Positions 1 through 64,000 of a DNA stretch of 64,000 nucleotides are shown here, in pieces. The stretch is from the NCBI RefSeq assembly GCF_013184775.1, contig NZ_JAATVV010000001.1:372001-436000 (forward strand), given 5' to 3'. Numbering within the stretch: position 1 is the first letter of the stretch; each line of letters begins with the position of its first letter. A model generated the notes under the pieces. It was not told the DNA's origin. It ran no database searches and saw nothing but the letters and a program-made list of their open reading frames with translations. Position numbers and translations under genes: made by a program. The stretch is from Martelella sp. HB161492 (GTDB lineage Bacteria; Pseudomonadota; Alphaproteobacteria; Rhizobiales; Rhizobiaceae).

Positions 1-1
1 C

Positions 2-502
2 GTTCCCGCAGATCTGAAGGGCATCCGCATGCGCACGCCGGGCGCGCCGGTCTGGACCGAGACCATCGCTGCCATGGGGGCAACCCCGACGCCGCTGCCC
101 TGGGGCGAAGTCTATTCAGCCCTGTCATCGAATGTCATCGATGGTGCCGAAGCCCAGCTTCCCGCCGTGGTTGGCGCCAAGCTGGATGAGGTCATCAAGG
201 TCGTCACCAAGACAGGTCATATCAACCTGATCACCGGCCTGATCACCTCGGCCGGATGGTTCGACAGTCTGCCGCCGGATCTCCAGACCGTGCTGACCGA
301 TGAGGCCGTCAAGGCGGGCGATATTGCCTCTTACGGCACCCAGGATGCGCTGGCCGGCATCGAGAAACAGCTGATTTCCGAAGGCGTTGAAGTCAACGAG
401 ATCGATGTGACACCGTTCAAGGAGGCCACTGCCGGCGTTTATGACAAGCTCGGCTATGGCGAACTGCGCGGCCAGCTGCAGGCGATTGCCGCAGGCCAGT
501 AA
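2..502 (+). CDS. dctP: TRAP transporter solute-binding subunit DctP, C-terminal part
   Basis: The open frame enters from the left edge, so only the last 166 residues are present. The segment reads through the typical DctP core (LKGIRMRTPG, then VWTETIAAMGATPTPLPWGEVYSAL, where the arginine of RMR is the family's carboxylate-binding position) and the IDGAE motif. DctP is the periplasmic binding protein of a tripartite ATP-independent transporter and usually binds an organic acid. It is followed by DctQ and DctM on the same strand, which confirms the call. The substrate cannot be told from this fragment. Confidence 0.93.
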   Translation, partial: VPADLKGIRMRTPGAPVWTETIAAMGATPTPLPWGEVYSALSSNVIDGAEAQLPAVVGAKLDEVIKVVTKTGHINLITGLITSAGWFDSLPPDLQTVLTDEAVKAGDIASYGTQDALAGIEKQLISEGVEVNEIDVTPFKEATAGVYDKLGYGELRGQLQAIAAGQ

Positions 503-529
503 GCACGCCGACGGAATGCCCTGAAACAG

Positions 530-568
530 AAGGCCGCGCCCTGAGCCTTTCAGCGCGCGCGGCCTTTT
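530..568 (+). terminator. Hairpin between dctP and dctQ (attenuator-like)
   Basis: A 10-bp perfect stem, AAGGCCGCGC (530-539) with GCGCGGCCTT (557-566), is followed by two more T. It lies 28 bases after the dctP stop and before dctQ. It probably stabilises or partly terminates the dctP mRNA so that the binding protein outnumbers the membrane subunits; that role is inference. Confidence 0.6.
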
Positions 569-580
569 CCCTGTCACGTC

Positions 581-1120
581 ATGGGGGCTTTCATGCCTGG
601 ATTTCTCGCACGTATCGAATTTGCCGTCGGCGCAATTCTGCTGGGTGTCATCACCATACTGGTGTTTGTCGCCGCCTTGATGCGCTTTTTCGGCCATCCG
701 CTGATCTGGTCGGTCGACCTGGCGCAGCTGCTCTTCATCTGGCTCTGCTTTTTGGGCGCCGCCCGCGCCATGCGCGAGCGCGCCCATCTCGGCGTTGATT
801 ATCTCGCCCGCAAGCTTTCCCACCGTAACCGGCTGATCCTGGAAACACTGCTGACGGCACTGTTCATCGGCTTCTTGATGCTTCTGGCGGTGGAAGGCTA
901 CAAGCTCACCATGCTCAATCGCGAGCGCCAGTTCGGCGATAGCGGCCTTTCCTATGCCTATGTGACGATAGCGGTTCCCGTCGGCTGTGCCATGCTGTCA
1001 CTGTCCATGCTCGGCAATCTCTACCAGTCATGGAAGCATCTGAAGGAAAAGCGTTATCTCGTCTTCTCACGTACCAGCACGGCCGACACGCTTGAAGCGG
1101 CGGCTCAGAGTGAGGTCTAA
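581..1120 (+). CDS. dctQ: TRAP transporter small permease DctQ
   Basis: This 179-residue protein has four hydrophobic segments (about residues 10-32, 45-62, 85-105 and 125-147), the size and topology of DctQ. The motif ALMRFFGHPLIWSVDLAQ and the sequence WLCFLGAARAMRERAHLGVD are characteristic of the family. It forms the membrane complex with DctM, whose start lies three bases after this stop. ATG 581 has a weak ribosome site; the in-frame ATG at 593, preceded by GGGGG at a good distance, may be the real start. Confidence 0.93.
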   Translation: MGAFMPGFLARIEFAVGAILLGVITILVFVAALMRFFGHPLIWSVDLAQLLFIWLCFLGAARAMRERAHLGVDYLARKLSHRNRLILETLLTALFIGFLMLLAVEGYKLTMLNRERQFGDSGLSYAYVTIAVPVGCAMLSLSMLGNLYQSWKHLKEKRYLVFSRTSTADTLEAAAQSEV

Positions 1121-1123
1121 GCC

Positions 1124-2410
1124 ATGGGTCTGATCGGCATCGTCTTTTTCGCCCTCATGGTTCTGGGCGCTCCGATCGCCTTTGCGATCGGCATTTCCGG
1201 TTTTGTTTTCTTTCTCACCTCCGATGTCATGCCGGTCTCGATCGGCGTGCAGAAGATTGCCACCGTGTCGCAGAGCTTTCCGCTGCTGGCAGTGCCCTTC
1301 TTCGTGCTGGCCGGGCATCTGATGAATGAAAGCGACATCACCGACCGGCTGTTCAAATTCTCCAAGGTCGCCGTCGGCTGGATGGCCGGTGGCCTGGCGC
1401 AGGTGGCCATCATCCTGTCAACGCTGATGGGCGGCGTCTCCGGCTCGGCCGTGGCGGATGCGGCCATGGAAGCCCGCGTGCTCGGGCCGCAGATGATCGA
1501 AAATGGCTATTCCAAGGGCTATTCGTCGGCCGTCATCGCATTGTCCTCGCTGATCACCGCGACCATTCCGCCCTCGATCGGCCTGATCCTTTACGGCTAT
1601 GTCGGGCAGGTCTCGATCGGACGGCTGTTCATGGCCGGCATCATTCCCGGCCTGTTGATGATGGTCTTCCTCATGGTGACCGCCTGGCTCGTGGCCCGCA
1701 AACGCGGCTATGTGATGCAGGACATGGAAAAGCCGACGGCCCGCGCCTTCGGCAAGGCCGCCTGGGATGCAAAATGGGCCCTTTTGTTCCCGGTTCTTCT
1801 GATCGGCTCGATCCGTGGCGGACTGTTTACCCCGTCCGAAGTCGGCGCCTTTGCGGTGGTCTACGCCATCGCCGTCGGACGTTTTGCCCATGGCGTGATG
1901 AGCTTTGAGGCGATCAAGCGCGCCTTCGGTCACGCCATGTCCGATATCGGCCTGATCATGCTGATTATCCTGATGTCCGGCATGATCGGATTTGCCATCA
2001 TCTTCCTGCAGGTGCCGCAGAGCGTGGCGCATTTCATGCTGGAAAGCCTGTCGAATCCGATCCTGATTGTCGCCGTCATCCTGATCGGCCTGTTCATCGC
2101 CGGCCTGTTCTTCGAGAGCACGATCCTTGTGCTGCTGCTGACACCGATCCTGGTGCCGGTTGTGGTCAAGGCCGGGGTCGACCCGGTTCACTTCGGCATT
2201 TTGATGATGACCATCGTCACCTTCGGCTCGATGACGCCGCCGGTCGGCGTCGCCATGTTCACCGTCTGCAGCCTGCTCGACACGCCACTCGAGGAATTTG
2301 TCCGCGAGGCCCTGCCCTTCATGGCGGCGATCATTCTGCTGGTGGCATTGCTGCTGTTTGCACCGGGTGTCGTGCTGTTCCTGCCAAATCTTGCCTATGG
2401 CGGCGGCTGA
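1124..2410 (+). CDS. dctM: TRAP transporter large permease DctM
   Basis: This 428-residue, about 12-helix membrane protein is of normal DctM length. It carries the family sequences VPFFVLAGHLMN, MGGVSGSAVADAA and TATIPPSIGLILYG, and TPPVGVAMF near the C terminus. It is the sodium-coupled transport subunit of the TRAP system and pairs with DctQ just upstream. The operon ends at the strong palindromic terminator that follows. Confidence 0.96.
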   Translation: MGLIGIVFFALMVLGAPIAFAIGISGFVFFLTSDVMPVSIGVQKIATVSQSFPLLAVPFFVLAGHLMNESDITDRLFKFSKVAVGWMAGGLAQVAIILSTLMGGVSGSAVADAAMEARVLGPQMIENGYSKGYSSAVIALSSLITATIPPSIGLILYGYVGQVSIGRLFMAGIIPGLLMMVFLMVTAWLVARKRGYVMQDMEKPTARAFGKAAWDAKWALLFPVLLIGSIRGGLFTPSEVGAFAVVYAIAVGRFAHGVMSFEAIKRAFGHAMSDIGLIMLIILMSGMIGFAIIFLQVPQSVAHFMLESLSNPILIVAVILIGLFIAGLFFESTILVLLLTPILVPVVVKAGVDPVHFGILMMTIVTFGSMTPPVGVAMFTVCSLLDTPLEEFVREALPFMAAIILLVALLLFAPGVVLFLPNLAYGGG

Positions 2411-2430
2411 CGCCGGGCCGACGCAATGGA

Positions 2431-2463
2431 AAGGCCGCGCCGGAATTCCGGCGCGGCCTTTTT
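2431..2463. terminator. Bidirectional rho-independent terminator
   Basis: A perfect 13-bp stem (2431-2443 with 2448-2460) with loop AATT is followed by TTT on the plus strand and preceded by AA on the other side. It lies between the convergent dctM and DUF1254 genes and can serve both. Its arm AAGGCCGCGC matches the stem at 530-566. Confidence 0.85.
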
Positions 2464-2490
2464 GTGTCTCACAAGCGCGCCGAGGCGCGA

Positions 2491-3903
2491 TCACGACTTC
2501 GGCGTGACGCCCGGGATCGTCCAGCCACCGGCGATCATATGCGGATCGGGCCAGTAGATGCGCAAGGTCATCGAGAAGCCACCGCTTGCGGGCGTTGGCA
2601 GCCAGTTCGGCTCCTTGTCGGCGCCGGGGCTCTCGCGCTGGATGTAAATGTCGAGCGAGCCGTCGTCATTGTATTTCAGCGGGTTGCGGTCACCGAGCGT
2701 ATAACGGTCGATCGGATCGGCGGCGAAGGACTGCGCGTCGTTGTACATGGTGATCGACCAGAAGGCGCGCGCCTGGGGAACCTGATCCTTGTCGAAATGC
2801 AGCACATAAGCCTTGCCGCTGTCGAGCGGGTCGCCGTTCACGTCATGATCCGTGGTCGGATAGATGGCGTCGACCGGCTTGTTGGCGCCGAGCCCAAAAT
2901 AGGCCACGGAGGCCCGGGCGATATAATCGGCGCCATAGGTGCCGATGCTGTTGATATTGACGTGCCAGTTGTTGATCTTGACACCGGAATGTTCGGCCGC
3001 CTCCTTGATGATCGGCAGCGCGATCGACGGTGCAGCCTCCATTGCCTGCTGGACCATCGCCGGCAGCGCGTCGAAATCGAAGCTTTCGCCGGGAACGAGA
3101 CCGATCCGCTTCATCCGGTCGAGCGTCGGATAGTCGTTGGCATGCGGCGGGTTGGCCTTGAGCACTTCGGCAAAGCGCGTGAAGAAGGTCCGCCCGTCCA
3201 TGCCGTTGACCTGATTCATCGGCGCGCTCATGTCGATCGACGGATCGGGCTTGCAGGCCGGTGCCTTGTAGTCGGTCCCCCAGGCGCTGAGCGGCACGGC
3301 CTTCAGCTGATCCTGAAACGCATGGACATTCTCGTAATCGGCGGCGCCATTGGTCTGGGTGCGCCCCAGAAGCCAGCCATGACCGGTTGGGCTTTCATAG
3401 CGCTCCACGCCGTCCGGCAGCGTTCCCTGCCAGCCGGCAGGCACCAGCGCGAAGGACTGCGCCTCGTTGCCGGTCGCGCGCGAACCGGGTGTCGCGAAAA
3501 CGTCGGACCATTCATCCATGATCTGCATCAGCCAGTAGCGGCCGCCCGAAGCCGGAACCGAGATGATCAGGGGTTCGCTGGTCACGTCATACATCAACGA
3601 CGAATAGAGCGTGTCCGAATTGGGCCGCACGACCTCCGTGAAGGTAGCGTCCGGAAATTCCCTCATGTTGGAGAACTGGTTGATCGCCGCACCAAGGCTG
3701 CCGGTCTCGACGCCGCAGTTGGTCGTTACCTTCTCGCTGACATCCATCGTCACGAGCGGATAGGCATAGAAATATGCGCCGACCGCAATCTCCTTGGCAT
3801 CAGCTTCGGTCAGATTGCCAGCGGCATACGCGGCGAATGACGGAAAAACGGCTGAGACGGCCAGCACGACCGCAGAACCCCACCTGATAAACCTTGTGCT
3901 CAT
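2491..3903 (-). CDS. DUF1254/DUF1214 domain secreted protein
   Basis: This 470-residue protein starts at ATG 3903, preceded by a GGAGAGGAG ribosome site; the longer open frame upstream lacks a signal peptide start. Residues 1-26 are a Sec signal peptide ending AAYA/A. Next comes the DUF1254 region (GAYFYAYPLVTMDVS, then FPDATFTEVVRPNSDTLYSS) and, from about residue 340, the DUF1214 region (DPLDSGKAYVLHF, FWSITMYND). The biochemical role of the family is unknown; members are abundant in soil and marine proteobacteria. Convergent with the TRAP operon. Confidence 0.9.
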   Translation of the reverse strand: MSTRFIRWGSAVVLAVSAVFPSFAAYAAGNLTEADAKEIAVGAYFYAYPLVTMDVSEKVTTNCGVETGSLGAAINQFSNMREFPDATFTEVVRPNSDTLYSSLMYDVTSEPLIISVPASGGRYWLMQIMDEWSDVFATPGSRATGNEAQSFALVPAGWQGTLPDGVERYESPTGHGWLLGRTQTNGAADYENVHAFQDQLKAVPLSAWGTDYKAPACKPDPSIDMSAPMNQVNGMDGRTFFTRFAEVLKANPPHANDYPTLDRMKRIGLVPGESFDFDALPAMVQQAMEAAPSIALPIIKEAAEHSGVKINNWHVNINSIGTYGADYIARASVAYFGLGANKPVDAIYPTTDHDVNGDPLDSGKAYVLHFDKDQVPQARAFWSITMYNDAQSFAADPIDRYTLGDRNPLKYNDDGSLDIYIQRESPGADKEPNWLPTPASGGFSMTLRIYWPDPHMIAGGWTIPGVTPKS

Positions 3904-4231
3904 GAACGCTCCTCTCCCCTGAACGCCGTGTCGGCGCGGCGGGCGATCCCGCCGGGAGCGGACTATAATTTCACCTATGGTCGAAGTATATACAGAATAC
4001 AACCGGCACATCCGGAGGCTGTGCGCGCGCAGGCAAGAACCCCGGATCTGCCGGACGCGTCGGAACTGCCGGGAGCCCACCTGCGACGATCCGTCTCACC
4101 GACGCGTCCCGGGTCGCACTGCCCTGCCCTCGCCGACCGGGCGAAATTGCGCAATACCGGCAATGCTTCGCACAAGGCCGCACCGGATAACCGGAGCGGC
4201 CCATTTCATGTCAGCAATAGCGCTCGGAAGA
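3904..4231. other. Intergenic region upstream of the DUF1254 gene
   Basis: This 328-base stretch has no convincing gene. It must hold the promoter of the DUF1254 gene on the minus strand. An A+T-rich island at about 3962-4002 contains the palindrome GTATATAC (3986-3993), a possible operator, but I could not fit a -35/-10 pair with good spacing. The remainder is GC-rich and shows nothing recognisable. Confidence 0.4.
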
Positions 4232-4735
4232 TCAGGCTGCAGCCTGTTTCAGCTTTTCGCGCAACAGCACGCAGACAGCACCGGGCAGTTTCAGCGCCTC
4301 GGCCGCGGCAACACGCTCCGGCGTATAGAAACCTTCCTCATGCAGGCAGTTGATCGTGCCGATGACCTGACCATCCACCGTGACGGGGACATTGATGACC
4401 GACTGGCAGCCAAGTTCGTTGATCAGCTTGTGATCGAAAAAGACCTCCGCAATCGCTTCAATCGTGTTGGCGACAAAGGTTTCCCGGCGCTTCAGCGTCA
4501 CATCCGACCAGTAGGTTTCATTGTAAGGCTTGGTGCCCGATACCGGATAGACATCGGGCATGTTGGAATAGACCCGTTCGGAGACGCGCGCATCCGTATC
4601 CGCGATCATCACAGTGAACAGCTTGACGCCGACAACGTCCTTTGCCAGCGCTTCCAGCGCCTTGAAAGCGGTTTCCGGCTGCGCCGTGTCGGATGCCATT
4701 GCGCGGGTGAAGGCCAGGTAGTCAGGATTACTCAT
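4232..4735 (-). CDS. GAF domain-containing protein
   Basis: This is a 167-residue single GAF domain. ATG 4735 was chosen because GGAGA lies just upstream and residues before it are low-complexity basic sequence. Family features seen are the N-terminal helix, KLFTVMIADTD, WSDVTLKRRETF, and CQSVINVPVTVDGQVIGTINCLHE near the C terminus. Two cysteines (in LGCQS and INCLHE) are reminiscent of free-methionine-(R)-sulfoxide-reductase-type GAF proteins, but I cannot confirm the catalytic set. It may bind a small ligand. It stands alone between the DUF1254 and permease genes. Confidence 0.75.
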   Translation of the reverse strand: MSNPDYLAFTRAMASDTAQPETAFKALEALAKDVVGVKLFTVMIADTDARVSERVYSNMPDVYPVSGTKPYNETYWSDVTLKRRETFVANTIEAIAEVFFDHKLINELGCQSVINVPVTVDGQVIGTINCLHEEGFYTPERVAAAEALKLPGAVCVLLREKLKQAAA

Positions 4736-4870
4736 TCTCGTCTCCGTTATGCGCCGGTGGCGCGTTTTCTTGCCCCGGATGCACGGCGGCTGTCCGGGCA
4801 ATGACCAGACATCTCCTCGCACGCATGCGGCACCGGTACGGCCAACGGAGCGGCGGCGGACAGATGGGGG

Positions 4871-6694
4871 TCAAAGATTGTAATACCAGGGCGCCAAAAG
4901 CGCGAAAGAGATCGTCATCAGGATCAGAAGCGGCGTTCCGGCCCGCACGAAATCACCGAAACTGTAGTGCCCCGGCCCCATGACCAGCATGTTGGTCTGA
5001 TAGGCGATCGGGGTGACGAAGGAGCAGTTGGCAGCGTAGATGACCGCTGCGACGAAAGCCATGGGTGGCGCACCGACCCTTTCAGCCATATCGAGTGCGA
5101 TCGGCATGAACAGCGCCGCCGAGGCATTGTTGGACAGGATATTGGTCAGCAGAGCCACCGTGACAAACAGAATGGTGATCACCCCGACAGCGGATGTATC
5201 GCCAGCCAGCGACACCGCGCCCCTGGCGATCAGCGCAGCCCCGCCTGTCGCCTGCAATGCCGTTGCCATGGCAATCGATGCGCCGATGAGCAGGAAAAGC
5301 TGCCGCTCGAAGGCCCGGGCGGCCTGTTCCAGCGTCAGGCAGCCGGTGAGGATCATCAACAGCGCACCGACCACGGCATTGACCACAATCGGCGATATGC
5401 CGGTGGCCGACAGCAGGACGATGGCGCCGAAGATCAGGCTCGCGATCAGCGCCTTGTCACGCGGGGGCACGCTTTCGGCGGAATGCTCGAGCAGCAGGAT
5501 ATCGTGATTGCCGCGCATCGAGCCGATCGCTTCGTGGCCGCCACCGACGAGAAGCGTGTCGCCGGCCTCTAGTCTCAGATAGTCAAGCGCGCCGCGGCCC
5601 ATGCGGTTTTTCCGCAGCACGCCGTAAATGGCGACGCCAAAAGCGGCCTGAATGCCGCAAAAACGGATTGTCCGCCCCTCAAAACGCGAGCCGGGCGCCA
5701 CCACCGCTTCTGCCAGATGATAGTCCGCACCGACCCTTCGGGCGCCGGCCGTCTCGGCCTTGCCGGTCTGGGCAATGCCGGCAGCCTCGCCCTGCGCGGC
5801 CAGCTTCATGAAGGCCTTGCGCGTACCGGTCAGCTGCAGCTTGTCGCCCGCCGCCAGTTCCAGCGTGTCGTCATAGGGTGGCAGCATCAGCCGTCCGTCG
5901 CGCACCAGCGAATGCAGCGTGAAGGGCGCCAGTTCGGGAAAGAAGCCGGATGTCGGCTTGAGCCCGAGAAAGCGGCTTTGCGGATTGAGTGCGATCTCGC
6001 CCAGAAACAGCGCGCCCTTCTGCTTCGGATTGGCAATCAGCTCGGACTGGCGGCTGCGCAGGATGCGCGGCAGCACGAACAGCACATAGGCATAGCCGAT
6101 CAATGCCAGAATGACGCCGAGGCCTGAAATGTCGAACAGACCGATATCGATCCCGCTCTTGGCTGCCATGCCGACGGCGATCATGTTGGTCGACGAGCCG
6201 ATCGTCGTCGTCATGCCGCCAAGAATGGTGATGAAGGACAGCGGCATGAAGATCTGGTAGGCGCGCAGGCGAAAACTCGCGGCCAGTGACGCCAGAACAG
6301 GAATGAAGATCACCACGACCGGCGTGTTGTTCAAGAAGGCCGAGGTCGTACCGGCAACGATCAGGATCACCGCCACCGAAATGCGCGGCTTGCGGCTGTA
6401 GAGCTTGCCGATCCGGTTGGTGATCCCTTCCAGCGCGTCGGTGGCAAACAATCCCTTGCCGACAATCAGCAGCGCCAGCACCGTGACCAATGCCGGCGAG
6501 GAAAAGCCGGACAGCAGATCTTCAATCGAAACCACGTGGCCGCTGGTCCCGGTGTAGGGAAAAACCCCGAACAGCAACAGCAGTGTGACCAGCACCCCAA
6601 GTGATATGGTTTCTATCGAGAAGCGATCAATCGCAAACAGCACGATCGTGAAGAGGACGATGGCAAATGTCGCGGTGAGATGGAAATATTCCAT
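4871..6694 (-). CDS. SLC13-family permease with two RCK_C (TrkA-C) domains
   Basis: This 607-residue anion permease has the layout of the sulfate/dicarboxylate SLC13 group: an N-terminal membrane half (with FLNNTPVVVIFIPVL and GSSTNMIAVG), two central soluble TrkA-C domains (about residues 205-370; LGLKPTSGFF...AGDKLQLTGTR and SRFEGRTIRF...GDTLLVGG), and a C-terminal membrane half (TNILSNNASAALFMPIAL). Such proteins move sulfate or other small anions with Na+ or H+. ATG 6694 was preferred to an upstream TTG at 6718. The substrate is unknown and no sulfur-metabolism gene adjoins it. Confidence 0.88.
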   Translation of the reverse strand: MEYFHLTATFAIVLFTIVLFAIDRFSIETISLGVLVTLLLLFGVFPYTGTSGHVVSIEDLLSGFSSPALVTVLALLIVGKGLFATDALEGITNRIGKLYSRKPRISVAVILIVAGTTSAFLNNTPVVVIFIPVLASLAASFRLRAYQIFMPLSFITILGGMTTTIGSSTNMIAVGMAAKSGIDIGLFDISGLGVILALIGYAYVLFVLPRILRSRQSELIANPKQKGALFLGEIALNPQSRFLGLKPTSGFFPELAPFTLHSLVRDGRLMLPPYDDTLELAAGDKLQLTGTRKAFMKLAAQGEAAGIAQTGKAETAGARRVGADYHLAEAVVAPGSRFEGRTIRFCGIQAAFGVAIYGVLRKNRMGRGALDYLRLEAGDTLLVGGGHEAIGSMRGNHDILLLEHSAESVPPRDKALIASLIFGAIVLLSATGISPIVVNAVVGALLMILTGCLTLEQAARAFERQLFLLIGASIAMATALQATGGAALIARGAVSLAGDTSAVGVITILFVTVALLTNILSNNASAALFMPIALDMAERVGAPPMAFVAAVIYAANCSFVTPIAYQTNMLVMGPGHYSFGDFVRAGTPLLILMTISFALLAPWYYNL

Positions 6695-6921
6695 TCCTGC
6701 AAACGATCCTCTGAACAAAAAAACTAATCAAGCAATGAAAGCCACAGACTAAACGCTGTCTGCGCGCGCCTGTCAATTTGGCAGTAATATGCCGCATGGG
6801 CGAAAGTCCGAAGAATGGCGGCGGGCAACCGGCAAAGCCCCCAATTACGGAACATTGTCACGGCAGGTGCCGGGACTGCAATGGCGAGGATTTTCTCGTC
6901 CTGTTGCCCTGTCAGCCAGTC

Positions 6922-8595
6922 TCAGCCGTGCTGGCGGCCGAATCGCCTCGTGATCAGACCGGCAAGCGCGGGCACTGAAAGCGTGATCAGGATCGCCGCC
7001 GCGCTCATGGCCATGCCAAGGCCGACGGAGCCCTGCTCGAACTGTTTCCAGATGAAAGTCGCAATTGTCGACGTGCCGAGCGGCGCCAGCAAAATGGTCG
7101 CCACCAGTTCACGCGAGGCAATGGCAAACACCAGCAGCATGGCGGCAATCATATTGGGAATGATCAGCGGAATGATGATGCGGAAAATCACCGTCAGTGT
7201 CCCGGCACCGCTGACGCGTCCGGCATTTTCAAGCCCCGTGCCCATCTGCCGGACCGCCGTCGTCGCATAGCGCACCGTATAGGGCAAAAGCAGGCAGCAA
7301 TAGGCGAAGATCAGCACCAGCGGCGTGTTGTAGACGGTCAGGGGCAGCCAAGGCTGGTTCCAGGCGAGAATCATGCCGACAGCCAGGACAATGCCGGGGA
7401 TCGTGTTGGGTGTCAGGCTCAGAAAATCGAGAAAACGTGCGGTCCTGGTCTTCTGGCGCACAGTCACAAGCGCGGTCAGAACACCGATGATTCCGGTGAT
7501 CAGCGCGGTGGAAGCGCCGAGAATGAAACTTGTCGTCAGCGCTTCGATCGCCCCGGACGTATTATCGGCAAGCGCGCGGAAATTGTCGAAGGAGAGGTTG
7601 GACAGCTTGAGACCGCCGGAGATCGTCCGCGTCGAGGCGGTCAGCAGAACACCGGCAATCGGCATGGCCGTGCCGATGAAGGCGACGGCACCGAAAAAGA
7701 CCAGGACCGGCAGCCGGAAGCGCTTCAGCGCCATCGGTTCGGCCCGCGACGGCTTGCCCGACATGGTACCGTAATCACGCTTGTTGACGATGTAATTCTG
7801 GGTCATGAAGGCGGTAAAGGCGAGGCAGACGAGAATGATCGACAGGATCGAGGCACCCGGCAGGTCGATCGGGTAATCGGACAGCCGCTGTTCGACGCCG
7901 GTAACCAGCACCAGAAAGCCGGAGCGCGCGGCAAGCACGGCCGGCGTGCCGAACTCTTCGATCGACATCGAGAAGACCAGAAGCAGGCCCGCGGCGATTG
8001 CCGGAACCGCCATCGGCAGAAGAATGCGCAGGAAACTTGTCCAGGCGGAGGCACCATGAACCCGGGCCGCCTCGAGATAGCGCCCGGAAATCGCCGCAAC
8101 GCTGCGCGAAACGGCGAAATAGACCACCGGAAACACATTCATCGTCATCACGAAGACGACGCCCCAGTAGGAAAACAGGAAGCGTCCGAGATTGATGCCG
8201 GTCACCTGATCGAGATAGCCGTGGGACTGGAGCGTGAAGATCCACCCCATGGCAGCGATGTAAGGTGGAATGGTGAACGGCACGAGAAAGATCAGATCGA
8301 ACAGCTGGGCGCCCGGCACTTTGAACAGCCCGCGCAGCATGCCGAGCGGCACACCGATGATGGCCGCCCCGAACACGACACCGGCGCCGAGCTTCAGCGT
8401 GTTCAGCGTCCAAAGCGCGATCTTGGGATCGTCAAGGGTTTCGGCAAAGGCTGAAAACGGCCCGGCCAGCGAACCGGCACCGATGTTCGGGAAGATTGCC
8501 TGCAGCAGGATGAAGACCAGCGGAAAGGCGATCAGAATCAGAAGCACGGGTATGACGAAGGCGGCTATGGAGCCGCCCCCGATCGTATCGTCCAT
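6922..8595 (-). CDS. ABC transporter permease, fused double-permease type (Fbp/AfuB)
   Basis: This 557-residue inner-membrane protein holds two consecutive binding-protein-dependent transport domains. Each has an EAA-type loop: YLEAARVHGASAWTSFLRILLP around residue 185 and ENAGRVSGAGTLTVIFRIIIP near residue 460. This layout is typical of iron(III), thiamine and 2-aminoethylphosphonate importers. It is the third gene of the importer operon (ATPase, binding protein, permease). ATG 8595 lacks a clear ribosome site; a TTG at 8619, nine bases after the upstream stop, is an alternative. Confidence 0.9.
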   Translation of the reverse strand: MDDTIGGGSIAAFVIPVLLILIAFPLVFILLQAIFPNIGAGSLAGPFSAFAETLDDPKIALWTLNTLKLGAGVVFGAAIIGVPLGMLRGLFKVPGAQLFDLIFLVPFTIPPYIAAMGWIFTLQSHGYLDQVTGINLGRFLFSYWGVVFVMTMNVFPVVYFAVSRSVAAISGRYLEAARVHGASAWTSFLRILLPMAVPAIAAGLLLVFSMSIEEFGTPAVLAARSGFLVLVTGVEQRLSDYPIDLPGASILSIILVCLAFTAFMTQNYIVNKRDYGTMSGKPSRAEPMALKRFRLPVLVFFGAVAFIGTAMPIAGVLLTASTRTISGGLKLSNLSFDNFRALADNTSGAIEALTTSFILGASTALITGIIGVLTALVTVRQKTRTARFLDFLSLTPNTIPGIVLAVGMILAWNQPWLPLTVYNTPLVLIFAYCCLLLPYTVRYATTAVRQMGTGLENAGRVSGAGTLTVIFRIIIPLIIPNMIAAMLLVFAIASRELVATILLAPLGTSTIATFIWKQFEQGSVGLGMAMSAAAILITLSVPALAGLITRRFGRQHG

Positions 8596-8628
8596 CTTGT
8601 GACTGCGCGTCAGTTTCAAGGCTTATGC

Positions 8629-9585
8629 TCAGTTGGAAGCGAAGATATCCGCGAATTTGGTGAGCGTGGCCTCGCGATCGCCGCCGGCATCAACCGTCAG
8701 CAGCTTCAGGTCGGAAATCAGCGGGCGGTCGGCGGAAACATCGGTCCGTGCCGGCATCAGGAAGGCACTGGCAACGGCGGCCTGCCCCTCATCAGACAGA
8801 ACATAGTCGATGAAAGCCTTGGCTGCATCCTGATGGGCCGAGGACTTCAGGATCATCATCGGGCGCGGCGCAATCACGGTACCGGTGGTCGGGAAGATCA
8901 CCTTCATGGTCTCGCCCTTTTCGATCATGCCCATGGTCTGATAATCGACCGCACCGAAGACAACGGCGCGCGAGCCCTGCAGAACCGGGTTCAGCGCCTG
9001 GGCGTTGGCACCCGGGACGATCATGCCGTTATCATGCAGCTTCTCGAACAGATCCCAGCCGATCGCCGGATCGGAAACCAGTGCCGAAACCAGCTCATAG
9101 GCAGAGCCGGAGCTGGCCGGATCGGGCATGGTGACCATGTCCTTGTAAGCCGGGTCGGCGAGATCGGCCCAGTCCTTCGGCTCGGGAACGTCGCTCGTTG
9201 TGTTCCAGGCCAGTGCCAGAGCGGAAATGCCCTGAGCGACGTAATCGGAGGACTTCAGAAAATCAGGCACCATTTCGGCGTTCGGGCTCTGATAATCGAG
9301 CAGCAGGCCCTGGGCGTCGAAATCGGTGGCCGTGTCCCAGGAGGCCGAAATCACCACATCGGCAACCGGATTGGACTGTTCGGCAGCAAGGCGCGCCATC
9401 ACCTTGCCGGTGGTGGCCTGGAAGACCTCGACATCATCGCCGGTCTTGGCCTTGAAGCCAGCAGCAAGCTTTTCGATCAGCGCACCGGGACCGGCGCTGT
9501 AGACCGTCAGTGTTTCAGCCGATGCGGTTCCGGCCATCAGCAGTCCCAAGGTCGCGGCTGCGAAAATGCCCAATGTCTTATTCAT
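8629..9585 (-). CDS. ABC transporter periplasmic substrate-binding protein (AfuA/PhnS-like)
   Basis: This 318-residue protein starts at ATG 9585, after GGGGA. Residues 1-22 form a signal peptide ending ASA. The mature part begins ETLTVYSAGPG and has the type-II binding-protein pattern of the iron(III)/thiamine/aminoethylphosphonate cluster (AEQSNPVADVVISAS, MTMPDPASSGSA). I see no clear pair of iron-binding tyrosines in the usual place, so iron is not assured. A phosphonate or another small anion is possible. It sits between its ATPase and permease genes. Confidence 0.88.
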   Translation of the reverse strand: MNKTLGIFAAATLGLLMAGTASAETLTVYSAGPGALIEKLAAGFKAKTGDDVEVFQATTGKVMARLAAEQSNPVADVVISASWDTATDFDAQGLLLDYQSPNAEMVPDFLKSSDYVAQGISALALAWNTTSDVPEPKDWADLADPAYKDMVTMPDPASSGSAYELVSALVSDPAIGWDLFEKLHDNGMIVPGANAQALNPVLQGSRAVVFGAVDYQTMGMIEKGETMKVIFPTTGTVIAPRPMMILKSSAHQDAAKAFIDYVLSDEGQAAVASAFLMPARTDVSADRPLISDLKLLTVDAGGDREATLTKFADIFASN

Positions 9586-9628
9586 ACTGTCGTCCCCTAT
9601 CCAGCAATGGGTTGAATGCAAAATCAGT

Positions 9629-10741
9629 TCAGTTATCGCCAAACCAGCGCGCGGTTTCCCAGGCAAATGAAAGACTGACCGCCGCGCCGTCGGCGAGCGG
9701 TTCCGCACTGGCAAGATCGGCATCGATGCCGCAATCAAGCTTCAGGCGCAGCGCATAGCCATCGCCGCGAAACATCGAATGCACAACGCGGCCAGAAAGG
9801 CTTGCCTGCCCGGCACCGCGCATTTCAAGAGCCGCACGCGGCACGAACAGGTGCCCCTTGCCATCCGCGCCGCCAAAGCCTGCAGGCGGCTGAAGCACGG
9901 TCCCTTCACGCTCGACGACAATGCCGGCCGCGCCCTTGCGCGCCGGGATCAGGAGACCGAGCTTCAGGAAGGATGCGACCTCGGCCGAGGCCGGTTGACG
10001 AACCAGCATCTCCGGTGCGGCGATCTGCAGAATATAGCCATCGGCCATGACAGCAACGCGATCGGCAATGGCAAAGGCCTCGGCATGATCATGGGTGACA
10101 TAAACGCCTGTCATCCCGAGGGACCGCACCAGCGCGGCGATATCGACCACCAGCTGTTCACGCAGTTCACGATCGAGATTGGAAAGCGGCTCATCGAACA
10201 GAATGAGCGACGGCTGTGAAACCACCGCACGCGCCAGCGCCACACGCTGCTGCTGCCCGCCGGACAGGGTGGCCGGGCTGCGGCCGGCAAAGGGGCCGAG
10301 CGCCACCAGATCCAGCGCTTCGGCCACACGCGCCTTGCGTTCGGCACGGTTCACATGCTGAACCTCCAGCGGAAAGGCAACATTGCCGGCAACGCTCATA
10401 TGCGGCCAGAGCGCATAATCCTGAAATACCATGCCAATGGACCGCTTTTCCGGCGGCACGAGCTTTCCCGTCGCGCCATCGGCCACAACCATATCGCCAA
10501 TGGCTATGCGCCCGTCGCTCGGCGCCATCAGCCCTGCCAGCAGACGCAGCAGGGTGGTCTTGCCGGAGCCGGATGGACCAAGCAGGGCCACGACCTCGCC
10601 AGGTGCAACCGAAAGATTGATGGATTTCAGAACGGCATTGTCGCCAAAATGCTTGGCAACACCCGACACGTCAACACGGGCTCCGGCCGAATGTGACCGT
10701 TCCCGCACCAAGTCAACCGGTGCTGCGCTAGCAGGCGACAT
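9629..10741 (-). CDS. ABC transporter ATP-binding protein (FbpC/PotA-like)
   Basis: This 370-residue ATPase has Walker A GPSGSGKTT (about residue 55), signature LSGGQQQRVALARA, Walker B LILFDEPLSNLD and switch VTHDHAEA, then a C-terminal TOBE-like regulatory domain (residues about 250-370). This is the size of FbpC/PotA importer subunits. It is the first gene of a minus-strand operon with the binding protein and double permease. A GAGGGGA ribosome site lies about 13 bases before ATG 10741. Confidence 0.94.
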   Translation of the reverse strand: MSPASAAPVDLVRERSHSAGARVDVSGVAKHFGDNAVLKSINLSVAPGEVVALLGPSGSGKTTLLRLLAGLMAPSDGRIAIGDMVVADGATGKLVPPEKRSIGMVFQDYALWPHMSVAGNVAFPLEVQHVNRAERKARVAEALDLVALGPFAGRSPATLSGGQQQRVALARAVVSQPSLILFDEPLSNLDRELREQLVVDIAALVRSLGMTGVYVTHDHAEAFAIADRVAVMADGYILQIAAPEMLVRQPASAEVASFLKLGLLIPARKGAAGIVVEREGTVLQPPAGFGGADGKGHLFVPRAALEMRGAGQASLSGRVVHSMFRGDGYALRLKLDCGIDADLASAEPLADGAAVSLSFAWETARWFGDN

Positions 10742-10934
10742 CGAATTTCATTCCCCTCATCGTGCCGCCTTAGACCAATGGAGGACAGGCGCCGATCACA
10801 AAATGCCGCCTGTGTCATAGGCAATTCACATAACAGTTTTATGACCGGCGAATGCCAGCGCTCGCAATTTTCCATCGTCCCCCCTGTCCCGCCCGCTCCG
10901 ACTCATGGCAGCCCGCTGGTGAGCGAACGAAAAT

Positions 10935-10958
10935 GGCCGGTGCGTTTCCGCACCGGCC
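10935..10958 (-). terminator. Rho-independent terminator after fucO
   Basis: A 10-bp perfect stem, GGCCGGTGCG (10935-10944) with CGCACCGGCC (10949-10958), has a four-base loop. On the minus strand it is followed by ATTTTCG. It lies 33 bases past the fucO stop. Confidence 0.8.
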
Positions 10959-10990
10959 TGATGCCCTTGCCTCAGATCGTGATGCCGGCG

Positions 10991-12139
10991 TCAGAGAAGC
11001 GTGCGGTAAAGCGCACGGACCTCCTCGATCTTTGCCTCGCGCGGGTTGCCGCCCGTGCAGACATCGGCCATGGCAGCTTCGGACAAGGCATCGACATCCT
11101 CCGCCTTCACCCCGACATCGCTGAGCTTGGTTGGAATTTTGACGTCGACCGAAAGCTGGCGCACGGCATCGACAGCGGCCTTGCGAACCTCGGCGAGGCT
11201 CATGGCTCCGGCGCCCTCAACACCCATGGCGACGGCGATATCGCGGTATTTCTCGGCGGTGAAATCCGCATTATAAGCCATGATGGTCGGCAGCAGGATG
11301 GCGTTGGCGACACCATGCGGCGTGTCATAGAAGGCGCCCAGCGGATGCGCCATGCCGTGGACAAGCCCGAGCCCGACATTGGAAAAGCCCATGCCGGCGA
11401 CATACTGGCCAAGCGCCATTTCCGCCACGCCTTCAGGATCACCGGCGCAGGAGGCGCGCAGCGAGCGGGCGATGATCTCGATCGCCTTGATATGCAGCGC
11501 ATCCGTCAGTTCCCAGGCCCCCTTTGTGATATAGCCCTCGATCGCGTGAGTCAGCGCATCCATGCCGGTCGCCGCCTTCAGTGAAACCGGCATCGATGCC
11601 ATCAGCTCGCTATCGATGATGGCAACCTGCGGAATGTCATGCGGATCGACACAGACGAATTTGCGCTTCTTTTCCTCATCCGTGATCACATAATTGATGG
11701 TGACTTCCGCCGCCGTGCCAGCCGTCGTGGCAAGGGCAATAATCGGCACGGAAGGCCTTTTGGTCGGCGCGACACCCTCAAGCGAACGGATGTCAGCATA
11801 TTCGGGATTGTTGATGACAATGCCGATCGCCTTGCAGGTATCCTGCGGCGAACCGCCACCGATCGCGATCAGATAGTCGGCACCGGCCGCCTTATAGGCA
11901 TCGATACCGGCGGTGACACAGGCAATCGTCGGGTTCGGCATGACCTTGTCATAGATGGCATAGGGCAGTCCCGCATCATCCAGCAATGCCGTCACCTTGG
12001 CAACGACGCCTGCTTTGGTCAGCACATCATCAGTCACGATCAGCGCCTTGGTATAGCCACGCCGCTGAACCTCGCCCACAAGCTCGGACCGGGCACCGGC
12101 ACCGAAATATGACGTCTCATTCAGGATCATCCGATACAT
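10991..12139 (-). CDS. fucO: Iron-containing alcohol dehydrogenase, FucO (lactaldehyde reductase) type
   Basis: The 382-residue product closely resembles E. coli FucO along its whole length: MILNETSYFGAGA at the start, GADYLIAIGGGSPQDTCKAIG for NAD binding, then GMDALTHAIEGY and the histidines of GLVHGMAHPLGAFYDTPHG. Those supply the Fe(II) ligand set (one Asp, three His). The family interconverts lactaldehyde and 1,2-propanediol, and also handles ethylene glycol and other small alcohols. Here it sits with an AldB-type dehydrogenase and DUF779 gene, which suggests oxidation of an alcohol through its aldehyde. ATG 12139 matches the family N terminus. Confidence 0.93.
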   Translation of the reverse strand: MYRMILNETSYFGAGARSELVGEVQRRGYTKALIVTDDVLTKAGVVAKVTALLDDAGLPYAIYDKVMPNPTIACVTAGIDAYKAAGADYLIAIGGGSPQDTCKAIGIVINNPEYADIRSLEGVAPTKRPSVPIIALATTAGTAAEVTINYVITDEEKKRKFVCVDPHDIPQVAIIDSELMASMPVSLKAATGMDALTHAIEGYITKGAWELTDALHIKAIEIIARSLRASCAGDPEGVAEMALGQYVAGMGFSNVGLGLVHGMAHPLGAFYDTPHGVANAILLPTIMAYNADFTAEKYRDIAVAMGVEGAGAMSLAEVRKAAVDAVRQLSVDVKIPTKLSDVGVKAEDVDALSEAAMADVCTGGNPREAKIEEVRALYRTLL

Positions 12140-12413
12140 TTTGTTTCCTTCCCTGCGGCATCGCCGTCGAGCACGCGCGGCGTTTCGCCTTGAAACCTGG
12201 TCTGCCAGGCCGTGCCCCGAGCGGTCTTGACGTTGAAGAGAAAGCGGACAGGAGAAGGCATTTTCGTCCCCCGCCACCGGACCGGAACATTCGAGGCATC
12301 AAGACCCCGGCCGCGCCTCAAGATTAGCAGCGCCAACAGCGGGTGCGCATTGCCTTTGCGCAATTGATGTGGCCTCCGGCAGGCAAAAATGACCAATCCG
12401 GCACACCGGATCA

Positions 12414-12433
12414 CCGGTTCTGGCAAGAACCGG
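12414..12433. promoter_or_regulatory. Inverted repeat CCGGTTC-N6-GAACCGG, candidate operator of fucO
   Basis: Two perfect 7-bp arms are separated by six bases, the same geometry as the palindrome upstream of the aldehyde dehydrogenase gene (14738-14757) although the arm sequence differs. It lies about 275 bases before fucO. Confidence 0.35.
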
Positions 12434-12579
12434 ACAGAAAGGGCTGTGGAGCGGTTACCGAAACGTCCCGCCAAATGCCGCCATGGCCATCGCTGTGCTT
12501 CTCACGGGAACCCGGTTCTGCAATGCATTGATTGGAAAAGTCGCCGCCCGGCGGGAACGCTCGGCCTGTCACCGGTCCT

Positions 12580-12602
12580 GCCCCCGTAAAGGGGGCGTTT
12601 TT
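12580..12602 (+). terminator. Plus-strand terminator-like hairpin with no plus-strand gene upstream
   Basis: GCCCCC (12580-12585), loop GTAAA and GGGGGC (12591-12596) are followed by G and five T. The T tract is on the plus strand, whereas all adjacent genes are on the minus strand. It may end a small RNA made from the 12140-12580 region. Confidence 0.5.
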
Positions 12603-12614
12603 CGTCCGCACCGG

Positions 12615-13031
12615 TCAGGGAGGATCGAGCGCGGCAAGCTCTTCTTCAGAAAACAGACGTGAACGGGTGAGGAAACGTTTCTCACGTCCATTGTCGAGAC
12701 TGAACATGCCGCCGCGCCCGGGAACGACATCGAGGATCAGCTGGGTATGTTTCCAGGCTGCAAATTGCGGGCCGGAAATATAGACCTCCGCCCCTTCGAC
12801 TTCACCAAGGCGCACATCGCTTGTGCCAAGGTGGAATTCTGATTTCGGGTAGCACATGGGCGACGAACCATCGCAGCAGCCACCCGACTGATGAAACATG
12901 ATGTCTCCATGGTCGGCCCGGATCTCACGGATCAGCGTCCGCGCCGCATCCGTCGCCGTAACGCGACAGTGGCGCGTCGCGCCATCCGGCAGATCCTGAT
13001 CGGTCACACAGCTGATCGCTTGCTCGTCCAT
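12615..13031 (-). CDS. DUF779 protein, partner of aldehyde dehydrogenase
   Basis: This 138-residue protein starts at ATG 13031 after GGGAGG. It has the DUF779 core: TDAARTLIREIRADHGDIMFHQSGGCCDGSSPMC, then a VYISGPQFAAWKHTQLILDVVPGRG block. The CC-N6-C cysteine cluster suggests a metal or redox role. The family is almost always encoded beside AldB/ExaC-type aldehyde dehydrogenases, as here (95 bases downstream of that gene, same strand), but its function is not established. Confidence 0.9.
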   Translation of the reverse strand: MDEQAISCVTDQDLPDGATRHCRVTATDAARTLIREIRADHGDIMFHQSGGCCDGSSPMCYPKSEFHLGTSDVRLGEVEGAEVYISGPQFAAWKHTQLILDVVPGRGGMFSLDNGREKRFLTRSRLFSEEELAALDPP

Positions 13032-13058
13032 GAAAGCCTCCCGCGTTCGCTTTGCGAG

Positions 13059-13088
13059 GCAACGGGCGAAAACCATTCCGCCCGTTGC
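13059..13088 (-). other. Hairpin between the aldehyde dehydrogenase and DUF779 genes
   Basis: GCAACGGGC (13059-13067) pairs perfectly with GCCCGTTGC (13080-13088) around a 12-base loop. No T tract follows on the minus strand, so it is more likely an mRNA-stabilising or processing element than a terminator. It lies between the DUF779 start and the upstream gene's stop. Confidence 0.45.
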
Positions 13089-13126
13089 GAACCGGAAATA
13101 TCCGCATCGCCACTGAAGGTGACGGC

Positions 13127-14647
13127 TTAGAAAAAGCCGACCTTGTCCGTCGAGTAGCTCACCAGCAGGTTCTTGGTCTGCTGATAGTGATCGAGCATCA
13201 TCTTGTGGGTCTCGCGGCCGATACCGGACTGCTTGTAGCCACCGAAGGCAGCATGAGCCGGATAGGCATGGTAATTGTTGACCCAGACGCGGCCCGCCTG
13301 AATGTGACGGCCGAAGCGATAGCAGGTATTGGCATCGCGCGACCACACGCCGGCCCCGAGGCCGTAAAGCGTGTCATTGGCGATCTCGAGCGCTTCCGCC
13401 TCGTCCTTGAAGGTGGTGACGGACACGACCGGGCCGAAGATCTCCTCCTGGAACACCCGCATCTTGTTGTGGCCCTTGAGAATCGTCGGCTGGATGTAAT
13501 AGCCGCCGGAGAGATCACCGCCGAGATCGGCAGCAGCACCGCCGATCAGCACTTCGGCACCTTCCTGACGGCCGATATCGAAGTAGCTGAGGATCTTTTC
13601 CTTCTGCTCGCTGGACGCCTGGGCGCCGATCATGGTGTTATCAGCACGCGGATCGCCCTGGATGATCGCCTCTGTCCGTGCAATCGCCTTTTCCATGAAG
13701 GCATCATAGATATCTTCCTGGATCAGCGCACGGCTGGGGCAGGTGCAGACCTCACCCTGATTGAGCGCGAAGAACACGAAGCCTTCAATCGCCTTGTCGA
13801 GGAAGCCGTCATCCTCGCGCATCACATCCTTGAAGAAGATGTTGGGCGATTTGCCGCCGAGTTCCAGCGTCACGGGGATCAGGTTTTCGGTGGCATATTG
13901 CATGATCAGACGGCCGGTCGTCGTCTCGCCGGTAAAGGCGATCTTGGCGATGCGCGGGCTCTGCGCCAGCGGCTTGCCGGCCTCAAGACCGAAGCCATTG
14001 ACGATATTGAGCACACCGGGCGGCAGGATATCGGCGATCAGTTCAGCGAGCACCATGATCGAGGCCGGTGTCTGTTCCGCCGGTTTGATGACCACGCAAT
14101 TGCCTGCGGCAATGGCCGGTGCCAGTTTCCAGGCGGCCATCAGGATTGGGAAGTTCCAGGGGATGATCTGACCGACAACGCCGAGCGGCTCATGGAAATG
14201 ATAGGCGATCGTATCATCGTCGATCTCGCTCATCGAGCCTTCCTGGGCGCGCAGCACCGAGGCGAAATAGCGGAAGTGATCGGCGGCGAGCGGAATATCG
14301 GCATTCATCGTCTCGCGGATCGGCTTGCCATTGTCCCAGGTTTCCGCTGTTGCCAGCAGCGCCAGATTGGCCTCGATCGTATCGGCGATCTTCAGCAGTG
14401 CACGGGCGCGCTCGGTCGGCGCGGTCGAGCCCCATTTGCCCTTGGCGGCATGGGCGGCATCAAGGGCGAGATTGATATCATCGGCATCGGATCGCGCGAT
14501 CTCATTGATCGGCGCACCGGTGATCGGTGTTGTATTGGTGAAATAGCGCCCGTTCTTCGGCGGAACAAACTTGCCGCCGATGAAGTTGTCATAGCGCGCC
14601 TTGAAGGGGGACTTCAGAAGCCCTTCGGGTTTCAGCATTTCGTTCAT
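13127..14647 (-). CDS. NAD-dependent aldehyde dehydrogenase, AldB/ExaC (acetaldehyde) type
   Basis: The 506-residue enzyme has the usual length of this group. ATG 14647 was chosen for the GGGAGGAG site before it and the family N terminus ([16 protein letters not shown]). Catalytic features seen are [31 protein letters not shown] (general-base Glu) and [11 protein letters not shown], which contains the nucleophilic Cys. The C terminus [10 protein letters not shown] is typical of AldB homologues. It probably oxidises acetaldehyde or a related short aldehyde, possibly the product of the FucO enzyme encoded downstream. A palindromic operator candidate lies 91-110 bases upstream. Confidence 0.95.
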
Positions 14648-14737
14648 GATTCTCCTCCCAGATCTTTCAGAACTGACAGGAAGTGTGGGCCGCCTGTTCT
14701 TCGCTGTCACCGCGGCGATGTCATAAATTGCGTCAAG

Positions 14738-14757
14738 CTGTCTCAGCGGCGAGACAG
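14738..14757. promoter_or_regulatory. Palindrome CTGTCTC-N6-GAGACAG, likely operator of the AcoR-like regulator
   Basis: Two perfect 7-bp arms with a six-base spacer lie in the 158-base gap between the regulator gene and the aldehyde dehydrogenase gene. The TGTCTC...GAGACA layout is like the activator sites of Fis-type HTH regulators of acetoin and alcohol catabolism. It is centred about 100 bases before the dehydrogenase start. Confidence 0.6.
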
Positions 14758-14781
14758 TTTTGCGACAAAAGCGAAATGCCA

Positions 14782-14800
14782 GGCGCCAGATCATGGCGCC
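14782..14800 (-). terminator. Short hairpin after the AcoR-like regulator gene
   Basis: GGCGCCA (14782-14788), a five-base loop and TGGCGCC (14794-14800) are followed on the minus strand by a T-containing stretch ending in CTTTTG. It lies five bases past the regulator stop. A weak terminator at best. Confidence 0.4.
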
Positions 14801-14805
14801 GCAGA

Positions 14806-15792
14806 TCAGGGTGCCATGCCGAGCCGCTTCATCCGGCGGTAAAGCGTTGCCCGGCCGATCCCGAGATCGCGTGCCGCCCGGCTGGCATTGCCGCTGTGCC
14901 GCGCCAGCGCCTGCACCAGAACGGCCCGCTCGGCCGGATCGAAGCCGCGCCGCTCATCACCATGCCCCAGAAGATCCCCGGCGGGCATGGGGGCAAAGCT
15001 GCCTGAAAGCTGCAGCCCCAGTGCCTGGCGGGCCGCCCGCGTGGCGCCGACCACCAGATCATCGGCGCTGAGCGCCAGAAGCGCCGTCGCCTCGCCGTTC
15101 TCCTCATGCCCGTCGACAAGGGTGATGCGATGACCGTCATGGGCGCGGCGAAAGCAATCCGCCTCGATCAGCCGGGCCGTCTGCTGAACCAGAGCGGCAA
15201 TCATCTGATTGGCGGACGCAGTCTGATCGCTGCGGGCCGACGAGATGTCGAGCGCGCCGATCAGCGTGCCGTCGGGCCCGAAGATCGGTGCATCAATGCA
15301 GCTCATGGCGATGTTGCGATCGAAGAAATGTTCGTCCCGATGGATGATCACCGGACGAAGTTCGGCAAGGCAGGTGCCGATGCCATTGGTGCCTTCCACC
15401 GCTTCCGCCCAGACGCGCCCCGGGCGCAGCCCCCATAATTCGAAACTTTCCTGATCACCGTCCCGCCAGCGCTTGTCCAGCACAACACCGTCGCGGTCAC
15501 TCAGAAACACGCCGCAGGCCGATTGCCCGACACAGCGGAACAGGAAATCAAGCCGGCCGGCCGCAGCCGAAAGCATGAGATCGCTGCGCTGGCGGCGCTC
15601 CTTCAGCGCCTTAGCATCCAGCCGTTCAGGCCGCATGCCTGCGACACCCGACGGATCGAGATTATGCTGAACAATGGAACGCCACCACGAGGCGGCAATG
15701 GGCGATGCAGCCGGTCCGCGTGCCGAAAGCGCCGTTGCCAGCACCCTGTCGGCATGCATGCCACCAATCGCCGTCTGTCTCGTCACGGCCAT
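14806..15792 (-). CDS. AcoR-like transcriptional regulator lacking the AAA+ domain
   Basis: The 328-residue protein has an N-terminal segment typical of AcoR/DhaR activators ([24 protein letters not shown]...HNLDPSG), a GAF sensor domain (about residues 80-210, with [24 protein letters not shown] and [20 protein letters not shown]), and a C-terminal Fis-type helix-turn-helix ([30 protein letters not shown]). The sigma-54-interacting AAA+ ATPase that normally lies between them (GAFTGA and Walker motifs, about 240 residues) is absent, so it cannot be a standard sigma-54 activator. It is transcribed toward the AldB/FucO genes and probably controls them through the palindrome at 14738. A GGGAGGAG site precedes ATG 15792. 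Confidence 0.85.
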
Positions 15793-16100
15793 GGATATCT
15801 CCTCCCGATATCGATGCGGCCTCTTTCATCGCTCATGTCAGGACGCCGGGCCGCTTGGATCAGCCGCCGGCTCCTCATTCCGGTGACTGATCGCATGATG
15901 ATACAGGAAAGATCGGCGCCCGTCAGCCTTGACGAAAGACAAATGCAAGCGGGGCGCAAATGCCACAAATCCGGCAAAAACGCGCTCAAGGCCTGATTTT
16001 CGCCAGAACGACTGACAGAGGCGCTCGCATGCCCTCGCCCGCCGCCCTATAGAACCGGCACGAAATGCCGGGACAGCCACCCCGGCGGGAGCACCTTGCC
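15793..16100. other. Divergent intergenic region between the AcoR-like and U32 genes
   Basis: This 308-base stretch separates two divergent genes and must hold both promoters. The only features I can point to are the strong GGGAGGAG ribosome site of the regulator and GATAT repeats beside it (about 15794-15812). No gene or terminator is evident. Confidence 0.4.
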
Positions 16101-17756
16101 ATGACCGAACTGCCAGATCGCCGATCCGAACTTCTGATGCCTGCCGGCTCGCTGGAACGGCTGAAGGTCGCCGTCCTATACGGCGCGGATGCCGTCTATC
16201 TCGGCACGCCGGACATGTCGCTCAGGACCAAGTCGCAATTCTCGCTTGAAGACGTGAAGGAAGGCATTGCCTTTGCCCATGCCCATCAGGTGCGGGTCTA
16301 TCTGACGCTGAATCTTTTCACCCATAACAAGGATATCGAAAAGCTTGGCCTCTATGTCGAAACGCTGAAAGAGATCCGGCCCGATGGCGTCATCATCGCC
16401 GATCCGGGCGTGTTCCATTATGTGCGCAAACACGCGCCCGGCATCCCGCTTCACATCTCCACCCAGGCCAATGTCTGCTCCTCGCTGACGGTCGATTTCT
16501 GGAAGGATCAGGGCGCCGATCTGGTGGTGCTGGCCCGCGAGGTGACCTTTGCCGAAATGCGCGAGATCCGGGCCCACTGCCCTGATGTCCGGCTGGAAAG
16601 CTTCATCCACGGCGCCATGTGCATGACCTATTCCGGGCGCTGTCTTCTGTCGAATTTCATGGCCGAGCGTGGCGCCAATCAGGGCAATTGCGCCAATTCC
16701 TGCCGCTGGCAATACAAGGTCCACATGCGGCTCAAGGACGGCACCATCAAGGAGCTGCCGCTTTCGGAAGAAAATCTCGAATTGTTCGAATTCGTGCTCG
16801 AGGAAGGCTGCCGGCCGGGTGAGCTGATGCCGATCGAGGAGGATCAGCGCGGCTCCTATATCCTCAATTCCAAGGATATGTGTCTGCTGCCAAAGCTTGA
16901 CGACCTGCTGTCGATCGGCGTCGACAGTCTCAAGGTCGAGGGGCGCAACAAGAGCGCCTATTATGTGGCGAGCGTCGCCCGCGCCTATCGCCGGGCCATT
17001 GATGCCTGGTACCGGGACCCGGAAAACTGGTCGCCCGAACCCTATATGGAGGCACTGGAAGGCGCTGGAAACCGTGGCTATACCATCGCCTTTCACGAGG
17101 GCCGGCTGCAGAACTATGCGCATAATTACGAAAACACCCGCACCACTGCCCCTTGGGAATATGCCGGGATCGTGCGCGAAGCCCGCGAAGACGGACTTGT
17201 GGTGGAACTGAAGAACCGGCTCGATGCCGGTGATGTGTTGGAATTCCTGCCACCCGACGCCGATGCCCAGCCGGTTCTGCTGCGCCTTTACGGCTTTCAG
17301 CTGGATGGTGCGCCGGACGAGACGCTTGCAACCGTGGAAGGCGCCCGCAAGCACCGCATTTTCGTGCCCTTCACCGCCTTCGACCATGAAGCCGCTGAGG
17401 ATATGCGGACAAAATTCCCGCCTTTCACAATCATCCGCAAGGAAAGCCTTCTGAGCGAGGAAGAATGGCGGCGGCTGAAGCTCGACCGCCTCGCCCAGAA
17501 GATCGAGCTGGGCGATACCGCACGCGAGGGCGCGTGGCGCAACCAGGCGAAAAAGCTTCAGGATGCCATCAGTGCCGAAACCATGGACAAGCGCGCCCGC
17601 ACCTCACGCCGCGGCGTCGAAGGCTGCTGCGGCCGCGGCTGCAATGGCTGTCTGATCTTCTGGAACGATCCGGACTATGCAAGGGCCCGCGCCCTTCTGG
17701 AAAAGAAGAAGCCGGGCGAAATGCTGGAGCGCAATATGCGCGAACGGATGGGCTGA
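16101..17756 (+). CDS. U32 family protein, probable tRNA hydroxylation protein (TrhP/YegQ-like)
   Basis: The 551-residue product opens with the U32 signature (ELLMPAGSLERLKVAVLYGADAVYLG, LTLNLFTHNKDIEKLG, VIIADPG) and has the conserved cysteine region CMTYSGRCLLSNFMAERGANQGNCANSCRW around residue 175 and LNSKDMCLLPKL...GVDSLKVEGRNKS. In E. coli, TrhP makes 5-hydroxyuridine at the tRNA wobble base and RlhA hydroxylates 23S rRNA; the N terminus is closer to TrhP. A C-terminal extension ends in GCCGRGCNGCLIFW, four more cysteines that could hold an iron-sulfur cluster. ATG 16101 matches the family start. Monocistronic. Confidence 0.85.
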   Translation: MTELPDRRSELLMPAGSLERLKVAVLYGADAVYLGTPDMSLRTKSQFSLEDVKEGIAFAHAHQVRVYLTLNLFTHNKDIEKLGLYVETLKEIRPDGVIIADPGVFHYVRKHAPGIPLHISTQANVCSSLTVDFWKDQGADLVVLAREVTFAEMREIRAHCPDVRLESFIHGAMCMTYSGRCLLSNFMAERGANQGNCANSCRWQYKVHMRLKDGTIKELPLSEENLELFEFVLEEGCRPGELMPIEEDQRGSYILNSKDMCLLPKLDDLLSIGVDSLKVEGRNKSAYYVASVARAYRRAIDAWYRDPENWSPEPYMEALEGAGNRGYTIAFHEGRLQNYAHNYENTRTTAPWEYAGIVREAREDGLVVELKNRLDAGDVLEFLPPDADAQPVLLRLYGFQLDGAPDETLATVEGARKHRIFVPFTAFDHEAAEDMRTKFPPFTIIRKESLLSEEEWRRLKLDRLAQKIELGDTAREGAWRNQAKKLQDAISAETMDKRARTSRRGVEGCCGRGCNGCLIFWNDPDYARARALLEKKKPGEMLERNMRERMG

Positions 17757-17783
17757 TCCGTTCTCGAGCGCTGTGCGTTCTTT

Positions 17784-17807
17784 TCGAAAATCGATTCCGA
17801 TTTTCGA
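17784..17807. repeat. Palindromic intergenic element, possible terminator
   Basis: TCGAAAATCG (17784-17793), loop ATTC, and CGATTTTCGA (17798-17807) form a perfect 10-bp stem between the convergent U32 and IclR genes, followed by GCCGATGCGCTAG, whose CTA is the IclR stop codon complement. Elements of this look are common in rhizobial intergenic DNA. It probably ends transcription from both sides. Confidence 0.6.
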
Positions 17808-17816
17808 GCCGATGCG

Positions 17817-18659
17817 CTAGCCCTTGCCGGCTCTGACCCTGACCGGACGGCCAAGTTTCTCGCTGATCCGTCCGGCCGCCTTGTGCAGTTCGGCAATGAT
17901 CGGTTCGAGCAGGCGGTGAAATTCCGGACCATCGGAATTGCCGAGACTGATGGCGGCGACCACATCACCGCGCTCGTCATGCACCGGCACGCCGACCGCA
18001 AAGATCCCGTCGAGATTTTCTTCCAGGCAGGTCGCATAGCCGGCGATGCGGCAGTTCTCGACTTCCTTCAGGAAATGGCCAATATCCGTAACCGTCTTGT
18101 CGGTATGCCGGCGGAAATCCAGCCGGCGCACGCAGGCTTCGAGCTCGTCGCTGTCCATTCCGGCAAGAATAACCTTGCCAAGTGCCGTGGTGTGGATCGG
18201 CACGGTGCGGCCGGGCTGCGGATTGACCGACATCGGCGCACCGGGCAGCGACAGGAAATAGACGATCTCGGTATCATGGAGAACGCCGAGATAGGCACTC
18301 ATCTGGAACTTGATCGAAAGCTGCTGCAATTCCTCGAGCGCCGCATCGGCCAGCGTGCGCTGCATCAGATAGGACTGCCCGGCGCCGTAAAGGCCGAAAC
18401 CGACGCGGTAACGCATGGTGCGCGGGTCCTGCTCGACGAAATCATGGTTCTTCAGCGTTGCCAGAAGCCGATGCACCACGCTTGGCGGAATCGACAGCCT
18501 GCGGCCAAGTTCGCGCACGCCGATATCGCCCTCGGTGGCGCTCAGCATCTTGATGATCTGAAGCGCCTTGGAAAGCGACTGGTTGGCGTCGAGATCGGTC
18601 GTGGACTTCGGCAGGTCGGTTATTCCTTGTTCGCCCAATTCTAGCAAAGCACTTTCCAA
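17817..18659 (-). CDS. IclR-family transcriptional regulator
   Basis: The frame encodes up to 280 residues. The IclR winged helix lies at about residues 27-85 (LSKALQIIKMLSATEGDIGVRELGRRLSIPPSVVHRLLATLKNHDFVEQD), and the effector-binding domain follows (PGRTVPIHTTALGKVILAG, GYATCLEENLDGIFAVGVPV). It probably controls the hydantoinase/Liv operon lying upstream on the same strand. No ATG is available at the N terminus: starts are TTG 18659, TTG 18638 or, if the promoter at 18638-18666 is real, a CTG at 18614 behind AAGGA. The true start is therefore uncertain. Confidence 0.88.
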   Translation of the reverse strand: MESALLELGEQGITDLPKSTTDLDANQSLSKALQIIKMLSATEGDIGVRELGRRLSIPPSVVHRLLATLKNHDFVEQDPRTMRYRVGFGLYGAGQSYLMQRTLADAALEELQQLSIKFQMSAYLGVLHDTEIVYFLSLPGAPMSVNPQPGRTVPIHTTALGKVILAGMDSDELEACVRRLDFRRHTDKTVTDIGHFLKEVENCRIAGYATCLEENLDGIFAVGVPVHDERGDVVAAISLGNSDGPEFHRLLEPIIAELHKAAGRISEKLGRPVRVRAGKG

Positions 18660-18666
18660 TCGTCAA
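18638..18666 (-). promoter_or_regulatory. Sigma-70-type promoter in front of the IclR gene
   Basis: On the minus strand TTGACG (18666-18661) and TAGAAT (18643-18638) are separated by 17 bases, close to consensus. It falls inside the longest possible IclR reading frame, so its use would imply a start downstream of about 18631. Confidence 0.6.
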
Positions 18667-18696
18667 AATGAGTTGACGTGGCGGGACCGCCCCACC

Positions 18697-19671
18697 TCAT
18701 CGTCCAATGTTCATATGATCAAGCAGATGCCGGAGCTCGGCGGCCGTCTTGACGCCGGAAATCACCAGCTGGTCAAGCCCGACCGCTTCATAGTCGCCGA
18801 TGCGCTGCGCCGCCTCTTCCGGCGTTCCGGCGATGGCGTGACGGCGCACGACTTCATCCGTGACGAGCCGGTCGACCGCCGCCCAGTCGCTATCCGCATA
18901 GGCTTTCGCCAGAGCCTGCTGATCGAGCGTGGCACCGCCCAGCACGATATTCTGTCTGTGGTGCATGCCGCGCAGAATGAAGGCCATCTTGCGCCGCAGA
19001 CCGTCATAGGCCTTTTCCGCCTCATCCTCGATGGCACAGTAGACGAGACCGATCCGCTTGCCACGCTGGCCCGCCTCGGCCTCGCCATCGGCCACATGCC
19101 TGAAGCAGCTTTCGATGAATGGCACCGACGTTGCCGCGCTGATCAGCAAGCCGTCGGCGTGGGAACCCGCAAGATGGAGCATCTTCTCGCGTGAAGCGGC
19201 AAGGATGATGGGGACGGCACGCTGCCCGGTTTCCAGCGCCCGGCCGCTAACATTGAAATGACGTCCCGCAAAGGCCACCGTCTCGCCAGACAGCAGCGCG
19301 CGCACCAGATCGACCGTCTCGCGCATCACCGGCAATGGTTTTTCCGCAGCAATGCCGGCGGCATCAAGGTCACGCGGCGCGCCGACGCCGAGGCACAGCG
19401 TGACGCGGCCGGGAAACATCTCGTCCAGTGTTGCCGCCGCCATGGCGATATAGACCGGATGCATGCTGAAAGGGCTCATCGCCATCAGCGCGACCTTGAG
19501 CCGTTTCGTCGCCCCGAGAATGGCCGTTGCCCGGGCAATCGGCTCGCGCTGGAACAGATGGCAGGCCAGCCAGAGCGTATCCACCCCGCCCTCATCCATC
19601 ATCGTCGCCATGGCCAGCGTTTCCGCCCAGCTTTCCCCGCCTTCAAGCGAGAACCCGATTTCATGCGCCAT
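18697..19671 (-). CDS. LLM-class flavin- or F420-dependent oxidoreductase
   Basis: The 324-residue bacterial-luciferase-fold enzyme has the pattern of the Mer/F420-dependent branch: IGFSLEGGESWAETLAMATMMDEGG, LKVALMAMSPFSMHPVYIAMAAATLDEMFPGR, LCLGVGAPRDL, and a C terminus GVKTAAELRHLLDHM. Cofactor choice (FMN or F420) cannot be settled by eye, but the F420 biosynthesis genes at 33218-40371 make F420 plausible. Its start overlaps the stop of the threonine-synthase-like gene by 11 bases, so the two are translationally coupled. It is the last enzyme of the hydantoinase operon. The substrate is unknown. Confidence 0.85.
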   Translation of the reverse strand: MAHEIGFSLEGGESWAETLAMATMMDEGGVDTLWLACHLFQREPIARATAILGATKRLKVALMAMSPFSMHPVYIAMAAATLDEMFPGRVTLCLGVGAPRDLDAAGIAAEKPLPVMRETVDLVRALLSGETVAFAGRHFNVSGRALETGQRAVPIILAASREKMLHLAGSHADGLLISAATSVPFIESCFRHVADGEAEAGQRGKRIGLVYCAIEDEAEKAYDGLRRKMAFILRGMHHRQNIVLGGATLDQQALAKAYADSDWAAVDRLVTDEVVRRHAIAGTPEEAAQRIGDYEAVGLDQLVISGVKTAAELRHLLDHMNIGR

Positions 19672-20953
19672 CGACTGTTCCTTCCCGCAATGTCTCGATC
19701 AGCCCGTCAAGCGTATCCTCGCCGTAGATTTCGGCCCCCGTCGGCGTCACGTCCTTCAGGCCTGACGAGGTCATGATGGCCACCACCTTGCCATCCAGAA
19801 CCAGCCCGTTTTCGGCAGCTTCTGAAGCGGCAGCAAGACCGGCAACCCCGGAATATTCCTGGAAGAGGCCGCGTCCGGCAAGACGCCGGCGCATGGTGGC
19901 AATGCCAGCCTCGGAGGCCGGCAACGCCCGGTCAGCCCGGTTGTCGATCGCCATGGCGCCGCGATAGCTGCTCACCGCGCAGGCAATGCCAACCGCAATC
20001 GAGGCGGGGCCGGAAACCTCGGCTGCCGCTGCATTGGAGGAGACGGCACGCCGCAACGGACCGCGTATCGCCGGTTCGCAGGCATAGATTTTCGGCAGCC
20101 GGTCAACCAGACCGAGCCGCTTCAGCTCCTGAAAACCCTTCCACACGCCAAACAGCATTTCGCCATAGCCGGTCGGCGCCAGGATATGGTCCGGCACCGT
20201 ATGATCAAGCTGGAGAAACAGCTCATAGGCTATGGTCTTGTATCCTTCGGGGCCATAGGGATTGCCGGTGTGAAAGCGCGTCAGATTGCTGGCCGGCATG
20301 AAGCCGGTCTCGTTGACAATGCGGCGCAGCACCGGCCAGCGGCGATTCTCGGGCGTGACGACGACACGGGCGCCAAGCGACATCAGAAAATCGCGGAACG
20401 CGGGCGGCATGCCACCGCTGGTGACCACCACGCACGGCAATCCGGCGCGCGCCGCATAGGCTGCAGCCGCCGCCCCGTGATTGCCGGACGAGGCAACGGC
20501 AATGCCGCGGGCGCCTGAGGCAATCGCGGCGCTGACGACACAGAGATTGAGCCTGTCCTTATGGCTCCAGGTCGGATTGCGGCTTTCATCTTTCAGATAG
20601 AGATCGCCGGTAATGCCGATCGAGCGGCCGAAGGCTTCGGCAGCAATCAGCGGCGTTCCGCCCTCGCCCATCGACAGCCCTTTGGCCAGAGGCGGCAAAA
20701 GCGGCGCCCAGCGATCCAGTCCGGGGCCGGGGGCCTGCTCAAACAGACGGCGATCCACCGCATCATAGTCGTAATCGATTTCGAGCGGATATTGCATCGC
20801 CTCATCCGATGATTCCGGGCAGCCGTCAACGATCACCGGTGTCAACGGAAAGAGACGGCTCGGATCACCGAGCGAGCGCTGACCGATGGCCAGCGAGCCC
20901 GGCGCGATTTCCAGCGCCGGGCCAGCGTCATTCAGCTTCGTCTCAGACGACAT
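19661..20953 (-). CDS. Threonine-synthase-like PLP-dependent enzyme
   Basis: This 430-residue fold-type-II PLP enzyme resembles threonine synthase: GEGGTPLIAAEAFGRS, LYLKDESRNPTWSHKDRLN (PLP lysine in SHKDR), ASSGNHGAAAAAYAARAGL for phosphate binding, and a C-terminal IMTSSGLKDV. It overlaps both neighbours by 11 bases and lies between two LLM oxidoreductases. A housekeeping role in threonine synthesis is unlikely in this setting; a catabolic lyase or ammonia-lyase role on an operon intermediate is more likely, but that is inference. ATG 20953 has AGAGGAAG upstream. Confidence 0.85.
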   Translation of the reverse strand: MSSETKLNDAGPALEIAPGSLAIGQRSLGDPSRLFPLTPVIVDGCPESSDEAMQYPLEIDYDYDAVDRRLFEQAPGPGLDRWAPLLPPLAKGLSMGEGGTPLIAAEAFGRSIGITGDLYLKDESRNPTWSHKDRLNLCVVSAAIASGARGIAVASSGNHGAAAAAYAARAGLPCVVVTSGGMPPAFRDFLMSLGARVVVTPENRRWPVLRRIVNETGFMPASNLTRFHTGNPYGPEGYKTIAYELFLQLDHTVPDHILAPTGYGEMLFGVWKGFQELKRLGLVDRLPKIYACEPAIRGPLRRAVSSNAAAAEVSGPASIAVGIACAVSSYRGAMAIDNRADRALPASEAGIATMRRRLAGRGLFQEYSGVAGLAAASEAAENGLVLDGKVVAIMTSSGLKDVTPTGAEIYGEDTLDGLIETLREGTVDGA

Positions 20954-21950
20954 GCGGCATGACTTCCTCTGCAAAGACCTGCATCTGATCAAGCAGTTCC
21001 GGAACGTCATTGGCGGCGAAATAGAGGCCGAGCAGATGGGTCACACCGGCAGCCTTTGCCTTCAGCGCCTTTTCAACCACCTCTTCCGGCGTGCCGATCA
21101 GATTGATTTCCTCAAGGTTCTGCGCGCCCTCATTCTTCATCGTCGATTTCTTCAGCGAGATCAGATGCTTGCACATCTGGCTCTGGCGGAAACGGGCATA
21201 GGCTTCCTCGCGGGTCTTGCCGATATGGCAGACATATTGCGGCGCGATCTCGATCGTCTCGGGGTCACGTCCGGCCTCGGTTGCCATGGCCTTCAGCTGG
21301 TCGACCAGACCGCCAAGCTTGGTGACATCCATGCCGGCCGGGATCCAGCCATCGGCCGCACGGGCGACACGGGCGAGATGTTTCGGGCTGTTGCCGCCGA
21401 AATAGATCGGCAGCTTCTTCTGCATCGGCTTCGGCCACAATTCGACATCGCGGAACTGGTAGTATTTGCCGTCGAAACTTGCCGCACGCTCACTGAACAA
21501 GACGTTGAGCGCATCAACGCCCTCTTCGACCATATCGCCGCGATGGGCGCCGGAATCCGGCCAAAGCGCATCAAATTCCTCGCGATAGGCGCCGACGCCG
21601 ACGCCGATCTCGACGCGGCCGCCGGAAAGATGATCAAGCGTTGCGATCTGCTTGGCGGTCACCACGATATCGCGGCGCATCGGCAGCACCAGAACGCCGG
21701 TGCCGAAGCGCAGCGTCTTGGTATGGGCGGCCAGATAGGCATAGGTGATCAGCGGTTCCCAGAAACGCGGCGGTGTTGGAAATTCCTCACGCACATAATG
21801 CTGGGTGGTCATGTGATCATTGCCCCAGACCGAGTGATAGCCGTGTTTTTCGGCATGCTGGGCAATCTGGAGAAGGGTTTCGGGTGATGAGAACGGGATC
21901 GGATAGGTCAAACCTTCCATCCCCGTGGGCAATCCTGCGCTGACCAGCAT
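20943..21950 (-). CDS. LLM-class oxidoreductase, probable F420-dependent type
   Basis: The 335-residue luciferase-like protein has the pattern I associate with F420-dependent LLM proteins: FSSPETLLQIAQHAEKHGYHSVWGNDHM, TKTLRFGTGVLVLPMRRDIVVTAKQIATLDHLSGGRVEIGVGVG, and KLPIYFGGNSPKHLARVARAADGWIP. It strongly resembles the second such protein at 37267-38184 inside the F420 locus (shared TGVLVLPMR, SGGRxxxGVGVG and PIxxGG). Its start is two bases from the HyuB stop, so it belongs to the same transcript. The oxidised or reduced substrate is unknown. Confidence 0.87.
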   Translation of the reverse strand: MLVSAGLPTGMEGLTYPIPFSSPETLLQIAQHAEKHGYHSVWGNDHMTTQHYVREEFPTPPRFWEPLITYAYLAAHTKTLRFGTGVLVLPMRRDIVVTAKQIATLDHLSGGRVEIGVGVGAYREEFDALWPDSGAHRGDMVEEGVDALNVLFSERAASFDGKYYQFRDVELWPKPMQKKLPIYFGGNSPKHLARVARAADGWIPAGMDVTKLGGLVDQLKAMATEAGRDPETIEIAPQYVCHIGKTREEAYARFRQSQMCKHLISLKKSTMKNEGAQNLEEINLIGTPEEVVEKALKAKAAGVTHLLGLYFAANDVPELLDQMQVFAEEVMPHVV

Positions 21951-21952
21951 GC

Positions 21953-23740
21953 TTATGCTCCCTCGTTGGCGGTGTCTGCAACACCTGCTTTTTCAATCAT
22001 GGCCTGCCGCAGCAACGCCGTTTGTTCATGGTTGATGGCAAAAGCCTCATCCAGCACGACGCCGTAATCGCGCCGTGCCGCTGCAAGCGAGACCCGCCCC
22101 TCGGCAACATCGTCCTGCACCTTCTCCACGGGGCGCAGGAAGGGGTGGCCGATACCGCCGCCGCCGGGCATCTCGATCAGGAGACGGTCTCCGTAGGGGA
22201 CAGTCTGCTGACCCTTGCCGCGCATTTTCTTGCCCGACGAAACGCTGAGAATACCCGCCGCGCCATCCAGCCCGCCATCGCGGCCGCGCGGAGGGAACTC
22301 GACACGGTCATAATTGGCGCTGATGGCGAAGGGGGCTTCGTCCAGCGTGTTGACCTCCATCACCTGGCCAAGGCCGCCGCGGTAGAAACCGGCGCCGCCG
22401 GAATCGACGCGATATTCCTTGCGCAGGAAGATGATGGGAGAACCGGCCTCGGTGATTTCAACGGGAACGTTGCGAACCCCCGAGGGAAATGCAGTCGCTG
22501 ACAGACCGTCTTTTCCAGGGCGCGCACCTGCCCCGCCGGAATGGAAACTCATCACAGTGAAGGTCTTGGCCTTCGCCAGTGTTTCGGGACTGGCTTCAAC
22601 CCGGCCCGGACCGCCCATGGCGAACAGGTTCCACAGACATGATGTGCCCTCGGCCGGAACCGGCAGATTTTCGCCGGTCTTGGTTCTGGCCTGCGCCAGG
22701 CAGCCGAAGGTGACGTCCGGCAGCAATTGCCCGGTGATGTGGCGGGTCGCCACCGGCAGCGGGTGTTTGGCGTTGAGGATGCAGTTTTCCGGCGTGCGGA
22801 TGATGATCGGCGCCAGCGAGGCGGCATTGTTCGGCACCTTGGGCGCGACAATGCACTTCACCCCGAAGCTCGTATAGGCCTCCGTATAGCAGAACGGCAC
22901 ATTGATGCCGAAGGAGGACGGCGGCGAGGTGCCGTCGAAATCGACGACGATGTGATCATCGGCAATCGTCAGTGTCGCGACGAGATCGATCGGCCGGTCA
23001 TAGCCGTCAACCCGCATCGTGTTCGAATAGGTGCCGGGCTCGACGGCGGCGATTGCCTCGAGCATCGCCACTTTCGTCTTTTCGAGGATATGTTCGCCCA
23101 GGACATCGAGCGTGTCGATGCCGAACTCTTCCATCATCTCGATCAGGCGGTTGCCGCCAATGTCGTTGCAGGCTGCCAGCGAATAGATATCGCCGACGAC
23201 CTGAACCGGCTCGCGCACATTGGTGCGGATCAGCGCGGTCAGCGTCGCATCCACTGTGCCCTCGCGCGCGAGATACATCAGCGGCACATGAATGCCTTCC
23301 TCATAGACCTGCCGGGCATCGGGGCCCATGCCGCGCCCACCGACATCGACCACATGGCAGGTGCAGGCGAACAGGCCCACCACCTGGCCGCCGAAAAAGG
23401 TCGGCGTCACCACGGTGAAGTCATGCAGATGGCCGGTGCCCTTCCATGGATCATTGGTGATGAAGCTGTCACCCGGCTTCATCGTCTCGACGGGAAAGTC
23501 ATGGAGGAAGTGAACGACGGCGCGCGCCATGGAATTGACGTGACCGGGGGTGCCGGTCACCGCCTGGGCCAGCATTTCCCCCTTCGTATTGAAGACACCG
23601 GCCGAAACATCGCCGGCTTCGCGGGTGGAGGTGGAAAAGCCGGTCCGGATCAATGCCTGGGCCTGTTCCTCGACAACCGAGATCAGCCGGTCCCACATGA
23701 TCTGGAACTGAATGACCGAGAAAGTATTATGCTCTGACAT
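21953..23740 (-). CDS. hyuB: Hydantoinase B / oxoprolinase B-type subunit
   Basis: The 595-residue protein matches HyuB of the ATP-dependent N-methylhydantoinase/5-oxoprolinase/acetone carboxylase family: FQIMWDRLISVVEEQAQALIRTGFSTSTREAGD, PGDSFITNDPWKGTGHLHDF, and GGGGIGHPF near the C terminus. With HyuA it hydrolyses a cyclic imide or lactam ring at the cost of ATP. The start overlaps the HyuA stop by one base. The natural ring substrate is not known. Confidence 0.93.
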   Translation of the reverse strand: MSEHNTFSVIQFQIMWDRLISVVEEQAQALIRTGFSTSTREAGDVSAGVFNTKGEMLAQAVTGTPGHVNSMARAVVHFLHDFPVETMKPGDSFITNDPWKGTGHLHDFTVVTPTFFGGQVVGLFACTCHVVDVGGRGMGPDARQVYEEGIHVPLMYLAREGTVDATLTALIRTNVREPVQVVGDIYSLAACNDIGGNRLIEMMEEFGIDTLDVLGEHILEKTKVAMLEAIAAVEPGTYSNTMRVDGYDRPIDLVATLTIADDHIVVDFDGTSPPSSFGINVPFCYTEAYTSFGVKCIVAPKVPNNAASLAPIIIRTPENCILNAKHPLPVATRHITGQLLPDVTFGCLAQARTKTGENLPVPAEGTSCLWNLFAMGGPGRVEASPETLAKAKTFTVMSFHSGGAGARPGKDGLSATAFPSGVRNVPVEITEAGSPIIFLRKEYRVDSGGAGFYRGGLGQVMEVNTLDEAPFAISANYDRVEFPPRGRDGGLDGAAGILSVSSGKKMRGKGQQTVPYGDRLLIEMPGGGGIGHPFLRPVEKVQDDVAEGRVSLAAARRDYGVVLDEAFAINHEQTALLRQAMIEKAGVADTANEGA

Positions 23741-25821
23741 TAGACGTCTTTCCGTTCAAGAATGATGTGGCCGAGCGAATTAACCTGGGCGCGATAGCGT
23801 GCCGTCACGACCGTGGTGGTCTCGTCCTCGACGATGATCGCCGGACCATCGACGACGACATCGGGGGTCAGTGCAGCCCGTTCATAAACCCCGGCTTCAA
23901 CCATGGAATTGCTCAAGGGGTCGGCGACCTGCCGGGTCTTTTGCGGGGCAAGCAGCACAGGATTGGTTGAAAACGCGGCCTTTTCTGCCGGTTTCATCGC
24001 CGTCGCCAGCCGCAGCGACCAGCCACTGACCTCGACACTCAACCCCGGAATGGAGCGGCCGAACTTTTCCACATAGGCCTTGATGAACAATGCCTCGAGC
24101 GTTTCAGCCGCTGCATCGTCGAACGGCGTCTCGGGAATATCGACGGTGATCTCGTGACCTTGGCCTGCATAGCGCATATCCGCCGTCCAGGTGGCGACCA
24201 GCGGCTGATCACCGGCACCGGGGGCGACGATTGCATGCGCCTTTTCATAAAGCGTTTCGCGCAGTGCATTGATCGCGGCGACATCGAAGCGCGTATCAAG
24301 GCTGGTATAGCGGCTCTGGGCGATCTCGAAGGCAATCGGTGCCAGCAGGAAACCGACCGCCGAGCCCACACCGGCGCTGGCCGGAATGACGACGCGGGAA
24401 ATGCCGAGCTTCTCGGCAAGCCGGGCGGCATGAAGGGGAGCTGCGCCGCCAAAGGCGATCATGGTGCGCCCCTTCAGATCGCGGCCTAGCTCGACGGCAT
24501 GAACGCGCGAGGCATTGGCCATGTTTTCTTCCACGACCTCGGAAATGCCGAGTGCGGCATCGAAGAGTTCGAGATCAAGCGGATCGCCGACATGGGCCAT
24601 GATCGCCGCTTCCGCCTTGGCCTTGTTCATCGGGATGGTGCCGCCGGCAAAGTGATCCGGGTCGATGCGGCCAAGCACGACATTGCCATCCGTCACGGTC
24701 GCCATGTCACCGCCGCGGTCATAGCTTGCCGGTCCCGGTTCGGAACCCATGCTGTCCGGGCCGATCTGGATGCGCGCCATCTCGTCCACACGGGCAACCG
24801 AACCGCCGCCAGCACCGATCTCGACCATATCGATCACCGGAATGCGGATCGGCAGGCCGGATCCTTTCAGGAAACGGTATTGCCGCGCCACCTCGAAGGA
24901 GCGGGAATAATGCGGCTGGCTGTCCTCGATCAGGCAGATCTTGGCGGTGGTGCCGCCCATATCGAAGGAAACGATATCGTCAAAGGCACATTCAGAGGCC
25001 ACATGGGCGGCCAGAATGGCGCCACCGGCCGGACCGCTTTCGACAAGGCGGATCGGGAAACGGCGCGCCAGATCGACATCGGTCAGCCCGCCAGCCGAGG
25101 TGATCATGAAGAAGGGGCAATCGGCGCCCATCTGCGAAAGCGCGATCACCAGACGGCTGAGATAGCTTGCCATGACCGGCTGGATATAGGCATTGGCAGT
25201 GGCGGTCGACCAACGCTCATATTCACGGATTTCCGGGCAAACCTCGGAAGAAAGCGTGATTGAAATATCCGGAAGCTCTTCGGCGATGATGTCGCGGGCA
25301 CGCTCTTCATGGCCCGAATTGGCGTAGGAGTGGAGGAAGCAGATGGCGACAGCGCCAACCTCTTCTTCGCGAAGCGACGCGCAGACGGTGCGGATTGCCG
25401 CCTCATCCAGCGCTTCGATTTCGCGGCCCCCGGCCGCAATCCGCCCGCGAATGCCGTAGCGCAGATGGCGCGGCACCAGCGAGGGCGGGCGATCCATCAT
25501 GATGTCATATTGCTCGAAACGGTTCTCATAGGCCATTTCGATGGAATCACGGAACCCTTCGGTCACCAGCATTGCCGTCTTGGCGCCCTTGCGCTCGATG
25601 ATGGCATTGGTGGCAAGCGTTGTGCCATGGATGATGATTGAAAGATCGGAGGCCGGAATCCCCGCTTTTGTCAGAATCTGGCCGATCCCCGTCAGCACGC
25701 CCTCTTCAGGGGCGCGTGGCGTGGTCAGTACCTTGGTCGTGACCCGCTCGCCGCCTGCCTCCAGGGCAAGGTCGGTGAATGTGCCGCCGATATCGACGGC
25801 CAGCCGCGCCTTTGCAGTCAT
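23740..25821 (-). CDS. hyuA: Hydantoinase A / oxoprolinase A-type subunit
   Basis: The 693-residue HyuA subunit carries the actin/hexokinase-fold phosphate loop RLAVDIGGTFTDLAL at the N terminus, then IIHGTTLATNAIIERKGAKTAMLVTEGFRD, and a second ATPase motif FDMGGTTAKICLIE near residue 285. It is the ATP-using partner of HyuB. It lies four bases into the LivF gene's 3' end and is followed by HyuB at a one-base overlap, so transporter and hydrolase genes form one operon. Confidence 0.93.
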   Translation of the reverse strand: MTAKARLAVDIGGTFTDLALEAGGERVTTKVLTTPRAPEEGVLTGIGQILTKAGIPASDLSIIIHGTTLATNAIIERKGAKTAMLVTEGFRDSIEMAYENRFEQYDIMMDRPPSLVPRHLRYGIRGRIAAGGREIEALDEAAIRTVCASLREEEVGAVAICFLHSYANSGHEERARDIIAEELPDISITLSSEVCPEIREYERWSTATANAYIQPVMASYLSRLVIALSQMGADCPFFMITSAGGLTDVDLARRFPIRLVESGPAGGAILAAHVASECAFDDIVSFDMGGTTAKICLIEDSQPHYSRSFEVARQYRFLKGSGLPIRIPVIDMVEIGAGGGSVARVDEMARIQIGPDSMGSEPGPASYDRGGDMATVTDGNVVLGRIDPDHFAGGTIPMNKAKAEAAIMAHVGDPLDLELFDAALGISEVVEENMANASRVHAVELGRDLKGRTMIAFGGAAPLHAARLAEKLGISRVVIPASAGVGSAVGFLLAPIAFEIAQSRYTSLDTRFDVAAINALRETLYEKAHAIVAPGAGDQPLVATWTADMRYAGQGHEITVDIPETPFDDAAAETLEALFIKAYVEKFGRSIPGLSVEVSGWSLRLATAMKPAEKAAFSTNPVLLAPQKTRQVADPLSNSMVEAGVYERAALTPDVVVDGPAIIVEDETTTVVTARYRAQVNSLGHIILERKDV

Positions 25822-26552
25822 TCGCTTATGTCCTTCGTGATGTTGCCACCCAGATAGGCGTGGCGAATATTCGGGTCGTTGCGCACGTCGTTCGCCGGCC
25901 CTTCGAGAAATTTGCGTCCCATTTCGAGCACGATCGCCGTATCGGAAATCAGCAATGCGCCGTGGACATTCTGCTCGACGATCAGCACGGTAACGCCGCG
26001 CGCGGCAATTTCGCGCACCATGTCAAAGACCTCGCCCTGTGTTTTCGGCGACAGGCCGAGCGAGGGTTCGTCCAGCAGCAGCATCGAGGGTTCGGCCAGC
26101 AGCACCATCGCCGTTTCAAGGATCTGCTGTTCGCCACCCGACATATTGCCGGCCTTCAGGCGATATTTGCGCTTGAGCACCGGAAAGGCTTCCAGCATGT
26201 GCTCGATGCGCTTTGCATGTTCGCGGGCGGGCAGCGTGTAGCAGCCCATCTTCAGATTTTCCGACACCGTCATCTCGGCGAAATTGCAGCGGCCCTGCGG
26301 CACGAAGCCGATGCCCATGCGATGGCGGTCGAACGGGTCAGCCTTTTCGATTGCCTGCCCCCTGAAGACGACCGAGCCGCCCAGGTGATCGCAGGAGCCG
26401 TAGATTGCCCGCATCAGCGTCGATTTTCCGGCACCATTGCCGCCGACCAGCGTGGTGATGGAACCCTTTTGAAGCGCGAAGGAAACGCCGTGGACAATTG
26501 CCTTGCCGCCATAACCGGCCGAAAGGTCTTTCAGTTCAAGAAGCGTTTCCAA
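25818..26552 (-). CDS. livF: Branched-chain-amino-acid-type ABC ATPase LivF
   Basis: The 244-residue ATPase has Walker A GGNGAGKST, signature MSGGEQQILE and Walker B SMLLLDEPSLGLSP, the LivF pattern. It overlaps LivG by 17 bases and HyuA by four. With LivG, LivM and LivH and the divergent binding protein it makes a high-affinity importer of the HAAT family. The hydantoinase genes behind it suggest that the cargo is a cyclic amide or an amino-acid derivative rather than leucine. Confidence 0.93.
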   Translation of the reverse strand: METLLELKDLSAGYGGKAIVHGVSFALQKGSITTLVGGNGAGKSTLMRAIYGSCDHLGGSVVFRGQAIEKADPFDRHRMGIGFVPQGRCNFAEMTVSENLKMGCYTLPAREHAKRIEHMLEAFPVLKRKYRLKAGNMSGGEQQILETAMVLLAEPSMLLLDEPSLGLSPKTQGEVFDMVREIAARGVTVLIVEQNVHGALLISDTAIVLEMGRKFLEGPANDVRNDPNIRHAYLGGNITKDISE

Positions 26553-27318
26553 GATAGGCCTCCAATACGCGCTGGTCGTTTTGAACCGTTGCCGGATCGC
26601 CCTCGGTCATCTTCGTCCCGTTGACGAAGACGACGACGCGTTCGCTGAGCCGCATGACGAATTCGACATTGTGCTCGACAATGACGAAGCTTTCGCCGGC
26701 GGCGTGAAGGTTGAGGATAACCTCCTCGATCTCGCGGATGCGGCTTGGATTGACGCCCGCCACCGGCTCGTCAAGGATCAAAAGCTTGGGCCGCACCATC
26801 AGACCGGCGGCCAGCGCCACAAGCTTTTTCTGTCCATAGGACAGGATTCCGGTCGGCGCGTCGAAATAGCGCCTGAGGCCGATCATGTCGGTCAGCTCAT
26901 TGGCACGGACCATGGCTTCCTCGACCGCCCGGCGCATGGCCGGCGTGCGCAGAAAATCATCAAGCCAATTGACCTTCTGAAAAGGGCGCATGGCCTGAAG
27001 CAGGTTTTCCTTCAGCGTCATCTGCTCGTAGATGCGCACGGTCTGGAAGGTGCGGATCAGCCCGGCCTTGGCAATGGCTTCCGCCGGAAGCCCGGTAATA
27101 TCCGTGCCGTCGAGAATGACCGAACCGGAATCGGGTTTCTGAAAGCCCGACAGGCAATCGATCGTCGTGCTCTTGCCCGAGCCATTCGGCCCGATAATGC
27201 CGGTGATCGTGTTATGCGGCACATCGAAGGACATGTCTTCAACCGCATGCACACCGGCAAAGCTCTTGTGAAGGGCGCGAACCGTCAGCAGTCCGGCCGC
27301 CTTGTTTGCGGTGGTCAT
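26536..27318 (-). CDS. livG: Branched-chain-amino-acid-type ABC ATPase LivG
   Basis: The 260-residue ATPase has Walker A GPNGSGKST, a signature region in LSYGQKKLVALA and Walker B LLILDEPVAGVNP, and is longer between motifs than LivF, as usual for LivG. It overlaps LivM by four bases and LivF by 17. It is part of the same operon and transporter. Confidence 0.93.
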   Translation of the reverse strand: MTTANKAAGLLTVRALHKSFAGVHAVEDMSFDVPHNTITGIIGPNGSGKSTTIDCLSGFQKPDSGSVILDGTDITGLPAEAIAKAGLIRTFQTVRIYEQMTLKENLLQAMRPFQKVNWLDDFLRTPAMRRAVEEAMVRANELTDMIGLRRYFDAPTGILSYGQKKLVALAAGLMVRPKLLILDEPVAGVNPSRIREIEEVILNLHAAGESFVIVEHNVEFVMRLSERVVVFVNGTKMTEGDPATVQNDQRVLEAYLGNAS

Positions 27319-28262
27319 TGGCGCAGCTCCAGTCGCATTTTCTCTTCACGGCGCCGTCTCACGAAGCCCGCGAGCCCTTCCGGCAGTTTCAGCACGAAGA
27401 CAAGCAGGATGACGCCATAGAGGATCATTCTGAGATCGACTGAAAAGCGCAGCACTTCCGGCAGGATCGCCATGATGGCACCGGAGATCAGCACGCCGGT
27501 AAAGCTGCCGCGTCCGCCGACGATCACGATGATGAGGAAGGCCTGCATGAAGTAGAAATCGAAGATCAGCGGATCGATGACACGCATATGGAAGGCATAG
27601 ATGCCGCCCGCCATGGCGGTGAAGAAGGCTGACAGAAAGAAGCCCAGCAATTTGTAGGGCGTCGGATTGATGCCCTGCGAGCGGGCCAGCTCCTCGCTCT
27701 GGCAGATGGCACGCATGGTCCCGGCCAGCCGCGAGGTGAAGAAGATATACATCAGCCCCAGCGATACCGCGGCAAAGGCGAAGGACAGATAATAGAAGCC
27801 GAGCGGGCCATCGAGACTGATGCCGAAGAAATTCGGCGCCGGAAGCCCCGGAATGCCCATCGGACCGCGGGTGACCCCCATCCAGTCCCGCGACACGAGC
27901 GTTGCAAGAAGGGTCAGGCTCAGCGTCACGACAACGAAGGAATGGCGATTGAGCCGCAGTGCCGGATAGCCGACCAGAATGGAAAGAATGCCGGCCGCAA
28001 GACCTGCAAGCGGCACGGCCAGCCAGAAGCTGACGCCGTGATCAACCACGGCAATGACCGCGACATAACCGCCAATGCCCCAGAAGGCGACATGGGCGAG
28101 CGACAGCAGACCGAGCAGACCATAGATGATGTTGAGCGACATGGCCGAAACGAGATAGGCGAAGACCAGGACGCCGACACCGAGAATATAGCTGGACGCA
28201 CCCAGCACCGGCGCCAGCGCCACAACCACGCCAACGGCAAGAATGGGAAGAGATTTCTTCAT
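27315..28262 (-). CDS. livM: Branched-chain-amino-acid-type ABC permease LivM
   Basis: The 315-residue, about eight-helix membrane protein has LivM features: LVSAMSLNIIYGLLGLLSLAHVAFWGIGGY, a DWMGVTRGPMGIPGLP periplasmic loop, and EELARSQGINPTPYKLLGFFLSAF, the ATPase-contact loop. It overlaps LivH by four bases and LivG by four. Confidence 0.92.
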   Translation of the reverse strand: MKKSLPILAVGVVVALAPVLGASSYILGVGVLVFAYLVSAMSLNIIYGLLGLLSLAHVAFWGIGGYVAVIAVVDHGVSFWLAVPLAGLAAGILSILVGYPALRLNRHSFVVVTLSLTLLATLVSRDWMGVTRGPMGIPGLPAPNFFGISLDGPLGFYYLSFAFAAVSLGLMYIFFTSRLAGTMRAICQSEELARSQGINPTPYKLLGFFLSAFFTAMAGGIYAFHMRVIDPLIFDFYFMQAFLIIVIVGGRGSFTGVLISGAIMAILPEVLRFSVDLRMILYGVILLVFVLKLPEGLAGFVRRRREEKMRLELRQ

Positions 28263-29140
28263 CCGACCCGCACCCCACCACGCGAAAACAGACCATTGGG
28301 ACGCAGCATCAAGACGACGATCATGACGATGAAGCCGGCCGCTTCCTGCCAGATGACATCAAAGAAGCCACCAACCCAGCTTTCCAGAACCCCAAGGCAG
28401 ATCGCCGCGACGGCAGCCCCCGGAATGGAGCCCATGCCGCCGATGATGATGATGGCAAGCGCCTTGAAGACCAATGTCTGCCCGAGATAGGGCTGCACCA
28501 GCTGGATCGGCGCGATCGCTGCACCGGCAAGCCCGCAAAGGGCCGCCGCCAGCAGCACCGAATTGCGCCCGACACGGCGCGGCCGGATGCCGACCATCAG
28601 CGCCGCCTCACGGTTTTGCGCGACCGCCCGCATGGCACGGCCGAACTGGGTGAAATTCAGCACCGTGATCAGCCCGGCAAAGGAGAGGATCGCAACAATG
28701 CCGGCGGCAATGCGGGTCCAGGCGATGCGGATCCCGCCAATATCGATACCGGCAAAGCCGAACTGGGTTTCGACCATCCGCGGCGTTGCGGTGAAGAAAT
28801 ACTGAAAGCCGTTCAGGATGATGATCGACAGCGCCATGGTGATCAGGATCGAACGCTCGAATTCGCCGGGACCGATCTTCGACAGAAAGGCTTCATAAAG
28901 AATGAGGCCGAAGATCAGCGCCCCGACCACAGCAACAGCGAGGCCCGGAACATAGGAGAGGCCGAATAGCGGCAGCGCAAACACCATGCCATAGGCGCCA
29001 ACCAGAAGAAATTCGCCATGGGCGAAATTGACAATGCCAAGTACGCCGAACAGCAGCGCCAGACCGACAGCGATGAGTGCATAGATCAGCCCCATCACCA
29101 GCCCGTTGGCCGTTATCTGAAACAAGTAGTGATAGTCCAT
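28259..29140 (-). CDS. livH: Branched-chain-amino-acid-type ABC permease LivH
   Basis: The 293-residue membrane protein has the LivH pattern: NGLVMGLIYALIAVGLALLFGVLGIVNFAHGEFLLVGAY at the N terminus and RAMRAVAQNREAALMVGIRPRRVG for ATPase coupling. It is the first gene of the long minus-strand operon (LivHMGF, HyuAB, LLM, threonine-synthase-like, LLM), so the promoter must lie in 29141-29499. Confidence 0.92.
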   Translation of the reverse strand: MDYHYLFQITANGLVMGLIYALIAVGLALLFGVLGIVNFAHGEFLLVGAYGMVFALPLFGLSYVPGLAVAVVGALIFGLILYEAFLSKIGPGEFERSILITMALSIIILNGFQYFFTATPRMVETQFGFAGIDIGGIRIAWTRIAAGIVAILSFAGLITVLNFTQFGRAMRAVAQNREAALMVGIRPRRVGRNSVLLAAALCGLAGAAIAPIQLVQPYLGQTLVFKALAIIIIGGMGSIPGAAVAAICLGVLESWVGGFFDVIWQEAAGFIVMIVVLMLRPNGLFSRGGVRVG

Positions 29141-29379
29141 TTTCTCTCCGTCGCTGCAGCCATTCCCACACCTCCCTGCCTGGTCAGGGCCTGACGAAGG
29201 TCAGTTCCGGCCGGCATTTTTTGTTTTCGCGAGTGGATTGGTGATTTTGAACTTGGGTCCTGCACGGAAAACCCAAAACAAAACTGCCATGTTCATTCCA
29301 AATATTACAGACAATCACTGCAATATTAACCGGATTACTTAAACCCAAAAAGAATGAAAAAATCACTTGCGTATCCGTT

Positions 29380-29391
29380 TGTATGCATACA
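29380..29391. promoter_or_regulatory. Palindrome TGTATGCATACA, candidate operator
   Basis: This perfect 12-bp palindrome resembles the TNGTATNNATACNA sites of FCD-type GntR regulators. It lies 109-120 bases before livK and about 240 before livH. Confidence 0.5.
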
Positions 29392-29402
29392 TTGTGTGCT
29401 CG

Positions 29403-29417
29403 TTGACATCATGTCAA
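29403..29417. promoter_or_regulatory. Palindrome TTGACAT-C-ATGTCAA, candidate operator
   Basis: Two perfect 7-bp arms flank one base. TTGACA within it could also be a -35 element, but no -10 lies at 16-18 bases. It is 14 bases from the other palindrome. Confidence 0.5.
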
Positions 29418-29499
29418 TATAAAAATCAGAACGGACCTCACAAATTGCATTTGATGGCCCGATATACGCAATTTGTACTTGTCCCGATAAGAGGAACAG

Positions 29500-30633
29500 A
29501 TGAAAATACTATCAGCTACCCTGTTTGCAGCCGCAATTTTAGGCACGCCTATGGTTGCAAATGCCGAAAATATCGTCATCGGCATCTCAAATCCCTATAC
29601 CGGCCCGGCTGCCATGGCGGCCGAGCGTGAAAAATGGGGCATCGATCTGGCGGTGAAGGAAATCAACGAAAAGGGCGGCGTCCTTGGCAAGCAGATCGAA
29701 GTGCTGCCGATGGATAATCGCTGCAACCCGTCGGACGCCGTCAACGTCGCCAACCGTCTGGTCGAGGCCAAGGTTGTCGCCATTATCGGCGCCCATTGCT
29801 CGACCGCTGGCCTCGCCACCATGCCGATCATCGAAGAGGCCGGCATCCCGATGGTTTCCGGCGTTGCCTCCAGCCCCAAGATCACCGAGCTTTCCGGCGT
29901 CGGCGGCAATAAGTGGGCCTTCCGCATCAACCCCTCCGACCAGGCGATGATGGAAACGCTGGTGCGTTACCTCGGCGAAAAGAGCGATTTCAAGAAGGTT
30001 GCGATCATTGCCGAAGACTCAGATTTCGGCCGCGGTGGCGCCACGTCCTTCGAACCGCTGGCAAAGGATGCCGGAATCGAGATCCTGTCGACCGATTTCG
30101 TGCCGCAGCAGACCCCGGACTTTACCCCGGTTCTGACCCGCGTTGCCCGTGAAAAGCCCGACGCGATCGCACTGTTCCAGCTTGGCGGCGACCAGCTGAA
30201 CATGCTGCGCAACGCCATGCAGCTCGGCCTCACCATCCCCTATACGGGCCGTGCGGAACTGGGCGGTGAAAACATGCAGATCATCGAGGCAGGCGGCATG
30301 GAAGGCTCGGTTTCAGCCTGGTCCTATTCGGCCGAAATCCACAGCGATCTCAATGATGCCTTCGTCAAGAACATCGAGGCAGATCACGACATGAAGCCGG
30401 TGCTGCAGACCTGGGCCGGCTATGATTCCGTGCGCATCATCGCCCAGGCGATCGAAGAGGCCGGCAGCGCCGACCCCGCCGCCATTCGTGATGCACTGCA
30501 GAACATCAAGTTCACCAATGTTCTCGGCAAGGAAGTCACCTTCGACGACCACAATCAGGCCGGCAAGGTTGTCGTCATTCAGGGCGTCAAGGACCGCGCC
30601 GTCGATATCCTCGACCTCGCCGACGTCAAGTAA
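29500..30633 (+). CDS. livK: ABC transporter substrate-binding protein, LivK type
   Basis: The 377-residue protein has a signal peptide (residues 1-22, ending ANA) and a type-I periplasmic-binding fold (IVIGISNPYTGPAAMAAEREKWGIDLAVKEINEKGGVLGKQIEV, IIGAHCSTAGLATMPI, KKVAIIAEDSDFGRGG). It is divergent from livHMGF and is their likely partner. GATAAGAGGAAC supplies a strong ribosome site. The ligand is unknown; the operon context suggests a hydantoin-like or amide compound. Confidence 0.93.
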   Translation: MKILSATLFAAAILGTPMVANAENIVIGISNPYTGPAAMAAEREKWGIDLAVKEINEKGGVLGKQIEVLPMDNRCNPSDAVNVANRLVEAKVVAIIGAHCSTAGLATMPIIEEAGIPMVSGVASSPKITELSGVGGNKWAFRINPSDQAMMETLVRYLGEKSDFKKVAIIAEDSDFGRGGATSFEPLAKDAGIEILSTDFVPQQTPDFTPVLTRVAREKPDAIALFQLGGDQLNMLRNAMQLGLTIPYTGRAELGGENMQIIEAGGMEGSVSAWSYSAEIHSDLNDAFVKNIEADHDMKPVLQTWAGYDSVRIIAQAIEEAGSADPAAIRDALQNIKFTNVLGKEVTFDDHNQAGKVVVIQGVKDRAVDILDLADVK

Positions 30634-30646
30634 ATCCGAGATTAAG

Positions 30647-30667
30647 GGGGCGGGTATCGCCCGCCCC
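30647..30667 (+). terminator. GC-rich hairpin after livK
   Basis: GGGGCGGG (30647-30654), a five-base loop and CCCGCCCC (30660-30667) are followed by TTCCCC. It starts 14 bases after the stop and probably ends or protects the livK mRNA; the T tract is short. Confidence 0.6.
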
Positions 30668-30863
30668 TTCCCCGAATTACGCGTAAACCATGCTGGCTGA
30701 GCCCTTCGGTGAAACATCGGCTTTTCGCGAAGAAACCGGAAAAATATCCTCATCTCACGGTGCAACGGAAAAAAACAGCGCGCCGATTGGTCCTAGATTG
30801 CAGTGAGTGCCACCCGGTCTTTCGACGTTTGGGGTGGAACGTCATTGAAAGGATAGAACTGCA

Positions 30864-32042
30864 ATGCAAAATTCCAGCATGGGAACGGCGTCCGTCTGGG
30901 CCGGCGAGGAAGATCTCTTCGCCGAGGGCGCCATCTGCACACCGGTCTTCAATTCCGTAGCCTTCGGCTATGAGGACATGAACGAATGGTTTGACGTGGC
31001 GCTTGGCAAGAAGCCGGGCCATATTTACTCGCGCAACACCAATCCCACCGTACGCGTGCTGGAAAACAAGATCCGTCTTCTCGATGGCGGCGATGATGCC
31101 ACGAGCTTCTCCACCGGCATGGCGGCGATCAGCAACACGCTGTTTGCGCTTCTTGCCGCCGGCGACCGCGTGGTCGCGATCAAGGACACCTATGGCGGTG
31201 CCAACAAGGTGTTCATCGAATTCCTGCCGCGCATGAATGTCGAGGTCAGCCTCTGCGATACCTCCGATTTCGATCAGATCGAGGCCGAAGTCGCCAAGGG
31301 CTGCAAAGTCCTTTATCTCGAAAGCCCGACCAATCCGACGCTGAAGGTGGTCGATATCGAACGGCTGGCGAAGGCTGCCCATGCCGTGGGCGCCGTCGTG
31401 ATCGTCGACAACACCTTTGCCACACCGGTCAACCAGAGGCCGCTGTCGCTCGGCGCCGATCTCGTCGTCTACAGCGCCACCAAATATCTGAACGGCCATT
31501 CCGATGTGATGGGCGGGCTGGTGACCGGACGGCAGGATCTGATCGATGCCATTTATCACTATCGCGAAATCACCGGCGCGACACTGCACGCGCAATCGGC
31601 CTACATGATCCTGCGCGGCATGAAGACGCTTGATCTGCGCATCAAGCGGCACAATGAAAATGCCATGAAGGTTGCCGCCTTTCTTGCCGCCCACCCCAAG
31701 GTCGATCAGGTCTTCTATCCCGGCCTGCCGGACCATCCGGGCCATGAAACGGCCAAGAAGCAGATGACCGGCGGCTTTGGCGGGATGATGAGCTTTTCGC
31801 TGAAGGGCGGCTTTGAGCCGGTGGTCACGGTGCTGGAAAATCTGCGCTACGCCCACAAGGCGGCCAGCCTCGGCTCCGTCGGCACGCTGGCCGGCCCGCC
31901 AAAAACCACAAGCCATGTCGAGCTGACGGCCGAAGAACGCGCCGCAGCCGGCATTCCCGAAGGTCTGATCCGCTATTCGGTCGGCATCGAAGATGCCGAT
32001 GATCTGATCGCGGATCTTCAACACGCGCTTTCCCTCTTGTGA
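30864..32042 (+). CDS. PLP-dependent Cys/Met metabolism enzyme (cystathionine gamma-synthase family)
   Basis: The 392-residue enzyme belongs to the MetB/MetC/methionine gamma-lyase group: IYSRNTNPTVRVLENKI, FSTGMAAISNTLFALLAAGDRVV, YLESPTNPTLKVVDI, and the PLP-lysine motif VVYSATKYLNGHSDVMGG. Members catalyse beta/gamma elimination or replacement on sulfur amino acids or O-acyl-homoserine. Which reaction applies here is not evident. AAGGA precedes ATG 30864. It stands just before the F420 genes with a 129-base gap, so it may or may not share their transcript. Confidence 0.88.
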   Translation: MQNSSMGTASVWAGEEDLFAEGAICTPVFNSVAFGYEDMNEWFDVALGKKPGHIYSRNTNPTVRVLENKIRLLDGGDDATSFSTGMAAISNTLFALLAAGDRVVAIKDTYGGANKVFIEFLPRMNVEVSLCDTSDFDQIEAEVAKGCKVLYLESPTNPTLKVVDIERLAKAAHAVGAVVIVDNTFATPVNQRPLSLGADLVVYSATKYLNGHSDVMGGLVTGRQDLIDAIYHYREITGATLHAQSAYMILRGMKTLDLRIKRHNENAMKVAAFLAAHPKVDQVFYPGLPDHPGHETAKKQMTGGFGGMMSFSLKGGFEPVVTVLENLRYAHKAASLGSVGTLAGPPKTTSHVELTAEERAAAGIPEGLIRYSVGIEDADDLIADLQHALSLL

Positions 32043-32171
32043 CGCGGGACGCGTGACAAGCGCGTCCATTCCAGGGGAAACGACAACAGACTGCCGTCCG
32101 GATGGCGCTTGCCACCGGATGGCCGATGATCACTAAGGGCGGCAATCCGCCCTCAGCAAGGACCATGATTG

Positions 32172-33176
32172 ATGCTTACATTTGGCTACAAGGCCTCGGC
32201 CGAGCAGTTTTCCCCTTCCGATCTTCTGCGCTTCGGCGCTGCTGCCGAAAAGGCAGGCTTTGATTCCGTTTTCATCAGCGACCATTTCCAGCCCTGGCGG
32301 CACACGGGCGGTCACGCGCCGTTCTCCATGGCCTTTCTTGGCGCCCTTGGTGCATCGACGTCGCGCATCAAGATGGGCACCAGCGTGCTGACGCCGACCT
32401 TCCGCTACCACCCTTCCGTTGTTGCCCAGGCTTTTGCCACGCTCGGCTCCATGTTTCCCGAACGCATCATTCTCGGCATTGGCACCGGCGAATCCCTAAA
32501 CGAAGTCCCGGCGACCTGCGTCGAATGGCCGGACGGCAAGGAACGTTTTGCCCGGCTGCGCGAATCGGTCCGGCTGATGCGGCAATTGTGGCGCGAGGAG
32601 CGCGTCTCCTTTGAAGGCGACTATTACCGCACCGAAAATGCCACCATTTACGACCGCCCGGAAAAGATGGTTCCGATCTATGTCGCCGGCGCCGGGCCGA
32701 TGATCAGCCGCTATGCCGGCCGCTTTGCCGATGGTTTCATCTGCACTTCAGGCAAGGCACCCTCGCTCTATCTCGACACGCTTCTGCCCAAGGTCGAGGA
32801 GGGCATGGCGATGGAAAAGCGCAACCCCGGCGCGCTCGACAAGATGATCGAGATGAAGGTATCCTTTGACGAAAGTCTGGAGCAGGCACTGGAAGACACA
32901 CGCTTCTGGGCCGCTCTTGCGCTTTCCCCGGAAGAGAAGATGTCTGTCGAGAACCCGCAGGCCATGGAAGAACTCGCTGACCGGCTGCCGATCGAGCGTG
33001 TTGCCAGCCGCTGGATTGTCTCGAACGATCCGGACGTCCATGTCGAGCGCATCCGCCCCTATGTCGAGATGGGCTTCAGGCATCTGGTCTTTCACGCACC
33101 GGGTTTCGATCAGGAACGCTTCCTCACGCTCTATGCCAGGGACGTGCTGCCGCGCCTGCGCAGGGAATTTTGCTGA
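32172..33176 (+). CDS. fgd: F420-dependent glucose-6-phosphate dehydrogenase homologue (Fgd)
   Basis: The 334-residue LLM-fold protein matches mycobacterial FGD1 closely along its length: GYKASAEQF at the start, ISDHFQPWRHTGGHAPFSM (His38 and Trp42, aligning with catalytic His40 and Trp44), LGIGTGESLNE (Glu107, aligning with Glu109), KERFARLRESVRLMRQLW, DGFICTSGK, DKMIEMKVSFD and HLVFHAPGFDQ. FGD oxidises glucose-6-phosphate to 6-phosphogluconolactone and makes F420H2. It heads the F420 gene run, and the CofC-CofG-CofH gene follows within 41 bases. A close homologue in a proteobacterium is unusual. ATG 32172 is preferred to TTG 32169. Confidence 0.9.
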   Translation: MLTFGYKASAEQFSPSDLLRFGAAAEKAGFDSVFISDHFQPWRHTGGHAPFSMAFLGALGASTSRIKMGTSVLTPTFRYHPSVVAQAFATLGSMFPERIILGIGTGESLNEVPATCVEWPDGKERFARLRESVRLMRQLWREERVSFEGDYYRTENATIYDRPEKMVPIYVAGAGPMISRYAGRFADGFICTSGKAPSLYLDTLLPKVEEGMAMEKRNPGALDKMIEMKVSFDESLEQALEDTRFWAALALSPEEKMSVENPQAMEELADRLPIERVASRWIVSNDPDVHVERIRPYVEMGFRHLVFHAPGFDQERFLTLYARDVLPRLRREFC

Positions 33177-33217
33177 ACGGAAACGCCGGCGCACAGATGA
33201 TGAGGGTGAAGCAAGGC

Positions 33218-36200
33218 ATGATCACAGCAGTGGTACCGCTCAAATCGTTCAGCAAGGCGAAGTCACGGCTTGCAGACGTATTGCCGCCGGACCTGCGCGC
33301 TCAGCTTGCCAGAGCCATGGCGGGTGATGTTCTTGCCGTCCTTGCTGAGATTGCGGAAATCGACGCGGTTCTGGTGGTCACCGAAGATCCTTCGGTGGCC
33401 CGGCTTGCGCGCGCCGCGGGCGCAGACGTGCTGCTCGAGCCCAGCCTCAATGGCTATAACAGCGCCGCCCGCGCCGCTGCAGACTTCATCGGTGCAGACA
33501 AGACCATGCTGCTTGTGCCGGGCGACCTGCCCGCCCTTGCTGCCGGCGACATCCGCCGGCTGATCGCAACCCATGGCGCGGGGCCCGGACTGACGCTTGT
33601 GCCCGACCGGATAAGAGACGGCACCAATGCGCTGATGGTGACACCGGCCGATGGACTGACCTTCTGCTTCGGTCCGGCAAGTTTTGAACGGCATCAAGAG
33701 GCCGCCCGTGAGGCCGGCCTTGCCGTTCAGGGCCTCGAACTTGAAACCATCGGCTTCGATCTCGACCATCCCGAAGATCTGGCAGCGCTGTGCGTGCTGC
33801 CGCTGGGGCCGCTGAGCCGCAGCGCCTTCGCGGCGCTGAAGACCGCTGAACCAACGATAAACAACAAGAACATCCGCCGTCCCCTCGGGCTTGAGACGGA
33901 TGCCACCTCCCGAAGGGAAACAATCATGACCACAACGCTAGAAGACATTGTCAGCAAGGCCGCCGGAGGCATCCGCATCAGCGATGATGAAGCGCTGGCA
34001 CTGCTTGACCTCGATGCAACCGATGCCTTGACAGACGCCAGCAGGACGCTGCGCGATGAAGGCCACGGCGATATCATCACCTTTTCGCGCAAGGTCTTTA
34101 TTCCGCTGACGCATCTGTGTCGCGATGTCTGCCATTACTGCACCTTTGCCCATCCGCCGAAAAAGGGCGAAAGCGCCTTCATGACGCCTGCCGAGGTTCT
34201 GGCGGTCGCGGAAGCCGGCAAGCGCGCGGGCTGCAAGGAAGCCCTGTTCACGCTCGGCGACAAGCCGGAGCTTCGCTACCGCGCCGCGCGCGAGCAGCTT
34301 GCAGAACTCGGCTATGCCGATACGGTTTCCTACATCGAGGCCATGGCGGCAATGGTGCTGAAGGAAACGGGACTGCTGCCGCATGTCAATGGCGGTGTGA
34401 TGACGGCAGGTGAGATCGCCCGACTGCGCAAGGTCTCGGTATCGCAGGGCATCATGCTGGAAACGGTCTCGACACGGCTTTCGGAACGGGGCGGCCCGCA
34501 TTTCGGCTCACCCGACAAGCTGCCCGCACCGCGCCTGCAGATGATGCGCGAAGCAGGCGCCGCCGCCATTCCCTTCACCTCCGGCATTCTGATCGGAATC
34601 GGTGAAACCCGTCAGGAGCGGATCGAATCTCTGCTGGCTTTGCGCGATATCCACGAAAATCACGGCGGCCACATTCAGGAAATCATCATCCAGAATTTCC
34701 GCGCCAAGGCCGACACCAAGATGGCCAATGCGCCAGAGCCGGATCTTGACGAGCAGGTCTGGACGATTGCCATGGCGCGGCTGATCTTCGGCGCAAGGAT
34801 GAATATCCAGTCACCGCCGAACCTGCGCCCCGAAGAACTGGCAGCACTCATCAATGCCGGGATCAATGACTGGGGCGGCATTTCCCCGGTGACGCCCGAC
34901 CATGTGAACCCGGAAGCCCCCTGGCCGCAGATCGTGGCGCTGGAGCGGGAAACCGAAAAAGCCGGCAAGATCCTCGCCGAACGGCTTGCCGCCTATCCGC
35001 CTTATGCACGCGACGCCGCGCACTGGGTCGATGCCGGCCTTCACGGCGCGCTTTTGCGCCATCAGGACAGCGAGGGTTACGCCCGGCCGGATAACTGGAT
35101 TGCAGGATCGGGCACGCAGCCGCCAACGCTTTTTGCAAAGCCCCCGGCCATGCGCGCCAATGACACGCTTCACGCCATCGTCGACCGCGCCTTTGCCGGA
35201 AAGAGGCTGTCGGAAGACGAAATCGTCCGGCTGTTTGCCGCACGCGGCGGAGAATATGAATTTGTCCGCGCAAAGGCTGACGAATTGCGCCACGCCGTCT
35301 GCGGCGATGATGTTTCCTATGTCGTCACCCGCAACATCAACTACACCAATATCTGCTACTTCAAATGCCAGTTCTGCGCTTTCTCCAAGGGCAAGATGAG
35401 CGAGAACCTGCGTGGCCGCCCCTATAATCTGCCTCTGGAGGAGATCCGCCGCCGGGTCGTCGAAGCCTGGCATCGCGGCGGCACCGAGGTTTGCCTGCAG
35501 GGTGGCATTCATCCCGAATATACCGGCCAGACCTATCTCGACATCTGCGAGACCATCCGCAAGGCCGAGCCCGCCATGCATATTCACGCCTTCTCGCCGC
35601 TGGAAGTGTGGCAGGGCGCCGAAACACTCGGCCTTTCCGTGCCGGATTTCCTTGTCGCACTGAAGGAAGCAGGCCTAAGCTCCATGCCCGGAACGGCCGC
35701 GGAAATTCTTGACGACGAGGTGCGGCGCGATCTCTGCCCCGACAAGATCAACACCGCCCAGTGGATGGAAGTGGTGGAAGCCGCCCATCGCGCCGGCATC
35801 CGCACCACCGCCACCATCATGTTCGGCCATATCGACCGGCCGGAGCACTGGGCGCGGCATATTCTGCGCGTGCGCGATATCCAGGAGAGAACCGGCGGCT
35901 TCACCGAATTTGTCGGACTGCCCTTCGTACCGATGGAAACGCCGATCTATCTGAAGAACCGGTCGCGCCTGGGCCCGACCTATCGCGAGGCGATGCTGAT
36001 GCATGCGATTGCCCGCCTGGCGCTCAACCCGGTTCTCACCAATATCCAGGCCTCCTGGGTCAAGCTCGGCGCGGAAGGGCTGTCCGATTGTCTGACGGCG
36101 GGCGCCAACGATGCCGGCGGCACGCTGATGGAGGAAACCATCACCCGGGCGGCCGGTGCCGTTCACGGCCAGGAAATGGCGCCGCACGAATTTGTCGAGA

Positions 36201-36340
36201 TGATCCGCGCGCTCGGCCGCACACCGCGGCTGCGCAACACGCTTTATGAAACGGCGCCCGAAAGCCGCATGCAACGCGCTTTCCAGGCGCCGCCGCTGGA
36301 GCCATCCATCAACACACTGGCATCGAAATATGACCGCTGA
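33218..36340 (+). CDS. F420 biosynthesis trifunctional fusion CofC-CofG-CofH
   Basis: One uninterrupted frame of 1040 residues joins three F420 enzymes. Residues 1-215 are CofC (AVVPLKSFSKAKSRLADVL, LLVPGDLPALAAGDI), the guanylyltransferase that activates a phospho-acid. Residues 216-236 are a linker. From Met237 follows CofG, a radical-SAM domain with C-x3-C-x2-C at 301/305/308 (CRDVCHYC). CofH follows from about 650, with C-x3-C-x2-C at 713/717/720 (CYFKCQFC). CofG and CofH together form the deazaflavin FO; actinobacteria have this pair fused as FbiC. ATG 33926, after GAAGGGAAA, could also start CofGH separately. Start alternatives are ATG 33197 or 33200. Confidence 0.93.
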   Translation: MITAVVPLKSFSKAKSRLADVLPPDLRAQLARAMAGDVLAVLAEIAEIDAVLVVTEDPSVARLARAAGADVLLEPSLNGYNSAARAAADFIGADKTMLLVPGDLPALAAGDIRRLIATHGAGPGLTLVPDRIRDGTNALMVTPADGLTFCFGPASFERHQEAAREAGLAVQGLELETIGFDLDHPEDLAALCVLPLGPLSRSAFAALKTAEPTINNKNIRRPLGLETDATSRRETIMTTTLEDIVSKAAGGIRISDDEALALLDLDATDALTDASRTLRDEGHGDIITFSRKVFIPLTHLCRDVCHYCTFAHPPKKGESAFMTPAEVLAVAEAGKRAGCKEALFTLGDKPELRYRAAREQLAELGYADTVSYIEAMAAMVLKETGLLPHVNGGVMTAGEIARLRKVSVSQGIMLETVSTRLSERGGPHFGSPDKLPAPRLQMMREAGAAAIPFTSGILIGIGETRQERIESLLALRDIHENHGGHIQEIIIQNFRAKADTKMANAPEPDLDEQVWTIAMARLIFGARMNIQSPPNLRPEELAALINAGINDWGGISPVTPDHVNPEAPWPQIVALERETEKAGKILAERLAAYPPYARDAAHWVDAGLHGALLRHQDSEGYARPDNWIAGSGTQPPTLFAKPPAMRANDTLHAIVDRAFAGKRLSEDEIVRLFAARGGEYEFVRAKADELRHAVCGDDVSYVVTRNINYTNICYFKCQFCAFSKGKMSENLRGRPYNLPLEEIRRRVVEAWHRGGTEVCLQGGIHPEYTGQTYLDICETIRKAEPAMHIHAFSPLEVWQGAETLGLSVPDFLVALKEAGLSSMPGTAAEILDDEVRRDLCPDKINTAQWMEVVEAAHRAGIRTTATIMFGHIDRPEHWARHILRVRDIQERTGGFTEFVGLPFVPMETPIYLKNRSRLGPTYREAMLMHAIARLALNPVLTNIQASWVKLGAEGLSDCLTAGANDAGGTLMEETITRAAGAVHGQEMAPHEFVEMIRALGRTPRLRNTLYETAPESRMQRAFQAPPLEPSINTLASKYDR

Positions 36341-36370
36341 CCTTCCGCAACCGTTTGATCGGCATTCCGC

Positions 36371-37135
36371 ATGAGCACGCCCCTCACCCTTTCTCCGGTC
36401 GATGGTCTTCCGTTGATCAAGCAGGGCGATGACCTCGCCGCGCTGCTGATTGCCGCCATGGCAGAAGACAAGCTCGCGCCCAAAGCCGGCGACGTGCTGG
36501 TTCTGGCACAGAAAATCGTCTCCAAGGCGGAAGGCCGCGCTGTCAGGCTGTGCGATGTGACCCCAGGCCCGCAGGCGCAGGAACTTGCCGCTGCGATCGG
36601 CAAGGATGCGCGCATGGTCGAACTCATCCTCGGCGAAAGCCGCCGTGTGGTGCGCACCGGCCCCAACCTGCTGATCGTTGAAAACCGCAATGGGCTGATC
36701 ATGGCCAATGCCGGGATCGATCGTTCGAATGTTGCCGATGATGCCGAGGAAATCGCGCTTTTGCTGCCGCTCGATCCGGATGCAAGCGCCGCGCGGCTGC
36801 GCACGGCGCTGTCGGACCATTTCGGCATGGCGATTGCCGTACTGATCAACGATTCCTTCGGCAGGCCATGGCGGCGCGGCACGGCGGGCACAGCGATCGG
36901 TGTCGCAGGCCTGCCGGCGCTCATCGATATGCGCGGCAAGCCCGACCTGTTCGGCACACCATTGCAGCATACCGAAATTGCCTTTGGCGACGAGATCGCG
37001 GCTGCCGCCTCGCTGCTGATGGGGCAGGCCTCGGAAGGACGGCCAGCGATCTTGATCAGCGGGCTTTCCTGGCAGGCAGACGCCAATCCGGCCTCGGCCC
37101 TGCAGCGCCCCGCCGGGCAGGACCTGTTCCGATAA
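36371..37135 (+). CDS. cofE: F420-0:gamma-glutamyl ligase CofE
   Basis: The 254-residue protein is a stand-alone CofE: GDVLVLAQKIVSKAEGR, RRVVRTGPNLLIVENRNGLIMANAGIDRSN and INDSFGRPWRRGTAGTAIGVAG are family landmarks for GTP, metal and F420-0 binding. It adds gamma-linked glutamates to F420-0. Unlike mycobacterial FbiB it has no C-terminal nitroreductase-like FMN domain. It starts 30 bases after the CofCGH gene. Confidence 0.93.
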   Translation: MSTPLTLSPVDGLPLIKQGDDLAALLIAAMAEDKLAPKAGDVLVLAQKIVSKAEGRAVRLCDVTPGPQAQELAAAIGKDARMVELILGESRRVVRTGPNLLIVENRNGLIMANAGIDRSNVADDAEEIALLLPLDPDASAARLRTALSDHFGMAIAVLINDSFGRPWRRGTAGTAIGVAGLPALIDMRGKPDLFGTPLQHTEIAFGDEIAAAASLLMGQASEGRPAILISGLSWQADANPASALQRPAGQDLFR

Positions 37136-37266
37136 AAATCCGGCAGGGTGCAATGCTGCCGGAACAAAATTCCGGCAAGCCCCGCCTGCGGCGATAACAA
37201 TGCCCTTCTGCTTCGGCTAATCTGACGGCACAATCAGAAAAAGCCTGTCAGAAGTGGAACGCAAGC

Positions 37267-38184
37267 ATGAAAATCGGCGCCCTGTTTCCCCAGTTCGAAA
37301 TCGGAACCAATCCGAAGGATATTCGCGACTTTGCCGTGATCGCCGATGAACTCGGCTATACCCATCTGACCGCCTTTGACCAGATCATCGGCCTGAACCA
37401 GCACAGCCGGCCGGGCTGGACCTATGTTCATGATGCCGAAGACATGTTTCATGAGCTGTTCGTGCTTTACGGCTATCTTGCTGCGGTGACCAGGCAGATC
37501 GAGCTTGTCACCGGCGTGCTGGTGCTGCCGATGCGGGGCACGGCGCTCGTTGCCAAGCAGGCCGCCGAAGTTGATCTCCTCAGCGGTGGCCGCCTGCGTC
37601 TCGGCGTCGGCGTCGGCGTCAAGCCCGAGGAATTCGAAGCCTGCGAGCGCGAATTTCGTGGCCGCGGCAAACGCATGGACGAGCAGATCGACGTGTTGCG
37701 CAAGCTCTGGTGCGCCGACCTCATCACCTATGAGGGCAAATATCACCGTATCGAGGATGGCGGCATCAATCCGTTGCCGGTCCAGCGGCCGATCCCGATC
37801 TGGATCGGCGGCGTCTCCGATGCCGCGATCAAGCGCGTCGCCACGATCGGCGACGGCTGGCTGCCGAATTTCCAGGCCGACGACACCGGCAAACGCGGCA
37901 TTGCCCAGATGAAGGAGATCGCCAAAGCCGCAGGCCGCGACCCGGAGGCGATCGGCATCGAGGCGACGCTGACGATCATCGACCGTTCCTATGCCGAACT
38001 GCGCGAGGAGATCGAGGAATGGCGCGCCATCGGCGCCACCCACATCACCGTCAACACCATGCCGGAACGCTGGGTTGAGGAAGAGAAGCGCTGGAACAAG
38101 GCCGAGATGGACGGACTTGCCCACCCGGAAGAGCATATTGATGCAATCCGCCGCTTCCATGCCGCGATGAAGGATTATTTCTGA
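37267..38184 (+). CDS. LLM-class oxidoreductase, probable F420-dependent type
   Basis: The 305-residue luciferase-fold protein has the F420-associated LLM pattern: IGALFPQFEIGTNPKDIRDFAVIADELGYTHLTAFDQI, IELVTGVLVLPMRGTALVAKQAAEVDLLSGGRLRLGVGVG and PIPIWIGGVSDAAIKRVATIGDGWLP. Being embedded between cofE and cofD, it is the best candidate user of the F420 made here. The substrate is unknown. It is followed after four bases by the M24-family gene and probably works on a related compound. Confidence 0.9.
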   Translation: MKIGALFPQFEIGTNPKDIRDFAVIADELGYTHLTAFDQIIGLNQHSRPGWTYVHDAEDMFHELFVLYGYLAAVTRQIELVTGVLVLPMRGTALVAKQAAEVDLLSGGRLRLGVGVGVKPEEFEACEREFRGRGKRMDEQIDVLRKLWCADLITYEGKYHRIEDGGINPLPVQRPIPIWIGGVSDAAIKRVATIGDGWLPNFQADDTGKRGIAQMKEIAKAAGRDPEAIGIEATLTIIDRSYAELREEIEEWRAIGATHITVNTMPERWVEEEKRWNKAEMDGLAHPEEHIDAIRRFHAAMKDYF

Positions 38185-38188
38185 GCCG

Positions 38189-39364
38189 ATGCCGGTCTTT
38201 TCCTCATCCGAATATCAGGCCCGGATCGCCCGCATTCGAGACCTTATGCGGGCCAGGGGGTTCGATGCGCTGATTGCTGCCGATCCGGCCAGCATCAACT
38301 ATCTGACCGGCTATGATGGCTGGTCCTTCTACGTCCACCAATATGTGCTGCTCGATCTCGACAGCGCCGAACCCCTATGGGTCGGACGGGCCATGGATGC
38401 GCCTGGAGCCCGGCTGACAAGCTTTCTGTCTGCGGATGCAATCCGCCCCTATCCGGAACACTATGTTGATACCACCGCGCGCCATCCCGCCTCCTTTCTC
38501 GCTGAAGTGATCGCCGGACAAGGACTTGCACGCGCCCGGATCGGGATCGATCTCGATGCCTTCTACTTCACCGCCAAGGATTATCTGACCCTGTCATCCG
38601 CCCTTCCCGCCGCAACGATCGGCGATGCCGAGGGGCTCGTCAGCTGGGTCAGGCTGGTGAAATCGGATGCTGAAGTGGCACTCATGCGCGGCGCTGGCCA
38701 GATCGTCTCGAAGGCGATGGAAGCCGGCATTCAGGCGATCCGTCCCGGTGTGCGCGAATGCGATGCCGTAGCCGAGATCACCGCGGCCCAGTTCCGCGGC
38801 ACGGACGATTTCTGGGGAGACTATCCGGCCGCCCTTGCCGCAGTGCCAAGCGGTGCCAAGACAGCCGCCCCGCATCTCACCTGGTCGGGCGACCCTTATC
38901 AGGCCGACAGCATCGCCTATCTCGAGCTTGGCGGCTGCCATGCGCGCTATCATGCCGCACTCGCCCGCACCCTCTATATGGGCGATCCGCCCGAGGCCCT
39001 TCATCGCATGGCCGGTGTGGTGGCCGAGGGGCTTGAGACCGCGCTGGATGCCGCGCGTGCCGGGGTCACCTGTCATGCTGTCGAAGCGGCCTGGCGCGGG
39101 GTGATTGCCAAGGCCGGCTATGAGAAGGCCTCACGCATCGGCTATTCGATCGGCCTCAACTACCCCCCTGACTGGGGCGAGCGCACCGCGAGCCTGCGCG
39201 AGGGCGACATGACGGTGCTGGAACCCAATATGTGCTTCCACATGATCCTTGGCATGTGGATGGATGACTGGGGCTATGAACTGAGCGAAACCTTGTGTAT
39301 CCGGAAGACCGGAGCACCCGAAATCCTGACCTCCTTTCCACGGGAACTGACGATCAAGCCATGA
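38189..39364 (+). CDS. M24-family (creatinase/ectoine-hydrolase-like) protein
   Basis: The 391-residue pita-bread-fold protein resembles ectoine hydrolase DoeA: LIAADPASINYLTGYDGWSFYVHQYV, YPEHYVDTTARHP, HLTWSGDPYQADS, GYSIGLNYPPDWGERT and MWMDDWGYELSET. The usual M24 metal ligands are not all present (LELGGCHARYHAALART in place of the D...D motif), as in creatinase, which hydrolyses a C-N bond without metal. It likely cleaves an amide or amidine. No other ectoine genes adjoin it; it sits in the F420 gene run, overlapping cofD by four bases. Confidence 0.82.
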   Translation: MPVFSSSEYQARIARIRDLMRARGFDALIAADPASINYLTGYDGWSFYVHQYVLLDLDSAEPLWVGRAMDAPGARLTSFLSADAIRPYPEHYVDTTARHPASFLAEVIAGQGLARARIGIDLDAFYFTAKDYLTLSSALPAATIGDAEGLVSWVRLVKSDAEVALMRGAGQIVSKAMEAGIQAIRPGVRECDAVAEITAAQFRGTDDFWGDYPAALAAVPSGAKTAAPHLTWSGDPYQADSIAYLELGGCHARYHAALARTLYMGDPPEALHRMAGVVAEGLETALDAARAGVTCHAVEAAWRGVIAKAGYEKASRIGYSIGLNYPPDWGERTASLREGDMTVLEPNMCFHMILGMWMDDWGYELSETLCIRKTGAPEILTSFPRELTIKP

Positions 39365-40371
39365 GCGATGCTGCAGACAAAGCCCTGACCGAAGACATAC
39401 CGGCACCTCTCAACGCCAAAGTTCTGGCGATCTGCGGCGGCGTTGGCGGCGCCAAGCTGGCGCTCGGCTTCTATCGGATCCTGAAACAGGACCAGCTCAC
39501 TGTCGCCATCAATACCGGCGATGATTTCGAGCATCTGGGCCTGCATGTCTCACCGGATATCGACACCGTGACCTACACGCTTTCCGGCCTCAACGACACC
39601 CAGCGCGGCTGGGGGCTGAAAGATGAGAGCTGGAATTTCATGACCGGTCTTGGCCGGCTTGGCGGGGAGACGTGGTTCAATCTCGGCGACCAGGACATGG
39701 CCACCCATGTGCTGCGGACGGCGAAGATGAAGGCTGGCGAAAAGCTTTCCACCATTACCGCCGATTTCGCCCGCGCGCTGGACATCCGGGCAAAGCTCCT
39801 GCCGATGAGCGATGATCCCGTGCGCACCATGGTCGACACCTCCGAAGGCGAATTGCCGTTTCAGCGCTATTTCGTCGGCCGCCAATGCGAACCGGAAATC
39901 CGCAGCATCCGCTTTTCCGGCATCAATGCCGCAAGACCGCATCCCGCCTTCATCAAGGCGCTCGCCGACCCGGAGCTTACGGCCATCGTCATCTGCCCGT
40001 CCAACCCTTATCTGAGCATTGATCCGATCCTGGCGCTGCCCGGCCTGCGCGACGCGCTGTCGATGGCACCAGCCCCGGTGATTGCCGTTGCCCCCATTGT
40101 CGGCGGCCGGGCGATCAAGGGACCGACGGCAAAGATCATGCAGGAACTGAGAGTGCCGACGACGGTCTCCTCTATTGCCCAGCACTATACCAGCCTGATC
40201 GACGGCCTGATCGTCGACAATGCCGATGCCGCCGATATCCTGTCACTGACCGTGCGCGTGGCCGTGACCGGCACGGTGATGGACAGTCTCAAGGACCGCG
40301 AGCGGCTGGCCCGCACGGTAATCGACTTCGCCCGATCGCTGAAGCTGGAACAGGCCGCAAGCGCGCGCTGA
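39361..40371 (+). CDS. cofD: 2-phospho-L-lactate transferase CofD
   Basis: The 336-residue protein has the CofD signature AICGGVGGAKLALGFYRIL, NTGDDFEHLGLHVSPDIDTVTYTLSGL, NLGDQDMATHVLRT and ICPSNPYLSIDPILALPG. It transfers the activated phospho-acid from the CofC product to FO, giving F420-0 (or a dehydro or 3-phosphoglycerate variant). Its ATG overlaps the preceding stop as ATGA. With CofC, CofG, CofH and CofE it completes the known F420 pathway within about 7 kb. Confidence 0.94.
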   Translation: MSDAADKALTEDIPAPLNAKVLAICGGVGGAKLALGFYRILKQDQLTVAINTGDDFEHLGLHVSPDIDTVTYTLSGLNDTQRGWGLKDESWNFMTGLGRLGGETWFNLGDQDMATHVLRTAKMKAGEKLSTITADFARALDIRAKLLPMSDDPVRTMVDTSEGELPFQRYFVGRQCEPEIRSIRFSGINAARPHPAFIKALADPELTAIVICPSNPYLSIDPILALPGLRDALSMAPAPVIAVAPIVGGRAIKGPTAKIMQELRVPTTVSSIAQHYTSLIDGLIVDNADAADILSLTVRVAVTGTVMDSLKDRERLARTVIDFARSLKLEQAASAR

Positions 40372-40378
40372 AGCCGCC

Positions 40379-41323
40379 TTACGGCAGGCGGCCGAGGCGC
40401 TCCAGCATCAGATCGTAAAAGGGCGGGTTGTCCAGTTCGCGCAGCACCATGCAATTGGGTGCCTGCTTGGTGACATTCCACCAGTCGACAACCGTCATGC
40501 CGATGGTCATCGGCGATGAGATCTCGATCGTCACATAGCAGTTCTTGCCGCCAAACAGATCGGGCCGCAGCAGATAGCCGATCACGCAGGGGTCATGCAG
40601 CGGATATTCATCCGTGCCGAATTTCTGATTGCCCCATTCCTGGTAAAACGCGGCCATGCCGGCGGCCTGGATCGCCGTATTGGTGCCGACGGCGCGCAGT
40701 GTTTCCAGCCAGGCGGGCGTCATCACCGCCTTGTAGGTGCAGTCGATCGGCACCATGGTCAGCGGAACGCCGGAGGTGAACACGACATGGGCAGCATGGG
40801 GATCGACGAAAATGTTGAATTCAGCCGCCGGTGTCGTATTGCCGCCCTCGAAGAAGCCGCCGCCCATGAAAACGATCTCGCGGATCTTCGGCACGATGGC
40901 CGGTTCCTTGACCATGGCCATGGCGATATTGGTCATGGGCCCCAGCGGACACAGCGTGATCTCGCCGTCCTCTGACGCCATCAGCGTGTCGATGATGAAA
41001 TCGACGCCATGCCGGTCTCCCAGCGGTGCGGTCGGCTCCGGCAGTTCGCAGCCATCAAGGCCGCTGTCGCCATGGACATATTCGGCGGTGAACAGCTTTT
41101 TCACCATCGGCCGCTGGCAACCGGGATAGACGGGAATATCAGAGCGGCCGGCAAGGGCCAGCACCTGCTGGGCATTGCGGGTGGTGCGCGACAGAGGCAC
41201 GTTGCCCGCAACGGAGGTGACGCCGACAACCTCCAGTTCCTCAGGCGATCCGAGCGCCAGCAATATGGCAAAGGCGTCGTCCTGGCCGGGATCGGTATCA
41301 ATGATGATTTTGCGCGGGGTCAT
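40379..41323 (-). CDS. Inosine-uridine-preferring nucleoside hydrolase family protein
   Basis: The 314-residue protein has the calcium-binding motif KIIIDTDPGQDDAFAIL, then GVTSVAGNV, LGPMTNIAMAMV, GEFN-like PAAEFNIFVDPHAA and a late DPCVIGYLL segment, all typical of IUNH enzymes. These split N-ribosides into base and ribose. ATG 41323 follows GAGAGAG. It ends eight bases from the convergent cofD gene. It is divergent from the second Liv-type operon and may process what that system imports. Confidence 0.92.
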   Translation of the reverse strand: MTPRKIIIDTDPGQDDAFAILLALGSPEELEVVGVTSVAGNVPLSRTTRNAQQVLALAGRSDIPVYPGCQRPMVKKLFTAEYVHGDSGLDGCELPEPTAPLGDRHGVDFIIDTLMASEDGEITLCPLGPMTNIAMAMVKEPAIVPKIREIVFMGGGFFEGGNTTPAAEFNIFVDPHAAHVVFTSGVPLTMVPIDCTYKAVMTPAWLETLRAVGTNTAIQAAGMAAFYQEWGNQKFGTDEYPLHDPCVIGYLLRPDLFGGKNCYVTIEISSPMTIGMTVVDWWNVTKQAPNCMVLRELDNPPFYDLMLERLGRLP

Positions 41324-41671
41324 GACATGCTCTCTCAAAAATCGTTTGTCCCGGCCATTCCGTCGCCCCGCCGGAGGCAAAAATCTGGAACGACCGAAAT
41401 TCCTTTGGGGGAAATCGGATGGCCTGCGGGAAAATACTGGCCTCTGCAGCGGGAAAGGCCCTCATGAAGCCTTATAAAACACAGTCTGGCGGGATCATCT
41501 CCGAAACTTCGGCCGGATCCCGAAACTTATTCGGAAACCGCTTTGCCTCGGTGATTGTTTTTCCGCAAACCCGCTTCTAGGGTTTCAATCAGCCGGGACA
41601 GCGCCTGTCCTCGCGCAAAAACAACAATAAAAACAACCATAAATTCAAATTCCAGAGAGAGAACAAGCAAT
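41324..41671. promoter_or_regulatory. Divergent control region between nucleoside hydrolase and second Liv operon
   Basis: This 348-base gap has no gene. It contains two direct copies of CCGAAACTT at 41501-41509 and 41520-41528, 19 bases apart, each within an imperfect CCGAA...TTCGG dyad. This looks like a tandem operator. The last 60 bases before the binding-protein gene are A-rich. I could not assign a firm -35/-10. Confidence 0.5.
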
Positions 41672-42790
41672 ATGAGAAAATGGATCCCCCTGACGCTTGC
41701 GGCCGTTGTAACCGCCGCTGGCCTCCAGACCTCTGCGCGGGCCGAAGACGCGCCGATCGAAATCGGCGTGATCGCCAACCTGACCGGCCCCGACGTCAAG
41801 ACCAGCCTGCAGATGAGCCGTGGTGTCGAGCTTGCAGCCGATGACATCAACGCCGCCGGCGGCATTAACGGCCATCCGGTCAAGCTGATCGTGGAGGATT
41901 CCGAATATCGTGCTCAGGAAGCGCTGAATGCCGCGACCAAGCTCTACACCGTCGACAAGGTTCCCGCCGCCATCATGTTCGGCGGTTCCAGCCTGATGAT
42001 CCCGGTTGCGCAGATGGCCAAGGAGCAGGGCAAGATCCTGATCAACACCTCTTCGTCCTCGCCCAAGCTCGGTGAATATCCCGGCACGCTGTTTTCCATC
42101 CTGCCGCTCGACGACATCGTCTCCAAGGATCTTGGTGACATGATTGCCGATGCCGGCATCAAGACCGCCGCCGTCGTTGTTCCCAACAATGCTTTCGGTC
42201 TCGGCGTTGCCGATGCCGCGACCGCCGAATTCGAAGCCAGAGGCGGCAAGGTTGTCGAAAAGATCGCCTATACCGAAGGCCAGCCCGATTACCGCGCCGA
42301 TGTGCAGGTTCTGGTCGGCGACGATGTCGGCGCCATCATTGCCACCGGTTACGGCGATGACAGCCGCACGGTATTCCGCAACATGCGCGAACTTGGCATC
42401 GACGCTCCCTGGTATGCCGCCTATCCCTCGATCCTCGACGTTGAAAACCCGGAATGGATGAACGGCAAGCTGACCGGTGTCGACAATGGCGGCTACGGCC
42501 AGGGTGTCGGCGAGAAGGTGCTGGCCGAATACAAGGCGAAATACGGCGATGAAGACGTGCTCGCCCACATCTATTACGGCTATGACGCGCTGATGGTGCT
42601 CGCCAAGGCCATGGAAAAGTCCGGCACCGAGCCGGCCGATATTGCCAAGGCGCTGCCGGAAGTGGTCAAGGACTATCAGGGCGCGACCGGCACCATCGTC
42701 TGGGATGATCGCGGCCAGCGCATCGACCCGCCGATCGACGTCATCACCTATGAAGACGGAAAGTTCGTGACCACCGGTCATCGTAACTGA
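41672..42790 (+). CDS. ABC transporter substrate-binding protein (second Liv-type system)
   Basis: The 372-residue protein starts at ATG 41672 after AGAGAGAG. It has a signal peptide (residues 1-22, ending ARA) and a type-I binding fold (IEIGVIANLTGPDVKTSLQMSRGVELAADDINAAGGINGHPVKLIVEDSEY, FGGSSLMIPVAQMAKEQGKILINTSSSSP). It heads an operon with two permeases and two ATPases. The ligand is unknown. Confidence 0.93.
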   Translation: MRKWIPLTLAAVVTAAGLQTSARAEDAPIEIGVIANLTGPDVKTSLQMSRGVELAADDINAAGGINGHPVKLIVEDSEYRAQEALNAATKLYTVDKVPAAIMFGGSSLMIPVAQMAKEQGKILINTSSSSPKLGEYPGTLFSILPLDDIVSKDLGDMIADAGIKTAAVVVPNNAFGLGVADAATAEFEARGGKVVEKIAYTEGQPDYRADVQVLVGDDVGAIIATGYGDDSRTVFRNMRELGIDAPWYAAYPSILDVENPEWMNGKLTGVDNGGYGQGVGEKVLAEYKAKYGDEDVLAHIYYGYDALMVLAKAMEKSGTEPADIAKALPEVVKDYQGATGTIVWDDRGQRIDPPIDVITYEDGKFVTTGHRN

Positions 42791-42803
42791 TCTTAAAAAA
42801 GAC

Positions 42804-42833
42804 GCGCTGGCTGCCGCAACGGGCTGCCAGCGC
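42804..42833 (+). terminator. Hairpin after the binding-protein gene (attenuator-like)
   Basis: GCGCTGGC (42804-42811) pairs with GCCAGCGC (42826-42833), followed by TTCCTTTC. It lies between the binding-protein and permease genes and probably lowers expression of the downstream genes or protects the upstream message. Confidence 0.55.
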
Positions 42834-42874
42834 TTCCTTTCACCTGCGCCGCTCCGGCGGATCAAGGGTTTGCT

Positions 42875-43759
42875 GTGCTTCAGGTTCTCGTCAATTCCAT
42901 CGTTTATGCGAGTGAGATCGCCGTGATCGCCGTTGGCGTATCGCTGTGCTATTCGATCCTTCGCTTTGCCAATTTCGCCCATATCCAGCTGGCGGTCGTT
43001 GGCGGCTATCTCTGCCACGCCTTTTCAACGCTGGCGCATTTTCCGCTGCCACTGGCGATCTTCGCCTCGGCCATTGCCACCGGTTTCATCGCCATTCTCA
43101 TCGATATGCTGGTCTTTTCGCGCATCCGCGACATCTCGCCGGAAGGCAAGATGATCGTTTCCTGGGGCGTGGCGCTGTTCATCCGCTCCATGGTAGCGGC
43201 GATCTGGGGCGGCTCCGCCCAGACCTTCAATGTCGATTCCAAGGTGATCGTCTGGCACAAGACGGTGTTCACCTCGCTTGATTTCACCATTGTCGCGGCG
43301 ACGATCGTGCTGATGGTGGCGCTGCATGCCTATCTCTACCGCACCCGGATCGGATCGGCGCTCCGCGCACTTGCCAGCAACTGGGAACTGGCGGTCACCC
43401 GCGGCATTCCCGGTGAAAAGCTGATCCGGCTGATGTGGTTTCTCGCCGGTGCGCTGGCGGCCGTCGGCGGTTCGCTGATGGCGATGCAGACACGGCTGCA
43501 GCCGAGCCTTGATCTTCTGATCCTGCTGCCGGTCTTCGCCGCAGTCACCATTGGCGGCATGTCCAATGTCTTCGGCGCTGTGCTGGGCGCAATCGTGCTC
43601 TCTTTCGCACAGAATTTCCTGATCTGGTTCGATTTCGGCAGCCTGTTTGGCGGATCACCCTGGCATATCCCGACGCAGTTCCGCGACTATGTCGCCGTTT
43701 TGGCGCTGGTGATCGTGCTGTTGTTCCGCTCCGGCTCGAAATCAACGGCGACGAGGTGA
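42875..43759 (+). CDS. LivH-type ABC permease
   Basis: The 294-residue membrane protein starts at GTG 42875 behind AAGGG. It has the LivH pattern (VNSIVYASEIAVIAVGVSLCYSILRFANFAHIQLAVVGGY) and the coupling loop SALRALASNWELAVTRGIPGEKL. It is the first permease of the second Liv-type importer. Confidence 0.91.
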   Translation: MLQVLVNSIVYASEIAVIAVGVSLCYSILRFANFAHIQLAVVGGYLCHAFSTLAHFPLPLAIFASAIATGFIAILIDMLVFSRIRDISPEGKMIVSWGVALFIRSMVAAIWGGSAQTFNVDSKVIVWHKTVFTSLDFTIVAATIVLMVALHAYLYRTRIGSALRALASNWELAVTRGIPGEKLIRLMWFLAGALAAVGGSLMAMQTRLQPSLDLLILLPVFAAVTIGGMSNVFGAVLGAIVLSFAQNFLIWFDFGSLFGGSPWHIPTQFRDYVAVLALVIVLLFRSGSKSTATR

Positions 43760-43762
43760 TAA

Positions 43763-44638
43763 ATGCTTGATTTCACGATCTACTGCACCACCGTCATTGC
43801 CATATGGGCGGTGCTCGCCATCAGCCTCAACATCCAGTTCGGCATGACCGGCCTGGTCAATTTCGGCCAGATCCTGCCCTTCGCGCTCGGTTGCTATTCA
43901 GCAGGCATCGCCGCCTCGATGGGGTATGCTTGGTGGGCCGGCACGATCGCCGCACTTATCATCGCACCCATCATCTCGCTGCTTGTCATCCTGCCGGCGA
44001 AACGCCTGTCGCAGGATTACTGGGCACTGATCACACTGGGGGCAGCCGAACTTTTCCGGCTGACCATGCAGAACACGCCGTCTTTTGCCGGTGGTGCGGA
44101 CGGCATCAACGTGCCGCGCTTTTCCGATCCGAAGATCGCCCTTGGCGTCGCCCTTGGTCTGCTCGTCTTTTCCTATCTCTTCGCCCAGCGCCTGAGCGGT
44201 TCGCCGCTTGGCCGCATGCTGCGCGTGCTGCGTGAGGACGAAATGCTGGCCTCCACGCTCGGGCGTGATCCGGCGCGCTATCATGCGCTGGTCTCGATGC
44301 TGTCCTGGATGATGGCGGCCGCGGCCGGTGTCGTCTATGGCCATTTTGCCGGCTATGTGGCACCGACAAGCTTTACCGTCACGGAGACCTTCATCATCTG
44401 GACAACCGTCATCCTCGGCGGGCCGGGCCGCAATATCGGCGTCATCATCGGCGCTGTCATCGTCCAGCTGATCGGCGTTTCCTCGCGTTTCGTCGCCGGC
44501 TGGGTCGATCTGCCGCCGGATCTGATCGCCAATCTGCGGCTTGCCGCCTTTGGCCTGATCCTGGTGGTGATGTTCATCTACCGGCCGCAGGGCCTGATCC
44601 CGGAAAAGAAGGAGGTCCACCATGCTGAAGGCGACTGA
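43763..44638 (+). CDS. LivM-type ABC permease
   Basis: The 291-residue membrane protein has the LivM pattern (AISLNIQFGMTGLVNFGQILPFALGCYSAG, DEMLASTLGRDPARYHALVSMLSW). It starts three bases after the LivH-type gene and overlaps the LivG-type gene by 17 bases. Confidence 0.91.
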   Translation: MLDFTIYCTTVIAIWAVLAISLNIQFGMTGLVNFGQILPFALGCYSAGIAASMGYAWWAGTIAALIIAPIISLLVILPAKRLSQDYWALITLGAAELFRLTMQNTPSFAGGADGINVPRFSDPKIALGVALGLLVFSYLFAQRLSGSPLGRMLRVLREDEMLASTLGRDPARYHALVSMLSWMMAAAAGVVYGHFAGYVAPTSFTVTETFIIWTTVILGGPGRNIGVIIGAVIVQLIGVSSRFVAGWVDLPPDLIANLRLAAFGLILVVMFIYRPQGLIPEKKEVHHAEGD

Positions 44639-45386
44639 TATCAGCCTGGCCTTCGGTGGCTTCAAGGCACTGAACGACGTCAGCATCGAAGCGGCTCCCG
44701 GCAGCATTACCGGGCTGATCGGACCCAACGGCTCGGGAAAGTCGACGCTGCTGAACGTCATCAGCGGTGTCTATGTGCCCGACCATGGCACCGTGACGCT
44801 CGATCGCAATCCGCTGCCGCTCGGAAAGCCAGAGGAAGTCGCCGCCCGTGGTATCGGCCGCACCTTTCAGGTGCCGCGTCTTGCCCGCAGGCTGAGCGTG
44901 TTCCAGAACATGCTGGCCGGTGAGCCCAACCATGCGGGTGAGAACATCTTCGATCTGTTCCTGCGACCGGGCCGGGTGGCGGCACAGGAAAGAACCGCCA
45001 CGAAACGGGCATGGGCGATCCTGAAGCGGCTCGGCATGGATCTGAAGGCCAATGATCCGGCCGGCAGCCTTTCCGGTGGCCAACAGAAGCTGCTGACCAT
45101 GGGCATGCTGCTGATGGCCGATCCCGCCGTGCTTCTGCTCGATGAACCGGCGGCCGGCGTCAATCCGGTGCTGATCGCCCAGCAGGTGGAATTTCTGAAA
45201 TCCCTGAAGGCGGAAGGCCGTACCGTGATCCTGATCGAGCATAATATGGAAATGATCGCCAATGTCTGCGACCGCGCCTATGTGCTGGATGCCGGCGAAG
45301 TGATTGCCTTTGGCACGCCGGCTGAGATCCGCGCCAATGAGCAGGTGATCCGGTCCTATCTCGGCCAGCCGGCCGAACAGGAGTAA
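44622..45386 (+). CDS. LivG-type ABC ATPase
   Basis: The 254-residue ATPase has Walker A GPNGSGKST, signature LSGGQQKLL and Walker B VLLLDEPAAGVNP. GGAGG precedes its ATG inside the 3' end of the LivM-type gene, so it is translationally coupled. It works in the second Liv-type importer. Confidence 0.92.
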   Translation: MLKATDISLAFGGFKALNDVSIEAAPGSITGLIGPNGSGKSTLLNVISGVYVPDHGTVTLDRNPLPLGKPEEVAARGIGRTFQVPRLARRLSVFQNMLAGEPNHAGENIFDLFLRPGRVAAQERTATKRAWAILKRLGMDLKANDPAGSLSGGQQKLLTMGMLLMADPAVLLLDEPAAGVNPVLIAQQVEFLKSLKAEGRTVILIEHNMEMIANVCDRAYVLDAGEVIAFGTPAEIRANEQVIRSYLGQPAEQE

Positions 45387-45392
45387 AGGCGC

Positions 45393-46115
45393 ATGAGCGA
45401 AATCCTCTCCTTCCACAAGGTGACGGCCGGCTATGGCCTGATCACTGTCCTGAACGACCTCTCGCTTTCCCTCAGGAAGGCCGAAATCCTGACCGTCCTT
45501 GGCGCCAATGGCTGCGGCAAGTCGACAGTTCTGAAGACCGCCATGGGCCTGACACAGACGTCGGCCGGAACATTGATGCTGGCGGGAACGGATATCACTG
45601 CCATGCCGGCGCATGAGCGCGCCAGGGCCGGGCTCGGCTATGTGCCGCAGAACAAGAATATCTTTGCCGACATGAGCGTTTCCGACAATCTGCGCATGGG
45701 GGCCTATCTCTATCCGGGTGAGCTTTCACGCGATGTCGAGCAGGTCTACGCGCTGTTTCCGCGCATCCGGGAGAAGCGCAATGACCGGGCAGGCAATCTT
45801 TCCGGCGGCGAGCGGCGCATGCTCTCGCTCGGCCTGACGCTGCTGCTGAAACCGAAAATCCTCCTGCTGGATGAACCGAGCAGTGATCTGGCGCCTTCGA
45901 CCGTGGATCTTGTTTTCCGTTCCATTCAGGATATCCATAACGAGATGAATATTCCGATCCTGCTCGTCGAGCAGAATGTCAACAAGGCGCTGGAAATCGC
46001 CGACCGGGTCTGTGTTCTGGCGCGCGGGCACGAAGCGCTGATCGCGCCGAAAGATGACGTCGACACCCAACAGCTGCACGCGCTGTTCATGGATGGCAGT
46101 GTCAAGACCAGCTGA
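45393..46115 (+). CDS. LivF-type ABC ATPase
   Basis: The 240-residue ATPase has Walker A GANGCGKST, signature LSGGERRML and Walker B ILLLDEPSSDLAP. It is the last transporter gene of the operon. Catabolic genes follow after 12 bases. Confidence 0.92.
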   Translation: MSEILSFHKVTAGYGLITVLNDLSLSLRKAEILTVLGANGCGKSTVLKTAMGLTQTSAGTLMLAGTDITAMPAHERARAGLGYVPQNKNIFADMSVSDNLRMGAYLYPGELSRDVEQVYALFPRIREKRNDRAGNLSGGERRMLSLGLTLLLKPKILLLDEPSSDLAPSTVDLVFRSIQDIHNEMNIPILLVEQNVNKALEIADRVCVLARGHEALIAPKDDVDTQQLHALFMDGSVKTS

Positions 46116-46127
46116 GAAAGGCCACAA

Positions 46128-47036
46128 ATGATCGACAACCCGCCCCCTTGGCCAGATGGCGCACGCATGGCGGTTGCCTTTTCCTTTGATGTCGATGCCG
46201 ACAGCGTCGTCCATGCAAGCCATGGCGCCGAGGCGATCCACATGCCGCATGCGCTGGCCCATATGCGCTACGACCCCTTTGTCGGCACGCCACGGCTTTG
46301 CAAACTGTTCGCCGCGCGCAATGTGCCGATCACCTGTTTCGTGCCGGGCTGGGTGGCGGAAACCTATCCAGGCGTGGTGGAGGCGATCCTCGACAATGGC
46401 AATGAGCTTGGCCATCACGGGCATTTCCACGAATGGCCGAGCCGGCAGACGGCCGCGGCCGAGCGCGAAACGCTGGAACGCGGTATCGAGGTGCTGACGC
46501 GGCTTTCGGGAAAACGCCCGCGCGGCTATCGCGCGCCCTATTACGGCCTGTCGCAGACGACCTATGACCTGCTGATCGAACTGGGCTTTGCCTATGACAG
46601 TTCGCTCTTTGCCGATGACATCCCGATTCTTCTGGACAATGGCAAGGGCAGACTGGTGGAAATCCCGGTACCGGCGACGATCGACGATTACAATCACTAT
46701 GTCTCCAGCCGCGCCTTTGACTATCTGATGAAAGTGTCATCGCCGAAACAGGCGCTTGAGGTCTATCGCGCCGATTTTGACGCCATGTATGAATTCGGCG
46801 GGTTATGGGTCTCCTGCTGGCATCCGGGCGTCAGCGGCCGGCCCGCCCAGGCCATCGCGATCCGTGAGCTGATCGATTACATGCAGGAAAAGGGCGACGT
46901 CTGGTTTGCCACGATCGGCGAAATCACCGATCATGTGAACGGCCTGATCGCCGCTGGCACATGGTCGCCCCGCGTTGAAACCATTCCCTTCTATTCGTCG
47001 CCGGTTCTCGGCGGCCGAGATCAAGAAACACCATGA
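46128..47036 (+). CDS. Polysaccharide-deacetylase (NodB-fold) family hydrolase
   Basis: The 302-residue protein has the NodB motifs AVAFSFDVDADS (catalytic Asp pair), ELGHHGHFHEWPS (metal His pair) and GYRAPYYGLS. The form resembles the PuuE-type allantoinase and PgdA branch, which acts on small amides rather than chitin. It lacks a signal peptide, so it acts in the cytoplasm on an imported compound. It overlaps the next gene by four bases. Confidence 0.88.
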   Translation: MIDNPPPWPDGARMAVAFSFDVDADSVVHASHGAEAIHMPHALAHMRYDPFVGTPRLCKLFAARNVPITCFVPGWVAETYPGVVEAILDNGNELGHHGHFHEWPSRQTAAAERETLERGIEVLTRLSGKRPRGYRAPYYGLSQTTYDLLIELGFAYDSSLFADDIPILLDNGKGRLVEIPVPATIDDYNHYVSSRAFDYLMKVSSPKQALEVYRADFDAMYEFGGLWVSCWHPGVSGRPAQAIAIRELIDYMQEKGDVWFATIGEITDHVNGLIAAGTWSPRVETIPFYSSPVLGGRDQETP

Positions 47037-48154
47037 CAGATCCGCTGAAACACACGCCCTCCGGCCTGCCACGCGCCCGCAATTACGCGATCGCCTTTGA
47101 TGGCGAGACCGGCAGGAACAATGCCATCACCGATGTCGCCGGGGTTTCCGTTGGTTACAGAACACTGATTTCAGGCGATGGCCCGCTTGCCGTCGGCAAG
47201 GGCCCGGTGCGCACCGGCGTCACCGCGATCCTGCCGCGCCCGCGGGCGCAGATCACAGAGCCCGTCTTTGCCGGGCTGTTCTCCGCCAATGGCAATGGCG
47301 AGATGACCGGTTCGCACATGATCGAGGAGGTTGGCAGTTTCACCTTCCCGATCACCATCACCAATACCCATTCCTGCGGAATTGCCCGCGACGCGACGAT
47401 CCGCTGGGTGACGGACACGCTGCCCGGCGCGCTCGACGATGCCTGGGGCCTGCCGGTGGCAGCGGAAACCTATGACGGTTTTCTCAACGATATCGATGGT
47501 CATCATCTCACATCCGCCGATGTCGCCGCGGCGATCGACAATGCGACGGACGGCGCCATCGAGGAAGGCAGTGTCGGCGGTGGAACCGGCATGATTGCCT
47601 TTCAGTTCAAGGCCGGTTCCGGCACGGCATCGCGGATGGTGCCGTGGCAGGGCGGTCGCTATACGGTCGGTGCCTTCGTGCAGGCCAATTTCGGCAAGCG
47701 GCGCAATCTGATGATCCGTGGCGCGCGCGTGGGCGAGGCGCTCGCGGAGCCTGCCATGGTGGAAAACACGCCGCGCAAGGAAAAGGGGTCGATCATCGCC
47801 GTGATCGCGACCGACGCACCCTTCATGCCGCATCAGCTGAAGCGGCTGGCGCGGCGCATTCCGCTCGGCATCGCCTGGACCGGTGGCCTCGGCTACCATT
47901 CCTCAGGCGATATCTTTCTCGCCTTTTCCACGGCCAACGGTCCGGCGGCGGCCGGAACATCCGGCACGTTGCTGGAAGCACGCTATATCCCCGACGCGGA
48001 TATCGATCCGTTCTTCGATGCCGTCGTCCAGTCCGTTGAGGAAGCCATCCTCAACGCCATGATCGCCAATTCGGACATGACCGGCCGGGACGGAAATTTC
48101 GTACCCTGTCTGCCAAAAACCTGGCTGGACAAGCGATATAAAGTCATAACTTAA
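47033..48154 (+). CDS. P1-family peptidase (DmpA/BapA-type aminopeptidase)
   Basis: The 373-residue protein has the DmpA pattern: GKNNAITDVAGVSVGY-like start (GRNNAITDVAGVSVGY), ITNTHSCGIARDATIRW, EEGSVGGGTGMIAFQFKAG and SGTASRMV. In this family the precursor cleaves itself before the serine of the last motif, giving the N-terminal nucleophile. Substrates are D-amino-acid or beta-amino-acid amides and peptides. It is the last enzyme of the second Liv-type operon. Confidence 0.9.
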   Translation: MTDPLKHTPSGLPRARNYAIAFDGETGRNNAITDVAGVSVGYRTLISGDGPLAVGKGPVRTGVTAILPRPRAQITEPVFAGLFSANGNGEMTGSHMIEEVGSFTFPITITNTHSCGIARDATIRWVTDTLPGALDDAWGLPVAAETYDGFLNDIDGHHLTSADVAAAIDNATDGAIEEGSVGGGTGMIAFQFKAGSGTASRMVPWQGGRYTVGAFVQANFGKRRNLMIRGARVGEALAEPAMVENTPRKEKGSIIAVIATDAPFMPHQLKRLARRIPLGIAWTGGLGYHSSGDIFLAFSTANGPAAAGTSGTLLEARYIPDADIDPFFDAVVQSVEEAILNAMIANSDMTGRDGNFVPCLPKTWLDKRYKVIT

Positions 48155-48184
48155 TAGCAGGAAGGGGGACGAATGGAGAATTGA

Positions 48185-48682
48185 ATGATCGGTGAAAAAC
48201 TGGATGCGGTGGATGTCAGGATCCTGTCGCTCCTGCAGAAGAATGGCCGCGCCAAGAAAGTGGAACTCGCCGAGGCCGTCGGCCTTTCGCTTTCCTCCTG
48301 CTGGGACCGGCTGCAGAAGCTGGAACAGGCCGGCCTTGTGAAAGGCTACCACGCCGAGATCGATCTCTCCCGCATTGTCCGCTGCGAGTTCATCTTCACC
48401 ACGCTGTCGCTGCAGAATCACACACGGGCGCATTTTGCCCGTTTCGAGCAGGTGGTACGCCAGACGCCCGAAATCATCTCCTGTTTCGCGGTTGGCGGCG
48501 GCATCGACTATATCCTGCATATGGCCGTGCTCAGCATCAGCCATTATCAGGATATCATTGACGGGCTGCTGGCCCGCGAACTCGGCATTTCCGTCTATTT
48601 CACCTATGTTGTGACCAAGGCCGTCAAGCCCTATGACGGCTATCCGCTCGCCCACCTGCTGGAAGTCGATACGGCGGGTTAA
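48185..48682 (+). CDS. Lrp/AsnC-family transcriptional regulator
   Basis: The 165-residue protein has the Lrp layout: an N-terminal helix-turn-helix (LDAVDVRILSLLQKNGRAKKVELAEAVGLSLSSCWDRLQKLEQAGLVKGYHAEI) and a C-terminal RAM effector domain (SCFAVGGGIDYILHMAVLSISHYQDIIDGLL). It lies 30 bases after the peptidase gene and probably regulates this operon in response to an amino acid. Confidence 0.92.
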   Translation: MIGEKLDAVDVRILSLLQKNGRAKKVELAEAVGLSLSSCWDRLQKLEQAGLVKGYHAEIDLSRIVRCEFIFTTLSLQNHTRAHFARFEQVVRQTPEIISCFAVGGGIDYILHMAVLSISHYQDIIDGLLARELGISVYFTYVVTKAVKPYDGYPLAHLLEVDTAG

Positions 48683-48695
48683 GGCCCGCGCCGGG

Positions 48696-49529
48696 CTACA
48701 GCATTTCCAGCGCTTCAGGTCCGTTCGGCGGCGCGAAAATCCGGTCGAGCATGGCCAGAGTTTCCTCGCTGAGGCTGATTTCGGCAGCTTTGGCATTTTC
48801 TTCCACATGATCCGGCCGCGCCGCCTTGGGGATGGCGATCACATGGCTGCGACGCATCACCCATGCCAGCGCCAGCTGGGCCGGTGTCAGATCGAGATCG
48901 CCGGCAAGCCGGAACAGCCCGGCCTCACGCAACAGCCTTGCCTGCTCGACCGGTGAATAGGCCATGACCGGAACGCCTTCCTCCTGACACCAGTCGAGAA
49001 GGTCCCACTCGATACCGCGCCGCGTGAGATTGTAGAGCACCTGGTTGACGGCAACGGCATCGCCGCCCCCGGTCGCAACCAGCGTCTCCATATCCTCGAC
49101 ATCGAAATTGGACACGCCCCAGTGACGGATCTTGCCCGCCTGCTGCAACCGCTCGAAAGCCTCGACCGTCTCTTCCAGCGGCACGCTGCCCGGCCAGTGC
49201 AAAAGATAAAGATCGAGACAGTCCGTACCGAGACGTTTCAGCGAGGCCTCGCAGGCAGACACCGTTCCCTTCAGCGACGCATGATAGGGCAGTACCTTGG
49301 AGACGAGGAAAACCTCGTCTCGCCGTGTGGCAATCGCCTCGCCGACCCGGCGTTCGGACCGCCCGTCGCCATACATTTCCGCCGTATCGATCAGCGTCAT
49401 GCCAAGATCGATGCCGCGATTGATCGCTGCGATTTCCTGGTTGCGCAGGGCCGGATCATCGCCGACATACCAGGTGCCCTGCCCCATCGCCGAAACCTTT
49501 TCTCCACCCGGAAGCGTGACCGTCTTCAT
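48696..49529 (-). CDS. Aldo/keto reductase
   Basis: The 277-residue TIM-barrel enzyme has the catalytic tetrad in context: GMTLIDTAEMYGDGRSE (Asp and Tyr), VFLVSKVLP (Lys) and LYLLHWPGSVP (His). NADPH contacts are expected near IPKAARPDHVEENAKA. It reduces an aldehyde or ketone of unknown identity. It is convergent with the Lrp gene (13-base gap) and stands alone. Confidence 0.92.
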   Translation of the reverse strand: MKTVTLPGGEKVSAMGQGTWYVGDDPALRNQEIAAINRGIDLGMTLIDTAEMYGDGRSERRVGEAIATRRDEVFLVSKVLPYHASLKGTVSACEASLKRLGTDCLDLYLLHWPGSVPLEETVEAFERLQQAGKIRHWGVSNFDVEDMETLVATGGGDAVAVNQVLYNLTRRGIEWDLLDWCQEEGVPVMAYSPVEQARLLREAGLFRLAGDLDLTPAQLALAWVMRRSHVIAIPKAARPDHVEENAKAAEISLSEETLAMLDRIFAPPNGPEALEML

Positions 49530-49637
49530 CGCCTACCCCTTGCCGTTTTCGCGAGCCGTGCCCGCTTCATTGCATGTGTCCATGCTATGCCGGTTATCGG
49601 TCGCAAACAACAAAAAGAGCCGGCGCCAGCGCCCGGT

Positions 49638-49725
49638 CCTCAGACTGTTGACAACATCATTCAGATGACCTGCTTGGGGTAAAATAACCACCCCCTCCGA
49701 CGTCATCCCCGTGCTTGTCACGGGG
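49638..49725 (-). repeat. Intergenic repeat copy 1
   Basis: Read on the minus strand it matches 49990-50078 with scattered substitutions and nearly no length change. Its end carries the stem-forming core CCCCGTGAC...GCACGGGG. Confidence 0.7.
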
Positions 49726-49898
49726 GGCGAGGCTCTTCAGGGTATTGGACCAAAAGGGGTTCTGGCCGTGCAGACTCACGGCGGCGTCATAGTTGTGTCA
49801 GGTCCAGAGATGATGCCAATTGGGATTGGAAAGCTCTGTCGACGGTCTGGAAGCCTATTCGGCCTTCTGGCTGCTGACAAACCTCGCCCCTATTTTTT

Positions 49899-49930
49899 GA
49901 CGTCATGCCTGTGCTTGTCACAGGCATCCA
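49899..49930 (+). repeat. Intergenic repeat copy 2 (core only)
   Basis: GACGTCATGCCTGTG followed by CTTGTCACAGGCATCCA has the copy-1 core with compensated changes in the stem (CCTGTG/CACAGG instead of CCCGTG/CACGGG), which keeps the hairpin intact. Confidence 0.65.
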
Positions 49931-49989
49931 GTCGACGCGCGTCTGCGCGGCGAAAGAACTTTTCTATTCAATGTCTTATGAATATGGAT

Positions 49990-50078
49990 CCCCGTGACGA
50001 GCACGGGGATGACGACGGAGGGGGCGGCCATTCCACCCCGAACAGGCAATCTGAACGACTTTGTCAGCTGTCTGAAGG
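49990..50078 (+). repeat. Intergenic repeat copy 3
   Basis: Inverted relative to copy 1. It begins with the core CCCCGTGACGAGCACGGGG and runs to the end of the DUF3830 gene, whose stop lies at 50080-50082. Confidence 0.7.
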
Positions 50079-50079
50079 C

Positions 50080-50493
50080 CTATTCGGCCTTTTCGATCAA
50101 CAGATCCTGTGCACCTTCCCAAAGGCAAAGACGGCCGATCTCGGGCAGTTTGTCGAGATTGGAGGTGATGGTGATGAAATGGTTGCCGGCAAGCTGGCCC
50201 ATCTTGGAGGAGAAATCGACGCCACCATAGGCGAGCAGGATTTCAGTCTCGGAAATGCCGCCCGGATAGAGAATGAACTGGCCGGGGGCCGGATGGCTGG
50301 TGTGGTTTTCATAGCCGACGCCGAAATCGGTTTCGCCGAGCGGCACCCAGACACCTTCACCCGACCAGCGCACATGCACGACCTGGCTCTTGTAGGGCAG
50401 GTGCGGCGCGAAGGCGGCAGCGGTTTTCGGCGCCTTTTCAGTTTCCAGAACGGCGTCGAAAACGAGCGGCCCGGCGGTGATTTTCAGCTTCAT
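50080..50493 (-). CDS. DUF3830 protein (cyclophilin-like fold)
   Basis: The 137-residue protein matches DUF3830: MKLKITAGPLVFDAVLETEKAPKTAAAF, HVRWSGEGVWVPLGETDFG, PGQFILYPGGISETEILLAYG. The fold is cyclophilin-like; function is unknown. Members are often encoded near amidases and hydantoinases, as here (26 bases after the hydantoinase gene). Its stop codon overlaps the hairpin GGCC-GAATA-GGCC, which may end transcription. Confidence 0.85.
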   Translation of the reverse strand: MKLKITAGPLVFDAVLETEKAPKTAAAFAPHLPYKSQVVHVRWSGEGVWVPLGETDFGVGYENHTSHPAPGQFILYPGGISETEILLAYGGVDFSSKMGQLAGNHFITITSNLDKLPEIGRLCLWEGAQDLLIEKAE

Positions 50494-50519
50494 TTCATTT
50501 CCTTTCAGTGGGCGCAGGG

Positions 50520-51920
50520 TCAGATCTTGCGGGGGGTGGCGGAGCGGTATTTGCCCTGCCCCTTTTTGCCGGTCAGTGTGCCATTGTCGATGACAACGTC
50601 GCCGCCGAGAATGACGGTGGTGGGCCAGCCATTAATCTCCATGCCTTCATAGGGCGAATAGTCGGAGGCATCATGCAGATCGGCGTGGCGGATGGTGCGG
50701 GAAACCTCGGGATCCCAGATGGCGATATCGGCGTCGGCGCCAATCGCGATCGTGCCCTTCTGCGGGTAGAGCCCGTAGGTCCTGGCATGGTTGGTCGCTG
50801 TCAGTTCGACGAAGCGCTCCATCGAGATCCGCCCCGTGAGCACGCCCTTGGAAAACAGGATCGGCATGCGGGTTTCAACGCCGGGAATACCGTTCGGGAT
50901 ATGGCGGAAGCTGGTCTTGCCCTTGGGCGAAAGCTTGCCGCGCTCGTCATTGTAACGGAAGGGGCAGTGATCGGAGGAAAACAGGTCGAATGTGCCGTTT
51001 TCAATGCCGATCCAGCATTCTTCCTGTTCCTTTTCATCGCGCGGCGGCGGTGAGCAGACGAATTTCGCGCCTTCCCAATCCATGCCGTCGAGGTCATCGG
51101 CCGTCAGCGTCAGATATTGCGGGCAGGTCTCGCCGGTGATCTTCAGGCCGCGCTGGCGCGCACGGGTGATCTCGTCGCGGGCCTGGCCGTTGGAGACATG
51201 AACGATGACGATCGGCACTTCAGCGATCTCGGCGAGCGTGATGGCGCGGTGGGTGGCTTCGCGCTCGACCGCGACCGGACGGGTCGAGGCATGGGCGCGC
51301 GGCTTCACATCGCCTTCCAGCTCATGTTTTTCAATCAGGAAGCGGATCGCATCCTCGTTTTCGCAATGGATCATCACCGTCGCGCCGGTCTTGCGGGCAA
51401 CATCCAGCGTCTTCAGGATCTCGCCATCGGAAAGCCGCAGATCCTCATAGGTCATGAACACCTTCAGCGACTGATAACCATCGGCGACCAGCGCCGGCAG
51501 ATCCTGTCCGAGCAGGGAATCGCTCGGATCATTGATGATCAGATGGAAACTGACATCGGTGTAGCAATTGCCTTCGGCCAGCGCATGATAGGCTTTCAGC
51601 GTTTCACGAAGCGGCTGGCCCTTTTCCTGCAGGCAGAACGGCAGAACGGTCGTGTTGCCCCCGTAAAGCGCGGACAGCGTGCCGGTTTCGAAATCGTCGG
51701 CCATCTCGATACCGGGCCCCTGCGGCTGCGAGATATGGACATGGCTGTCAATCCCGCCCGGCAGAACATAGCGCCCAGCGGCATCGATGACGCGCGCCGC
51801 GCCTTCGAGCTTTTCGCCGATCTGGACGATCTTGCCATCGCGGATGCCGATCGAGGCGGTGAAGCGGTCCGAAGCCGTGACAACCGTTCCGTTTTCGATA
51901 ATGAGATCAAAGCTGTTCAT
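50520..51920 (-). CDS. Dihydropyrimidinase / D-hydantoinase
   Basis: The 466-residue amidohydrolase has the metal motif GGIDSHVHISQP, the carboxylated lysine in QSLKVFMTYED, histidines in TVMIHCENED and IVIVHVSNGQA, and catalytic Asp in LFSSDHCPF. The last segment is the usual beta-sandwich. It opens dihydropyrimidine or 5-substituted hydantoin rings without ATP, unlike HyuAB at 21953-25821. It is third in the operon DapA-like, oxidase, hydantoinase, DUF3830. Confidence 0.92.
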   Translation of the reverse strand: MNSFDLIIENGTVVTASDRFTASIGIRDGKIVQIGEKLEGAARVIDAAGRYVLPGGIDSHVHISQPQGPGIEMADDFETGTLSALYGGNTTVLPFCLQEKGQPLRETLKAYHALAEGNCYTDVSFHLIINDPSDSLLGQDLPALVADGYQSLKVFMTYEDLRLSDGEILKTLDVARKTGATVMIHCENEDAIRFLIEKHELEGDVKPRAHASTRPVAVEREATHRAITLAEIAEVPIVIVHVSNGQARDEITRARQRGLKITGETCPQYLTLTADDLDGMDWEGAKFVCSPPPRDEKEQEECWIGIENGTFDLFSSDHCPFRYNDERGKLSPKGKTSFRHIPNGIPGVETRMPILFSKGVLTGRISMERFVELTATNHARTYGLYPQKGTIAIGADADIAIWDPEVSRTIRHADLHDASDYSPYEGMEINGWPTTVILGGDVVIDNGTLTGKKGQGKYRSATPRKI

Positions 51921-51962
51921 CGCTGTTCCTGACTTTCATGCTTTTGGCGTGTCACGTGGCGC

Positions 51963-54857
51963 TTACGACATCCCGGCGAAGCGGCCAAGTGAAAAGGCCG
52001 CAACGGCCCGGCCGCTATCCTGCCCCGTAATGAGGTCGGCGGTGATCTTGCCGACCATCGGTCCGAGCGTATAGCCGTTTGACGTGACGGCGTTGAAAAA
52101 TCCTTGCCGGCCCGGCGCTTCTCCGAGGATCGGCGCACCATCAATATTGATGTTCATCGCCGCCCAGCTGCGGATAACATGCAGCTTGCGCAGTCCGGGG
52201 ATGACGTGCTGTGCCACCCAGGCATTGCCCTCCAGGCTCTTCATCAGCGGGCGCGGATGCTGGTGAACGGGATCGAGCCCGGCCGTCCAGCCGCCGCCGA
52301 TGAGGAAGTTGCCATTGGCGGCCTGTTTCAGCGTCAGATGCCGGTCGGCATGGGCGATCAGCGTCGAAACGGCCGGTGCGGCCGCTTCGGTCACGATCAT
52401 CTGCAGCGGTGCCCCGAAGACCGGCACGTCGAGCCCGACCATGGCGCCGACACGGGACGAGAAGGCGCCGGCCGCATTGACCACCCGCCCGGCGCGGATG
52501 GTGCCGCGCGATGTTTTGACCAGGTAGACGTCCTTCTCGGCCGAGATCGCCGTCACCGCGGTGCGGTCGATCAGGCGCGCACCGGCGGCACGCGCGGCAT
52601 CCAGCACATGCTGGGTCGCGACCAGAGGATTGATCTTGCCTTCCTGCGGGCACCAGGCCGCACCGACGAAGATCTCGTTCAGCGCCGGCTCCATCTTGCG
52701 CAGCATATCGCGGTCGATCACCTGGCAGTCGATGCCATTGGCACGTTCAACGGCCGTCTTTTCCTCCAGAAATCGCAGATGCGCTTCGGTTTCGGCGACC
52801 ATCAGTCCGCCGGTGATCTTCATTTCGAAGTCCTTGCCGGTCTCGTCCTGAAGCTGCTTCCACAGCGCGATGGAATCACGCTGCAGCGGCAGCGTGCGCG
52901 CCGCAGGTCCGCCACCGGCCTCCGCTTTCGCACCATGATCGAAGGACAGAAGCTGGGCGTGGAGACTGCCGGCATTGCCGCCGGAGGCAAGATTGTTGGC
53001 AAAGGCGCGTTCAATGACGACGACGTCGACACCGGCACGCGCCAGAAACAGCGCCGTCGAGACACCGGCAATGCCCGCGCCGATGACCACGACATCGGCC
53101 TTTTTGACCGGCAGGGGTTCGGCATTTTCCAGTGGCAGTGCGTCCGGCAGAAGCGCGCGCTTGTGGCCGCCCCATTCCGGCTTTTCCACCGCCAGGACGG
53201 AAAGCGGTACGGGTCTCAGCGGCATTTGCGGTGCTGCAATGCCGCGTGTCTCGTCCGTCTGCGGCCCCTGGCCGGACAGACGGGCAAGCGTGTGCGAACA
53301 GAACCGACCCTGACAGCGGCCCATGCCGGCCCGCGTCAGCCGCTTCAGCGTGGCAAGGTCGGGGGCGATGTCGCCGGAAAGCGCCTTCATCTGGCCATAG
53401 GTCACGCCTTCGCAGCGACAGATGACCGTGTCGTCAGCGAGCGCATGGGCGGGATCGGGATCGCGGAACACGGCCCACAGCGCATCCTGAAAGGCGCGGT
53501 GGCGCTGGCGCCGTTTCAACAGGGCAGCGGCATCGCCAGCGACCGGCGATTTCAGCTTGGCGGCGATCGCCCGGCCGGCAAGTTCGCCCTCGGCAAGGGC
53601 AATCAGTGCCCCGCCGAAGCGGCCGGCCTCACCGACAATATGGACGTGATCCAGCGAGGTCGCACCATCCGCCGCGCGGCGGGCAACAAGCGCGCCGTCA
53701 ATCACATCATGCGCGCAGCCCAAAAGCCGGGACAGTTCATTGGCCGGCGTGAAATAGCCGCCGATCAGCACGGCATCGGCAGCAATGCGGGTCTCGCCCG
53801 CAGGCGTGCTGATCACGGCGCCCTCGACCCGGGCCGTACCGGTGATGGCGGCCAGCCGTGATTTCCAGTGGATCTTCACACCGCCCGCCATCAGCGCGGC
53901 AATCTGCTTCGTACCGGCAATCGCCAGCACCGGATCGGCCGCCATCAGCTTCATGCCCGAAGCCGGATGGAGCCAGGGTGCATCGGCAGCCTCGACGAGA
54001 CCGACGATCTCGGCACCGGCCTTTTTCAGTTCCCGCGCAATCTGGATATTCAGCGGGCCGTTTCCGGCAATCAGGATGCGCTTTCCGGGCAGCGTGCCAT
54101 AGGCGCGCAGCAGGGTCTGCGCCGCGCCCGCAGTCATGGCGCCCGGAAGCGTCCAGCCGCTGACGGCCGGTGCCCGCTCAAATGCGCCGGTGGCGATGAC
54201 GATCATTTTCGGAAGGATATAGAAGGCGCTGTCTGCACGAAAGGCGGCGATGCGATGGGTGCCGTCTTCTTCACGTTCCGCACCAAAGACCAATGTCTTG
54301 TCGGAGATCGCGACACCGGCAGCAATGGCATCGGCAATCAGCGCCCGGCCGCCTTCGGCCTGCTGATCGCCCTTCAGCCGGCGCGCCGCATCATCCGTCG
54401 CTGGCTGCTTGTAAAACTGCCCGCCCGGGAGCGCCCGTTCATCAAGCAGCACAACCTGCAGGCCCGCCAGCGCTGCGGTTCTGGCGGCCTTCAGCCCGCC
54501 GGGACCACCGCCAATGACCAGCAGATCGGCAAAGCGGGTTTCCAGCTTTGCCGGCGGGACGGCAAGATCGGCAAGTGCCGGAGAGGCAATGTCAGGCCGG
54601 GGCGCGACCCGGGTCACCGCCATGCCGGGTTCAACCGTGGTCATGCAGGCGCGTTGGCCCGTTTTGCCGTCAACCGTCACAAGACAGTCCTGACAGGCGC
54701 CCATGCCGCAATAGAGCCCGCGCGCCTCGCCGGATTTTCCGTGCGCGAAGCCCGCTATATCGGCGCTTGCAAGGGCGGCAGCGATGGAGGCGCCGCTTTC
54801 GGCGGCAATCGTTGCCCCCTCGAAGGTGAAGGCGATATCGGACCCGTCTACGGACAT
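51963..54857 (-). CDS. Three-part HcnA-HcnB-HcnC-like amine/imino acid oxidase fusion
   Basis: The 964-residue protein joins three units that are usually separate. Residues 1-95 are a 2Fe-2S ferredoxin-like HcnA/OoxA-type domain (Cys50, Cys55, Cys58, Cys71). Residues about 105-470 are an FAD/NAD-binding HcnB-type oxidoreductase (LLVIGGGPGGLKAARTAA), followed by a BFD-like cluster (VICRCEGVTYGQ ... MGRCQGRFC, about 485-545). From about 585 comes a DAO-type FAD oxidase like HcnC/SoxB (VVVIGAGIAGVSTALFLARAG ... FLIGGGWTAGLDP). Relatives oxidise glycine, opines, D-hydroxyproline or sarcosine. GAGGAAA precedes ATG 54857. Confidence 0.88.
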   Translation of the reverse strand: MSVDGSDIAFTFEGATIAAESGASIAAALASADIAGFAHGKSGEARGLYCGMGACQDCLVTVDGKTGQRACMTTVEPGMAVTRVAPRPDIASPALADLAVPPAKLETRFADLLVIGGGPGGLKAARTAALAGLQVVLLDERALPGGQFYKQPATDDAARRLKGDQQAEGGRALIADAIAAGVAISDKTLVFGAEREEDGTHRIAAFRADSAFYILPKMIVIATGAFERAPAVSGWTLPGAMTAGAAQTLLRAYGTLPGKRILIAGNGPLNIQIARELKKAGAEIVGLVEAADAPWLHPASGMKLMAADPVLAIAGTKQIAALMAGGVKIHWKSRLAAITGTARVEGAVISTPAGETRIAADAVLIGGYFTPANELSRLLGCAHDVIDGALVARRAADGATSLDHVHIVGEAGRFGGALIALAEGELAGRAIAAKLKSPVAGDAAALLKRRQRHRAFQDALWAVFRDPDPAHALADDTVICRCEGVTYGQMKALSGDIAPDLATLKRLTRAGMGRCQGRFCSHTLARLSGQGPQTDETRGIAAPQMPLRPVPLSVLAVEKPEWGGHKRALLPDALPLENAEPLPVKKADVVVIGAGIAGVSTALFLARAGVDVVVIERAFANNLASGGNAGSLHAQLLSFDHGAKAEAGGGPAARTLPLQRDSIALWKQLQDETGKDFEMKITGGLMVAETEAHLRFLEEKTAVERANGIDCQVIDRDMLRKMEPALNEIFVGAAWCPQEGKINPLVATQHVLDAARAAGARLIDRTAVTAISAEKDVYLVKTSRGTIRAGRVVNAAGAFSSRVGAMVGLDVPVFGAPLQMIVTEAAAPAVSTLIAHADRHLTLKQAANGNFLIGGGWTAGLDPVHQHPRPLMKSLEGNAWVAQHVIPGLRKLHVIRSWAAMNINIDGAPILGEAPGRQGFFNAVTSNGYTLGPMVGKITADLITGQDSGRAVAAFSLGRFAGMS

Positions 54858-54884
54858 GACATTTTCCTCAGATCGACACGCTGT

Positions 54885-55775
54885 TCAGCCCGGGAATTTC
54901 AGCCCGAATTCGGCAACCAGCGCCTTCATTGCCTGGTCCTGCGCCTCCGGCAGCGGCAGACGCGGCGGCCGCGGTGCACCCGCCTGAAATCCCATATGGG
55001 TCAGAAGCGACTTCGAACCAGCCACATAGGCCTGACCACCGACCGCCTGAATGACGGGAACCCATTTGAAATAGAGTTCGCGTGCAGCGTCATAGTCCTT
55101 CTCATCGGCAACAAGCTCGAAAATCCGTGCCATCGGTCCCGGCGCCACGTTGGAGGCAACCGCCACCCAGCCTTCAGCGCCGAGCGTGAAGGATTCATAG
55201 CCGAGAATACCGCCAAACACGGTCATGTCATCGCCGGCGAGACGGATGATGTCGCGCACACGGGTCGCTTCCAGCGTCGATTCCTTGACATAGTCGCAGC
55301 CCTTAATGGTGGCGAGACGGGCCAGAAGCTCCGGCTTCAGATCGACATTGGAAGTCGCCGGATTGTTGTAGACCATGATCGGAATCGAGATCGCCTCGGC
55401 AATCTTCGAATAATGCACGAACAGTTCATCTTCCGTCGGCGTCGAATAGAAGGGCGGGATCACCAGAACGCCATCGGCACCCATGGCCTCGGCTTTGCGG
55501 CTGAGCCGAACAGCCTCCCTTGTATCTTCAGCACCCGTGCCGATCAGCACCGGAACGCGGCCGGCAGCGGTCGAAATGACCGTGCGGATGACATCGTCAC
55601 GCTCGGCCTCGCTCAGCGAAAGGAATTCCCCGGTAGAGCCGAGCGGAATAAGGCCGTGAACGCCCTCGGTGATCTGCCAGTCGGTGAAAGCGGAAAGCGC
55701 CTTGAGGTCAACAGCACCGCTTTCGTCATAGGGCGTGATCATCACCGTAAAAACGCCGCGGAATTTCTTGGTCAT
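54885..55775 (-). CDS. DapA-family (dihydrodipicolinate synthase-like) lyase/hydratase
   Basis: The 296-residue TIM barrel starts at ATG 55775 after GGAAGAA; the longer frame upstream is leader. It shows FRGVFTVMITPYDESGAVDLKAL, GLIPLGSTGEFLSLSEAER, IPIMVYNNPATSNVDLKP and the Schiff-base lysine in GCDYVKESTLE. In catabolic clusters such proteins are aldolases or dehydratases of 2-keto acids, or hydroxyproline-pathway deaminases. With the downstream oxidase fusion this fits an imino-acid pathway, but that is inference. First gene of the operon. Confidence 0.9.
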   Translation of the reverse strand: MTKKFRGVFTVMITPYDESGAVDLKALSAFTDWQITEGVHGLIPLGSTGEFLSLSEAERDDVIRTVISTAAGRVPVLIGTGAEDTREAVRLSRKAEAMGADGVLVIPPFYSTPTEDELFVHYSKIAEAISIPIMVYNNPATSNVDLKPELLARLATIKGCDYVKESTLEATRVRDIIRLAGDDMTVFGGILGYESFTLGAEGWVAVASNVAPGPMARIFELVADEKDYDAARELYFKWVPVIQAVGGQAYVAGSKSLLTHMGFQAGAPRPPRLPLPEAQDQAMKALVAEFGLKFPG

Positions 55776-55900
55776 CTTGGTTCTTCCTGAAGTCGCCAGC
55801 CTCGATACCAGGTTCGGTCGCGGCGGATGCGCCGTCTCGGCCGGCACGATCCTGAAACCGCACCGGCTGACCCTACCCACAGAGGCTGCAATTGCATTCT

Positions 55901-55943
55901 ATTGGTATCCCACTTTAATACGCTTGAAATCCACTCCGTGCAA
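55901..55943 (-). promoter_or_regulatory. Promoter with operator of the DapA-like/oxidase/hydantoinase operon
   Basis: On the minus strand TTGCAC (55943-55938), 17 bases, and TATTAA (55920-55915) form the promoter. The following AGTGGGATACCAAT overlaps the start point. The span GTAT-N9-ATAC (55921-55905) is a dyad. The same block recurs at 60077-60120. Confidence 0.75.
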
Positions 55944-56046
55944 GTCGGATTTTTTCCTTTCGTTCAAGCGCCTTAGCGTAATCGCCGGGCGCAGCGGCAT
56001 GCCCCGCAGACGCAGCAGGGAGGGTGAACGCTTCGATACGCTGCGC

Positions 56047-56688
56047 TCAATAATTCTGCAGCACACCTTCCCGCACGACCACCAGATGCCGGCTCATCGC
56101 CTGCCGGGCCGCTTCACCATCGCCACGGCGCAGTGCGCCGAGAATTTCCTCATGCTCATGCATGCCGGGTTTGGCCCGCACCACCGGAAGCTGGCGTTCG
56201 AAAATCGTCGTGTAGCGGCGCATGTCGTTGATGACCGCCGCCATGAAGGGATTGCCGCTTCTGGCCGCGACATAGCCGTGCAGCGCATTGTCGAAGGCCC
56301 AGACGGCTTCGGGGTCGGGCGCGGTATCACCGGCAAGGCGGTCACATTCGGCGGCAATCGCCTGCAGCATCTCCGTCTCGGCATTCTCCGCCGCCCTGGC
56401 GGCGGCTTCCGGCTCCAGCAGCTCACGCATGGAAAGGCTGTCGAGATAGTCTTTCAGCGTCACCGTGCGGATGACGAGGCCGACACTGCCGTCGCGGATC
56501 AACAGCCCCTCGCCCTCCAGACGGCTGATGGCATGGCGCATCGGCGAGCGGGAAACCTTGTACTGCTCGGCCAGACGCCGCTGCTGAACCGGGCGCCCGC
56601 CCGGCAAGCGCGCCGCCAGAATATCCGCCAGCATGGCCTTATAGACCTCTTCGCCCAGATTGACGTCGCTCTCGGATGGTTCACTCAT
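56047..56688 (-). CDS. GntR-family regulator, FadR/FCD type
   Basis: The 213-residue protein starts at ATG 56688 after GGGAGCGG. It has the GntR winged helix (GRPVQQRRLAEQYKVSRSPMRHAISRLEGEGLLIRDG) and an FCD effector domain with metal-type His (DNALHGYVAARSGNP, MHEHEEILGALRRGD). It lies just upstream of the DapA-like operon on the same strand and divergent from a second GntR gene. It is a candidate to bind the shared operator at 55901 and 60077. Confidence 0.9.
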   Translation of the reverse strand: MSEPSESDVNLGEEVYKAMLADILAARLPGGRPVQQRRLAEQYKVSRSPMRHAISRLEGEGLLIRDGSVGLVIRTVTLKDYLDSLSMRELLEPEAAARAAENAETEMLQAIAAECDRLAGDTAPDPEAVWAFDNALHGYVAARSGNPFMAAVINDMRRYTTIFERQLPVVRAKPGMHEHEEILGALRRGDGEAARQAMSRHLVVVREGVLQNY

Positions 56689-56724
56689 ATCCGCTCCCGG
56701 AAGGCTTGCATTGAAAGAACAGGC

Positions 56725-56737
56725 CTCAGGACCTGAG
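56725..56737. promoter_or_regulatory. Palindrome CTCAGG-A-CCTGAG between two GntR genes
   Basis: A perfect 6-bp dyad with a one-base spacer lies in the 215-base divergent region, along with a looser GGTCC...GGACC dyad at about 56753-56771. Either could be an autoregulatory site. Confidence 0.4.
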
Positions 56738-56903
56738 AAAAGACAGAAATAAGGTCCCATTGAAACGGACCATAGGATTTTGCAAAGGCATTCAGTATGC
56801 TGGCCGGAGGCAAGGTCTTGCGAAACGGGCCCGATCGTTGCAATGGACAACCTCCGGCATTTCCTTCCTCAACCGATAGACCAGAACCAGTCAAGTGAGC
56901 AGC

Positions 56904-57575
56904 ATGCAATTTCAGCACGAGGGCCAGCTTCCGCCAGATGGCAAGGACAAAACCGGGCATAATCTGACGACGCTGACCTATAACGCCATTTCCGACATGA
57001 TCCGCGACCGCCGGCTGAAGGGCGGCCACGTCATTGTCGAGGCGCGGCTGGCCGAGCTTCTGGGCATTTCGCGCACGCCGCTGCGCGAGGCGCTGCAGCG
57101 GCTTGAGGGCGAAGGCATGGTGCGCAAGGGTCAGGGACGAAACTATGTCGTCCGCAAGGTCGATATCGGCGAATATCTGCAAAGCCTGCGGCTCAGGCTG
57201 CTGATCGAACCGGAAGCCGCGGCGCTTGCCATTCCGCTGGTGCCGCGCCGGCTGCTTGACAGTATCCGTGCCGAGATTGACGCGCTGATGGGCGCAACCG
57301 CCTACCACACCGACGCGCACTGGTTTTCCGATGACCGACTGCACAACATGATCATCGATTTTTGCGGCAATGCCGTGATGGGCAAGGTGCTCACCGAACT
57401 GCGCGTCACCACAAGGCTGTTCGAGATCGACCGGCTGAAGGACAGGCTGCAGCCCGATTCCACCGAACATCTGGCGATCCTTGCCGCCATGGAGGCCGGC
57501 GATGCCGCAGCGACGCGGCAGACGGTGGCCGCCCATGTGGAGAGCCTGATCGCCTTTGCCCGCAAGAACCTCTGA
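56904..57575 (+). CDS. GntR-family regulator, FadR/FCD type (second)
   Basis: The 223-residue protein has a GntR winged helix (AISDMIRDRRLKGGHVIVEARLAELLGISRTPLREALQRLEGEGMV) and an FCD domain (RLRLLIEPEAAALAI, DDRLHNMIIDFCGN, STEHLAILAAMEAGD). It is divergent from the other GntR gene and convergent with the polar amino-acid ABC operon. GTG 56895 is an alternative start. Which GntR controls which operon cannot be told from sequence alone. Confidence 0.9.
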   Translation: MQFQHEGQLPPDGKDKTGHNLTTLTYNAISDMIRDRRLKGGHVIVEARLAELLGISRTPLREALQRLEGEGMVRKGQGRNYVVRKVDIGEYLQSLRLRLLIEPEAAALAIPLVPRRLLDSIRAEIDALMGATAYHTDAHWFSDDRLHNMIIDFCGNAVMGKVLTELRVTTRLFEIDRLKDRLQPDSTEHLAILAAMEAGDAAATRQTVAAHVESLIAFARKNL

Positions 57576-57597
57576 CCGCCGCCGGGCGAACCAGCGT

Positions 57598-58326
57598 TCA
57601 ATGCGACAGGATCTTGCCGAGAAAGGCTTCGGTTCTGGCATTATGCTGCTCGCTGAAAAATTCGCCCGTCGGGCGATCTTCGAGGATCTCGCCCTGATCG
57701 ATGAAGACCATGCGGGTCGCGACATTGCGGGCAAAGCCCATTTCATGGGTAACAATCATCATCGTCATGCCGTCGCGGGCGAGCGATGTCATCACATCCA
57801 GCACTTCGGAAATCATCTCCGGATCGAGCGCCGAGGTCGGCTCGTCAAACAGCATCGCCATCGGGTTCATCGCCAGCGCCCGGGCAATGGCGACGCGCTG
57901 CTGTTGCCCGCCCGACATCTGGCCGGGATATTTGCCCGCATGGGCGGCAAGGCCGACACGGTCCAGCAGGTCCATGGCATTCTTGCGCGCGGCTTCCTCG
58001 CGGCGTCCGAGCACGATCTGCTGCGCCAGCATGACATTCTTCTCGATCGTCAGATGCGGAAACAGCTCGAAATTCTGAAACACCATGCCGACCATGGCGC
58101 GCAGATTGGGAAGATCGGTTGCCGGATCATTGACCTCGATCCCGTCGATCTTGATCGAGCCCTCCTGAAAGGGTTCGAGTGCGTTGACGCATTTGATCAG
58201 GGTGGACTTGCCCGAGCCCGACGGTCCGCAGATGACGACGACTTCGCCCTTCTCAACCCGGGTCGAACAGTTCTTCAGAACCTGAAAATCGCCGTAGCGC
58301 TTGGAAACATTGGAGATTTCGATCAT
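57598..58326 (-). CDS. Polar amino-acid ABC transporter ATPase (GlnQ type)
   Basis: The 242-residue ATPase has Walker A GPSGSGKST, signature MSGGQQQRVAIARAL and Walker B MLFDEPTSALDPE, the PAAT-family pattern (MIEISNVSKRYGDFQVLKNCS). It is the last gene of the three-gene transporter operon. Confidence 0.94.
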   Translation of the reverse strand: MIEISNVSKRYGDFQVLKNCSTRVEKGEVVVICGPSGSGKSTLIKCVNALEPFQEGSIKIDGIEVNDPATDLPNLRAMVGMVFQNFELFPHLTIEKNVMLAQQIVLGRREEAARKNAMDLLDRVGLAAHAGKYPGQMSGGQQQRVAIARALAMNPMAMLFDEPTSALDPEMISEVLDVMTSLARDGMTMMIVTHEMGFARNVATRMVFIDQGEILEDRPTGEFFSEQHNARTEAFLGKILSH

Positions 58327-58374
58327 GGTCGCTCTGCCTTGAAAATTTAGGGAAACAGGATGAGGCCAAGGGCC

Positions 58375-59067
58375 TCAGCGCTTGTCCGCCAGATTCAGCG
58401 GACCGGTCGACTGACCGAAATGTTTCTCGATACGCCGCTGCACCAGATCCCAAAGCGTTGTCATCAGCAGATAATAGATCGCCGCCACGGCAAAGAGTTC
58501 CAGCACCATGAACTTTTCCTGGATCAGCATCTGCGTGCGGCGCAGCAACTCCTCCATCGAAATGACCGAGGTGACCGAGGTGGTCTTCAAAAGACCGTTG
58601 ACCGAGTTGCCGAGCGGCGGAATGATGACCTTGAAGGCCTGCGGCATGACGATATAGCGCATGATCTGACGCTCGGTCATGCCCAGGGCGCGGGCCGCGC
58701 GCGACTGGCCGTCCGGCACCGCTTCGATACCCGCACGGATGATCTCGGCAAGATAGGCCGCCTCATTGAGCGCGAGGCCAAGAAGGGCCGCCTGCACCAC
58801 GGAAAAGCGGATCCCAAGCTGCGGCAGGGCCGTGTAGATGATGATCAGCTGCACCAGAAGCGGCGTGCCGCGGAAGAGCCAGATATAGAACTGGGCAAGT
58901 CCCCTGACGCCCTTGACCTTCGAGCGCCGCATCATCGCCAGCACAAAGCCGAGCGCCAGCCCGCAGATCAGCGAGACAACCGTCAGCCAGATCGTCGTGA
59001 CGACGCCGCCAAGGATGAAGGGATTGACCAGATAACCGAAAAAGCCGGACCAGTTCCACAGTGACAT
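58375..59067 (-). CDS. Polar amino-acid ABC transporter permease
   Basis: The 230-residue membrane protein has the HisM/GlnP coupling loop (EAVPDGQSRAARALGMTERQIMRYIVMPQAFKVIIPPLGN) and three to five membrane helices. It is the only permease in the operon, so it probably works as a homodimer. Confidence 0.93.
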   Translation of the reverse strand: MSLWNWSGFFGYLVNPFILGGVVTTIWLTVVSLICGLALGFVLAMMRRSKVKGVRGLAQFYIWLFRGTPLLVQLIIIYTALPQLGIRFSVVQAALLGLALNEAAYLAEIIRAGIEAVPDGQSRAARALGMTERQIMRYIVMPQAFKVIIPPLGNSVNGLLKTTSVTSVISMEELLRRTQMLIQEKFMVLELFAVAAIYYLLMTTLWDLVQRRIEKHFGQSTGPLNLADKR

Positions 59068-59138
59068 TTGAGACCTTTCTGGACGCTGTACCGGGGCCAG
59101 CTTGCCTGCGAAGCGGCGCGCCGGGAACAGTGAATACA

Positions 59139-59165
59139 GGCCGGCGCCCGATCATGGCGCCGGCC
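59139..59165 (-). terminator. Strong hairpin after the binding-protein gene
   Basis: GGCCGGCGCC (59139-59148) pairs with GGCGCCGGCC (59156-59165) around a seven-base loop, 13 bases past the binding-protein stop on the minus strand. There is no good T tract. It is the same placement as the hairpins at 530-568 and 42804-42833. Confidence 0.55.
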
Positions 59166-59178
59166 CGGACATCAGATC

Positions 59179-60012
59179 TTAGCGGTTCGGACCGGCAACG
59201 GCATAGTCACCGTCAACCATGGCCAGACCATAAGACGAGAACAGGGCTTCAAGCGAACCGTCCGCCTTCATGTCCTTCAATACACCGGAAACGGCGTCCG
59301 CCAGCGCCGGGCTCTTGAAGGCGAGCGCGACGGGGGTCGGGAACAGGCCGGAAATCGCACGCTTGAAGTCGCCGCGCGCATCATATTCCTCGGCAACGGC
59401 ATCGAGCGAAACCACGCCCTGAACCTGACCGGCCCGCAGCGCCTGATAGGCCAGCGCGAAATTGTCGAACGTGCGGATATCAAGGCCATCTTCGCCCTTG
59501 GCACGCAGTTCCTTGTCGAGTGCACGGGCCTGGTTTTCCTCGAATCCGCCGATTTCGACGCCGATCGTCATGCCGGCGAGATCATCCTCGGTGGCAACCG
59601 TCTTGTCGAAATCATTGCCGACGGAAATGCTGATCGCCTGGTTTTCATAAGGGATCATCTGCATCATCGCGGCACGCTCCGGCGTGAAGAAGATGCCGGT
59701 ATTGATCATGTCCCAGCGGCCGGATTCGAGGCCCGGGATCATCGCCGAAAATTCGATGCGGACATATTCCGGCGTCAGGCAAAGGCGCTTGGCAATATCC
59801 TTGCCGAGCTCGATGCGCATGCCCTGAAGCTCACCCGACGAATCGACGAACTGCAGCGGCGGCAGGGTCGGGTTGGTGGACATGACGAGCGTACCGGGCT
59901 TGATCAACTCGGAATCAGCTACTTTGGGGGTGCAATCCTGGGCAAGGGCGGCAGTGCCAAAACCGGTCAGGACGATGGCCGCGCAGGCGGCAAGACTGTT
60001 GGAAAGGCGCAT
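59179..60012 (-). CDS. Polar amino-acid ABC transporter substrate-binding protein
   Basis: The 277-residue protein starts at ATG 60012 after AGAGGA. It has a signal peptide (residues 1-24, ending ALA) and the type-II fold of extracellular solute-binding family 3 (LVMSTNPTLPPLQFVDSSGELQGMRIELGKDIAKRL, GRWDMINTGIFFTPERAAMM). It is the first gene of the transporter operon, behind a promoter nearly identical to that of the DapA-like operon. The ligand is likely an amino or imino acid used by that operon. Confidence 0.93.
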   Translation of the reverse strand: MRLSNSLAACAAIVLTGFGTAALAQDCTPKVADSELIKPGTLVMSTNPTLPPLQFVDSSGELQGMRIELGKDIAKRLCLTPEYVRIEFSAMIPGLESGRWDMINTGIFFTPERAAMMQMIPYENQAISISVGNDFDKTVATEDDLAGMTIGVEIGGFEENQARALDKELRAKGEDGLDIRTFDNFALAYQALRAGQVQGVVSLDAVAEEYDARGDFKRAISGLFPTPVALAFKSPALADAVSGVLKDMKADGSLEALFSSYGLAMVDGDYAVAGPNR

Positions 60013-60358
60013 GTGATCCTCTGGAGCATTTGGTTTTCGATCGTGATACCGCATCGGCAAATCCTATTTGCGCGCAATTGGTATCCCACTATAATACACA
60101 AACCGTCCTTCAATATGCAAGCGTCAATTGCCATGCTGGAAAACAGACCGGTTTTGCCTGATTTCCGTATTAAAAACAGTATGATCGATAAAGGTGAGAA
60201 TTTGGTGTCGCGATCACTCACGCGTTTCGCCGTCACGCCGACCGGGAATAAAGGCCGGATTCGCACGCCGGCCTGACACCGAGATCCGGCGCGCAGATCC
60301 TGTTCGCGAGGACCAGCCCGATGCTTGCCCGACGGACCGCAGCGTCACGGCCAGAAAT
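60013..60358. other. Intergenic region holding the transporter promoter
   Basis: This 346-base gap contains the promoter/operator at 60077-60120. Beyond it, an A+T-rich stretch (about 60110-60210) and a GC-rich one up to the MYG1 gene show no gene or terminator that I can support. Confidence 0.5.
60077..60120 (-). promoter_or_regulatory. Promoter with operator of the polar amino-acid ABC operon
   Basis: On the minus strand TTGCAT (60120-60115), 18 bases, and TATTAT (60096-60091) are followed by AGTGGGATACCAAT, identical to the block after the -10 at 55915-55920. GTAT-N9-ATAC forms a dyad. The leader to ATG 60012 is about 70 bases. Confidence 0.75.
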
Positions 60359-61300
60359 TCACGGACCGGTCTCGGCGAGACGCTCAGCCTCTGCGACGGC
60401 AAGGGCCGCCATCTGCAAAATCGCCTCGCGCGTGGCCGCCACGGCAATGAAACGGGCATTGTGGCAGAAGCGCGCGCCCTTGACGCCTGAGGCGGCTTCG
60501 AGATCGGCATCGGTCAGCCCAGCCCAGGCCGCCGGCAGATCTGCACGCTGCTCGAAGCCCTCGTCAAATTTGCGGATGCCGGTGATCGTCCAATCCTTGT
60601 CACGCGGGTTGATGACGAACAGCAGATGATCGGCGCCAGCCTTCTTCACCGCCGACTGGAACGGCATGCCGCGCGGCAATTCAAGCACCCGCGACGCCCC
60701 GGCAGCGGCAATGGCATCCATGACGATCTTTTCAGCCCGGAATTTTGCCGCCCGCCCGGCAATGACGGCTTCGACAATGGTGCGGGCAATCTGCAGTGCG
60801 GTCTCGAACGCGCTTGTCTCCGCATCCGGATCCGTCTCGTCAAAGGCTGGTTTCAGCGATTCGAGCAGCCCCGGAAGCGTCATCTCGGCGAGCAGAGGAT
60901 CGATGGCAGCCGGCGAGAAAACGCCATTGTCCATCAGATCGATCGGCAGCACGAAACCGCTGTCAAACCGCTGGTGGATCGCCTCCAGATCAATTTCGGG
61001 AACATCGAGTGCACGCAGATAGTCCCGGCCGAAATGCCGCCAGATCAGGCCGAAGGAGCTCAAGGGCTGACCGTCATCGCGCAGCGGTGCTTCACGCTGA
61101 TGATGATCGAAGATCCGCAATCCTGCATCATAGGCGCGTCCGACATCATAGACGACGCGGTCGGGCGCAGGCGTGATCCAGTCCTTGTCTCTGCTCCGAA
61201 TGATTCTGGCCTCGGGAAACAATCGGGTCAGAATGACAGAAGAGAGCAACTCGTCCGCATGAAATCCTCCGGAATGCGTGACGAGGAAGTCAGTGGTCAT
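60359..61300 (-). CDS. MYG1-family (UPF0160) DHH-type nuclease
   Basis: The 313-residue protein has MYG1 landmarks: LVTHSGGFHADELLSSVILTRLFP, VYDVGRAYDAGLRIFDHHQRE, SSFGLIWRHFG, PIDLMDNGVF, and a late RFCHNARFIAVAATREAIL. Mammalian MYG1 is a 3'-5' RNA exonuclease; bacterial members are little studied. ATG 61300 gives the family N terminus, with TTG 61321 as alternative. Unlinked in function to its neighbours as far as can be seen. Confidence 0.9.
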   Translation of the reverse strand: MTTDFLVTHSGGFHADELLSSVILTRLFPEARIIRSRDKDWITPAPDRVVYDVGRAYDAGLRIFDHHQREAPLRDDGQPLSSFGLIWRHFGRDYLRALDVPEIDLEAIHQRFDSGFVLPIDLMDNGVFSPAAIDPLLAEMTLPGLLESLKPAFDETDPDAETSAFETALQIARTIVEAVIAGRAAKFRAEKIVMDAIAAAGASRVLELPRGMPFQSAVKKAGADHLLFVINPRDKDWTITGIRKFDEGFEQRADLPAAWAGLTDADLEAASGVKGARFCHNARFIAVAATREAILQMAALAVAEAERLAETGP

Positions 61301-61562
61301 CGTTCTGGCGTCTTTCGGCAATGGTTTCAGGTATCAGGCTGTTTAATCAGGCAGCGCATATTAGCGCAATTCCCTATATGCACGATTCTTCTGATGAAGC
61401 ACGCCTCTTACCATCTCGCAAACGGTTGTCGCGGTCAAACACCGACAATGCCTATCCTGATGTCTTGCCGCTCCCGTTTCCGGCGGGAAATGCCCGGCCG
61501 GGCGAACCGCTCTGCTGAAGCCAGCGGCTGCGCCGTTTTGGCGACCATGCAAGCGCAAAACA

Positions 61563-61895
61563 TCAAAGGATCTTCACCGGTTTTTCCCATTGGATCAGCA
61601 CGACACACCCGTCTTCGGACTGGACAGAATGGATCGTGCCCTCCGGGTTCAAGACCAGCGAGCCCATCGGATAATGGCCGCATTCATCACGCTGCGATCC
61701 CTCCAGGACGAGAATGGTCTCGAGCCCCTGATGCAGATGGCGCGGCACGCAGGCGCCGGGCGCATAGCGCAGAAGTGCCACTTCCGGCTCACCGGCCTTC
61801 AGGCGGCAGATCTCCACCCCCTCACGGAAAAATTCGAAATCATAGTACCGCCAGCCGCCGCTGAGGAAATCGGAAAAAACCGCAATCTCACTCAT
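61563..61895 (-). CDS. Cupin-domain protein
   Basis: The 110-residue single cupin has the metal-binding pattern [25 protein letters not shown] (two His and a Glu) and a second motif [15 protein letters not shown]. It resembles ChrR-type cupins. GGAGG lies upstream, and its ATG overlaps the stop of the isochorismatase-family gene as ATGA, so the two are coupled. Its role is probably auxiliary to that enzyme and is unproven. Confidence 0.88.
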
Positions 61896-62554
61896 GCAAG
61901 CGCCTCCACGATCTGATCGGTCTCGGCTGCCCAGCCGACGATCGCGCCCTGGGCGGTGATCATCTCGATCGCAGCCGCCTTGAACGCCGGAAAATAGCTT
62001 TCCGTCGCGTCGACCGCCAGCAGGCATTCATAGCCCCGGTCATTGGCCTCGCGCATGGTCGTCTGTACACAGACCTCGGTGGTAACACCGGCAAAGACGA
62101 GATGGGTGATGCCGCGCTCCTGCAAAATGTCGGCAAGCGGTGTCGCATAGAAGGCACCCTTGCCCGGTTTGTCGAGCACGATCTCGCCCGCGACCGGATA
62201 GAGCTCGGCAATGATATCGGCGCCCGGCTCACCGGCAATCAGGATACGCCCCATCGCCCCCGGATCGCCGATCCTGAGCTTGGGGTTGCCGCGCGCGCGC
62301 TTGGCCGGCGGACAGTCGGAAAGATCCGGTCGGTGGCATTCACGTGTATGGATGACGGTGAGACCTGCGGCGCGAAATCCCGCAATCAGCCGCGCCGTCG
62401 CCGGAATGATGGCCTGCAGCAATGCCACCTCATTGCCAAGCGTCTCGCCGAAACCGCCGGGCTCGATGAAATCGCGCTGCATATCGATGACAATCAGCGC
62501 CGCATTTTCCGACTTGAGATCGAAATCGAAGGGTCTTGCCTTGATGATTGCCAT
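61892..62554 (-). CDS. Isochorismatase-fold cysteine hydrolase, biuret-hydrolase-like
   Basis: The 220-residue protein has the catalytic set Asp in VIDMQRDF, Lys in DKPGKGAF and Cys in [40 protein letters not shown] and [19 protein letters not shown] closely resemble rhizobial biuret amidohydrolase, but N-carbamoyl or ureidoacrylate amidohydrolase activity is also possible. It sits directly behind an ABC importer gene (ATGA overlap) and before a cupin, as in urea/allophanate-type salvage modules. Confidence 0.85.
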
Positions 62555-64000
62555 CAGTGATGTCCTGCCATGTGCCGGCCTATCTCACCGATATCGGCAC
62601 CGGAACCTTGTGTCTCATAGGTGATATGCCCTTCCGACATCACCAGAATGCGGTCGGAGAGTTCGAGGATTTCATCCAGATCCTCGGAAATCAGCAGGAC
62701 GGCTGCGCCCTGATTGCGCGCGGCCATGATGCGCGCCCTGATTTCGGCAACGGCGGAAAAGTCGAGGCCGAAGCAGGGATTGGCGATGATCAGCAGATCA
62801 ACCTGACCCGACAGCTCGCGCGCCAGCACTGCGCGCTGGACATTGCCGCCCGAAAGCGCGGCAATTGGCGCAGACAGGGACGCCGTCTTGACCTTGTAGG
62901 CGCCGACCAGCCGGTCTGCCTCTCGCATCATCCGCCGCCCATCGAGCCAGAACTGCGGCTTGCCGGCGGAAAAATCGAAATCGCGCAGGAACATATTCTC
63001 CGCCACCGTCATCTTCGGCGCGCAGGCATTTTTCAGCGGCTCCTCCGGCAGGTAGCGCACATTGAACCGACGGGCCTCCCTCCGGCTGGCGTGAAATGGC
63101 GTATCCTTGACCTTGATCGCGCCCGCTTCCAGCGGCCGCTGACCGGTCAGGATCTCCATCAGCTCCATCTGGCCATTGCCGGACACGCCGGCTATGCCGA
63201 CAATCTCGCCGGATTTCACCTTCAGATCGGCGATGTCGATGGTCTTGAAGCCCGAGCGGTCAGGCGCTCTTGCGCCTTCGACGCTCAGCACCGGCGTGCC
63301 ATCAATCGCGACCCGGGCAGCGGGGCGAACCAGTTCCTTCTCACCGATCATCATCGCCGCCATGTCGGCGGTCGAGAGCACAACAACCTTTCCGCCGCCG
63401 ACATGGACGCCGCGCCGGAGCACCGATACCGCATCGGCAAAGGCGGTCACCTCACGGAATTTGTGGGAAATCATCAGGCAGGTGAGAGCGCCCGCCGTCG
63501 TCAGCCCGCGCACCATGCCGAGCAGCTCATCGGCCTCGGACGGCGTCAGCACCGAAGTCGGCTCATCAAGGATCAGGAACCGGCGGCCGAGATAGAGCTG
63601 TTTCAACAGTTCCAGCTTCTGTTTCTCGCCGGCCGCAAGCCGCCCGACCGGAATATCGAGCGGCACCTTGAACGGCATGCGTTCCATGAAGCCGGCCAGC
63701 GCCTGCTTCTCTTCTCTCCAGTTGATCCGCGCCGGGGCGTCGGCCCGGCTGATCACGAGATTTTCCGCCGCCGTCAGCGACGGAACCAGCGTGAAATGCT
63801 GGTAGACCATGCCAAGGCCAAGATCGTGGGCGGAACGCGGATCGGCAATATCAACCTCCCGGCCATCCACCATCATCTGGCCGGATGTCGGGCGGTAGAA
63901 TCCCATCATGCATTTCACCAGTGTCGACTTGCCAGCGCCATTCTCGCCGAGCAGAACATGGAAGGATCCTGGCTGAACCGTGATCGAGACATCGTTCAGC
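62554..64000 (-). CDS. ABC importer double-ATPase of BMP/nucleoside type, 5' end off window
   Basis: At least 481 residues are present; the N terminus lies beyond the window. The first cassette has Walker [10 protein letters not shown], the signature region [16 protein letters not shown] and Walker [16 protein letters not shown]. The second has a degenerate Walker A ([10 protein letters not shown]) and a late [17 protein letters not shown], as in the sugar/nucleoside group of ATPases that work with BMP-family lipoproteins. It likely imports the ureido- or nucleoside-like substrate used by the enzyme that follows. Confidence 0.92.

Follow-up and report, generated by a model that had tools for sequence, protein, structure and literature searches.

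A predicted coenzyme F420 locus of Martelella sp. HB161492 lies within a conserved, putatively catabolic operon

Alphaproteobacteria with F420 and predicted Fgd and Fno have already been published, according to the available text of a 2021 review (PMC8498797). In Oligotropha carboxidovorans and Paracoccus denitrificans only trace F420 has been measured (PMC8498797, same text); the loci of these two species are absent among the CofC-CofGH and plasmid matches listed. What is new is the setting, with cof genes inside a conserved, putatively catabolic operon.

The cof/fbiC (npdG) clusters of Alpha- and Gammaproteobacteria, for example on Sinorhizobium meliloti R28 pSymA and Agrobacterium rubi pW2_73_1, share with our locus their enzymes and a fused CofGH, and also linked LLM and importer genes and nearby cyclic-amide hydrolases (cofE is not in the feature table of the S. 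meliloti R28 pSymA record, which is incomplete). The window, meaning the whole 64,000-nucleotide stretch analysed, differs from these clusters in having Fgd rather than Fno, in encoding cofC and cofGH in one frame, in its gene order, and in an LLM-M24 pair that separates cofE from cofD. Most of the F420 relatives tested carry Fno. A Paracoccus alcaliphilus plasmid carries the split CofG/CofH type. With the actinobacterial system (FbiC/FbiB/FbiA/FbiD and Fgd1) the FO synthase fusion is held in common, but the FbiC and Fgd clades are separate, there is no FbiB reductase domain, and Met stands in place of His260. A predicted F420-0 importer cassette (TIGR03868/03869/03873) accompanies Fgd and CofE in relatives without CofD and CofH; it was not found in the window, which has its own biosynthesis genes. 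The features of the window are as follows.

18697-19671, minus strand: LLM_a, an LLM oxidoreductase flanking a PLP enzyme
19661-20953, minus strand: PLP enzyme between LLM_a and LLM_b
20943-21920, minus strand: LLM_b, an LLM oxidoreductase over the TIGR03619 cut-off
21953-29095, minus strand: HydB and HydA (hydantoinase/caprolactamase-like) with livFGMH, a second catabolic operon nearby
29551-30633, plus strand: SBP1, substrate-binding protein of a branched-chain amino-acid type ABC importer (Peripla_BP_6), probably serving the minus-strand liv operon
30879-32042, plus strand: Cys/Met-metabolism PLP enzyme of the PRK08249 family, adjoining Fgd upstream (NF006097, 659 bits, cut-off 600)
32172-33176, plus strand: Fgd, F420-dependent glucose-6-phosphate dehydrogenase family (TIGR03554)
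33197-36340, plus strand: CofC-CofG-CofH, a single ORF; CofC model match at 33227-33796, CX3CX2C in both radical-SAM halves
33926-36340, plus strand: CofGH (FbiC-type FO synthase), which may have an alternative, separate start at ATG 33926, where AAGGGA, read from the sequence, ends 7 bases upstream
36371-37135, plus strand: CofE, F420-0:L-glutamate ligase (TIGR01916), without a nitroreductase domain
37267-38184, plus strand: LLM_c, F420-type luciferase-like oxidoreductase of the TIGR03619 family, by profile match
38189-39364, plus strand: M24 hydrolase, relative of ectoine hydrolase DoeA
39361-40371, plus strand: CofD, 2-phospho-L-lactate transferase (TIGR01819)
40379-41323, minus strand: nucleoside hydrolase, pyrimidine type, below equivalog cut-offs
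41672-42790, plus strand: SBP2, substrate-binding protein of the catabolic operon
42875-46115, plus strand: livH, livM, livG, livF type ABC importer
46167-47036, plus strand: polysaccharide-deacetylase/PuuE-like hydrolase
48185-48682, plus strand: Lrp/AsnC regulator of the conserved cluster

The annotation differs in two respects from the original prediction, which placed Fgd, CofC, CofG, CofH, CofE, an LLM oxidoreductase and CofD on one strand at 32172-40371. All of these are present on the plus strand by NCBIfam cut-offs, but CofC, CofG and CofH are not three separate genes. They form one frame from ATG 33197 (or TTG 33170) to 36340 with no internal stop, into whose CofC part the automated gene start at 33317 would cut; no published description of such a frame was found within the literature searched. 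The prediction also omitted the M24 peptidase/DoeA-like gene between LLM_c and cofD, and it is with this gene that cofD shares the overlapping ATGA at 39361. The spacings are 20 bases from Fgd to the cofC ATG, 30 to cofE, 131 to LLM_c and 4 to M24.

The identification of the named cof, Fgd and LLM genes by profile is far above chance, because each protein exceeds its NCBIfam cut-off. Scores are 485.7 bits for Fgd (cut-off 420), 148 for CofC (TIGR03552, 105), 487 for CofG (TIGR03550, 213), 565 for CofH (TIGR03551, 374), 1118 for CofGH (NF006687, 1018), 266 for CofE (181; it falls below NF009809 and NF009810, two other CofE models), 262 for LLM_c (167) and 286.5 for CofD (257). The radical-SAM and CofD motifs are intact: the CX3CX2C clusters of CofG and CofH read CRDVCHYC and CYFKCQFC, and Asp residues of CofD match D45 and D57, the metal-binding positions of FbiA in the available review text. 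The metal Asp of CofC is kept. A complete FO/F420-0/F420 pathway with intact catalytic motifs is supported at the level of the predicted proteins. The earlier claim that the strain makes and uses F420 holds in so far as the pathway is encoded together with an enzyme to reduce F420 and a candidate enzyme to use it; actual production and use we infer from sequence.

Fgd retains the motifs SDHFQPW, GTGE, ICTSGK and EEK, and has Met257 where the actinobacterial enzyme has His260. It is 60-61% identical to four actinobacterial Fgd, in a comparison that included two fragmentary outgroup rows and whose tree was discarded as distorted. A candidate Fno elsewhere in the genome was rejected: the match reaches 83 bits, less than the cut-off of 149.8, and the open frame there has no NCBIfam match at E<=1e-30.

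An operon that recurs in other genomes, coding for an Lrp regulator, a PuuE-like hydrolase, a branched-chain-type importer, a nucleoside hydrolase, M24 and LLM, is split here by the cof genes. The series Lrp-PuuE-like-livFGMH-SBP-M24-LLM_c occurs without cof genes at locus L182 of genome G261 (nucleoside hydrolase present) and at L183 of G231 (nucleoside hydrolase absent), and at L032 of G015 the same operon also holds a cof block, which sits after M24 on the side of the nucleoside hydrolase and separates the two. Only four genomes have the LLM_c-M24 operon, two of them from one family. Close relatives of the LLM-M24 pair are found in 4/297 genomes, and each of these probably has F420 at its disposal: biosynthesis genes are present in three, and the fourth, without FO synthase and CofD, has the predicted F420-0 import cassette. 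The cassette is present in 8/8 Fgd-positive genomes without CofD. No published description that links F420 to an operon containing a nucleoside hydrolase and an LLM was found within the literature searched.

Around cof genes, 11/20 regions contain LLM genes that resemble the ones in the window, against 0/40 control regions. Ring-opening hydrolases are found in 10/20 cof regions against 1/40 controls, with hydrolase queries picked after some neighbourhoods had been viewed; in a wider set they are at only 8/80 loci. M24 alone is not enriched near cof genes (2/20 against 1/40), nor are the branched-chain-type importer ATPases (6/20 against 9/20).

The M24 protein resembles DoeA, matching the DoeA structure at E 5e-103, but at 437.9 bits does not reach the cut-off of 613 of the DoeA equivalog TIGR02993. 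Ectoine operons, too, have an Lrp-type regulator and a deacetylase partner. The genome has a second M24 of the same family (C1:599181, 45% identical), and M24 relatives are common, in 109/297 genomes at E<=1e-40.

Our preferred reading, which we hold to be reasonably probable on the predicted functions, is that the locus is a self-contained working F420 island serving locally encoded LLM hydride transferases in N-heterocycle catabolism. CofGH would make FO, to which CofC and CofD would attach a three-carbon phospho-acid and CofE a glutamate tail. Fgd, in place of Fno, would recharge F420 using sugar phosphate, and the F420H2 would serve the LLM hydride transferases. The importer of the right-hand operon would take up an N-containing heterocycle, which the nucleoside hydrolase may first release from ribose. 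LLM_c would use F420H2 to reduce a C=C or C=N bond of the ring; the M24 and PuuE-like enzymes would then open the ring, in a way comparable to the opening of ectoine by DoeA, and trim it. The substrate class and the step order, like the use of F420 by LLM_c, are what we infer from this arrangement.

The His-to-Met change at a conserved position of Fgd, the lack of a stop between cofC and cofGH, and the presence of CofD in only 2/13 genomes of the family sample (the other being of a different, split-CofG/CofH type) could point to a decaying or silent locus, in which the cof genes persist fortuitously or Fgd has lost its activity. We regard this as very improbable: every frame is open and above cut-off, the single CofC-CofGH frame is found in five other genomes, and Met or Val occupies the His260 position in 10/10 Fgd of the same clade, so that the change is a clade trait rather than decay. 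That the pathway yields dehydro-F420 or 3PG-F420, as a variant or immature form of the cofactor, seems rather unlikely. Such a product would be in keeping with a locus that encodes no DH-F420 reductase: CofE is single-domain, the FbiB-type C-terminal reductase TIGR03553 is over cut-off in 0/25 genomes (14 control genomes also had none, which leaves this count with no positive control) and has no match at E<=1e-3 in the strain's own genome, where neither the FbiB C-terminal nor the FbiE reductase of the mycobacterial-type dehydro-F420 route was found. On the other side, CofC has Gly at the position of Mycetohabitans rhizoxinica CofC S162, where Ser/Thr marks 3PG use according to the available text of PMC8764529; Gly is present there in 81/93 CofC rows and Ser/Thr in 0/93. 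On this position we reject a 3PG-F420 product. In the same text 2-phospholactate, a substrate that requires no reductase, is favoured in vitro by the CofC enzymes of P. denitrificans and O. carboxidovorans, although the authors caution that assays of this type do not decide which substrate is used in vivo.

A stronger, though still unlikely, contender is that F420 is made but the LLM_c/M24 operon is FMN-dependent or an unrelated neighbour, F420 serving Fgd, LLM_b or other enzymes. In G231 the operon is on contig C44 and the cof genes on C4, and G261 has the operon with neither FO synthase nor CofD; its value as a counter-example is weakened, because it carries Fgd and CofE as well as importer-like genes. 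Among solved structures Mer, an F420-dependent reductase, is closest to LLM_c by sequence, but the AlphaFold model of LLM_c (pLDDT 89.9) fails to separate the two cofactors, with the best 50 Foldseek rows mixing FMN and F420 enzymes and FMN monooxygenases coming first. An LLM fold by itself does not indicate F420, because the CofD-less genomes G069 and G136 encode 9 and 7 LLMs, respectively. What argues for F420 is distribution. LLM_c relatives (E<=1e-30) occur in 14/297 genomes of the order, 13 with CofD and one (G261) with the predicted import cassette; 39/297 genomes are F420-capable (hypergeometric p 4e-14), capability being CofD or the cassette, where cassette genomes were included post hoc after G261 had been seen and the figure is otherwise 13/14. 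Moreover, the cof genes and the LLM_c-M24 operon are joined in two different arrangements, in the window and at L032. Within the strain's genome Fgd, LLM_b and LLM_c exceed F420-family cut-offs, and 0/6 LLMs outside the window do so (matches at E<=1e-30). In the wider class 35/385 genomes, including this one, have LLM_c relatives, the others being 37-56% identical; LLM_c has no plasmid match at 1e-40.

The original prediction took proteobacterial F420 cases to be few. This is outdated, because F420 in Alphaproteobacteria is published and CofD is over cut-off in 30/297 genomes of the Rhizobiales/Hyphomicrobiales. The CofC-CofGH protein has at least 587 relatives in the genome scan (of which the best 80 were retained), and CofGH is matched by 75 plasmid records, some actinobacterial. 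In the CofGH tree, which left out the redundant loci L047, L084, L250, L252, L254 and L256 and rows covering <650 positions, our protein is on a long branch surrounded by proteobacterial and chloroflexotal rows and does not group with four FbiC rows from actinobacteria; a fifth actinobacterial row, from Rhodococcus (L323), is isolated and very long. Fgd likewise falls in a separate clade from actinobacterial Fgd. A recent transfer from actinobacteria is unsupported by both trees. An old transfer of the cof locus, as was proposed, fits but falls short of proof. The base composition is indeed like that of the neighbours (GC 0.60-0.65, against 0.61 for the window).

According to the available text of the 2021 review, the role of F420 in proteobacteria was open, and studies of their F420-dependent enzymes were still lacking at that time (PMC8498797). 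The locus gives a concrete lead on the role of F420 outside actinobacteria and archaea. It connects F420 with a single operon that has one importer, one LLM and one hydrolase, and the role is therefore testable by growth and with two purified enzymes. Tentatively, and with the odds somewhat against it, F420 in Hyphomicrobiales could be a catabolic cofactor travelling with ring-opening operons, in which LLMs would reduce an N-heterocycle with F420H2 and DoeA-, PuuE-, Hyd- or Pxp-like hydrolases would open it, the operon genomes either making F420 or importing F420-0 via an Fgd-CofE-ABC cassette. The relatives with the import cassette suggest that some proteobacteria depend on the F420-0 of others, which is a testable point. 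If the broader idea is true, F420 would be a shared 'vitamin' among soil proteobacteria.

At sequence level the F420 locus is real and complete, and its base composition is that of its surroundings, as the original prediction had it. All the proteins named there are present, with two amendments: CofC, CofG and CofH form one frame, and a gene for an M24 hydrolase had been overlooked. The genes are as follows.

32172-33176, + strand: Fgd, over the NCBIfam cut-off
33197-36340, + strand: CofC, CofG and CofH in a single frame, each over the NCBIfam cut-off
36371-37135, + strand: CofE, over the NCBIfam cut-off
37267-38184, + strand: LLM_c, an LLM oxidoreductase, over the NCBIfam cut-off
38189-39364, + strand: M24 hydrolase; ectoine-hydrolase equivalog missed (438 of 613 bits)
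39361-40371, + strand: CofD, over the NCBIfam cut-off

The presence of F420 genes in alphaproteobacteria is already known. As far as our searches could tell, the new points are the setting, the joining of CofC to CofGH in one frame, the variant Fgd and the association with import cassettes.

The CX3CX2C motif can be read intact in the radical-SAM halves of CofG and CofH. CofD has two metal Asp residues matching those of FbiA (positions as given in a 2021 review, PMC8498797), and CofC has the GDLPAL and DxD Asp seen in the FbiD structure. According to PMC8764529, Ser or Thr at a diagnostic CofC position signifies use of 3-phosphoglycerate; the window CofC has Gly, and across 93 rows the residue is Gly in 81, Asp in 9, Asn in 3 and never Ser or Thr. 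The product is likely to be ordinary F420, made via the 2-phospholactate route. No FbiB-type reductase (TIGR03553) passed the cut-off in 25 genomes, nor did our own genome give a match at E 1e-3; the 14 control genomes also gave none over the cut-off, so that this search wants a positive control.

The CofGH set comprises 116 rows, excluding the window and with some genomes present more than once. CofC shares the CofGH frame in 6 rows from 5 genomes (L039 and L084 being one contig); it has a separate frame in 80 rows and is absent from the stretch examined in 23, and CofG and CofH occupy two frames in 7. In the window, 96 bases without an in-frame stop lie between the last CofC-aligned residue (33829) and an ATG at 33926, and the sequence AAGGGA ends 7 bases upstream of this ATG. 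Either a 1047-residue CofC-CofGH fusion would be made, or CofGH would also have its own start. The literature searched contained no mention of a CofC-CofGH protein. A different type of F420 cluster occurs in the window's family, in which a single frame (L041, 5302-6669) holds CofE and CofC, and CofG and CofH are split.

CofD is over its cut-off in 30 of the 297 genomes of the order, with a 31st half a bit short, and in 2 of 13 genomes of the window's family, the other being G265, where CofG/CofH is of the split type and CofE shares a frame with CofC. Scanning named genomes gave at least 587 relatives, the best 80 being mostly alpha- and gammaproteobacterial by title. CofGH matches are found in 75 plasmid records (12 Sinorhizobium, others Rhodococcus and Streptomyces), and clusters annotated on a plasmid of Agrobacterium rubi and on S. 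meliloti R28 pSymA include npdG as well as genes for LLMs and cyclic-amide hydrolases. F420 genes are therefore no rarity in proteobacteria, contrary to the original view that such cases are few. The 2021 review (PMC8498797) describes trace F420 in two alphaproteobacteria, with Fgd and Fno predicted there.

A CofGH tree of 111 rows, given a midpoint root for display, places the window sequence among rows from proteobacteria and Chloroflexota; its branch is long and the local support weak. Outside its grouping are four actinobacterial FbiC rows and 6 of the 7 two-frame rows; one row, L323 from Rhodococcus, is very long and of uncertain position. The tree of Fgd sequences sets 17 alphaproteobacterial rows (63-74% identical to the window) apart from 4 actinobacterial rows (60-61%) with full support. 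The suggested phylogenetic check, run for CofGH and Fgd, thus argues against recent acquisition from the sampled actinobacteria, while an old transfer, as first proposed, is compatible with it. The labels or bins of two MAG records in the CofGH set are doubtful: L060 and L114, titled Klebsiella pneumoniae and Candidatus Kuenenia stuttgartiensis, group with gamma-/alphaproteobacterial rows.

The window Fgd retains the SDHFQPW, GTGE, ICTSGK and EEK motifs. It has Met257 at the position of a His in R. jostii Fgd and four actinobacterial Fgd, which we take to be His260 in actinobacterial numbering; a literature search found no paper on the number or role of this residue. Within the window's alphaproteobacterial clade the position is Met in 8 of 10, Val in 2 and His in none, and in a second alphaproteobacterial clade it is His in 7 of 7. 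Of 25 genomes tested, 17 have Fno (npdG over the cut-off), which in 15 lies within about 3 kb of cofD. Among the 21 tested genomes with CofD, Fno has no match over the cut-off in our own genome, G004, G055 and G171. By hand count, Fgd is present in three of these four but in only one, G233, of the 17 Fno-bearing genomes. In the window's genome Fgd seems to take the place of Fno. G004 has a second F420 locus (L263, 8552-14101) of LLM, Fgd, CofC and CofGH, with CofD and CofE absent from the 20 kb stretch.

Close relatives of LLM_c (>480 bits) adjoin M24 in 4 of 297 genomes: the window's, G015, G261 and G231. Identity to the window is 66% and 68% for M24 of G015 and G261 (LLM_c 77%), and 56% for M24 and 68% for LLM_c of G231; G226 (L051) has a more distant M24-LLM pair close to cof genes. 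An Lrp regulator, a PuuE-like deacetylase, the branched-chain-type importer genes livFGMH and the substrate-binding protein SBP2 surround the pair in the window, G261 and G231 alike. A nucleoside hydrolase is also common to the window, G261 and G015 and is missing at that place in G231; the G015 stretch ends before the deacetylase position. In the window, cofCGH and cofE lie upstream of LLM_c and cofD downstream of M24. In G015, M24 and the nucleoside hydrolase, which stand 6 bases apart in G261, are separated by a full cofE-D-C-GH block with npdG. The layouts differ, and the cof genes have therefore met the same operon in two arrangements.

The surroundings of cof genes were compared in 20 regions (19 genomes of the order) and 40 hand-placed control stretches on the same contigs (18 of these genomes), using queries chosen after some loci had been seen. 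Relatives of the window and pSymA LLMs occur in 11/20 cof regions and 0/40 controls, although these queries overlook remote LLMs such as G265:C13:36456-37202 inside control L361. Ring-opening hydrolases (M24, HydAB, PxpABC, dihydroorotase, PuuE-like and amidohydrolase) occur in 10/20 against 1/40. There was no enrichment near cof genes for M24 alone (2/20 against 1/40) or for branched-chain importer ATPases (6/20 against 9/20 controls). Hydrolases are scarce in the named loci (8 of 80, the best of at least 587; 6 of 28 alphaproteobacterial), and the association is therefore at most a habit of the order. The window matches it twice, in the right-hand operon holding LLM_c and M24 and in a minus-strand operon at 17.8-29.1 kb, probably a second catabolic operon to judge from its genes:

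17817-29095, - strand: one run of IclR, two LLMs, a threonine-synthase-like PLP enzyme, caprolactamase-like HydAB and livFGMH

Another catabolic-looking run, at 50080-55775 (-), holds DUF3830, an amidohydrolase, a large Fer2/DAO FAD oxidoreductase and a dihydrodipicolinate-synthase-like gene.

Neither CofD nor FO synthase was found in G261. As a counter-example to F420 use by LLM_c, this genome is weakened by its cassette, in which the Fgd gene adjoins those for CofE, a periplasmic binding protein, a FecCD permease, an ATPase and a TIGR03842 LLM. The transporter is a putative F420-0 importer by NCBIfam name (G261 passes TIGR03868, misses the TIGR03869 cut-off by 0.7 bits and falls well short of that of TIGR03873). 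These models were applied to G261 alone; by similarity to its proteins, the cassette is present in 8/8 genomes with Fgd and no CofD, and includes Fgd in 7/8, Fgd being located elsewhere in G242. The order CofE, binding protein, FecCD permease, ATPase, TIGR03842 LLM is seen at L257, L258, L260, L261, L262, L264, L338 and L339, in eight Hyphomicrobiales with no CofD/CofH, the Fgd gene leading the cassette in seven of them. F420-0 import is a prediction made from actinobacteria, and the cassette is predicted to serve F420-0 salvage in alphaproteobacteria. Adding these 8 genomes, counted as F420-capable only after G261 had been seen, gives 39/297 with predicted F420 access; all 14 genomes with LLM_c relatives at E 1e-30 are among the 39 (p 4e-14, the genomes not being independent).

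Our own genome has ten LLM genes, four of them in the window. Fgd, LLM_b and LLM_c are over F420-family cut-offs and LLM_a is below, as are all six outside the window (one Atu2307 type, three MsnO8 type, one sub-threshold TIGR03619 and one without a match at E 1e-30). Among solved structures, the one closest to LLM_c in sequence is an F420 enzyme; its predicted fold (pLDDT 89.9) matches both FMN and F420 enzymes, an FMN one first. The predicted F420 cofactor of LLM_c is thus the weakest link in the mechanism proposed here. Ectoine operons have an Lrp regulator and a deacetylase, and the operon would resemble ectoine catabolism in its working, through a DoeA-type hydrolase, but is not a member of it.

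The island most likely produces F420, has it recharged by Fgd and spends it via LLM_c (and LLM_b). F420 from the locus enzymes would, once recharged, allow these LLMs to attack an imported N-heterocycle reductively, and M24 and the PuuE-like enzyme would then open it.
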